A DNA stretch of 33,750 bases from an uncultured Oscillospiraceae bacterium (GTDB taxonomy: Bacteria > Bacillota > Clostridia > Oscillospirales > Oscillospiraceae), in NCBI GenBank assembly GCA_947632155.1, contig CANROF010000028.1:1-33750 (forward strand). The letters are read 5' to 3'. The translations under genes and the position numbers were made by a program. Below are positions 1 through 33,750 of this stretch, piece by piece; position 1 is the stretch's first letter, and every line of letters begins with the position of its first letter. Under the pieces are notes generated by a model, which did no database searches, was not told where the DNA came from, and worked only from the letters and a program-made list of their open reading frames with translations.

Positions 1-3000
1 GGGGATGGGCTCATTTTTAACGGCCAGGAAAGAGGGGGCGCAGACGACTCCGGGATAAGCGTCCGTGTCCATGTCATCCTCAAACCCGTAGTAGAACAGG
101 ATGGGCTCTTCGAGCTTCTGGTAGCCCTCGGGGGCCTTGGTTTCTACCAGGATGTAGTAGTTACGCGGCTCAACTGCATTGCCGCTGATGGTGAAGCTTC
201 CGGTAGCGTCGGTTTCGTAGTTCCGCCAACTATCCTCGGTGTAAACGCTGTATGTCTTATTGCCGACGGTCATTTCCCCGGTTCCTGTAAGCTGAGAGTC
301 CTTGCTGCGAATGACGTATAAATCGAATTTTGCGCCCGCAAGAGACTTCTCACCGGTTTCGTCGGTCTTCTTGACTGTCAGCTCATAGGTGCTGCCGCTG
401 CCGGAGCCGTAAATTTTGCTCACGTTCAGCGTCTCACTGTAGCCGCTCTCAGACAGGGCCACGCCGTCGATCGAGGCCGTGTTGGAAACCGCAATGCCCG
501 GGCCTTTCTCCAGAATGATGGCGTCATAGGTTATCGTCAGGGCCATCTTGTCGGGGACCTTGAGCTTGAACTGGCTGCCCTCGGCGGGAAGAATTTCATA
601 ATCAACCTTCTCACCGGCGGCGTTCTTCACCTCGATGGTGTCCGTCCGGATCTCAAGGTTGGTGCTCGTGTCGGTGACGATCAGGTTTTCGTTCTCGGGG
701 TCGTAGTCCACGCCCTCGGGGTTTATCGCTATGGTGAATCTCAGGAGGTTCGCGTCCTCCTGCACCTGCTCGGCCTTCTTGGTGAGCTTGGCGGGGTAGT
801 ACTCGATTGTCTTATCCGCAGACCAGTGTTTGATCTCTTTGTCTTTAATCTCGGCGTGGTTGTTCACCGGGACAGGATCGCTGGCCGTAGCGTGTTCCTT
901 CAGCCACTCATCAGTTGCCTTCAGAGTGTAGTGGAACTCGAGCGACGTCATATCACTGCCTACGAACCAGTTGAGCAGCTCGGAGTTTTCGCTATCACCA
1001 CTCATGTCTTGGAAAGCAGCCAAAGACACGCAGATATTATTCTCGTTGTCCAACGGGCTGCCACATTTGAGTGTATGAAATTTCTGTTCGTTATACTGTC
1101 CGAATGCAACGGCGTACAGGCTTCCATTTACATACTCCCAACCCGCGGGCAGCTCGTCGTAAAACACCGCCTGCATACTATGGGAATACATATTGTCGAA
1201 GTCCCACTGATATATCTTTAGATCATAATACCACTCTGTCACCACATCGTGAAAATACTTTTTGACGGTGCTGTCGGTGGTGTTGATGGTGACGGTGTAG
1301 TCGATGGTGCCTTCTTCCTTGTTCAGCTCGCCGGTCTTGGTCATCGTCTCGATGTTGTTGAAGAACACCGAGTAGCCGGGGAAATAGCCGCCGTAGCGGA
1401 GGTTGACGTTGTTGGTGATTCCTGCCTTCAGAACTTCCTCCGGGGTCCGCTCCAGATCAGTCGTAATCGTCCTGTCTGTAGTATATTCATACTGGTGAAG
1501 CGTCATCGGGTCTGTTGCGGACATATCCAGGTCGTACTCGGTGATGATGAGCCGGTCCGTTTCGTACTCCCATGTGCCCCAGTCTCCCCAAGTTTCGCCT
1601 GGTTCGCCGAAGATGATGTACAGGCTCTTTTGGTCAAAGTAATAGAGGTAATTATCCTGGCTGGAAGAGTCGTATCCCTCCACCTTATTCCAGCCGTCGT
1701 ACTGATAGCCTTCCAGCTCCACGGCCTCGCTCCTGAGCTCCTGCATATCCGCGATCTTATCGGAGGCAGAGGTGGAATCGCCCCAGTCGAACCAGTCCGG
1801 CACGTCCACGGCGCTGACCGTCAGATTCTTGACCTTGCCGCCGAACTCCGAGAGATACCAATTCTCGCCGTTGTACTCCGTATACATATCGTCGTAGATA
1901 TTGAGGGGGGTCCACTTACCGGCGGGGACCACCGTGTAAAGTGTGTAGTGCAGGGTCTTGGTAGCCTCGCTGTAGCTCTGGTCCTTGCACACCACGCCGT
2001 GGCCGGCAGGGGAGACGCGGAATTCGAAGTTGTCGGTATCCTGCTCCTCCACGGGGATGTCCGTCTCTGTGCCAGAGTGGTCCGGGGCCTCGACCGGCAT
2101 ATATCCGGTGAAGGTGGCAACGTTCTGGACGTTGGCCCAAAGGTGGAGGTTGGGTTTGGTCACATTCGCTGCGTAGGTGTAGGTGACGTACAGCACGTCG
2201 CCCTCCTGCAGGGGATCGCTGATCTTTACCTGGAAGGCCTTGCCCTGGGGATTATTCAGGCCGCCCTCCGTCTCTTCATAATTGTAGCCGCTGCCTGCTG
2301 TCAGGGTTTGCTTTTCGCTGCCCCGCTCGAGCGTAACGGTGACATTGTTCGGTCCCGCCAGCTCGAATGCGCTGTTCTGGGGTGGTGTGAGAACGTCCTT
2401 GATCGTCGCGTCGTAAAGCTTGCCGTGCTCCACGGTTACCTTCACGGTGTATGAAAGGGTGCCGCCGGTATGGTCCTCGTACTCCGTATAAACGCCGTTC
2501 TTTTCCACCTTGACCCGGGGCTGGTCCGTGACCTCAAAGGTGAAGTCCTTGCCCGCGCCGCCGAAGTTATCGCCAACGCTGCCGCTGCCGTCGGATTTTT
2601 GAGCCGTGGCCTCCATGTCGAAGGACAACGTGACGTCATTGGAGCTTTTAAATGCCTCGCGGGCCTCCTCGGGGAGGGTTATCGTGAGCTTTCCGCTCTC
2701 GTCAACGGAGTACTGCAACTTATAGTCTTTTTCGCTAATAGTAACAACTATGGTATCTTCCTTGGAATCCATCTTAAAGAAGCCGGGGAACTGATAGGTC
2801 AGGGTCCCCTCGGTGGAGAACTGGAGGCCCTGGAGGCCGTCCTCACCAAACTCGATGTGGATTTTGTATTTCTCGCCGACCTGAAGCTTGCCGTCCTTGA
2901 TCTCATTCCCGTCTTTGTCGGTGATGGTGACACCTGTCACCATGTCCCAAATGTCGGACCTCTCATTGGATTTCTCGGTGCCCTCGCTTATAACGGCGAT

Positions 3001-3429
3001 GCCGCTGTTCTGGGCGTAGCAGGCGTCGGTGTGGGTGTGCTCCGGTTTTTCGCAGGTGAGGACAGTCTCGGTCTTGTAGCACTCGTCGGTGTGCCGGTGG
3101 CCCTGGGATTCCTCCAGCTCGCAGGTGAGGGTGCTGGTATAGCACGCGTCGGTGTGGGCGTGGCCCTCGGACTCCTCCAAGCCGCAGGTCAGGGCGCTTT
3201 CGGTGGTGTAGCAATCGTCCGTATGGGTGTGGCCGTCGGACTCCTCCTGTTCGCAGACAAGGGTCGTCTCGGTCTTGCAGCATTCGTCACCGTGGGTGTG
3301 CTCCTCAAGGCCGCAGACGGGCTCGCCCTCGCTGTCGGCCAGGGCGGAGGTGCCCAGCATACCGGCGCACATGGCCAGCACCAGGACAAACGCCAGGAGC
3401 CTCTTGGTGATGGGCTTTGTGTTTTTCAT
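1..3429 (-). CDS. Large Cna_B-type surface adhesin, C-terminus beyond the left edge
   Basis: The reading frame is open from the ATG at 3429 to base 1 (1143 codons, no stop), so the C-terminus and any sortase signal lie outside the window. An AAAGGAGAAG ribosome site precedes the ATG. Residues 1-31 form a signal peptide ending S-A-L-A. Residues 39-138 hold five Cys-x(4-7)-His-x-His-x-Asp-x-Cys units. A long stretch of beta-rich, adhesin-like modules follows, about residues 150-1000. A Cna_B/SpaA-type domain lies at about 1014-1115, with a candidate isopeptide lysine at K1020 or K1021 and the E-box glutamate E1096 in ETKAPEGY. Such proteins are wall-anchored adhesins or pilins in Gram-positive bacteria; the ligand cannot be predicted. 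GC content is visibly lower here, notably 900-1250, than in the sugar operon. Family call is strong; exact role is unknown. Confidence 0.85.
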   Translation of the reverse strand, partial: MKNTKPITKRLLAFVLVLAMCAGMLGTSALADSEGEPVCGLEEHTHGDECCKTETTLVCEQEESDGHTHTDDCYTTESALTCGLEESEGHAHTDACYTSTLTCELEESQGHRHTDECYKTETVLTCEKPEHTHTDACYAQNSGIAVISEGTEKSNERSDIWDMVTGVTITDKDGNEIKDGKLQVGEKYKIHIEFGEDGLQGLQFSTEGTLTYQFPGFFKMDSKEDTIVVTISEKDYKLQYSVDESGKLTITLPEEAREAFKSSNDVTLSFDMEATAQKSDGSGSVGDNFGGAGKDFTFEVTDQPRVKVEKNGVYTEYEDHTGGTLSYTVKVTVEHGKLYDATIKDVLTPPQNSAFELAGPNNVTVTLERGSEKQTLTAGSGYNYEETEGGLNNPQGKAFQVKISDPLQEGDVLYVTYTYAANVTKPNLHLWANVQNVATFTGYMPVEAPDHSGTETDIPVEEQDTDNFEFRVSPAGHGVVCKDQSYSEATKTLHYTLYTVVPAGKWTPLNIYDDMYTEYNGENWYLSEFGGKVKNLTVSAVDVPDWFDWGDSTSASDKIADMQELRSEAVELEGYQYDGWNKVEGYDSSSQDNYLYYFDQKSLYIIFGEPGETWGDWGTWEYETDRLIITEYDLDMSATDPMTLHQYEYTTDRTITTDLERTPEEVLKAGITNNVNLRYGGYFPGYSVFFNNIETMTKTGELNKEEGTIDYTVTINTTDSTVKKYFHDVVTEWYYDLKIYQWDFDNMYSHSMQAVFYDELPAGWEYVNGSLYAVAFGQYNEQKFHTLKCGSPLDNENNICVSLAAFQDMSGDSENSELLNWFVGSDMTSLEFHYTLKATDEWLKEHATASDPVPVNNHAEIKDKEIKHWSADKTIEYYPAKLTKKAEQVQEDANLLRFTIAINPEGVDYDPENENLIVTDTSTNLEIRTDTIEVKNAAGEKVDYEILPAEGSQFKLKVPDKMALTITYDAIILEKGPGIAVSNTASIDGVALSESGYSETLNVSKIYGSGSGSTYELTVKKTDETGEKSLAGAKFDLYVIRSKDSQLTGTGEMTVGNKTYSVYTEDSWRNYETDATGSFTISGNAVEPRNYYILVETKAPEGYQKLEEPILFYYGFEDDMDTDAYPGVVCAPSFLAVKNEPIP
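3016..3315 (-). repeat. Five Cys/His-rich repeat units coding for the adhesin N-terminus
   Basis: Residues 39-138 of the adhesin contain five units of about 20-23 residues. Each has a Cys, an acidic linker, then His-x-His-x-Asp-x-Cys-Tyr. The first unit deviates (HTHGDECC) and lacks the Tyr. The repeats are degenerate at DNA level, so they look old rather than freshly expanded. Similar units occur next to the signal peptide of many Clostridia surface proteins (from memory); metal binding or disulfide cross-linking are both possible. Confidence 0.8.
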
Positions 3430-3535
3430 GGCTCTTCTCCTTTACAAATACCGCATGGGCGCCTTGCGCCCGCATCCAAAATATTCTCTGTCCCCGCCTC
3501 TGGGGTCCAAAAGGGGGGGACTACTCCCTTGGTTA

Positions 3536-3563
3536 ATTATAGGATATACCTCTTTTTGATCAA
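3536..3563 (-). promoter_or_regulatory. Candidate sigma-A promoter of the adhesin gene
   Basis: On the minus strand TTGATC (3558-3563) is followed after 16 bp by a perfect TATAAT (3536-3541). The predicted transcript would have a leader of about 100 nt before the ATG at 3429. That leader contains a small hairpin, GGGCGC/GCGCCC at 3457-3471. Confidence 0.6.
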
Positions 3564-3571
3564 ATGCAATA

Positions 3572-3605
3572 ACCAGTTAGGAAAAAAATCCTACCAGTTA
3601 GGAAA
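3572..3605. promoter_or_regulatory. LytTR-like direct repeat upstream of the adhesin promoter
   Basis: The 13-mer ACCAGTTAGGAAA occurs twice, at 3572-3584 and 3593-3605. The shared 9-mer CCAGTTAGG is separated by 12 bp, giving a period of 21 bp or two helical turns. This matches the layout of LytTR-domain response-regulator sites such as those of AgrA and VirR. The repeats lie just upstream of the -35 box at 3558-3563 but point away from it. No LytTR regulator is in the window. Confidence 0.5.
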
Positions 3606-3630
3606 TGGAGGGGCCCAAAAGGGGCAAAAC

Positions 3631-3651
3631 GGGCCGCCAGAGAGGCGGCCC
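3631..3651 (-). terminator. Probable intrinsic terminator of the ECF gene
   Basis: A perfect 8-bp inverted repeat GGGCCGCC/GGCGGCCC encloses a 5-nt loop. On the minus strand it is followed by GTTTTGCCCCTTTT. It sits 55 bp beyond the ECF stop codon and before the adhesin promoter, so it should insulate the two genes. The T-tract is interrupted, so strength is uncertain. Confidence 0.6.
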
Positions 3652-3705
3652 GCAGGCTGATATTGGGATTTTTGAAGGGTCCGGCGGGGATGGGGCCGGC
3701 CTGTG

Positions 3706-4302
3706 TTACTTTTCCCGGCGGTTCTCCGGCGGGGCGTAGAGCATACGGGATTTTTTCAGGGCAGGCTTCAGGGCCGGATAGAGCAGCGCCGCGCAGACCG
3801 TGGCGATGACGCCGTTGGCCAGGGTGGTGGGGAGCTTCACCGACAGCGTCTCCACGACGGACACCTGCCAGGTAAAGCCCCGGACCAGGACGCCGGACAG
3901 GATGTTTTTCGTCACGTACAGCACGCAGTAGGTCAGCGTCCCGGCGAGGCCCGCCAGCCACGTGCGCAGGTTCTCCCGGCCGAAGCGGAGCTTGTGCATG
4001 ACGAGCCCCGCCGCGAAGGTCATGAGGAACTTATTTATGAACGTCATCCAGAAATCCGCCGCCCAGGTGGGGTCCATCAGGTCCACCAGGGCGTTGCCCA
4101 GCCCCGCGGCCAGCCCGCCGGTGAGCGGCCCGAAAAGCAGCGCCGAGAGGATGCACATGGCGTTGCCCACGGACAGCGCCGTCCGCCCCAGAGGACTGGG
4201 GATGGGGATGCTCACAAATTTGGTCAGCACGAATATGGCCGCCGCCAGCACGCCGATAAGCGTTATGTTCCGTATGGTGAAAAACGTCTTCTTCTCCGGC
4301 AT
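3706..4302 (-). CDS. ECF transporter S component (substrate-binding membrane subunit)
   Basis: This 198-residue, strongly hydrophobic protein has about five or six membrane segments. It has the length and N-terminal pattern of energy-coupling-factor S components: a basic start, then a helix ending in a Pro-rich IPIPSPLGRTALSVGN segment, then a Gly-rich helix LLFGPLTGGLAAGLGNAL. S components bind a vitamin or other micronutrient and dock onto a shared EcfA/EcfA'/EcfT module, which is not in the window. The substrate cannot be read from the sequence. The ATG at 4302 follows GGGAGG by 9 bp. It has its own promoter and terminator, so it is probably not part of the sugar operon. The leader is too short (about 35 nt) for a riboswitch. 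Confidence 0.8.
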   Translation of the reverse strand: MPEKKTFFTIRNITLIGVLAAAIFVLTKFVSIPIPSPLGRTALSVGNAMCILSALLFGPLTGGLAAGLGNALVDLMDPTWAADFWMTFINKFLMTFAAGLVMHKLRFGRENLRTWLAGLAGTLTYCVLYVTKNILSGVLVRGFTWQVSVVETLSVKLPTTLANGVIATVCAALLYPALKPALKKSRMLYAPPENRREK

Positions 4303-4342
4303 TTTCCGGTCCTCCCTTATCCGTTCGTTTCGGTATAAGGGT

Positions 4343-4370
4343 ATTATAGCGCCTTCTGATATTATTTAAA
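4343..4370 (-). promoter_or_regulatory. Candidate promoter of the ECF gene
   Basis: On the minus strand TTTAAA (4365-4370) is followed after 16 bp by TATAAT (4343-4348). The -35 match is weak but the -10 box is perfect. It lies in the 100-bp gap between the esterase stop and the ECF start. A weak AT-rich hairpin (AGAAAA/TTTTCT, about 4376-4394) in the same gap may end the esterase operon. Confidence 0.4.
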
Positions 4371-4402
4371 TGCCCAGAAAAGAATAATTTTCTATGGTCA
4401 GT

Positions 4403-5233
4403 TCAGGCCAGCGTCTCCGCCAGCCACTCCCGGGCGGAGGGAAGCCACCCGCTGTTCCGGGCGGCGGCGGGGGTCAGGGCGTTGTTGGTCTGCGCGTCCG
4501 CCGTGGCCAGGCCGTGGACGCCCTGGGGGTAGATGTGCAGCTCCATGGGCACGCGGGCACGCGACAGGGCCATGGCGTAAAGCAGGGAGTTCTCCACGGG
4601 GACGTTGCCGTCCGAGGCCGTATGCCACAAAAAGGTGGGGGGCGTCTTGTCCGTCACCAGCTTTTCGCAGGAGAATCTGGCGGCGGCCTCCCCCTCCGGG
4701 TACGCGCCCAGCAGGTATTCAAAGCTCTTTTTGTGGGAAAACGCCGGGTCCGTGGTGATCACCGGGTAGCACAGCACCGAGGCCGCCGGCCGGTGGGCCC
4801 GGGGGAAGCGGGCCCGGACCTCCGGCCAGTCCCGGGCGCCCACGTAGTGGGCCGCCAGGTGTCCCCCCGCCGAAAAGCCCATGACCGCCGTCCGGCCCAG
4901 GTCACAGTGGAGCCTGCCGGCGTTTTGCTCCATCCAGTCGAAGGCGGCGGCCACCTCCAAAAGCTGCGCCGGGAACCGGTGGGGCGCCACCGAGTAGGTC
5001 AGCACGAAGACGTTGAAGCCCGCCGGCAGAAAGTGGAAGGCCACGGGCTCCGCCTCCCGCCCGCTGCACATCATGTAGGCCCCGCCGGGGCAGATCAGCA
5101 GGCACGGGCGCCTTTGGTCCTCCCGGCGCAGCTCCGCCAGGTTGTCGGGCAGGTAGAGGGTGAGGAGCGGGTCGCGCCCGTCCTCCCCGGTAAACGGGTA
5201 GAAATCTTTTAAATGGACGGTTTCGTAAAGCAT
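4403..5233 (-). CDS. Alpha/beta-hydrolase, carbohydrate-esterase-like
   Basis: The 276-residue product has the alpha/beta-hydrolase fold of bacterial acetyl esterases and acetylxylan-esterase-like proteins. The oxyanion-hole segment CPGGAY is at residues 48-53. The nucleophile elbow GFSAGGH puts the catalytic Ser at 121, the acid is probably Asp208 (TASDGNVP) and the base His240 (GVHG). There is no signal peptide, so it should act in the cytoplasm. It is the last gene of the main operon and starts 1 bp after the stop of the GH42-like gene, so the two are translationally coupled. It probably removes acetyl or other acyl groups from imported oligosaccharides; the substrate is inferred from context only. 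Confidence 0.82.
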   Translation of the reverse strand: MLYETVHLKDFYPFTGEDGRDPLLTLYLPDNLAELRREDQRRPCLLICPGGAYMMCSGREAEPVAFHFLPAGFNVFVLTYSVAPHRFPAQLLEVAAAFDWMEQNAGRLHCDLGRTAVMGFSAGGHLAAHYVGARDWPEVRARFPRAHRPAASVLCYPVITTDPAFSHKKSFEYLLGAYPEGEAAARFSCEKLVTDKTPPTFLWHTASDGNVPVENSLLYAMALSRARVPMELHIYPQGVHGLATADAQTNNALTPAAARNSGWLPSAREWLAETLA

Positions 5234-5234
5234 C

Positions 5235-7298
5235 TTACTTCCTCAAAAAGACGGCCTTGTGGCCGTACAGGGTCCCCGCGAAGGGGGCCGTTCCAAGGGC
5301 CCGCGAGAAGGGCTCCTCCGGTGTGAAATCGTAGGGCGTGTGGTTTATATAGAGGACGCCGTTTTCAAAGGGGACCCGCTCGATGCCGCGGCGGACGCCG
5401 CCGGAAAGGCCAAGCTCCGTCACCCACGCCTCCACCGGCGTGCGCCGGAGCACGGTGACGGGGTACTGGGCGCGCCTTCCGTAGGCCGCGGGCACGGGCT
5501 TCTGGGGACGCTCGCAATAGCAGCGGCCCAGGTCCAGACCCGCCAGGTACACCCTGCCCCGGCCCAGCGTTTTTACGGCCAGGGCGGGCTTTCCGTCCCC
5601 GCACCAGTACGCCAGGGGCCCGGCGTTTTCGAAGGTCACGTAACACTCAGAAAAGTCCGTCACCTCTTCCTCCCAGGCGAAGGAATCCGGGGCGTGGGGC
5701 AAGACCCGGACGCCGAAGATCTCCTGGAGCCCGCAGGACGCCCCGGCGATGACCGTCCCGCCGTTTTTCACGAATTCCAGAAGCGCCGCCTCCAGCGCCG
5801 GGTCCGGAAGATACCTGTACCAGGGGTCCGCCGGGAGGATCACGAGCTTATACTCCCCCAGCGCTCCCACGGCGATCTGCGACCGGTCCAGGATGTCGGC
5901 GTTTATGCCCAGGTCCGTGAGCTGCTGATAATAGCCCAGCGCGTCGTTCCGGCCGGCCCGGAAGCACGCCTCATGGAGCCGCCGGTCCTCCATGGTAAAG
6001 GACGCGCAGGGGAAGACGATGGCCGCCGTCTTTTCGGATACGCGCCTGCCGGAGACTTCCCGGACGGCGGCGAACCAATCGAGGCCCTCCTTCACCGATC
6101 TTTTACGGTCCGCGTCCCACTTGGCGAAGTTCCCGCCGTCGTCCAGGCCGCTGTAGCCGTAGAAAAACATGTCCGTGGCCCCGGCGCCGAGGCAGGAGGC
6201 CATGGCCTCGGCGGGGGTGACATACCCGTAGATGTCGTTAAAGAGATACCGCCCCAGGAAAAGCCCCGCCGTCAGGTCCGGCGTCCGGGAGGCGCTGCGC
6301 AGAATGGCGTTCTCAAAGGAGACGGCATAGCAGTTGGCCTCGCCGCAGGCGTCGGCGGGGAGGGTGTAGAACGAGGGGCAGTCCAGGTACTTCCCCAGCC
6401 GCCAGATGTCCAGCCCCCGCCCGCTTATCTCCACCCAGTCGGTGAGGAAATACTTCCACTGGGAGAGGCAGTCATATAAATAGATGTTGGGGATCCGGGC
6501 CCGGACGCCGCGGGTCAGCTCCGCGTAGAAGCGCTCCAGCATGTCCTGCCGGAAGAGCATGTTGTCCCGGTGCATCCGCATCCTCGCGGTCATCCCGCCG
6601 GCGGCGTAGTCCGCGGCGGTGAGCTCCGGCCAGAGGGCGGGCATATCCAGCGCCTCAAAGCTCTCCGCGCTCATGCCGTACTCGCTGTTCAGAGCGTCGA
6701 TGCCGCCGTACTTATCGGCGAGCCAGTCAAGATACACCCGGCGGCCGTCCTCGTCGAAGGAGGGCATCAGCGCGGGGCTGTGGTAAAAATAGCAGGGAGT
6801 GCGCCTTTCGCCGTTTTCGTCCGCCGCCGCGGCCCGGTGCTCCCCCGCCAGCTTTTCGTAGAGGTTTACGGTGTGCTCCACCATGGCCTCCGTCTGCGCC
6901 CGGTCCCAGTGCCTGTAGCCCCGGAGGGGCTTTCCGTCCCGGCCCACGACGGGGTTTATTATGTCGGGGCGGCTGTCCCGGATGTGGGGATAGAGGTTGT
7001 CGCCGTTGTAGAAGAGGGTGAGAAAGTCCACTCCCATCCCGTTCCGGGCGCACTCCTCCACCATGTACCGCTGCATGGCCACATACTCCGACTCCCGCCC
7101 CGTGGCGAAGAAGGCGGTGAAGTCCTCCCAGAGCTTGGAATCCAGGATAACGGCGTTAAAGCCCATGCCGGCGATCTCCCGCATCCCCTCCCGGACCAGG
7201 TCCCGGCGGGAATAATAGGGCTCAAAAAAGTTGCCGAACCACAGGGCAAAATACGGCCTGTCCCTGCCGCCGGTACAGTCCTCCTTACTGAACAACAA
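5235..7298 (-). CDS. GH42-like glycoside hydrolase with a diverged active site
   Basis: This 687-residue cytoplasmic protein has a clan GH-A TIM barrel at about residues 15-400. The segment WLADKYGGIDALNSEYG (192-208) is typical of GH42 beta-galactosidases. A Rossmann-like, trimerisation-type domain follows at about 420-550 and a beta-rich tail after it. In GH42 an Asn-Glu pair carrying the acid/base lies shortly before that segment; here the place reads FYHSPALMPS (171-180) without it. Glu329 in SFENA may be the nucleophile. Activity and substrate are therefore uncertain. TTG at 7298 is the likely start, preceded by GGAGGG with 6-bp spacing. The gene lies 15 bp after the GH38 stop and 1 bp before the esterase. 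Confidence 0.7.
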   Translation of the reverse strand: MLFSKEDCTGGRDRPYFALWFGNFFEPYYSRRDLVREGMREIAGMGFNAVILDSKLWEDFTAFFATGRESEYVAMQRYMVEECARNGMGVDFLTLFYNGDNLYPHIRDSRPDIINPVVGRDGKPLRGYRHWDRAQTEAMVEHTVNLYEKLAGEHRAAAADENGERRTPCYFYHSPALMPSFDEDGRRVYLDWLADKYGGIDALNSEYGMSAESFEALDMPALWPELTAADYAAGGMTARMRMHRDNMLFRQDMLERFYAELTRGVRARIPNIYLYDCLSQWKYFLTDWVEISGRGLDIWRLGKYLDCPSFYTLPADACGEANCYAVSFENAILRSASRTPDLTAGLFLGRYLFNDIYGYVTPAEAMASCLGAGATDMFFYGYSGLDDGGNFAKWDADRKRSVKEGLDWFAAVREVSGRRVSEKTAAIVFPCASFTMEDRRLHEACFRAGRNDALGYYQQLTDLGINADILDRSQIAVGALGEYKLVILPADPWYRYLPDPALEAALLEFVKNGGTVIAGASCGLQEIFGVRVLPHAPDSFAWEEEVTDFSECYVTFENAGPLAYWCGDGKPALAVKTLGRGRVYLAGLDLGRCYCERPQKPVPAAYGRRAQYPVTVLRRTPVEAWVTELGLSGGVRRGIERVPFENGVLYINHTPYDFTPEEPFSRALGTAPFAGTLYGHKAVFLRK

Positions 7299-7313
7299 GT
7301 CGATCCCTCCGTA

Positions 7314-9887
7314 CTATAACGTCATCAGAAGCGTCTTTATCTGCTTGGGCGCGAAGGTGAGCGGGATGCCGCCGTCAACGGGCGCGGGCTCCGTGACGGG
7401 CCTCTCCAAAAGGTCCGTCTCCCGCCAGGCCCTCACCGGGGCGTCCGTGTGGAGCACGATCCTGTTCTCTTCCCCGCGGGTGTTGTAGAGCCTCAGGATA
7501 AGGCCGTCGCCCGCCTCCCATTTTTTGAGGGCCGTGCTCCAGACGCCCGCGCCCTCCACGGAAAAGAGGGACCGCGCCGTACATCCCTCCCCCGCGCTCC
7601 CCGCGGCGGAGGGGTCGAGCTGCGCGGCAACCATATCCCCCGAGGCGTACTGGTAGGCCTCGCGCTCCGCCCCGTCAAGGTCGTCCGCGGGGCCGACGCG
7701 GAGCGTATACGCGGCGGTGTTGACGCCCAGGCACTGGGCGTCCGGCGTGGAGAACACGCCCCAGTCGCCCATTTGGTCCACGCACCGGAGCAGGTTGACG
7801 CAAAGGGTATTGCTGCCGTCCCGCAGGACCTCGTACTCATGCAGGCCCCGGGTGGCCACGACCAGGGCGTTCTCCCGGTCCCGCAGCGCCGCAAAGGACT
7901 GCATACGCTGTTCGTTGGTGGGCCACGTCCAGGCGGGGCGCGTCCGGATCTCGCGCTCCAGGATGTCGAACTGTCCGCTTGCCAGGACGGTCCGCGTCCG
8001 GATGCCGTTCCTGAATACGGCCCGCAGTCTATGGCACCCGGAGGCGTTGCGCATCTCAACGAAAATGCCGATGCTTCGGCTGAAGCTGGTGAGCGTGACG
8101 TCCGTCTCGATCCGGAAGGGCGCCTTTTCCTGGGAATACGCCCCGCTGACGCGGTCATAGCCGGTCGAGAGATACAGCGTGTGGCTGACGCGGAAGGTCA
8201 CGTGGTCGCGGCCGGCCTCCTTGAGCGCTATCCCCGCCCGGCTGTCCTCCGAGGTCACCGCCGGGGCGCCGTTGCCCCTGTACAGGTACTCGTCGCCCAC
8301 GTCGGCGGTGTCCTCATAGAGATTGAGGTCCCGCCAGACCCTGCCGGTGGCCTTGTCGGTGACGGTCAGGCTTCCGTTATCCTCGATGTAGAGGGACACC
8401 CACCTGTTTTCCGCCGCGCGGCCGGTGTGGCGCAGCTCCCGGGGCTTTACGGGGCGGGAGGTCACGTAATAGATCCCGCAGCCAAAGGCCGGGACATCCC
8501 GGGCGGCAAAGCGGAACCGGCATCGCTTTACATAGGTCACCTTGCGGAACGAATCCCGGGGCAGGCGGTATGTAAAGGTGTGGGGCAGGACCTCCAGGGG
8601 CGCGGCCAGCGCCGTCCCACTCCGGTCGGTGATGACAAGGTCCTCCGTGTCGGCCGTCTCGGGCAGGTCCACCTCCGCCGTCACCAGGCCGCTGCGGGGG
8701 TAGATGGTCGTATTGAATACCGCCACCGGCACTCCCAGCCCGGGACGGACCGGGAGCTTTTCCGACAGCGTCTCCAGGGCCCGCTTTACGATGCTGTCGC
8801 TCACCTGCAGCACCTTTTCAAACCGGGGGAGCATTTCCCGGTGGACCTCGTCGAGGCCGCATCCGCAGATGGAATCGTGGGCGTGATTTTTGAGCAGCGT
8901 CTTCCAGGCGTAGTTCAGGAAATCCCCGGGGTATTCCCCCGAGACGAGATACGCCATGGCCCCCAGGGGCTCGGCCCGCCGCTCCAGGGCGTTCTGGGCG
9001 GCGTGGTTTTTCTGCTTGAGGTAGATGCGGGAGCTGGCCGTGGAGATGAGCAGTCCGAAGCCGTTGGTATTCTGCCCGGCCAGCTCCTCCCGAATCACCG
9101 GATACCGGTCCATGTCCGGCCTCAGGGCGTCAAAATATTCCGACAGATTGCTCAGCACAAAGCGAACGCCCTGGTCCGCCGCGGCGTTCATCGCCCGGAG
9201 CGCCCGGGGCAGGTCCGTCTGCACCGGCTGATGGTCCCCGCCGTTCATGCCCAGATATTCCCGTGTCTTAGAGGCGCCGCGGAAGGCCCCCAGGAGCTTG
9301 CTCCCCCGGGCCCCCGCCGCCGTCCTTTCCACGGGGAGCTCGGCGGCGTTGTTGTACCAGGGCGTGAAATGCCCGCCCAGGACCCGGCTGCCGTCCGGCG
9401 CCTCCCACTGGACCTCCGCCATATTCGTCACACCGCGGCCAAAGACCACCGTGTCGATGCCGCAGCCCCGCAGGATCTGGGGCATCTGGGATATATTCCC
9501 AAAGCTGTCCGGCAGGTAGCCAGTCCTCTCCACCGGTACGCCCAGCTCCTCCCCCAGGCGCAGGCCCATCATCATATTGCGGACGTTGGCCTCGTCGCTT
9601 GTCAGGTACTCGTCCTGAAGGATGTACCAGGGGCCGACCCTTATCCGTCCCTGACGGATAAGGGCCAGGAGCCTGTCCCGCATATGGGGCTTTATCTCCA
9701 GGTAATCCTCTAAAACGATCATCTGGCCGTCCAGGTGGAAGTACTTGAATTCGGCGTCCCGCTCCATGGTATCCATGAGGCTGTCCATCAGCTCCACCAG
9801 CCGGAAGCGGTGCTGCTCAAAGGGCATGTACCACTCTCTGTCCCAGTGGGTGTGCGGTACGATATGGACGATCTCTTTTTCTGCCAT
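7314..9887 (-). CDS. GH38 alpha-mannosidase, MngB-like subgroup
   Basis: The 857-residue product is a glycoside hydrolase family 38 enzyme, which releases alpha-linked mannose using a bound zinc ion. The zinc motif HTHWDREW gives His14 and Asp16. The nucleophile is Asp127 in LPDSFGN. A third zinc ligand, His337, is in NHAHDSICGCGLDEVH, a form I associate with the MngB (mannosyl-glycerate hydrolase) and streptococcal GH38 group. There is no signal peptide, so it acts on imported substrate. I prefer the ATG at 9887, with GGTGAC a few bases upstream; an in-frame TTG at 9905 would add six residues but has a poor ribosome site. The gene lies between a solute-binding protein and the GH42-like enzyme in one operon. 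Confidence 0.9.
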   Translation of the reverse strand: MAEKEIVHIVPHTHWDREWYMPFEQHRFRLVELMDSLMDTMERDAEFKYFHLDGQMIVLEDYLEIKPHMRDRLLALIRQGRIRVGPWYILQDEYLTSDEANVRNMMMGLRLGEELGVPVERTGYLPDSFGNISQMPQILRGCGIDTVVFGRGVTNMAEVQWEAPDGSRVLGGHFTPWYNNAAELPVERTAAGARGSKLLGAFRGASKTREYLGMNGGDHQPVQTDLPRALRAMNAAADQGVRFVLSNLSEYFDALRPDMDRYPVIREELAGQNTNGFGLLISTASSRIYLKQKNHAAQNALERRAEPLGAMAYLVSGEYPGDFLNYAWKTLLKNHAHDSICGCGLDEVHREMLPRFEKVLQVSDSIVKRALETLSEKLPVRPGLGVPVAVFNTTIYPRSGLVTAEVDLPETADTEDLVITDRSGTALAAPLEVLPHTFTYRLPRDSFRKVTYVKRCRFRFAARDVPAFGCGIYYVTSRPVKPRELRHTGRAAENRWVSLYIEDNGSLTVTDKATGRVWRDLNLYEDTADVGDEYLYRGNGAPAVTSEDSRAGIALKEAGRDHVTFRVSHTLYLSTGYDRVSGAYSQEKAPFRIETDVTLTSFSRSIGIFVEMRNASGCHRLRAVFRNGIRTRTVLASGQFDILEREIRTRPAWTWPTNEQRMQSFAALRDRENALVVATRGLHEYEVLRDGSNTLCVNLLRCVDQMGDWGVFSTPDAQCLGVNTAAYTLRVGPADDLDGAEREAYQYASGDMVAAQLDPSAAGSAGEGCTARSLFSVEGAGVWSTALKKWEAGDGLILRLYNTRGEENRIVLHTDAPVRAWRETDLLERPVTEPAPVDGGIPLTFAPKQIKTLLMTL

Positions 9888-9925
9888 TCTGTCACCAATT
9901 TCCAAATTGTTTATATCCCCGCCCG

Positions 9926-11467
9926 TCAGCCGGCCGGCTGTCTGGTGGAGTTGATGACCTCGTCGATGAGCGTCTCCACCACCGTGCGGTTGGATTCGAT
10001 CATGCTGGCGGCGTCGGCGGCGGGGTCCCGGGCCACGGGCTTGAAGATGGGGGTGATGGTGCTCTGCTCAAACTCGGTGGCGATGCGGCTGTACATGAAG
10101 AGCGGGTCCGTCACAAGGTTGGGCAGGATATACTCGTCCAGCATCCGGGCGGACTCGTCGTCCCGGTAATAGAGGTCGGAGACTTCCTTCTGCCAAATGT
10201 CGTACTCGGAGTACGAGCAGGCCGCCAGGGCCTCCAAGATGAGGCCGGTGGCCTCCGGGTTGTCGATGGAGCGGGGGACGCAGACGATGGGGGTGTTGTG
10301 GTCGATGGCGCTGTAGTACCGGTCCACGTCCGGGCCCATGGGGATGGGCACCAGGCCGAAGTCGTCCTCCATATCCCGCAGGGCCTGGCCGCGGGTGGTG
10401 AGGTTGAAGTAGAAGGTGACCTGGCCGTCGATGAACCGCTGGGTGCACATGCTGGAGTCGCCGCCGCCGTAGTAGTAGGTCCCGGGGGTGGAGAACATGT
10501 TCTTCATGGTGGTGAGGGTGGGGATCACGTTCTCGTCGGTCATGGCGTATCTCACCATACCCTCGTCGTCCACCCGGAACATGCTCTGGCCGTTTGCCAG
10601 GAACATGGCGGTGAAGGCGCCGTCCAGGCCCCCGGTGACGGAGTAGATGTCGCTGTTGCCAAACTCGCCGTCGCCCTCCACGTCCTTCATGCCGTGGCTC
10701 AGAAGCTCCCCGAACGTCTGCCAGTTCCAGTTGCCCTCCGCCATCAGGTCGTAGGGGCTGGTGAGATTCAGCTCATCCACCAGGCGCTTGTTGAAATAGA
10801 GGCAGAAGCCGTGGGTGTAGGGGTTGGCGAACATGGCGGAGGCGCCGTGGCGGACGCCGGACTTCAGCACGGCGGACTCGTCATAGAGCTTCAGCCAGTG
10901 GTCCTGGGTGAAGTCCACATAGGGGAGGGTGCTCATGTCGTAGAGGTAGTCGCCCACCTGGAATTTGCCGAAGTTGAAGAGCGTCACGTCCATGATGTCG
11001 GCGATCTTCTCGCCGGACATGATGAGCATGTAGTTTTCGTTGAAGAAGCTGGTGGGGTCGTAATATTCGTAGGTGATCTTGCAGTTGAACTTGTCCTCGA
11101 TGGCCTTGTTCCGGGCCAGGATGGCGTCAGAGAGCTCGGAGGCGCCGGGCTCCATGATGGGGCGGTCGTCCACGCCGTAGTAGGCGGCCTCGGCGATAAC
11201 GAACTCATAGCCGCCCAGGTCCACGTCCGGCATGGTATCAAGGTAGGCGTAGGGGTTTTCCGGCGCCGGGTCCTCCCCGCCGGGCTCCTCCGGGTCCTGG
11301 CCGCCGGGGTTGGGGTCCGTGCCGGGGGTATCGCCCGGCGTACCGTTCATGTCGGAGGGCGTCTGGGTCCCGTTCCCCCCGTCTCCGGCGGTACCGCCGC
11401 CTCCGCAGGCGGCAAGGCAGGCCGCGAGCATGGCGGCGCAAAGAAGTAAGCTTATGACCTTTTTCAT
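9926..11467 (-). CDS. Sugar ABC transporter solute-binding lipoprotein
   Basis: This 513-residue protein begins with a lipoprotein signal, lipobox L-A-A-C with Cys21, followed by a flexible Gly/Asp/Pro-rich linker to about residue 80. The rest resembles family-1 extracellular solute-binding proteins, which present oligosaccharides to MalF/MalG-type permeases. The ATG at 11467 fits the signal sequence and has GGAG upstream; the 31 codons in frame before it look like leader read-through. It follows the permease at 11557 by 89 bp and precedes the GH38 gene. It is the second of two solute-binding proteins in the operon and the only lipidated one. Confidence 0.85.
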   Translation of the reverse strand: MKKVISLLLCAAMLAACLAACGGGGTAGDGGNGTQTPSDMNGTPGDTPGTDPNPGGQDPEEPGGEDPAPENPYAYLDTMPDVDLGGYEFVIAEAAYYGVDDRPIMEPGASELSDAILARNKAIEDKFNCKITYEYYDPTSFFNENYMLIMSGEKIADIMDVTLFNFGKFQVGDYLYDMSTLPYVDFTQDHWLKLYDESAVLKSGVRHGASAMFANPYTHGFCLYFNKRLVDELNLTSPYDLMAEGNWNWQTFGELLSHGMKDVEGDGEFGNSDIYSVTGGLDGAFTAMFLANGQSMFRVDDEGMVRYAMTDENVIPTLTTMKNMFSTPGTYYYGGGDSSMCTQRFIDGQVTFYFNLTTRGQALRDMEDDFGLVPIPMGPDVDRYYSAIDHNTPIVCVPRSIDNPEATGLILEALAACSYSEYDIWQKEVSDLYYRDDESARMLDEYILPNLVTDPLFMYSRIATEFEQSTITPIFKPVARDPAADAASMIESNRTVVETLIDEVINSTRQPAG

Positions 11468-11556
11468 GGGTAGTCTCCACGCCGGAGCGGCACCGGCAAT
11501 ACATTTATAAATGAAAACGGACGCCGCGAAATTATCCGTTTCCATGCTGGACCGGA

Positions 11557-12483
11557 TCACTGTCCCACAATACCGCTTCGCTCGATGCCCTGGATGAGCT
11601 TCTTCTGGAAAATCAGGTAGAAGATGAAAAGCGGCGTCACGGTCATGATGACCGCGGTGTTCTGCATGATGGAGGACATCTTGGTCCCCTTGGTAATGGC
11701 CTCGGTGGAAATGGCGGTGACCTTGGTCAGGATCGTGGGCAGCACTGCCATGTTCCGGTTAAAGAGCCCGGAATAGAAGGTGTCCGTCCATTGCCAGGCG
11801 AAGGACAGCAGGAAGATGGAGATGAGCATGGGCTGGGCGACGGGCAGGATGATGCGGAAGAACGTCCTGATGGGGTCGCAGCCGTCCAGGGTAGCGGCCT
11901 CGTTCAGCTCCCGGGGCACGCCCTTGAAAAACTGGCGCATGACGAAGATGTAGAGCCCGTTTTTCAGGCCCGTGGCCGTCATGGACAGCATCGCCGAGGG
12001 CAGCACCGTCTCCACCAGCTTCAGGCTCCCCACGCCCGCCGCGTCCAGGAGCCCGTAGATGTCGAAATACCGGAACTCCATGTAGAGGGCCAGCGAGATG
12101 GTCTGGGGCGGGATGATGATGGTGGCGATGGCCATGAGGAAGAAGAACGTCCTGCCGCGGAATTTGAATTTCGCAAAGCCGTAGCCCGCCATGCAGCACA
12201 CGAAGGTCTGGAGCGTGGCGCAGACGGTGGAGATAATGAGGGAGTTCCGGAACGCCGGCCAGTACCCGCCGTACTGAAGGACCCTCCGGATGTTGTCCAG
12301 GGTCGGCGCCTGGGGCACCATCCAGACGGTGGGGTTTTGCAGGTCCGCGGGGCTCATGAACATCATGACGATCTTCTGCATGAACGGGAAGAGGATCACG
12401 TAGGAGAGCCCAAGGAGCAGGATGAACCGGAAGGCCGGCCACACCAGCCTTACAGGCGAGGGCCTCGGTTTTTTTGTTTTCAT
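11557..12483 (-). CDS. ABC sugar transporter permease, MalG/UgpE type
   Basis: The 308-residue product has six predicted membrane segments and a binding-protein-dependent transport EAA loop at about residues 191-217 (ELNEAATLDGC, ending in LPVAQP). This loop contacts the ATPase. Its partner is the permease directly upstream, and together they form the second membrane channel of the operon. The ATG at 12483 follows AGGAGG by 8 bp, which decides the start over an upstream in-frame ATG. No ATPase gene is present in the window, so an MsmK/UgpC-like subunit encoded elsewhere is expected. Confidence 0.88.
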   Translation of the reverse strand: MKTKKPRPSPVRLVWPAFRFILLLGLSYVILFPFMQKIVMMFMSPADLQNPTVWMVPQAPTLDNIRRVLQYGGYWPAFRNSLIISTVCATLQTFVCCMAGYGFAKFKFRGRTFFFLMAIATIIIPPQTISLALYMEFRYFDIYGLLDAAGVGSLKLVETVLPSAMLSMTATGLKNGLYIFVMRQFFKGVPRELNEAATLDGCDPIRTFFRIILPVAQPMLISIFLLSFAWQWTDTFYSGLFNRNMAVLPTILTKVTAISTEAITKGTKMSSIMQNTAVIMTVTPLFIFYLIFQKKLIQGIERSGIVGQ

Positions 12484-12494
12484 GACAGCACCTC

Positions 12495-13436
12495 CTAATC
12501 CCGCTCCTGGTAGAACGTGAACCTGTAGCAGATAAGGGCCACGCCCGCCAGGACCACCACCACCAAAATGAGATAGAGCCACGCCATGGCGGAGGCGGCG
12601 TTGTAGTTCATCTTGTTGAAGCCCACGTCGTCGATGAGCGCCATGATGGGGTTATCCGACCGGGTAAAGCCGTCGATGACGGTGTAGATGATGTTGACGA
12701 AAATGATGGGGCTCAGCATGGGGACGGTGATCTTCCAAAAGGACTCCCACCCGCTGGCGCCGTCCACGTCGGCGGCCTCGTAGATCTCCGGGGAGATGCT
12801 CTGGAGGCCCGACAGGAAGAGGATGATCTGCACGCCGGAGTAGTTGACGATGCTGTAGATGTTGTTCACCAGCTCCACGATGAAGTCCACCACGGCGGCG
12901 GGGATGTACATCTGCTGGAGCATGAATTTGATGTTGGAGATGTCAAACCCTCCGGCCACGGTGGTGGAGGCGCCCGTCTCGATGCCGGCGGCGCTGCCCA
13001 TGCTCTCCAGCATGGCGTTGGACATGTCCGCCTTCAGCACGATGCCCGTGGTCACGATGACCGGCAGGAAGAAGATGGCGCGGAAAAAGCCCCGGCCGCG
13101 CATCTTCTGATTCAAAAGCACCGCGATGAAGAGGCTGAAGAGGATGATGGCCGGGCTTTGCAAAAGGAGCTTGCCCAGCAGCTCCAGCGTGTCCCGCAGG
13201 AAGGTGGGGTGCGTGAAGAGGGCGTAGCTGTAGCCGGCGCCCCCCACCCAGCTAAGCTCATAGCCGTCCGCCCCCATGGTGATGTCGTTGAGGCTGTACC
13301 GGAAGGCGTTGACGATGACCGGAACGTAGATGAGCAGGAAGCCCACCACGAAGGGCGCGATGAAAAACCACCCGTAAAGGCCGTTTTTGCGCTGAAGAGC
13401 GCCGGTCCGCTGCTTTTTCGTTTTGACGCGCTTCAT
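12495..13436 (-). CDS. ABC sugar transporter permease, MalF/UgpA type
   Basis: The 313-residue protein has six membrane segments and an EAA loop at about residues 216-243 (EIYEAADVDGA, ending in VPMLSP). A long segment of about 55 residues (137-192), rich in Gly, Ser and Thr, is inserted between the central membrane helices. It is longer than the corresponding loop of the other MalF-type permease in this operon and may contact a binding protein. The ATG at 13436 overlaps the previous stop as ATGA and has GGGAGG upstream, showing tight coupling to the DUF5696-like gene. The gap to the next permease is 11 bp. Confidence 0.88.
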   Translation of the reverse strand: MKRVKTKKQRTGALQRKNGLYGWFFIAPFVVGFLLIYVPVIVNAFRYSLNDITMGADGYELSWVGGAGYSYALFTHPTFLRDTLELLGKLLLQSPAIILFSLFIAVLLNQKMRGRGFFRAIFFLPVIVTTGIVLKADMSNAMLESMGSAAGIETGASTTVAGGFDISNIKFMLQQMYIPAAVVDFIVELVNNIYSIVNYSGVQIILFLSGLQSISPEIYEAADVDGASGWESFWKITVPMLSPIIFVNIIYTVIDGFTRSDNPIMALIDDVGFNKMNYNAASAMAWLYLILVVVVLAGVALICYRFTFYQERD

Positions 13437-16033
13437 TCCGCCGCCTCCCTGTCCACCCGGACGTAGTCCTGGGCCTTCACCGTGACCGCGCCGTCCGTGT
13501 AGTCGCGGTCCGTAAAATTCACGTAGATGACCGTGCCGTTCTGGTACTCCACCCGGGAGACGCCCTCCGCCAGGTCCCGGTGGGAAACCATGACCACGTC
13601 CCTCAGGTCCCCGACGGCCCGGTCCACCTGCCTGTAGCACTCCAGGAGCTTGTCCCGCCAGGTATCGTAGTCCACGGAGTAGAGGTCCGCCTGGCGGCTT
13701 ATTTTCAGCAGGTCCGTATTTTCGAACGCCAGCTCGATGTAGAGCCCGGCGCCGCCCTCGATGGTCTTCAACAGCTCCGTCTGGTAGTCTCCGGAGAGGT
13801 TGATGGGGGCGGTGGTGTAGTCGATGGTCCCGTGGAGGACCATCTGGAGGAAGGGCACCGAGCCGTCCGCGTCCGGGTAGCCGCTGGCCGCCAGGGGCGC
13901 CTCCAGAAGGCAGGAGACGTACTCATACACATACCGGTTGGTCCCGACGGTCATGAGGTCGTAGCTCCCCGAGGCCCGCCGCAGGAGCTCCTGGACGTAC
14001 CTCTGGGCCTCCGCGCGGCTGACGCCGTGCCGGGTGCTCTTGTCGCTGTTGAGATTTCCGCCCAGCGTCCCCACCGAAAGGCCCGTGAGGCCCAGCTTGC
14101 CGTAGGAGGCGTCGAAGCTCTCATAAAACTCCAGCATCGCCGCGGGGCGGAGGGTATACTTGAATTTCCGCTCGTTCATAAGGCCGGAGCTCAGGCGGAC
14201 CTCGTTGTAGCCGGAGCAGGTCTTGTCCAGCATCCGGCTGGTGTCGGAGGCGGCGGTGAAGCCGTCGAAGAGGGCGGAGCCCCCCACGTAGGCGAAGTCC
14301 GCGTCGAAGTAGAGCCCCACGCCCAGCTCCGAAAGGGTCCCCTCCAGGTCCCGGAGGGCGGACTTCCCGCCCAGCACCCGGGGTATTTTGGCGGAGGTAT
14401 ACGCCTTTTCGTCAAGCCCGGAGGAGGTCCACCCCAGATACCGCAGGTCCAGATCTCCCACGCCGCCCTCCGTGAGCTCCACGGCGATCTTGCCGGCGTC
14501 CTCAAAGGACGTGAGGGGAGACTTGCGGGTGACGGGGATGAAAAGGAACTCGTCCTCGTGCTCGACGCTGCCGTAGAGCCCCACCACCAGCCGGAGCCCC
14601 TCCCCCTCCACCCGGGGCGCCAGCGCCAGGCTCTCCCGGTAATAGGCCGCCATCTCCGAATAGCCGGAGCCCCGCGGCATGGGGACATAGGCTACGCGGT
14701 AGGTCCCGTCGTAGGGGGTCCTGTCCGCGATGGTCCAGGCGTACTGGGTGTTCACGTCCTTGTACTCAAAGCTGTCATAGTCGTGGTAGGACATCGCCGT
14801 GCCCGCTCTGGCGTAGCCGCTGACGTTCCCGCCGGAGTTGGCGATGATGTCCGTCATGGCCGCCCCCTCCTCCACCACGGCGAAGAGCGACCCACCGTCC
14901 GTGACGATGCCGAACACCGGCAGGGACGCCGTCATCAGGTGCTCATAGCCCGGGGTGTAGGTCAGCGCCCGGTCGTAGCCGTAGATGGGGATGCGTATGT
15001 CGTTGCCCAGCTTGTCCCCGTCCCGGTTGAAGCCCATGACGGCGCCGCTGCCGTCGGGGATGAGGATGTACCCCTCGTCGGTATACGGGGCGGCGCCGAA
15101 ATACTCCAGGACCCCGATCTCCAGCAGGGTAAAGTTCTCCTCGTCGTAGGAGATGAGCGAGGTGGGGACGCTGACGTTGAGCCGCCCGTCCTCCAGCTCG
15201 TACTGGACGGAGATCTCAAACCGGGGGCTCACGGTGACGTTCTCGGCGGCCCCCAGGGCCTCCAGGTCCGCGTCCATGTCCTCAAAGGTATACCCCGCGG
15301 TGGCGAGATACCCCTCCAGCTCGGTCTTCTCCCGTTCCGTCACCGTCCGGAGGACGTAGATGGCCTGGGTGTCCACCACGGGGAAGCGCTCCCGAATCAG
15401 CGCCAACTGCGATTCCTCCGTGGTTTCCGGGTCATAGAGCCGGTAGAAGACCTTCATGCGGGATACGCCCCGGGAGGGCAGCAGCTCCAGAATGCTCTCA
15501 AACCGCGCCGCCGGAAGCGCCTCCGGCAGGAGCGTGCGCTGCTGGGCCCGGCCGATGACCATATTGACCCGCAGGCCCTTTTCCAGGGGCTCCACGGTGT
15601 ACTGGCCCTTGGCGATACACTCCGGGAAGCTGAAGATCTCCGCCGTCTTCTGCTGGCTGTCCATGTAGGAGAGCCTTATCTGAGAGGCGATGCGCTGCTT
15701 CTGGCTGTCCACCGTCCTGGCGTTGGCGGCAAGGTCCCAGGGCGTGGAGAAATAGACGGACTCCCCTGCCCTGAGGGCGATGTCCCCGGTGGTTTCGTCA
15801 AAATAGAGGGTCAGGTCCCCCTCCGCGGCCGCCTCCGTCATGGCCTCCAGCCGCTCCTGGGCGGAGGCGTAGTCCGGGAGCTTCTCCGCGTGGGTCCTGG
15901 GGGTCCGGGCCTCCCCCGCGGCGGGGGACGCCGCCTCCGGCTCCCTGGGCGGCAATGCAGGGGCGCCGCCGCAGGAGCTAAGGAGGAGCGTCAGGAGGCA
16001 AAGGGCCGCGCACAGCCTTCGTTTTTTATTCAT
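13433..16033 (-). CDS. Large lipoprotein, DUF5696-like
   Basis: This 866-residue protein has a lipoprotein signal with lipobox L-S-S-C (Cys21), so it should be tethered to the outer face of the membrane. The linker to about residue 50 is Pro/Ala/Glu-rich. The body is mixed alpha/beta; I recognise it as resembling DUF5696 proteins, which I recall beside YIP1 proteins and sugar ABC permeases in Clostridia and Paenibacillus. The central part (about 490-760), with alternating strands and Asp/Glu-rich turns, could be a TIM-barrel glycoside hydrolase fold, but I can assign no catalytic residues. It follows the YIP1 gene by 16 bp and overlaps the next permease by 4 bp, so a role in substrate capture or processing at the importer is likely. 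Confidence 0.65.
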   Translation of the reverse strand: MNKKRRLCAALCLLTLLLSSCGGAPALPPREPEAASPAAGEARTPRTHAEKLPDYASAQERLEAMTEAAAEGDLTLYFDETTGDIALRAGESVYFSTPWDLAANARTVDSQKQRIASQIRLSYMDSQQKTAEIFSFPECIAKGQYTVEPLEKGLRVNMVIGRAQQRTLLPEALPAARFESILELLPSRGVSRMKVFYRLYDPETTEESQLALIRERFPVVDTQAIYVLRTVTEREKTELEGYLATAGYTFEDMDADLEALGAAENVTVSPRFEISVQYELEDGRLNVSVPTSLISYDEENFTLLEIGVLEYFGAAPYTDEGYILIPDGSGAVMGFNRDGDKLGNDIRIPIYGYDRALTYTPGYEHLMTASLPVFGIVTDGGSLFAVVEEGAAMTDIIANSGGNVSGYARAGTAMSYHDYDSFEYKDVNTQYAWTIADRTPYDGTYRVAYVPMPRGSGYSEMAAYYRESLALAPRVEGEGLRLVVGLYGSVEHEDEFLFIPVTRKSPLTSFEDAGKIAVELTEGGVGDLDLRYLGWTSSGLDEKAYTSAKIPRVLGGKSALRDLEGTLSELGVGLYFDADFAYVGGSALFDGFTAASDTSRMLDKTCSGYNEVRLSSGLMNERKFKYTLRPAAMLEFYESFDASYGKLGLTGLSVGTLGGNLNSDKSTRHGVSRAEAQRYVQELLRRASGSYDLMTVGTNRYVYEYVSCLLEAPLAASGYPDADGSVPFLQMVLHGTIDYTTAPINLSGDYQTELLKTIEGGAGLYIELAFENTDLLKISRQADLYSVDYDTWRDKLLECYRQVDRAVGDLRDVVMVSHRDLAEGVSRVEYQNGTVIYVNFTDRDYTDGAVTVKAQDYVRVDREAAE

Positions 16034-16049
16034 ATGCCTTCACCTCCCC

Positions 16050-18215
16050 TTATAGCCTGAACGTGATCTCGTTATAGACGTTGGTCACCGTGGAGATCAT
16101 CTGTCCAATGAGATTGACGAACAGGAGCATCAAAAAGACGATGACGATCATGCCCACCAGTGTCAGGGACACGGCGATCACATTGGAGCCGAACTGGTAG
16201 TCGTGGGTGGACAAAATCGCGCAGAACAGGAGGAACGCCGCCCACAGATACCCGATGGCGAAGAAGAAGTCCACGAACATGACCTCATTTCGCGTGATGA
16301 AGTTGCTCAGCACCACCGCCGGGAGGGTGAAGAACACGATGGGCAGCAGCGCGTAGCAGGAGGCGACGTACACGTCCTTCAGGCTCCCCTCCCCGTACAT
16401 GAAGCTGGTGAGGCACCGGTTGGCCACGCACCAGATGGCCACGGCCCCCAGCATCACCAGGAGATTCACCGGCAGATTGTAGTGTACCGACGTCCGGCCG
16501 GTGTATACATAGCCCATGGACACGCCCCGGAAGAGCAGGGAGATCAGCGTCAGCGCCAGGATGACCGTGGCCGCCCGGACGCTGCCGCGCCTGGCGCGCT
16601 TTAAGTCCCAGAAGCCCTTGAAGGGGTGGAAGATCACGTAAAAGGCGTACATGAGCTCCTGCCCCATGGTCCGCCTGGCGCCGGCCTCGGTGGGCGTTTT
16701 GCCGTTGTACCGGCCAGCGAAGCGGAAAAAGCGGGAGATGAGGAAGCACAGGAGCACCACTGCCACGGGGATGAGCAGGATGTGATCCCCCAGGATCCCC
16801 CTGCGGTACTCCGAGTAGGCCCGGGAGTAGTCCTCCACGTCGTTGGCCAGCTTGAAGTACCGCATGGCCTCCTTATATTCGCCCTTTCGCAGCATGGCCG
16901 TGCCGATGCCGATGTTGGCGATGTCGAAGTTGGCGTTCTCCAGGAGGATCTGCCGGTAGACGGGCACGGATTCCTCGTACTGCCGCGCATTGGTCAGGTG
17001 TATGGCCTCCTGGACCAGGGCCCCGTAGCCGGTGGGCTCGAAAACGGTGACCTCCCCCGCCGTCTTGTCCAGGGCGACGATCCGGTTGGCGCCGTCATAT
17101 TCAATGGCCGCCAACTGCCGGAAGAGGCCCTCCTGCTGGCCCGTGCCGCCGAAGGCGTAGAGGAGGCTCCCCCGCTCGTTGTAGCAGAAGATCTTCCCGC
17201 GCTTCTGGTCGGCCAGGGCGTACACCCCGTCGGAGCCCACGGCCACGTCCACGATGCTGGAGGGGCCGTAGTAGATGTCGGTGTTGGTGGTGTTGCCGTC
17301 GCTGGAGACGGCGATCTCCACGTCGCCGCCGGGCGGGAAGGCGTCGCCGCGGACGAGGACGTCCTCGCCGCTGGGGTTGAGCTTCTTGATCATGGCGTAC
17401 CGGTCGTCCGTGCTCCCGGTCTGGATGGTCCGGATGACCGCGTCCAGATTGGAGTAGGTGGCGGTGACGTAGAGGAAGCCCTTTTCGTCGATGCTGATGT
17501 TGTTGTAGTTGGTGGGGACGTAGCTCTGGGTCCGGCGGCGCTGCTCCTTGGTCATGAATTTCCGCCAGAGCCGGTCGAGGACGGAGACGCCCACCTTCTG
17601 GGCGCCGATGAAGGTGGAGAACTCTCCCCGCTCGTTGAGGGCCACCACGCCGTAGGTGTTGCCCGCGGAGACGATGAACATCCGCCCCGCCTTATCCACG
17701 GCCAGCTTCGTGGGGATGTAGGAGAAGTCCGCCGGCAGCAGGCTCGACTGGGGCCTTCCGATGACGCGGGTGCAGTTGAGCTCCCGGTCAAAGACGTAGA
17801 TGTTGACGCCGGTGGAGTCCGCCACGTAGAGCTCGCCCCCCTCGGTCATATAGAGCCCCGTGGGCGCCTTCAGGGAGTACTCCGTCCCCTCAAAGGTGAA
17901 GCCGGAGACTGTCCTCACCGCGGAGAAGTCGGCGCTCACCGCGATGACGCGCCCGTTGCCGGTGTCGGCGATGTAGATGTTGCCGTCGCTGTCCAGGCAC
18001 AGATCGTCCGGCGACGACAGCGCCGAGAGCCCCAGGTCGGAGCCGCTGACGATGCGCCCCGGCACGTAGGCGTGGGGCGAGGGCACCGGCTCCCCCTCGT
18101 AGCTGTAGGAGTAGGTGGAGTACGGCACGTTGTTGACCGCCGAGGAGGCCAGGGGCATGGACAAAACGGTCGCTAAAAGCGTCAGGCAGAATACGGTCCT
18201 TTTTAGCCTTTTCAC
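16050..18215 (-). CDS. Beta-propeller, TPR and YIP1-domain membrane protein
   Basis: The 721-residue product starts with a signal peptide (about residues 1-26). An NHL-like propeller follows at about 60-395, with repeated blades such as SPDDLCLDSDGNIYIADTGN and APTGLYMTEGGELYVADS. A TPR-like helical repeat lies at about 400-470 (QYEESVPVYRQILLE, GEYKEAMRYFKLA). A membrane helix is at 477-497 and a YIP1-type multi-helix membrane domain at about 518-705. Topology suggests an external propeller carried on a membrane base. GTG at 18215, preceded by GGAGGG, is the start; the longer in-frame extension overlaps the permease and is rejected. It lies between the first permease pair and the lipoprotein gene. 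Its function is unknown; a scaffold or sensor for the importer is my inference. Confidence 0.75.
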   Translation of the reverse strand: MKRLKRTVFCLTLLATVLSMPLASSAVNNVPYSTYSYSYEGEPVPSPHAYVPGRIVSGSDLGLSALSSPDDLCLDSDGNIYIADTGNGRVIAVSADFSAVRTVSGFTFEGTEYSLKAPTGLYMTEGGELYVADSTGVNIYVFDRELNCTRVIGRPQSSLLPADFSYIPTKLAVDKAGRMFIVSAGNTYGVVALNERGEFSTFIGAQKVGVSVLDRLWRKFMTKEQRRRTQSYVPTNYNNISIDEKGFLYVTATYSNLDAVIRTIQTGSTDDRYAMIKKLNPSGEDVLVRGDAFPPGGDVEIAVSSDGNTTNTDIYYGPSSIVDVAVGSDGVYALADQKRGKIFCYNERGSLLYAFGGTGQQEGLFRQLAAIEYDGANRIVALDKTAGEVTVFEPTGYGALVQEAIHLTNARQYEESVPVYRQILLENANFDIANIGIGTAMLRKGEYKEAMRYFKLANDVEDYSRAYSEYRRGILGDHILLIPVAVVLLCFLISRFFRFAGRYNGKTPTEAGARRTMGQELMYAFYVIFHPFKGFWDLKRARRGSVRAATVILALTLISLLFRGVSMGYVYTGRTSVHYNLPVNLLVMLGAVAIWCVANRCLTSFMYGEGSLKDVYVASCYALLPIVFFTLPAVVLSNFITRNEVMFVDFFFAIGYLWAAFLLFCAILSTHDYQFGSNVIAVSLTLVGMIVIVFLMLLFVNLIGQMISTVTNVYNEITFRL

Positions 18216-18232
18216 GGTATCCCTCCGTTTCC

Positions 18233-19099
18233 TCAGTCCTTCATGCCGGACGTGGACAGAGTCTCCACGATCTTCGACTGGGTGAACACAAAGAGGACGA
18301 TGGGCACGATCATCATCAGCACCGCCGCGGCGGCCGCCGCGCCCACCCGGGTCACGCCCCCGGAGAGCACCTGGTTGAGGGCGTAATTCAGGGGCTTCAA
18401 GTCCTCCCGGTAGATGTAGCTGGTGTTCGCCAGATTCCAAAGGCCCTGGAAGGAGAAGATGATCAGCGTCAGCCACGCCGGCCGCACCATGGGCATCACG
18501 ACCCGGAAGAAGATGCGAAACTCACTGGCCCCGTCGATGCGCGCCGCCTCTAAGACGCTGTCCGGCACCATCACCTCCATGAACTGCTTCATGAGGTAGA
18601 GGCCCAGAGACGAGCCGAAGGCCGGGACCACCAGCGACCACAGGGTGTCGATCCACCCTAACTTCGACATCACCAGGAAGTTGGGGATGGCGGTGACGGC
18701 GGTGTTGAACATAAGGGACAGCACCACCAGGTTAAAGAGGAATTTCTTCCCCTTGAATTTGAGCTTGCACAGGGCGTAGGCGCACATGGAGGACAGCACC
18801 ACATGGCCCAGGGTACCGGCAATGGACACAAAGAGCGTGTTGGCCAGGTACCTGGAAAACGGCACCACGGAGTCGTCCAGGATGCGAAAGAGGTCCTTGA
18901 AGTTGGAAAGGGTGGGATTCTCCACGAAGAAGCGGGGCGGATAGACCCACAGCTCGTCCGCCGGCTTGAAGGCGGTGCATATGGCGTAGATCATGGGCAG
19001 CGCCATAAACGCGCCGAAGATAAAGAGGAATATGCCGATCCATATGTCTCCGGCCAGGGACCTGTTCAGGCGCTTGGGGCGGTATTTCACTTTTTTCAT
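18233..19099 (-). CDS. ABC sugar transporter permease, MalG type
   Basis: This 288-residue, six-helix permease carries an EAA loop at about residues 182-207 (VLEAARIDGASEF, ending in MPMVRP). It pairs with the MalF-type permease immediately upstream to form the first channel of the operon. The ATG at 19099 comes 1 bp after the upstream TGA (TGATATG), so translation is coupled; the separate ribosome site is weak. The stop lies 17 bp before the GTG of the YIP1 gene. Confidence 0.88.
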   Translation of the reverse strand: MKKVKYRPKRLNRSLAGDIWIGIFLFIFGAFMALPMIYAICTAFKPADELWVYPPRFFVENPTLSNFKDLFRILDDSVVPFSRYLANTLFVSIAGTLGHVVLSSMCAYALCKLKFKGKKFLFNLVVLSLMFNTAVTAIPNFLVMSKLGWIDTLWSLVVPAFGSSLGLYLMKQFMEVMVPDSVLEAARIDGASEFRIFFRVVMPMVRPAWLTLIIFSFQGLWNLANTSYIYREDLKPLNYALNQVLSGGVTRVGAAAAAAVLMMIVPIVLFVFTQSKIVETLSTSGMKD

Positions 19100-19100
19100 A

Positions 19101-19997
19101 TCAGTTCCCCACTTTCGAGATCAGCTTCCGAATCACGTGGTTGCTGACGATCATGACCACGAACAGCACCGTGGCGATGGCCGAGGCTATCCCCAGCTCA
19201 TAGCGGGTGGAGCCGTAATCCTGCAGGTGATTGATGACCGTATGCGCGGCGTAATTGGTGGAGGGGAACCCCGCGAGCTGCGTCACGATGGTCCCCACGC
19301 CGAAGGCCGAGGTGATGCTGAGCACCGCGCTGAGGATCATCTGGGGCCGCATGATGGGCAGGGTGATGTACCACAGCTCCTGCCAGCGGTTTTTGATGCC
19401 GTCCAGGGCGCCGGCCTCATAATAGGTCCTGTCCACGCCCTGAAAGCCCGCGATGAACGTCAGGAAGCTGGTGCCCAGACTGCTCCACAGGCCCACGACG
19501 GCCACGATGGGCAGGATATACTGCTCGTCCCGCAGCCAGACGATGGGACTGGAGATGACCCCCAGCTTCATGAGGAAGCCGTTCAGATACCCGTAGGCGT
19601 CGCCGCTGAAGATGGCCCGCCAGACCAGGTACATGCTCCCCGTGATGGACGGCGCGTAGAAAATGAGCGTCACGATGGCCCTGGCCCGGGGGCGGAGCTC
19701 GTTGATGAACCAGGCGAACATCAGGCAGAGGAGATACCCGATGGGCCCGATGATCAGCGCCAGGATGAAGGTGTTCCCGATGGATTTGATGAAGATGTTG
19801 TCCTCCAGGAACAGCCACTCATAGTTCTCCATAAAGACGAAGTCCGGCTTTTGCATCCCGTTGAAGTTCGTGAAGCTGATGCAAATGGAGATGATGACCG
19901 GGAGGATGGTAAAGGTGAAAAACACGATATAATACGGCGCCACAAACGCCAGGATGGTCCCCGGCTTTGTGCCCAGGCGGCGTTCTTTTTTCTTCAC
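19101..19997 (-). CDS. ABC sugar transporter permease, MalF type
   Basis: The 298-residue product has six membrane helices and an EAA loop at about residues 190-218 (TYYEAGALDGIKN, ending in LPIMRP). It is the partner of the downstream MalG-type permease. GTG at 19997 is the start, preceded by GAGGAGG; the longer in-frame extension overlaps the solute-binding gene and reads as low-complexity Arg/Pro. It follows the solute-binding fusion gene by 13 bp. Confidence 0.88.
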   Translation of the reverse strand: MKKKERRLGTKPGTILAFVAPYYIVFFTFTILPVIISICISFTNFNGMQKPDFVFMENYEWLFLEDNIFIKSIGNTFILALIIGPIGYLLCLMFAWFINELRPRARAIVTLIFYAPSITGSMYLVWRAIFSGDAYGYLNGFLMKLGVISSPIVWLRDEQYILPIVAVVGLWSSLGTSFLTFIAGFQGVDRTYYEAGALDGIKNRWQELWYITLPIMRPQMILSAVLSITSAFGVGTIVTQLAGFPSTNYAAHTVINHLQDYGSTRYELGIASAIATVLFVVMIVSNHVIRKLISKVGN

Positions 19998-20010
19998 GCT
20001 GTCCACCTCC

Positions 20011-22887
20011 TCAATCCAAACCGAATTCCCGTCTCTTGCGGGCGATCTCCTCATTGAGCATCTGCACCTGGGACAAAAGCGAGGTCGCCGGGTCCTTCCC
20101 CGCCGTATAGACGTCGGCAAAGGCGAAGTCGATAGCTCTGACGGTGTAATAGCCGCCGGGGACCTCCGGCGTGCCCCGCAGGGCCCCGATCTGGGCCTTC
20201 AGGGCCGCGTACTCGCTGTCCGTCCAGGACATGCTCTCCATGGCCGCCAAATTGGCCGTGGCCTGCTTGGCGGCCACGCCCAGGACGCTCTCCACCTCCT
20301 GGGCGTACCGGGACTGCGTCTCCTCCCGGGTGACCCACTCGATGAATTTCCAGGCCTTGTCCCGGTCCTTGGCGGCGCTGAGCATCATGATGCCGCTGGC
20401 CGCCGCGGGAGAGGTGTTGTTGACGGCGCCGTCGGGCATCACCGTCCCGGGGACCGGAGCCATGGCCCAAAGGCCCTTTATCTCCGAGGCGAAGATGGTC
20501 AACTGGTTGTACATGGTATATTCCACGATGCCCACAGGCATCTCGCCGCTGCGGAAGCGGTTGGCGAAGTCGTAGTCCACCGGGAAGCGGTAGAGCGTAA
20601 AGAACTCCGCCATCCGCTCAAAGCAGCTCACGTCCAGGTCCTCCGAAAGGGCGCTGGCGGAGAAGCTTTCGTTGTACAGCGACCCGCCGTTCTGGTAGAG
20701 GAACAGCTCCAGCCCGTAGAGATTCATGTTGGACGCGGTGGAGGTCTTGGCGTTTACGGGGAAGCCCACGTCCAGGTTTTGCTGCTGGAGCTCCCAGACC
20801 ACCTCGTAGAACTCGTCCCAGGTGGCGGGGACCTCCAGGCCCAGCTCCTCAAAAATGTCGGTGCGATAGAACATCATGAGGAAGGTCATCGTCTCCGGCA
20901 GGGCGTAGGTGCTCCCGTTGAAGGTGAAGGGCGTCATGGCCGCGGGGTGGAATCTCTCGACGACCTCATCGAAGCCCGGCATGGAGCTCAGGTCCACCGC
21001 CTGGCCGCGGATGGCGAAGTCGATGGGCGTGTTGGAGCCCACGTTCATCATCACGTCCGGGCCCGTCCCCGCCAGCACCGAGGGGATCAGCGCGTCGGCG
21101 GACACGAGCTGGATATTCACCTTGAGGCCCGTCTCCGGCGTGAAATACTGCTCCGACAGCCGCTGCATGATCTGGGCCTGCTCCCGTCCGTTGGTCATCC
21201 AGACGGTGATGACATTGCCCTCCTCATAGTCCTCCCTGGTGAGCTCGGCGGCGAAGGACTGGTAGTCTTCAAAAAAGCTGAGAAAGAAGCGCTTGATCTT
21301 GAAAAGGAGGTTGGAAAAGAAGCTGTCCCCCGCGTCCGGGACCTCTTTGGACGCCGGGACGAAATAGATGCGGTCCACGTCCAGCGGCTGGGCCATGACC
21401 TCCTGGAGCCAGGTGCCCAGGGAGGAGAGGTTGTCCTTGTAGGTGGTGAAGAGCTCGGAGATCATCTCCGAATCGTCCTCGATCTGGTCTAAAATGATGA
21501 GGATCTTGTTGATGGCGTTGGTGAAGTCCCCCTTGACGCGAGTCTCCTCATGGAGCCGGTCCACGGCGGCCTGGAGCGCCGCCCGCTGGACCCGGAAGTC
21601 CTCCAGCACGTCGGGGATCTGTTTCTCGAACTCATAGGTGCGGTAGATGTCCGGCGTGGGGCCGGTGAGCATCAAGATCCGGCGGTAGTCGGCGTTCAGC
21701 GCCGTGAGCGACGCCTGGACCCGGGAGATGATGTCCGCCAGGTCCCCCAGGACCACCTCCATGCTCACGGTGTGCGTCCCGGCCGTCAGGTAAAAGAGGT
21801 ACGGCGTGTCGCCGCCCAGGGGCGCGACCTCCCAGGAGGAGGTGTAGTCGAACCGCAGGACGGCGGCCTCCGCAAAGGGGCACCGGCCGTCGATGTAGAG
21901 CTTCCGGGAGACAAAGCCGCCGGAGTAGGCGTCCTGCTTGAAGCGGGGGGCGATCTTGTAATAGCCGCTCTCGGGGACCTGGATCTCCCAGGTCAGCGTC
22001 TGCCCGGCCTTGCTCCACTTCTCGCCGCTGATGATGTTGAGGCGCGTCTTCACCGGGTGCTGGGGGTAGGTGGCGGAGGAGCTCTTGTCGGAGGTGGGGT
22101 AGATGGTGAAGGTGGATTTCTTCAACGTGTCCTCCGCCTCCACGCAAAGGATCTCCGCTTCCCCGCCGGCGGCGTCCTCCCCCGCGTTTTTGAGGTATTC
22201 CTCATATGTGGGCAGCTTCACCTCCGGGTAGAGCCGGAGGCCGTAGATCTGCAGCCGCTCCTTGTTGGCCTCTAAGGCGAGGGTGTGCTCCCCCGCCGTC
22301 AAATAGAGGGCCAGATCCTCCGCCACAAAGCCGTCGGCGTCGTGAAGCACATACGTCATCCGCTCCGGCTGCTCGATCTGCCGGGGGGTCACGTCGTTGC
22401 CCTTGGAGTTGCGGGTGATCTCCCCGTCCACGTAGACCCGGGGGAACTCGATGTACCGCGCCTCCTCATAGGGGACCTCGCCGTCCAGAAGCAGCGTCCG
22501 CTCGATGGAGCCGCCCTTGGACACGGTGGGGTAATAGTCCACCGCCAACTGGTAATAGCCGGGCTCCTCCACCCGGAACCGCCACGTGACGGTGCTGTCG
22601 CTGCCCGTCAGCACCGAGCCGTCCCCCGCGTCCGTCACGTCGCCTTCGCTCCGGGCGTAGGAGGCGGCGTCCAGCAGGAGCTCCCGGGAGGCGGACGGCG
22701 CCTGCGTATGGGCGGCGCGGTAGTCGCCGTAGCTTTCATACCGGCTGCCCAAAAGCCGCGGCGAGGCGCCGGCGCTCTCCTCCTCCCGGGCGTCCGCCGC
22801 GCCGGCGGACACCGGCAGCATGGCCGCGCACACGGAAAATACCAATAAAAGCGTCAGCGCCCGCACGGCGCGTCTGTTCCTGCCCAC
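20011..22887 (-). CDS. Solute-binding protein fused to two carbohydrate-binding-like domains
   Basis: The 958-residue protein opens the main operon. A signal peptide (about 1-31) lacks a lipobox. Two beta-sandwich modules follow at about 70-222 and 245-380. Both contain a W-x-F/I-x-V-x-x-(P/S)-G-Y-Y core and end in YLTAG-x-HT, as in CBM6/CBM35-like or malectin-like modules. A helical region spans about 385-540. The C-terminal part (about 555-945) is a family-1 extracellular solute-binding domain. It should bind a glycan outside the cell and hand it to the permeases encoded next. It is about twice the length of a normal solute-binding protein. GTG at 22887 is the start, with GGTGGTGAT upstream. 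How it stays at the cell surface without a lipid anchor is unclear. Confidence 0.8.
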   Translation of the reverse strand: MGRNRRAVRALTLLLVFSVCAAMLPVSAGAADAREEESAGASPRLLGSRYESYGDYRAAHTQAPSASRELLLDAASYARSEGDVTDAGDGSVLTGSDSTVTWRFRVEEPGYYQLAVDYYPTVSKGGSIERTLLLDGEVPYEEARYIEFPRVYVDGEITRNSKGNDVTPRQIEQPERMTYVLHDADGFVAEDLALYLTAGEHTLALEANKERLQIYGLRLYPEVKLPTYEEYLKNAGEDAAGGEAEILCVEAEDTLKKSTFTIYPTSDKSSSATYPQHPVKTRLNIISGEKWSKAGQTLTWEIQVPESGYYKIAPRFKQDAYSGGFVSRKLYIDGRCPFAEAAVLRFDYTSSWEVAPLGGDTPYLFYLTAGTHTVSMEVVLGDLADIISRVQASLTALNADYRRILMLTGPTPDIYRTYEFEKQIPDVLEDFRVQRAALQAAVDRLHEETRVKGDFTNAINKILIILDQIEDDSEMISELFTTYKDNLSSLGTWLQEVMAQPLDVDRIYFVPASKEVPDAGDSFFSNLLFKIKRFFLSFFEDYQSFAAELTREDYEEGNVITVWMTNGREQAQIMQRLSEQYFTPETGLKVNIQLVSADALIPSVLAGTGPDVMMNVGSNTPIDFAIRGQAVDLSSMPGFDEVVERFHPAAMTPFTFNGSTYALPETMTFLMMFYRTDIFEELGLEVPATWDEFYEVVWELQQQNLDVGFPVNAKTSTASNMNLYGLELFLYQNGGSLYNESFSASALSEDLDVSCFERMAEFFTLYRFPVDYDFANRFRSGEMPVGIVEYTMYNQLTIFASEIKGLWAMAPVPGTVMPDGAVNNTSPAAASGIMMLSAAKDRDKAWKFIEWVTREETQSRYAQEVESVLGVAAKQATANLAAMESMSWTDSEYAALKAQIGALRGTPEVPGGYYTVRAIDFAFADVYTAGKDPATSLLSQVQMLNEEIARKRREFGLD

Positions 22888-22900
22888 GTCAGATCACCAC

Positions 22901-22936
22901 CATATTTTTTCATATTCTTTCATATTTATATCATAT
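22901..22936. repeat. CATATT repeats phased at 10 bp in the operon leader
   Basis: CATATT begins at 22901, 22911 and 22921, exactly one helical turn apart. A related CATAT begins at 22932, inside the palindrome CATATG. They lie between the likely start of transcription and the GTG of the solute-binding fusion gene. They may be a regulator site or simply AT-rich, bent leader DNA. Confidence 0.5.
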
Positions 22937-22955
22937 GCCGTTTTTCGTTTGACAA
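22926..22955 (-). promoter_or_regulatory. Possible promoter of the main import operon
   Basis: On the minus strand TTGTCA (22950-22955) overlaps the regulator's own -35 box. It is followed after 17-18 bp by GATATA or ATATAA. The -10 match is imperfect. The position, about 40-60 bp before the GTG at 22887, fits divergent transcription. Confidence 0.35.
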
Positions 22956-22977
22956 AATTTCCTGAAGTTTGTATTAT
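22949..22977 (+). promoter_or_regulatory. Promoter of the AraR-like regulator gene
   Basis: TTGACA (22949-22954), 17 bp, then TATTAT (22972-22977) gives a near-consensus sigma-A promoter. Transcription should start near 22984, leaving a leader of about 55 nt. The -10 box lies inside the recurrent TTGTATTAT motif, which suggests autorepression. Confidence 0.7.
22969..22977. promoter_or_regulatory. Putative operator TTGTATTAT overlapping the regulator -10 box
   Basis: This exact 9-mer also occurs at 31538, 31561 and 31698, always in a regulatory region. Here it covers the -10 box of the regulator and lies upstream of the divergent main operon promoter. Confidence 0.5.
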
Positions 22978-23039
22978 ATTTAAATAAATTTATATAATTT
23001 CCATGTTGGAAAGGGGAAAAAGCGCTTTGTCGCGGTCTT

Positions 23040-24104
23040 ATGTCTTATACCGGGAAGAAGCTCTCCGCAGTAACGGACTATCTGAATGACTACATACGGG
23101 AAAACGCGCTGGAGAACGGCGCGCGCCTCCCCACCGAAAACGAGCTCATGGAGCGCACCGGCGTCAGCCGGGTGACCCTCCGCAGGGCCCTGGCCAATAT
23201 GCAGGAGGAGCGGCTCATATACAGCATCCAGGGCTCGGGCTACTACGTCGGCGAGCTCCGCGCGTGCCGGACGGACACCATACCGCTGGTCATCTCCTAC
23301 GACCAGGAGAATTCCAAGATCCTGAACGTCGTCCACGGCGCCCAGGATTACCTGAATCACCGCAACTGCAAGTTAGAGGTACACATTTCCAGGCGCGACC
23401 CCCAGACGGAGCGGGAGATGATCACGCAGCTCTATGACGACGGCCACCGCTGCATCATCGTCTTTCCCGTTTCCAGCGAGGACAATGTGGATTTCTACTT
23501 TCAAATGATTCAAAAGGGCATAAATTTCGTGTTCATCGACCGGCGGCCCCAGTCCGTAAAGTGCTGTAACTTCGTGCGGGCCGACAACAACACCGGCGGA
23601 TACCTGGCCACCAAGCACCTCATCGAGCAGGGGCACAGGAACATCGTGGTATTCGGGCTGGAGCCGCTTACGCGGACCTCCGCCACCTTCGAGCGCTTCT
23701 TCGGCTACCAGATGGCCATGCGCCAGTTCGGCCTGCCCCTGCCGGAGCAGCAGTATTTTTACGCGCCCTATCGGAGGCTCACCGAGGAGGTGCAGAAGAT
23801 CCTGCGGCCCGAAAATAAGATCACCGCGGTCTTTGCCATAAACGATCACGCCGCGGTGGACATAGCGACCCACGCCATCAACCAGGGGCTCTCCGTGCCG
23901 GAGGACCTGGCTGTCATCGGCTTTGACAATCTGGACATCACGTCGATCTTTACCCCGAATTTGTCAACCATCGACCAGCCCTTTACCCAGCTTGGCGAGA
24001 AGGCCGCAGAGCTGGCCTACAAGCACATCACCAACGCCCTTGACGGCTACATGCAGCTCATGCTGCCCATACGGCTCATCGTCCGGGAATCGACGCAGAA
24101 GTGA
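23040..24104 (+). CDS. AraR-type transcriptional regulator (GntR wHTH plus LacI-type sensor)
   Basis: The 354-residue protein has a GntR-family winged helix-turn-helix at about residues 8-75, with recognition segment PTENELMERTGVSRVTLRRA (31-50) and wing GSGYYV. A periplasmic-binding-protein-like sensor of the LacI/GalR type follows at about 80-350 (for example FVFIDRRP, GYLATKHLIEQGH, DLAVIGFDN). This is the architecture of AraR, a sugar-released repressor. It is divergent from the import operon and probably controls it together with the two right-hand operons. The ligand is likely mannose-related, by context only. The ATG at 23040 lacks a well-placed ribosome site; the nearest purine run, AAGGGGAAAA, is more than 15 bp away, and no better in-frame start is visible. 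Confidence 0.88.
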   Translation: MSYTGKKLSAVTDYLNDYIRENALENGARLPTENELMERTGVSRVTLRRALANMQEERLIYSIQGSGYYVGELRACRTDTIPLVISYDQENSKILNVVHGAQDYLNHRNCKLEVHISRRDPQTEREMITQLYDDGHRCIIVFPVSSEDNVDFYFQMIQKGINFVFIDRRPQSVKCCNFVRADNNTGGYLATKHLIEQGHRNIVVFGLEPLTRTSATFERFFGYQMAMRQFGLPLPEQQYFYAPYRRLTEEVQKILRPENKITAVFAINDHAAVDIATHAINQGLSVPEDLAVIGFDNLDITSIFTPNLSTIDQPFTQLGEKAAELAYKHITNALDGYMQLMLPIRLIVRESTQK

Positions 24105-24120
24105 CGCGCCATTTTAGGTG

Positions 24121-24158
24121 ACGGGGCATCTTCTCTTATTGGGAGGATGCCCCGTTTT
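24121..24158 (+). terminator. Intrinsic terminator of the regulator gene
   Basis: A perfect 10-bp stem, ACGGGGCATC with GATGCCCCGT, encloses a 15-nt loop and runs into TTTT. It begins 17 bp after the regulator stop. On the minus strand the hairpin is not followed by T residues, so it would end the converging surface-protein transcript only weakly. Confidence 0.85.
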
Positions 24159-24177
24159 CGCGTATCAGAGGGGCTGT

Positions 24178-25662
24178 TTACTTCTTTTCGGTGCTTCCGC
24201 CGTCCTTTTTGCCGGACCTTTTGCGCAGGACGACGATCACCACCGCCGCCACAGCCGCCACAGCCACGATGATGCCGATGATGAGGCCCACGCTGCTGCC
24301 GGACTCGGGCTCTTGGGTGGGCTTGGTGTCGGGCGTGGTGTCGGGCTCCACAGGGGGCTGCTCGGTTTCGCCGGGCTCCACAGGGGGCTCTTCGGTTTCG
24401 CCGGGTTCCACGGGAGGCTCTTCGGTTTCGCCGGGCTCTACGGGAGGCTCATCGGCGGGGCCGGGCTCCACCGGGGGCTCCTCCTCGCCCGCGGGGTGGT
24501 AGTTCACGGGGTTATTGGTGAACTGGATGTTGTCGATGCGCATGGTGTAATCCGGGGTGGTGCTGATGGGGTCCACGGAGTAGAAGCGGAAATAGTTGAA
24601 GTTGGCCTTGTTCAGCTCCCCGTTGGCCTTGCCCTGGGGGTTGTCCAGCTCCAGGACGAAGTGGTACCAGCCCTCCTTGCCCTCCAAAGCGCCAGTCTCG
24701 AAGAGCGGCCGCATGGCGCCCTTCATGTAGCGGTTGGACTCGAAGTCGCACTTCCCGGAGGAGGTGAGCTCGATCATCACGCCGCCGCAGTCCTCAAACC
24801 AGGTGAGGTCGCTGAAGTAGATGTCAAATTCCACATATTTGTAGGCGGAGACGTCCATGGGGCTCTCGGGCATGAAGACGATCTGGTTGAGCTTGCCGTT
24901 GATGGCGGTGGCGCCCACGGAGCCGGTGCCCTCGGTGAAGTTCTCGGTGTCGCCGGTCAGGGCGTCCTCGCCCTGGCTGTTGGCGGACCAGAGGTCGGTG
25001 GTGTCGCAGCTGCTCATGACCAGGTTCACCTCACCCGGCTCAGGCGCGGGCTCGTTGGTCTTGGGGGTGTTGGTGAAGCGCATGTTGTCAAAGCGCACGG
25101 TGTAATCCGGGGTGGTGCTGATCTGGTCCACGGAGTAGAAGCGGAAGTAATTGAAGTTGGCCTTGTTGAGCCCCCCGTTGGCCTGGCCCTGGGGCGCGTT
25201 GAGGTCCAGGACGAAGTGATACCAGCCCTCTTTGCCCTCGATGGCGCCGTTTTCAAAATTCGGCCGCAGGGCGCCCTTCATAAAGCGGTCGGACTCCACG
25301 TCGCACTTGCCGGAGGAGGTGAGCTCCATCATGACGCCGCCGCAGTCCTCAAACCAGGTGAGGTCGCTGAAGTAGACGTCAAACTCCAGGTAGTTGTAGC
25401 CGGAGATGTCCATGGGCGCTTCGGGAAGGTAGACGATCTCGTTGAGCTTGCCGTTGGTGGCGGTGGCGCCCACGGAGCCGGCGCCCTCGGTGAAGTTTTC
25501 GGTGTCGCCCGTCAGGGTATTCTCCCCCTGGCTGTTGGCGGTCCAGAGGTCGGTGGTGTCGCAGTTGGTGAGGATGAGGTCGTCGTCCCCCTCCGCCATG
25601 GCGGGGACCGCCATCGCCAGGAGCATCACGGCCGCGATCAGTACGGACAGTATTTTTTTCAT
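24178..25662 (-). CDS. Membrane-anchored surface protein with a tandem duplicated domain
   Basis: The 494-residue product has a signal peptide ending A-M-A at 23. Two nearly identical domains of about 171 residues follow (29-199 and 213-384), each with three matching cysteines (34/107/120 and 219/292/305). A spacer of five PPVEPG-type units spans 394-441. A membrane helix at 457-479 and a basic tail end the protein. The domains look beta-sandwich and ligand-binding (the DLTWFEDCGGV and WYHFVL-L cores recall jelly-roll binding modules), but I do not recognise a family. There is no LPxTG, so anchoring is by the C-terminal helix, with the Pro-rich spacer probably crossing the wall. The ATG at 25662 follows GAGGAGG. 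It is the last gene of the GH38 operon, 76 bp after the beta-helix lipoprotein. Confidence 0.8.
   Translation of the reverse strand: MKKILSVLIAAVMLLAMAVPAMAEGDDDLILTNCDTTDLWTANSQGENTLTGDTENFTEGAGSVGATATNGKLNEIVYLPEAPMDISGYNYLEFDVYFSDLTWFEDCGGVMMELTSSGKCDVESDRFMKGALRPNFENGAIEGKEGWYHFVLDLNAPQGQANGGLNKANFNYFRFYSVDQISTTPDYTVRFDNMRFTNTPKTNEPAPEPGEVNLVMSSCDTTDLWSANSQGEDALTGDTENFTEGTGSVGATAINGKLNQIVFMPESPMDVSAYKYVEFDIYFSDLTWFEDCGGVMIELTSSGKCDFESNRYMKGAMRPLFETGALEGKEGWYHFVLELDNPQGKANGELNKANFNYFRFYSVDPISTTPDYTMRIDNIQFTNNPVNYHPAGEEEPPVEPGPADEPPVEPGETEEPPVEPGETEEPPVEPGETEQPPVEPDTTPDTKPTQEPESGSSVGLIIGIIVAVAAVAAVVIVVLRKRSGKKDGGSTEKK
24340..24483 (-). repeat. Pro/Glu-rich 10-residue spacer repeats
   Basis: Five units of about 30 bp encode PPVEPG followed by short acidic linkers (residues 394-441 of the surface protein). 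They are close to identical at DNA level, so copy number may vary between strains. Confidence 0.85.
24511..25026 (-). repeat. Second copy of the duplicated surface domain
   Basis: This segment encodes residues 213-384 and is the downstream member of a tandem duplication with 25066-25578. The offset between copies is 185 codons. Differences are mostly conservative (for example MMELTSS against MIELTSS). Confidence 0.85.
25066..25578 (-). repeat. First copy of the duplicated surface domain
   Basis: This segment encodes residues 29-199. Long stretches match the second copy, including SDLTWFEDCGGV and NYFRFYSVD, indicating a recent in-frame duplication. Confidence 0.85.
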
Positions 25663-25738
25663 GTTTTTTCCTCCTCATTTTTCTTTATAGACGGTTGCTG
25701 CGAAGTTTTTTTCGTGACATTCCCCCTTTTTCGTCAAA

Positions 25739-28531
25739 TCAGGACCACCAGGTGGCGATCTCTTCCACTGACGCGCCCTCGTTGAGGACCGTGACCTCCA
25801 CGTCCCCCGACGGGGCGATGAACGACAGCGTGCGCAGAGCCACATTGCCAATAAGGAAGACCTTTGCGTCGCCTGAAGCCTTGACCTGATATGTCTTTGG
25901 CGGCATCATGGACACGCAGTAGTACACCTCGCCGCCGGAGGCGTCCACCAGGTTGGCCGTTTTTTCCATGTTCAGATAGGACATCTGGTTGATGACAAGG
26001 CGTCCGCCCTCCACATGGATGGAATCGGGGGTGGGCTGGGCCCACATCATGGTGTTGAAAAGCGCCACGGTCCCCGTTACCGATTTTTTCATGACGATGT
26101 GGTGCATATCGCTCACACCGTTCATGGAGACGAGCTCGGCGTTGATGAATTCCACCGTGTCCGCCTCCTCCGCCACCAGGGCGTTCCGGCAGCCGTCGGA
26201 GCCGTGGCCGATGACCGTGCCGTTGAGGCCCCCCTGGCCCTGGGAGATGAGCGTCAGCAGGTTCCGCCCGCCGAAGGCGAAGTTCCCCAGCATGTGCTCG
26301 GACCGGTTGTCGCCGACGATAAAGACGTCCAGCGTCTCGTTGATGGCGTTGTTGAGCTCCTCCGCCCCGGCGGGCAGGTTCGCCACCACCGCGGCGCGCT
26401 TCCAGTAGTGGGGGTTGAATTGGCAGTTCTCCACCCAGCCGTTTTTGTCGTTGTTCCCCACGAAGACGCCCTTGGAAAGCGGCGCGCCGCCGCAGTAGCT
26501 GATATAGTGCCCCGCGGAGGGGTTGGTGCCGAAGTCCAGGGCCTGATAGGAGTTGATAAAGACGGTGTTCACCGCCCAGCAGTTCTCCCCCAGGGACCGC
26601 ACCGTCCAGGGGTAGGGGATGAAGTCGGTGAAGCTCTGCTCGGGGTAGTAGAAGCAGATCCCGTTGACGCCGGAGCCGGGCTCCAGGCTTATGAGGGGCC
26701 GGCCGCCGGCGTCGCCCTTCCCCAGGGTCGTGGAGATGACGGAGCCCATGGTCACGCTGTGGGTGGGCACGTCGTAGATGCCCCGGAGCTCCACGCCGGC
26801 GGGCACGGTCAGGGGCTCGCTGAGCCCATACTCCCCCGCCGGGACGTAGACGATGCCGCCGGTCCTCCCCGCCGCCTCCAGCGCGGCCTTGAGGGCCTCG
26901 GTGCAGTCGGCGCCCTTCTCCGCGCCGAAGTCCGCGATGTTGTATACGGCGTCGGAGGCGGCGGTGGGGATGGACCGCCGGTAGACGTGCAGCCGCCCGC
27001 TGCTGACGGGGAGGCCAAGGGGCGTGTGGTCGATGAGGACGTACCCCTCCCTGCCCGTGTCGTACCGGATATCCGCCTCCCCGCCGAAGACACAGCCCAG
27101 GACGGAGACGCCGCCGCATTTGGGGTCAATGTCGATATGTCCGGCGCTCCCTGTAAGCTCCGTCTGCTGTACGCTGGCGCCGCCCCGGCGCAGGGCGATG
27201 GCACAGGTCCCCTCCCGCCAGTCGGAAAAGCGGCTGTTGACGATGGTGGTGTGGCCGCTGCCGGCCTGGAGGAGCTGCTGGCCCATGGGGCCGGAGACGC
27301 GGGTATTCATAAATTCGCAGGTGGCCGTAAAGCCGGTGTTCAGCAGTATCCCGTAGGCGCAGCGCCCGTCGCCCGTGATCTCCACGTCGGTGAAAGCGCA
27401 TCCGATGTCGTTGGTGGCCTGGATGTCGATGGCGATCTTGCAGTTTTGGATGCTCAGCTTGCAGTACTGGGCGTTGGCGGCCCGGTTCTCGCTGTTGCGG
27501 AGCTGCCGGATGGCGCAGCTCAGGCCCCGGGCCTCAAAATCATAGACGTACTGCCAGTCGGAGCGCTGCATCCAGAGGCCCACCGCGTTGTCGAACATGT
27601 AATCGGCGATGGCCTGCCGGTCCTCCCGGGAAAAAGCGGACACGGCGTTGCCGGTGAAGTAGTCCGGCGCCAGGTGGACGCCCTCCAGACGCCCGATGTC
27701 GGTGACGTTGTCAACCATGATGGCGTTGTTGAAGGCCGAAATATAGACGTTCTTCAAATAGTGGAGCTCGCTCCAGTTCAGGTTGCCCTGGTAGCCGTTC
27801 CAGCACCCGGCGATGGTGGTGTTCATGACGGTAAAGCTGTCCCCGCCCTGCTCCTGGACGGCGGCCGGGTACTTGGCGATGTCCCCCGCCGTCTGGTCCG
27901 GGTAGAGGATGGTCACGTTGCGCAGTCCCGCGCCGTGGCGGAGCTTGATGAAGGGGGTGCCGCTCTCCCGGCCGCGGCTGGCGCTCTTCACGAGAAGCAC
28001 CGTGCCGCAGCTCCCGGCGGGGGCCGCGTCGGGGCTCACCCACTCGCCCCGCAGGGTCACGCCGGAGGGTATCTCCAGGGCGTTTTCGCACAGATAGACG
28101 CCCTCCGGGATGTAGACCACGCCGCCGCCCAGCTTCGAAGCCTGGAGCAGCGCCTTCTGAATGGCCGGCGTGGCGTCCTCCGTGCCGTCGGCGCAGGCGC
28201 CGAAATCCGCCGCCGCGTCGTAAACGGCCACGCACACGCCGGTGCCGTCCTCGTACTTCACGTCCACGGCGTAGGGCTCGCCGGGGACGCGCTCCTCCGC
28301 CTTTACCTTCCGCACCCTCTCAAAGGGCGTGGTGTCGTCCACGAAATTTAAGTCTTTTAAAAACATATTGTCCTCGATTCCCTCCGGCCTCTCGGCCTTC
28401 GTGCTCTCCCCCTCCGGGCAGGGGCGGCGATATTCCTGGCCCCCGGCTCCGGCGCCGTCCCCGCCGCACCCGCCCGCCGTGAGCGTGAGCATGACGCAGC
28501 ACAGCGCCAGGGCCGCCGGTCTTTTCCACAT
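25739..28531 (-). CDS. Lipoprotein with two pectate-lyase-3-like beta-helix domains
   Basis: The 930-residue protein has a lipoprotein signal with a probable lipobox ending A-G-G-C (Cys22). Two parallel beta-helix domains begin at about residues 103 and 528. Each opens with the Pectate_lyase_3/GH55-type signature: a DFGA segment, a Thr/Glu-Ala-hydrophobic helix, then GGxVYxPxGxY and a VxLRG turn. Such domains bind or cleave polysaccharides; I can assign no catalytic residues. It is probably an outer-surface glycan-degrading or glycan-binding protein. ATG at 28531 is preferred because the in-frame GTG at 28540 lies within the ribosome site AGAGGTG. It is 21 bp downstream of the GH38 gene. Confidence 0.8.
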   Translation of the reverse strand: MWKRPAALALCCVMLTLTAGGCGGDGAGAGGQEYRRPCPEGESTKAERPEGIEDNMFLKDLNFVDDTTPFERVRKVKAEERVPGEPYAVDVKYEDGTGVCVAVYDAAADFGACADGTEDATPAIQKALLQASKLGGGVVYIPEGVYLCENALEIPSGVTLRGEWVSPDAAPAGSCGTVLLVKSASRGRESGTPFIKLRHGAGLRNVTILYPDQTAGDIAKYPAAVQEQGGDSFTVMNTTIAGCWNGYQGNLNWSELHYLKNVYISAFNNAIMVDNVTDIGRLEGVHLAPDYFTGNAVSAFSREDRQAIADYMFDNAVGLWMQRSDWQYVYDFEARGLSCAIRQLRNSENRAANAQYCKLSIQNCKIAIDIQATNDIGCAFTDVEITGDGRCAYGILLNTGFTATCEFMNTRVSGPMGQQLLQAGSGHTTIVNSRFSDWREGTCAIALRRGGASVQQTELTGSAGHIDIDPKCGGVSVLGCVFGGEADIRYDTGREGYVLIDHTPLGLPVSSGRLHVYRRSIPTAASDAVYNIADFGAEKGADCTEALKAALEAAGRTGGIVYVPAGEYGLSEPLTVPAGVELRGIYDVPTHSVTMGSVISTTLGKGDAGGRPLISLEPGSGVNGICFYYPEQSFTDFIPYPWTVRSLGENCWAVNTVFINSYQALDFGTNPSAGHYISYCGGAPLSKGVFVGNNDKNGWVENCQFNPHYWKRAAVVANLPAGAEELNNAINETLDVFIVGDNRSEHMLGNFAFGGRNLLTLISQGQGGLNGTVIGHGSDGCRNALVAEEADTVEFINAELVSMNGVSDMHHIVMKKSVTGTVALFNTMMWAQPTPDSIHVEGGRLVINQMSYLNMEKTANLVDASGGEVYYCVSMMPPKTYQVKASGDAKVFLIGNVALRTLSFIAPSGDVEVTVLNEGASVEEIATWWS

Positions 28532-28552
28532 GAGCCGCACCTCTTTTCTTTT

Positions 28553-31519
28553 TTATTTCAGCCTGTAGGATATAATATCAAAGGGGCGATAGGCGACGCG
28601 CTCCGCCGGGGCCTCGAGGTCCCGCTCCGCAAGGTCGCACAGCACCGGCGGGACGCCGGTGAGGGCGGTGGTGAGGCGGCCTTCGGCGCTTCTGCCCGCC
28701 GCCTCGTAGGTCCGGACGATGAGGTCGCCGCTCTCCTCCGCCTTTTTGATGCCGTCCACGATGACGCTGCGGGCGTCCACCGACAGGAAGCTCCCGGTCA
28801 GGGCCGTCTCCGCCCCCTGTGTTGACGCCGGGACGCAGACGGGCTCCACGTTGAATTCCCATCCGGCCCGGACCGTGGCGGTCATATCCGCCCCGTCGTC
28901 CGCGAAGACGCCGTATTTGAACGTGTGTTCTCCCAGATCCAGCCGGACCGCCGGGTAGTCCGTCCCCCGGACGGCGTTGAGCTCGATGACGTTGTCGTTT
29001 ACGCTGTAGCCGTATTTGCAGTCGTTGAGGATCGCCACGTTCAGCCCCGGGCGGCTGAGGGATACCCACCGGTGGGCCGCCATTTCGATCTGCGCCCGCT
29101 CCTCGGACGTGTTGGCGCGGGTGGAGCGCCGGACATACCCAAACTGCGTCTCGCAATTCACGCGGTCGGTGTCCACGCTCGTCGCGAAGGCGACGCGCAG
29201 CATTTTGTGCTTTTCCCGCCAGTCGAGACGGGCGCTCACCGTGAGCACCCGGTCGTTCTCCCCCAGGGACAGCCGCAGCTCAATGGCGGACTCGCCGTAC
29301 CGATAGCTCTGCGCAAGGGTCACGGTCCCGTCAGCGCTCTCATACCCGCTGTCCGTCAGCACCGCCCGCTCCGGCTTCTGATTGCGGTAGTCGTACTGCA
29401 AATTCCAGGCGTTTTCGATGTCGTCATAGACGTAAAGTATGTTGGAGGGCCCCCGCAGCAGCTCCGCCCCCAGCTCCTTCTGGTAGATGCCGCCGATGCT
29501 GCCGTCGGGGAGCACCGTCACCCGCAGGTATCGGTTCTCCAGGGTATCCCGGCGGCTCTCCGTGTGCCTCGCCTCCGCAAGGTCCACCACCGCGTAGCCC
29601 ATGGGCGGCAGCGTCACGGGGAGCACGCCCTTTTCGGTCCTCAGCACATACTCCCGCTGAAAGGACAGGGTATTGAACACCACCGCGGGCCGGCGCATCC
29701 GCGGCGCGGAGATTCCCCGCGCCAGGGCCCGCGCCGCGGCGTCCCGGAGCTCCGACGCCTGGCGGTAAAGGACCTCGTACCGGGCCAGGGCCTCGTCGTA
29801 GACCCGCTGGATGGAGGAGCCGGGCAGAATGTCGTGGAACTGGTAAAGCAGCGTCTCCTTCCAGATCTCCTCCAGCCGCTCCTGCGGGTAGGCCGCTCCG
29901 GCGACCCTGAGGGCCACGGCCGAAAGGATCTCGGCGTCCCGAAGCGTCAGCTCCATCAGGCGGTTGTATTTTTTGTTTCTGGCCGCCGAGGTGTAAACGC
30001 CCAGGTGGCGCTCAAGATAAAGCTCGTCGTTCCAGACGGGGAAGTCGTCGGCCCTCTTCTCAAACCGGTCGAAAAAGTCCGCCATTTTGCCCTGCCGGAT
30101 GGGGCAGAGCCCGGGGAGATCCTCCTCCCGCCGGAGGTATTCCAGGTGGCAGGGACTGGGTCCGCCGCCGCCGTCGCCGATGCCGAAGGGCAGCAGCGCC
30201 TCCCCGTACTGTCCGTTTTCAAAGAGCCTCCGCTTTATTTTCCTGACGGACCTGGCCGTCCCCTCGCTGAGATAATTCCCCTCCGGCGGCATGTGCACCA
30301 GCACCTCGGAGCCGTCGATCCCCCGCCAGCGGAAGTTGGTATAGGGAAAATCGTTGATGAGATTCCAGGAGATCTTGATGGTGGCGAAAAAGTCTATCCC
30401 GGACTTTTTGAATATCTGCGGCAGGGCCGCGGAATATCCGAAGGAATCCGGCGTCCAGACGAAGCGCACCGTCCTGCCCAGCTCCTTTTTCCAGAAGGCG
30501 TTGCCGTAGAGTATCTGCCGGACGACGGATTCGCCGGAGATGAGGTTCATATCCGGCTCCACCCACATCGCCCCCAGGGGCTCCCACCGCCCCTCCGCCA
30601 CGGACGCCCGGACCTTTTCATATAGTTTTGGATAGTCCCGCTTTACCCATTCGTAAAGCTGCGGCTGACTTGCGCCGAACATGTACTCCGGGTAGCGCTC
30701 CATCAGCGCCAGCGCCGTGGAGAAGGTCCGCGCGCCCTTGCGCTTCGTCTCCCGGATGGGCCAGAGCCAGCCCAGGTCGATATGGGCGTGTCCGAAGGCC
30801 GTGAGGCTCAGCTCCGGGCTGTCTCTGCCCTTCAGGGCCAGACGCCGCCGGGTGATGTCCAGGCACTCCGCCATCTCCGCCCCGCTGTAGGACGTCAGCG
30901 TCCTCCGGCACCGGTTCAGCACGTCCAGCAGCTCGTATCGCAGCGGGTCCTCCGGCAGGGTGTTCTCGGCCTGGACCATCAGGACCGTCATGTCGTAATA
31001 GAGGTCCCTGGCCGTATCGTCGCAGGCGGCGATATACGCCTCCTTCACCGTGCCGTTTTCCTGTAGGTTGCCGGTCAGGTCGTTGCAGCCGGCGTCCATC
31101 CAGAAATCCGCCCGCTCTCCCCCCTGGGCCCGCTCCAAAAAGGGCACTATGCGCTTGCCCGGATTGCCCATGGCCCGGTCGAAGGCGGAGTTGACGTTGG
31201 TGATCCCGCGGCGGGGACAGCCGTCCTCATCGAATAAAAGCCCCTCGCCGTTGATGTCGATGACATAGACCAGCTTTTCCCCCGCCGCCTCCGGGGGGAC
31301 GGCCCCGGTGCAGTGGAACCACGCGCAGTCAAAGAGGCCGCCCCACTTCTCCCCCACCTTAATTTTACGGTACGCGCCTGTTTTCCGCAGCGCAAAGGGC
31401 AGCGGCTCCGGGGATGCGTAGATCTCCAGCTCCAGATCCGCGACCTTCCGATAAACGGCGCTTTTCACGCGGCTGATACAATCGTGTAAATTTTCCAACA
31501 CATATTTTTCAAATCCCAA
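28553..31519 (-). CDS. GH38 alpha-mannosidase, long (Ams1-like) subgroup
   Basis: This 988-residue family 38 enzyme is of the type with a long N-terminal domain before the catalytic core. The zinc motif GHAHIDLGW gives His246 and Asp248. The nucleophile is Asp358 in TPDSFGYSAALPQIF, and a third zinc ligand is His562 in FHDILPGSSI. No signal peptide is present, so it is cytoplasmic. It differs in motif form and domain layout from the GH38 at 7314, so the two are not recent duplicates. TTG at 31519 is the start, with AAGGAGG 8 bp upstream. It heads a three-gene operon under a consensus promoter with operator-like repeats in the leader. Confidence 0.9.
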   Translation of the reverse strand: MGFEKYVLENLHDCISRVKSAVYRKVADLELEIYASPEPLPFALRKTGAYRKIKVGEKWGGLFDCAWFHCTGAVPPEAAGEKLVYVIDINGEGLLFDEDGCPRRGITNVNSAFDRAMGNPGKRIVPFLERAQGGERADFWMDAGCNDLTGNLQENGTVKEAYIAACDDTARDLYYDMTVLMVQAENTLPEDPLRYELLDVLNRCRRTLTSYSGAEMAECLDITRRRLALKGRDSPELSLTAFGHAHIDLGWLWPIRETKRKGARTFSTALALMERYPEYMFGASQPQLYEWVKRDYPKLYEKVRASVAEGRWEPLGAMWVEPDMNLISGESVVRQILYGNAFWKKELGRTVRFVWTPDSFGYSAALPQIFKKSGIDFFATIKISWNLINDFPYTNFRWRGIDGSEVLVHMPPEGNYLSEGTARSVRKIKRRLFENGQYGEALLPFGIGDGGGGPSPCHLEYLRREEDLPGLCPIRQGKMADFFDRFEKRADDFPVWNDELYLERHLGVYTSAARNKKYNRLMELTLRDAEILSAVALRVAGAAYPQERLEEIWKETLLYQFHDILPGSSIQRVYDEALARYEVLYRQASELRDAAARALARGISAPRMRRPAVVFNTLSFQREYVLRTEKGVLPVTLPPMGYAVVDLAEARHTESRRDTLENRYLRVTVLPDGSIGGIYQKELGAELLRGPSNILYVYDDIENAWNLQYDYRNQKPERAVLTDSGYESADGTVTLAQSYRYGESAIELRLSLGENDRVLTVSARLDWREKHKMLRVAFATSVDTDRVNCETQFGYVRRSTRANTSEERAQIEMAAHRWVSLSRPGLNVAILNDCKYGYSVNDNVIELNAVRGTDYPAVRLDLGEHTFKYGVFADDGADMTATVRAGWEFNVEPVCVPASTQGAETALTGSFLSVDARSVIVDGIKKAEESGDLIVRTYEAAGRSAEGRLTTALTGVPPVLCDLAERDLEAPAERVAYRPFDIISYRLK

Positions 31520-31537
31520 ATCGTTCGCCTCCTTGAC

Positions 31538-31546
31538 TTGTATTAT
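31538..31546. promoter_or_regulatory. Putative operator TTGTATTAT, leader copy 1
   Basis: An exact copy of the recurrent 9-mer lies between the GH38 promoter and its TTG start, 23 bp from the copy at 31561. Confidence 0.45.
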
Positions 31547-31560
31547 TTTTTATATTGAAT

Positions 31561-31569
31561 TTGTATTAT
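31561..31569. promoter_or_regulatory. Putative operator TTGTATTAT, leader copy 2
   Basis: An exact copy, about 20 bp downstream of the predicted GH38 transcription start. A 7-of-9 relative, CTGTATTGT, lies at 31578-31586 right at that start. Confidence 0.45.
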
Positions 31570-31592
31570 AATTGTGTCTGTATTGTTCTTGG

Positions 31593-31621
31593 ATTATAAC
31601 ATATCGCAAAATATCTGTCAA
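31593..31621 (-). promoter_or_regulatory. Consensus promoter of the GH38 operon
   Basis: On the minus strand TTGACA (31616-31621), 17 bp, then TATAAT (31593-31598) is a perfect sigma-A consensus. Such a strong promoter would need repression, in keeping with the motif copies just downstream. Confidence 0.85.
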
Positions 31622-31659
31622 CATTTCCCGAAAAATTTAAACATTTTTTCTATAAGCTC

Positions 31660-31688
31660 TTGTCTTTTGAAAAAGATGGTGTTATAAT
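31660..31688 (+). promoter_or_regulatory. Promoter of the oxidoreductase/isomerase operon
   Basis: TTGTCT (31660-31665), 17 bp, then TATAAT (31683-31688). Transcription should start near 31695, only a few bases before the TTGTATTAT copy at 31698. Confidence 0.65.
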
Positions 31689-31697
31689 CAAGAAAAT

Positions 31698-31706
31698 TTG
31701 TATTAT
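31698..31706. promoter_or_regulatory. Putative operator TTGTATTAT at the oxidoreductase operon start
   Basis: An exact copy placed at about +3 to +12 of the predicted transcript, between the -10 box and the ribosome site AGGAGG. This position fits repression by the AraR-like protein. Confidence 0.5.
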
Positions 31707-31720
31707 TGTAGGAGGCCCTT

Positions 31721-33067
31721 ATGACCGTCCAATATAAAATGAATTTGCCGGTAAAATATGACGTGGATGTGTTCGTGGCGGGCGGCGGACCCGCCGGAGT
31801 GGCGGCGGCGGTGTCCGCCGCCCAGTGCGGCGCCAGCGTCTTTCTGGCGGAGAGCTTCGGTTCCTTCGGCGGCGCCGCGGCCGGCGCCCTGGTCCCCGCG
31901 TTCATGCAGTTTACCGACGGCGTCCGGTTTTTGGCCGGCGGCGTGGGCCGCCGGGTCCGGGACTACATCCGGGCCAACTGCCCGGAATCCAGCAAAAAAT
32001 ACTGCCCCGACAGCATCCCCATCGAAACGCTGAAGCTCTGCTATGACGAGATGGTCCTGCGCTCCGGCGCGCGGTTTGAGTTCTTCAGCCACGTTTCGGG
32101 CGCGATGGTCGAGGACCGGCGGCTCCGCTATGCCGTCTGCACCGCCAAGGGCGAGACTTACGCCGTTAAGGCCCGGCTCTTCATCGACTGCACCGGGGAC
32201 GGGGACCTGGCGTTCCTGGCGGGGGCCGGCTATGAGCAGGGCGACGAAAACGGCGACACCATGGCCGCCACGCTCTGCGCCCTGTGGAACGGGATCGACT
32301 GGAGCCGCGTGGTAAAGCCCGACAGCCGCTGTCTTGACCGGGCCTTCGCCGACGGGGTGTTCGCAAACGAGGACCGGCACCTCCCCGGCATTTGGCCCAT
32401 CAGCACCTCCACCGGCGGCTCCAACGCCGGCCATGTCTACGGCGTTGACGGCACCCGGGCCGATTCCCTGACCCGCGGCATGGTGGAGGGGCGCCGGCAG
32501 CTCCAGGAGTACCGGCGTTACTACAAAAAATATCTCTCCGGCTACGAGGCCGCGGAGCCCGTCATCAGCGCCGCCCGCATCGGCATCCGGGAGACGCGCC
32601 GCATCACGGGCGACTACGTCCTGAACATCGACGACTTCCTGTCCAGGGCCGTATTTGAGGACGAGATCGGCCGCTACGCCTACCCCATCGACATCCACTC
32701 CGGGAAAAACACCGCGGAGGGCTATGCCGAGTACGAGAGGAAATTCGCATGTCTCCGCTATGAAAAGGGCGAGAGCTACGGCATCCCCTACCGCTCCCTT
32801 TTGGTGAAGGGCTTTGACAATCTCCTCACCGCCGGCCGCTGCATCTCCGCCGACCGCTCCATGCAGGCCTCCGTGCGCGTGATGCCCTGCTGCTTTATCA
32901 CGGGCGAGGCCGCCGGCATCGCCGCCGCCCTGGCCGCCGCCTCGGACGCCGATACCCGCCATGTGGACGTGCCCCGGCTCCAGGAAAAGCTCCTGCGGCT
33001 GGGCTCCGCCCTTTCAACACGCCGGACGCCATCCGTCCCGGCTGATTATCAGGAGGATCACAGATGA
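31721..33067 (+). CDS. FAD-dependent oxidoreductase
   Basis: The 448-residue protein belongs to the FAD-dependent oxidoreductases of the FAD_oxidored type (PF12831 as I recall it). The dinucleotide-binding motif GGGPAG is at residues 21-26, an acidic residue ends the second strand (FLAES), and the C-terminal FAD contact is DNLLTAGRCISAD. There is no signal peptide, so it is cytoplasmic. The substrate is unknown. Relatives are common in sugar-utilisation loci of Gram-positive bacteria, where a role in oxidising a sugar ring is possible. The ATG at 31721 follows AGGAGG. Its stop overlaps the isomerase start as ATGA, so the two are co-translated. Confidence 0.8.
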   Translation: MTVQYKMNLPVKYDVDVFVAGGGPAGVAAAVSAAQCGASVFLAESFGSFGGAAAGALVPAFMQFTDGVRFLAGGVGRRVRDYIRANCPESSKKYCPDSIPIETLKLCYDEMVLRSGARFEFFSHVSGAMVEDRRLRYAVCTAKGETYAVKARLFIDCTGDGDLAFLAGAGYEQGDENGDTMAATLCALWNGIDWSRVVKPDSRCLDRAFADGVFANEDRHLPGIWPISTSTGGSNAGHVYGVDGTRADSLTRGMVEGRRQLQEYRRYYKKYLSGYEAAEPVISAARIGIRETRRITGDYVLNIDDFLSRAVFEDEIGRYAYPIDIHSGKNTAEGYAEYERKFACLRYEKGESYGIPYRSLLVKGFDNLLTAGRCISADRSMQASVRVMPCCFITGEAAGIAAALAAASDADTRHVDVPRLQEKLLRLGSALSTRRTPSVPADYQEDHR

Positions 33068-33750
33068 AACGTTCTCAAATCAACAGGGCCCTTCGGGAGA
33101 TGGAGGCCATGTGCGAAAAGCACCGCTGTTATCTGCCGCCCTTCTGCGGCTTCACCCCGGAGAAGTGGCGGGAGCTGGGCCACGAGTACGACGAGGTCCG
33201 GGACTGTATGCTGGGCTGGGACATCACCGACTACGGCATGGGGGATTTTGACAAGCTGGGCTTTTCCCTCATCACCATCCGCAACGGCAACCGGGCCATG
33301 GCGGACAAGTACCCCAAGGTCTACGCCGAGAAGCTTTTGTACCTGAAGGAGGGCCAGTACGCCCCCAACCATTTCCACTGGTACAAGACCGAGGACATCA
33401 TCAACCGCGGCGGCGGCAATGTGCTCATCCGGGTGTACAACTCTCTGCCAAACGAGGAGATCGACTACAGCTCCGACGTCACCGTCCACACCGACGGCCT
33501 GGCCCGCACCGTCCCCGCGGGGACGCAGATACGCCTCACCCCCGGGGAGAGCATCCACATCCGGCAGCGGCTCTACCACGACTTCACGGTGGAGGCCGGC
33601 GCCGGCCCGGTGCTCTTGGGGGAGGTCAGCCAGTGCAACGACGACAACACCGACAACCGCTTCAATCCCCCCATGGGCCGCTTCCCGAAAATCGAGGAGG
33701 ACGAGCCCCCCTACAGGCTCCTGTGCAACGAGTACCCGGCGGCGAAATAA
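33064..33750 (+). CDS. D-lyxose/D-mannose ketol-isomerase (cupin type)
   Basis: The 228-residue cupin matches the D-lyxose isomerase family (EC 5.3.1.15), which also interconverts D-mannose and D-fructose. Metal ligands in the family fit His103, His105 and Glu110 in NHFHWYKTED, plus His172 in LYHDF. Length agrees with the E. coli enzyme, and the TAA ends exactly at the last base of the window. AGGAGG lies 7 bp before the ATG. With two alpha-mannosidases in the locus, mannose is the likely physiological substrate: its product fructose can enter glycolysis after phosphorylation. The operon may continue beyond the window. Confidence 0.88.
   Translation: MKRSQINRALREMEAMCEKHRCYLPPFCGFTPEKWRELGHEYDEVRDCMLGWDITDYGMGDFDKLGFSLITIRNGNRAMADKYPKVYAEKLLYLKEGQYAPNHFHWYKTEDIINRGGGNVLIRVYNSLPNEEIDYSSDVTVHTDGLARTVPAGTQIRLTPGESIHIRQRLYHDFTVEAGAGPVLLGEVSQCNDDNTDNRFNPPMGRFPKIEEDEPPYRLLCNEYPAAK

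Follow-up and report, generated by a model that had tools for sequence, protein, structure and literature searches.

Genomic organization of the gene block

An eight-gene block identified in an uncultured Oscillospiraceae bacterium probably encodes a machine, little studied so far, that imports fragments of complex sugars. Largely unchanged, the block is found again in many Gram-positive bacteria, frequently beside genes for polysaccharide-degrading enzymes. The gene layout is not a product of chance; it recurs in other genomes far beyond chance expectation, and the linkage of the genes is real and far more general than one genome. The idea that the products assemble physically into a single glycan-capturing machine is a good hypothesis.

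The window, meaning the whole analyzed stretch of 33,750 bp, is an entire contig (C28; GenBank CANROF010000028.1) of a 2.5-Mb genome (GCA_947632155.1). Gene calls and Pfam matches located the block on the minus strand at 9926..22887 and agreed with the first-pass annotation on its content (two solute-binding proteins, two permease pairs, YIP1, and DUF5696) and on the order of the genes. In the direction of transcription, SBP1 (20011..22887, 958 aa), which matched SBP_bac_1 at 2e-28 and showed weak, sub-cut-off similarity to CBM_35 and Golvesin_C in its N-terminal half, is followed by perm1A (19101..19997; BPD_transp_1 at 1.9e-9) and perm1B (18233..19099; BPD_transp_1 at 7.7e-14), two sugar-ABC-type permeases with an EAA motif. 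Next come YIP1 (16050..18215; NHL and Yip1 in Pfam) and the distantly GH129-like DUF5696 lipoprotein (13433..16033; PF18952 at 3.1e-149). The remaining genes encode perm2A (12495..13436) and perm2B (11557..12483; BPD_transp_1), both with an EAA loop, and the lipoprotein solute-binding protein SBP2 (9926..11467; SBP_bac_8 at 1e-6, SBP_bac_1 below the cut-off). In the window proteins, a lipobox was recognized by eye on DUF5696 and SBP2. The block had been described as tightly packed, with gaps of 1–17 bp except for one of 89 bp, and this holds for most junctions (SBP1 to perm1A, 13 bp; perm1A to perm1B, 1 bp; perm1B to YIP1, 17 bp; YIP1 to DUF5696, 16 bp; perm2A to perm2B, 11 bp; perm2B to SBP2, 89 bp), but DUF5696 and perm2A overlap by 4 bp. 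Similarly, the eight genes of the proposed operon are all present, but the operon runs on past SBP2 into genes for a GH38 enzyme (after 20 bp), a GH42-like enzyme (15 bp), and an esterase (1 bp). Scans for promoters and terminators gave results close to the shuffled expectation.

These downstream genes, also on the minus strand, encode an alpha-mannosidase-type GH38 enzyme (7314..9905; Pfam; match to 3lvt at E 4.1e-161), a GH42-like enzyme (5235..7298; GH42 at 1.9e-6 and GH42M at 1.7e-9, no PDB match at 0.001 with phmmer), and an alpha/beta-hydrolase esterase (4403..5233; BD-FAE and Abhydrolase_3), which the NCBIfam arylesterase and pectin acetylesterase models matched below their cut-offs. 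A second GH38 alpha-mannosidase was assigned by Pfam at 28553..31519 on the same strand. All four enzymes lack a hydrophobic N-terminus and therefore probably act inside the cell. The window also encodes a D-lyxose isomerase. Divergent from SBP1, a plus-strand gene (23040..24104) combines a GntR-type helix-turn-helix with a LacI-type sensor domain according to Pfam, and its product is likely the local regulator. Beyond it, the minus strand carries a gene whose translation shows a surface protein with a tandem pair of repeats and a hydrophobic segment at the C-terminus (24178..25662); it had no Pfam match and may represent a new glycan-binding repeat. It also carries a gene encoding a lipoprotein with pectate-lyase-like domains (25739..28540; PF12708, with weak PDB matches to epimerase-type proteins). 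At the other end of the contig, an S component resembling ECF-type riboflavin transporters (3706-4302, minus strand) lies beside the operon end, and a surface protein left open at the contig end (1-3429, minus strand) bears a SpaA domain and, at its N-terminus, a series of Cys/His-rich repeats. Elsewhere, the same genome holds the module a second time in a divergent form (L014, G000:C17:10000-29000), with YIP1 split in two; its components were 29–42 percent identical to those of the window, and SBP2 was not detected in it.

Permeases and predicted energy coupling

CUT1 ABC sugar importers are systems of the MalEFG/MsmEFG type that work with a shared ATPase. The window encodes solute-binding proteins together with BPD_transp_1 permease pairs carrying EAA loops, the combination by which we assigned the transporters to this class, with the window perm2A scoring 26.1 bits against a Pfam cut-off of 26.4 and so falling 0.3 bits short of it. 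The EAA loop, which mediates coupling to the ATPase, was recognized in all four permease families (107–122 rows each). In perm2A, most relatives carry Glu where the other families have Asp. We considered that perm2A had lost its coupling loop, as a strict pattern found it in only 10 of 121 rows, and rejected this idea because Glu mostly sits where the pattern wanted Asp.

The earlier claim that the block encodes no ATPase stands, as none was seen among the window genes examined. The further claim that energy is supplied in trans fits three OB_MalK matches found elsewhere in the genome, with coupling itself at the level of a prediction. Two of these lie beside frames with EAA motifs, and the third is situated among galactokinase and GH53 genes with no EAA-motif frames adjoining; this OB_MalK protein without permease neighbours is a candidate for the shared ATPase.

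Recurrence and gene order across Bacillota

The set of loci comprised 39 of the 65 places with DUF5696 above 300 bits in a draw of 398 Bacillota genomes, three further Bacillota loci, and the best 80 of at least 571 confirmed stretches from a second genome scan. With profiles derived from the module, 122 loci could be annotated, the window among them, or 119 after removal of three duplicates (L017=L132, L049=L149, L056=L090), which count once among the 119 loci and in the 80-locus identities and twice in counts on 122 or 123 rows. Two DUF5696-like loci, L081 and L082, are excluded from the module counts, and L006-L013 are likewise uncounted. The gene encoding perm2A lay directly downstream of DUF5696 in every one of the 119 distinct full-length loci, and YIP1 directly upstream in 118, the exception (L123) having only 242 bp of contig on that side. 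DUF5696-perm2A-perm2B was found in 116/119 loci and the whole order SBP1-1A-1B-YIP1-DUF5696-2A-2B in 94/119; an SBP2-type gene was present in 90 of the 119 clusters and not found in 29, some of them cut by contig ends. At the junction of DUF5696 and perm2A, stop-to-stop frames overlapped in 113/119 loci. The first-pass annotation would have been contradicted had the central proteins occurred mostly without permeases elsewhere; across the 119 loci, YIP1 and DUF5696 were instead tied to permeases and to each other, and in the 41 genomes full-length DUF5696 came with YIP1 and SBP1.

Twenty-five of the 122 loci departed from the standard order, 13 of them with less than 500 bp of contig upstream. 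The two halves were swapped in five of the 119 loci (L063, L068, L071, L073, L074), perm2B was displaced in the rearranged L065, and SBP1-1A-1B was absent from L054, L060, L084, and L086 despite flanks of 4 kb or more on both sides, as well as from L059, where the upstream flank measured 1.7 kb. In L079 and L080, two module loci of one genome, perm2B was not detected, L080 being one of the 25. These loci encode very large proteins downstream of perm2A (L079:5368-10203, 1611 aa; L080:2480-8074, 1864 aa). The counter-example to the linkage is a small number of shorter DUF5696-like proteins above the Pfam cut-off in G021 and G025; L081 and L082, the two whose flanks were long enough to assess, had no recognizable module gene around them. 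The DUF5696-like proteins of L006, L081, L082, and L010 align for the most part with the last two thirds of the family (its C-terminal side) and are possible sister enzymes.

At the genome level, DUF5696 exceeded 300 bits in 41 of the 398 Bacillota genomes, spread over 19 families, and the Pfam cut-off in 43, two of them barely. All 41 genomes with full-length DUF5696, which are related and do not represent 41 independent events, also matched YIP1 and SBP1 in the same draw. YIP1 at E 1e-20 or better was present in 43/398 genomes, namely the 41 plus G371 (partial) and G495 (weak, NHL-only). SBP1 at E 1e-60 was present in 48/398, comprising the 41 and seven without full-length DUF5696, of which G246, G288, and G223 had a long or partial SBP1 and four a short related SBP; the SBP1 match in G245 was cut by a contig end. 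As the best two or three candidates per genome were scored in this draw, copy numbers derived from it are minima. Patristic distances between the parts of the module correlated at 0.77–0.95 over 39 loci, values that include no species-tree control and lend weak support.

Architecture of YIP1, SBP1, and DUF5696

YIP1 is built of a hydrophobic N-terminus, an NHL propeller, a TPR region, one transmembrane helix, and a five-helix Yip1 domain, as indicated by Pfam, PDB profiles (propeller and TPR), and a transmembrane scan. Membership in the Yip1 family was assigned from the domain score (42.1 bits against a cut-off of 28.6) and the five transmembrane segments that follow the helix on the TPR side. 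The protein is encoded by two adjacent frames in 91 of the 119 distinct loci and by one frame in 27, a split suggesting that its propeller and membrane parts are functionally linked. SBP1 consists of a signal peptide, two sandwich-like regions (weak CBM35/golvesin similarity), a helical region, and a C-terminal SBP domain, and could be aligned along its length with 25 relatives. It matched sugar-binding proteins such as Lin1841 (5ysb, E 1.5e-30), the similarity beginning near profile position 557 of 971, and among the PDB profile matches listed only this SBP part was covered.

The first-pass label "DUF5696-like" named the right family and was too cautious, as the window protein scored 498.8 bits against PF18952 (cut-off 25.6) and is a full member. 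The family profile matched GH129-type structures at E 1.5e-12 to 3.6e-8, among them 5opq (1.5e-12), 8rzg (1.3e-11), 5wzq (2.5e-8), and 5wzn. On 5opq the similarity comprised three collinear stretches, each weak alone. Profile comparison, from which all our statements on its fold derive, identifies DUF5696 as a distant relative of GH129. One of the two catalytic residues of NagBb, the nucleophile Asp330, fits the Asp of the HLDGW motif of that enzyme. This Asp is Ala in entry 5wzq. DUF5696 lacks the GH129 active-site Asp of this motif: the position is acidic in 1 of 122 rows and otherwise occupied by Q, L, T, S, V, M, A, or others. According to excerpts of PMC5698469, the protein of 5opq, ZGAL_3152, is itself GH129-like, with a new family proposed for it, and keeps only Asp435 of the two catalytic residues of NagBb. 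Four other acidic positions in DUF5696 are nearly invariant (D354 in 116/122 rows, D664 in 115/122, position 723 acidic in 117/122, and E759 in 117/122), so that activity through another dyad is conceivable. No acidic residue was invariant in a 39-row alignment of the family. In sum, DUF5696 is alike in sequence profile to the GH129 and GH129-like glycosidases NagBb (5wzn) and ZGAL_3152 (5opq), but differs in having no motif Asp, in its membrane anchor (in the window), and in its tie to permeases. The viral contigs scanned with the window protein contained no DUF5696 relative, and PHROGs had no match for the DUF5696 or YIP1 protein of the window.

Separable halves and multiplied cassettes

The first-pass annotation had noted a nearly symmetrical gene order. 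The order is real, but its halves can also be encoded separately, and two adjacent units therefore describe it better than a single symmetrical one does. Five genomes from two families (f48: G186, G225; f62: G207, G272, G298) carry DUF5696 at 8–22 places each. In the order G186, G225, G207, G272, and G298, we counted 11, 22, 10, 11, and 8 places for DUF5696, 10, 17, 10, 10, and 8 for YIP1, and 6, 10, 4, 4, and 4 for SBP1, the 22 DUF5696 places of G225 overstating its genes owing to a very fragmented assembly. These places were picked by hand: 62 of 80 matches for DUF5696 (the other 18 being treated as additional fragments of genes already counted), 55 of 61 for YIP1 (omitting five C-terminal halves and a 150-aa partial match), and 28 of 30 for SBP1 (after merging two pieces and omitting a short SBP). 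DUF5696 lay within 1.5 kb of 53 of the 55 YIP1 places, but SBP1 lay within 9 kb of only 21 of the 62 DUF5696 places. The multiplied unit is YIP1-DUF5696-2A-2B(-SBP2). Exactly one SBP1 without DUF5696 nearby was found in four of the five genomes, and three in G225. The lone SBP1 of those four genomes belongs to an SBP1-1A-1B operon without the other half. As judged by eye, three of these operons stand in similar, housekeeping-looking surroundings and one beside a GH32-looking gene. A variant order, DUF5696-2A-2B-YIP1-SBP2, with YIP1 after perm2B, was observed at L177:4810-13172.

The components also diverge at different rates. Over 80 loci, mean pairwise identity was 66 percent for perm1A, 63 for perm1B, 50 for perm2A, 49 for perm2B and SBP1, 47 for YIP1, 40 for DUF5696, and 34 for SBP2, so that perm1A and perm1B are the slowest to diverge and SBP2 and DUF5696 the fastest; copies within the same genome showed a similar gradient. 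A slowly changing SBP1-1A-1B and a fast, multiplied remainder suggest that the module combines a common part with a variable one that has multiplied.

Glycan-enzyme neighbours and predicted cargo

The frames flanking 123 loci were clustered and each cluster named from one representative. A GH26 cluster occurred in 46 of the 123 loci, with all 53 copies on the module strand; it was found in 24 of the 30 Paenibacillus/Cohnella loci and 19 of the other 50 among the best 80 of at least 571 stretches, and in three loci of the diverse set. Other flanking clusters corresponded to CBM65, GH5, GH2 mannosidase, GH130, GH113, and GH27, which together with GH26 form a beta-mannan set. By a crude test, an N-terminal hydrophobic segment was present in 24 of 29 CBM65 and 12 of 14 GH5 proteins, and in none of the GH2 (0/13), GH130 (0/12), GH113 (0/7), or GH27 (0/6) proteins. 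GH26 was rare genome-wide in nine module genomes (0–5 matches each), and in four of these it lay within about 4.5 kb of DUF5696. In the diverse loci, the domain tally, based on 81 of 160 same-strand flanking frames, gave GH43, GH10, GH3, GH42, alginate lyase, and others at two or three each; such varied enzymes indicate that the module is not tied to a single glycan.

The beta-mannan set of GH26, GH113, GH130, and GH2 is absent from the window, where GH38 and GH42-like enzymes are encoded instead. The GH38 enzymes and the D-lyxose isomerase suggest alpha-mannosides as cargo, and the window module probably imports a glycan containing alpha-mannose. The glycan role first proposed for the block is consistent with such neighbours both in the window and in its relatives. 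Similar enzymes to those beside many module copies are found in the beta-mannan loci of Faecalibacterium prausnitzii and Roseburia intestinalis. As described in the excerpted text of PMC8262883, those loci combine a LacI-type regulator, a surface GH26, a cytoplasmic GH113 and other enzymes, and ABC uptake of oligosaccharides through one transporter with a 48-kDa binding protein; unlike the module loci, they come with no YIP1 in that text.

Discussion

On balance, we favour a modular importer of complex glycans with two predicted CUT1-type permease pairs, a shared ATPase, and YIP1 and DUF5696 as dedicated partners. SBP1 would pair with perm1A/1B, forming the slower-changing common part, and SBP2 with perm2A/2B. 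The fastest-diverging components, SBP2 and DUF5696, may recognize or present a particular glycan at the membrane, and YIP1, with its propeller and TPR region outside and its Yip1 domain in the membrane, might dock DUF5696 beside the permeases; the roles of these two proteins are proposed from domain resemblance. A MalK/MsmX-type ATPase encoded elsewhere would power both permease pairs, and the signal-less GH38, GH42-like, and esterase enzymes would cut the imported oligosaccharides.

The block could also consist of two ordinary, independent ABC importers for two fragments of one glycan, co-regulated and with YIP1 and DUF5696 as separate accessories, a possible reading that we find rather doubtful. 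It would account for halves that are encoded apart, for SBP1-1A-1B standing alone, and for each half having its own SBP in most loci, and two binding proteins are reported for one mannan transporter in Bifidobacterium (a title cited in PMC8262883). It sits poorly with the 41 genomes in which full-length DUF5696 never appeared without YIP1 and SBP1, and with a gene order kept among DUF5696 rows that are only 17–39 percent identical to the reference rows, where we infer that unconnected importers would have been shuffled more. Another reading, which we regard as unlikely, holds that DUF5696 is an active membrane-anchored (trans)glycosidase that has altered catalytic residues and prepares the glycan for perm2A/2B by trimming it, with YIP1 as its membrane partner. 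The near-loss of an acidic residue from the HLDGW position and the lack of any invariant acid in the 39-row alignment argue against catalysis, although the relation to GH129-type structures, with its collinear stretches on 5opq, and the four nearly invariant acidic positions would be expected of an enzyme.

The Yip1 name refers to membrane traffic in eukaryotes. The presence of this domain might accordingly suggest that the system assembles, exports, or recycles envelope glycans instead of importing nutrients, and the housekeeping-looking surroundings (by eye) of three of the four stand-alone SBP1 operons could be taken the same way. This we consider very improbable, because solute-binding proteins and EAA-loop permeases are characteristic of importers and the neighbouring genes encode catabolic enzymes and LacI-type regulators.

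The favoured modular importer shares with CUT1 importers the solute-binding protein, the two EAA-loop permeases, and an operon devoid of an ATPase, but departs from them in its two permease pairs, usually two SBPs, an SBP that is about 1000 aa long and has additional regions, and the constant company of YIP1 and DUF5696. SusCD systems are the glycan uptake systems of Bacteroidota. The module resembles them as a dedicated set of glycan uptake genes that is multiplied in some genomes, and differs in its ATP-driven permeases at a single membrane; Pfam identified no TonB-dependent SusC or SusD family among the eight module proteins. The comparison with SusCD, raised in the first-pass annotation, gains some force from the expansion in five genomes of two families. 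Carried further, it would make the module a Gram-positive counterpart in logic, an idea we put forward as tentative and more doubtful than not: a common import engine, SBP1-perm1A-perm1B, would work alongside interchangeable receptor cassettes, YIP1-DUF5696-perm2A-perm2B-SBP2, in a single membrane assembly, with ten or more such cassettes in some lineages; a GH129-derived pseudoenzyme would grip the long glycan, a propeller-TPR-Yip1 scaffold would join both permease pairs, and long polysaccharide pieces would enter intact.

The open-licence literature searched, with subscription journals mostly outside it, contained no mention of DUF5696 and no account of the YIP1/SBP combination or of the module as such. 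If the favoured reading is correct, the module would be a widespread uptake system that handles glycans, those of plants among them, in Paenibacillus, Lachnospiraceae, Oscillospiraceae, and thermophilic Clostridia. Roles would then follow for DUF5696 and for the propeller-Yip1 proteins of bacteria, and the Bacillota would have a multiplied, cassette-like answer to SusCD.
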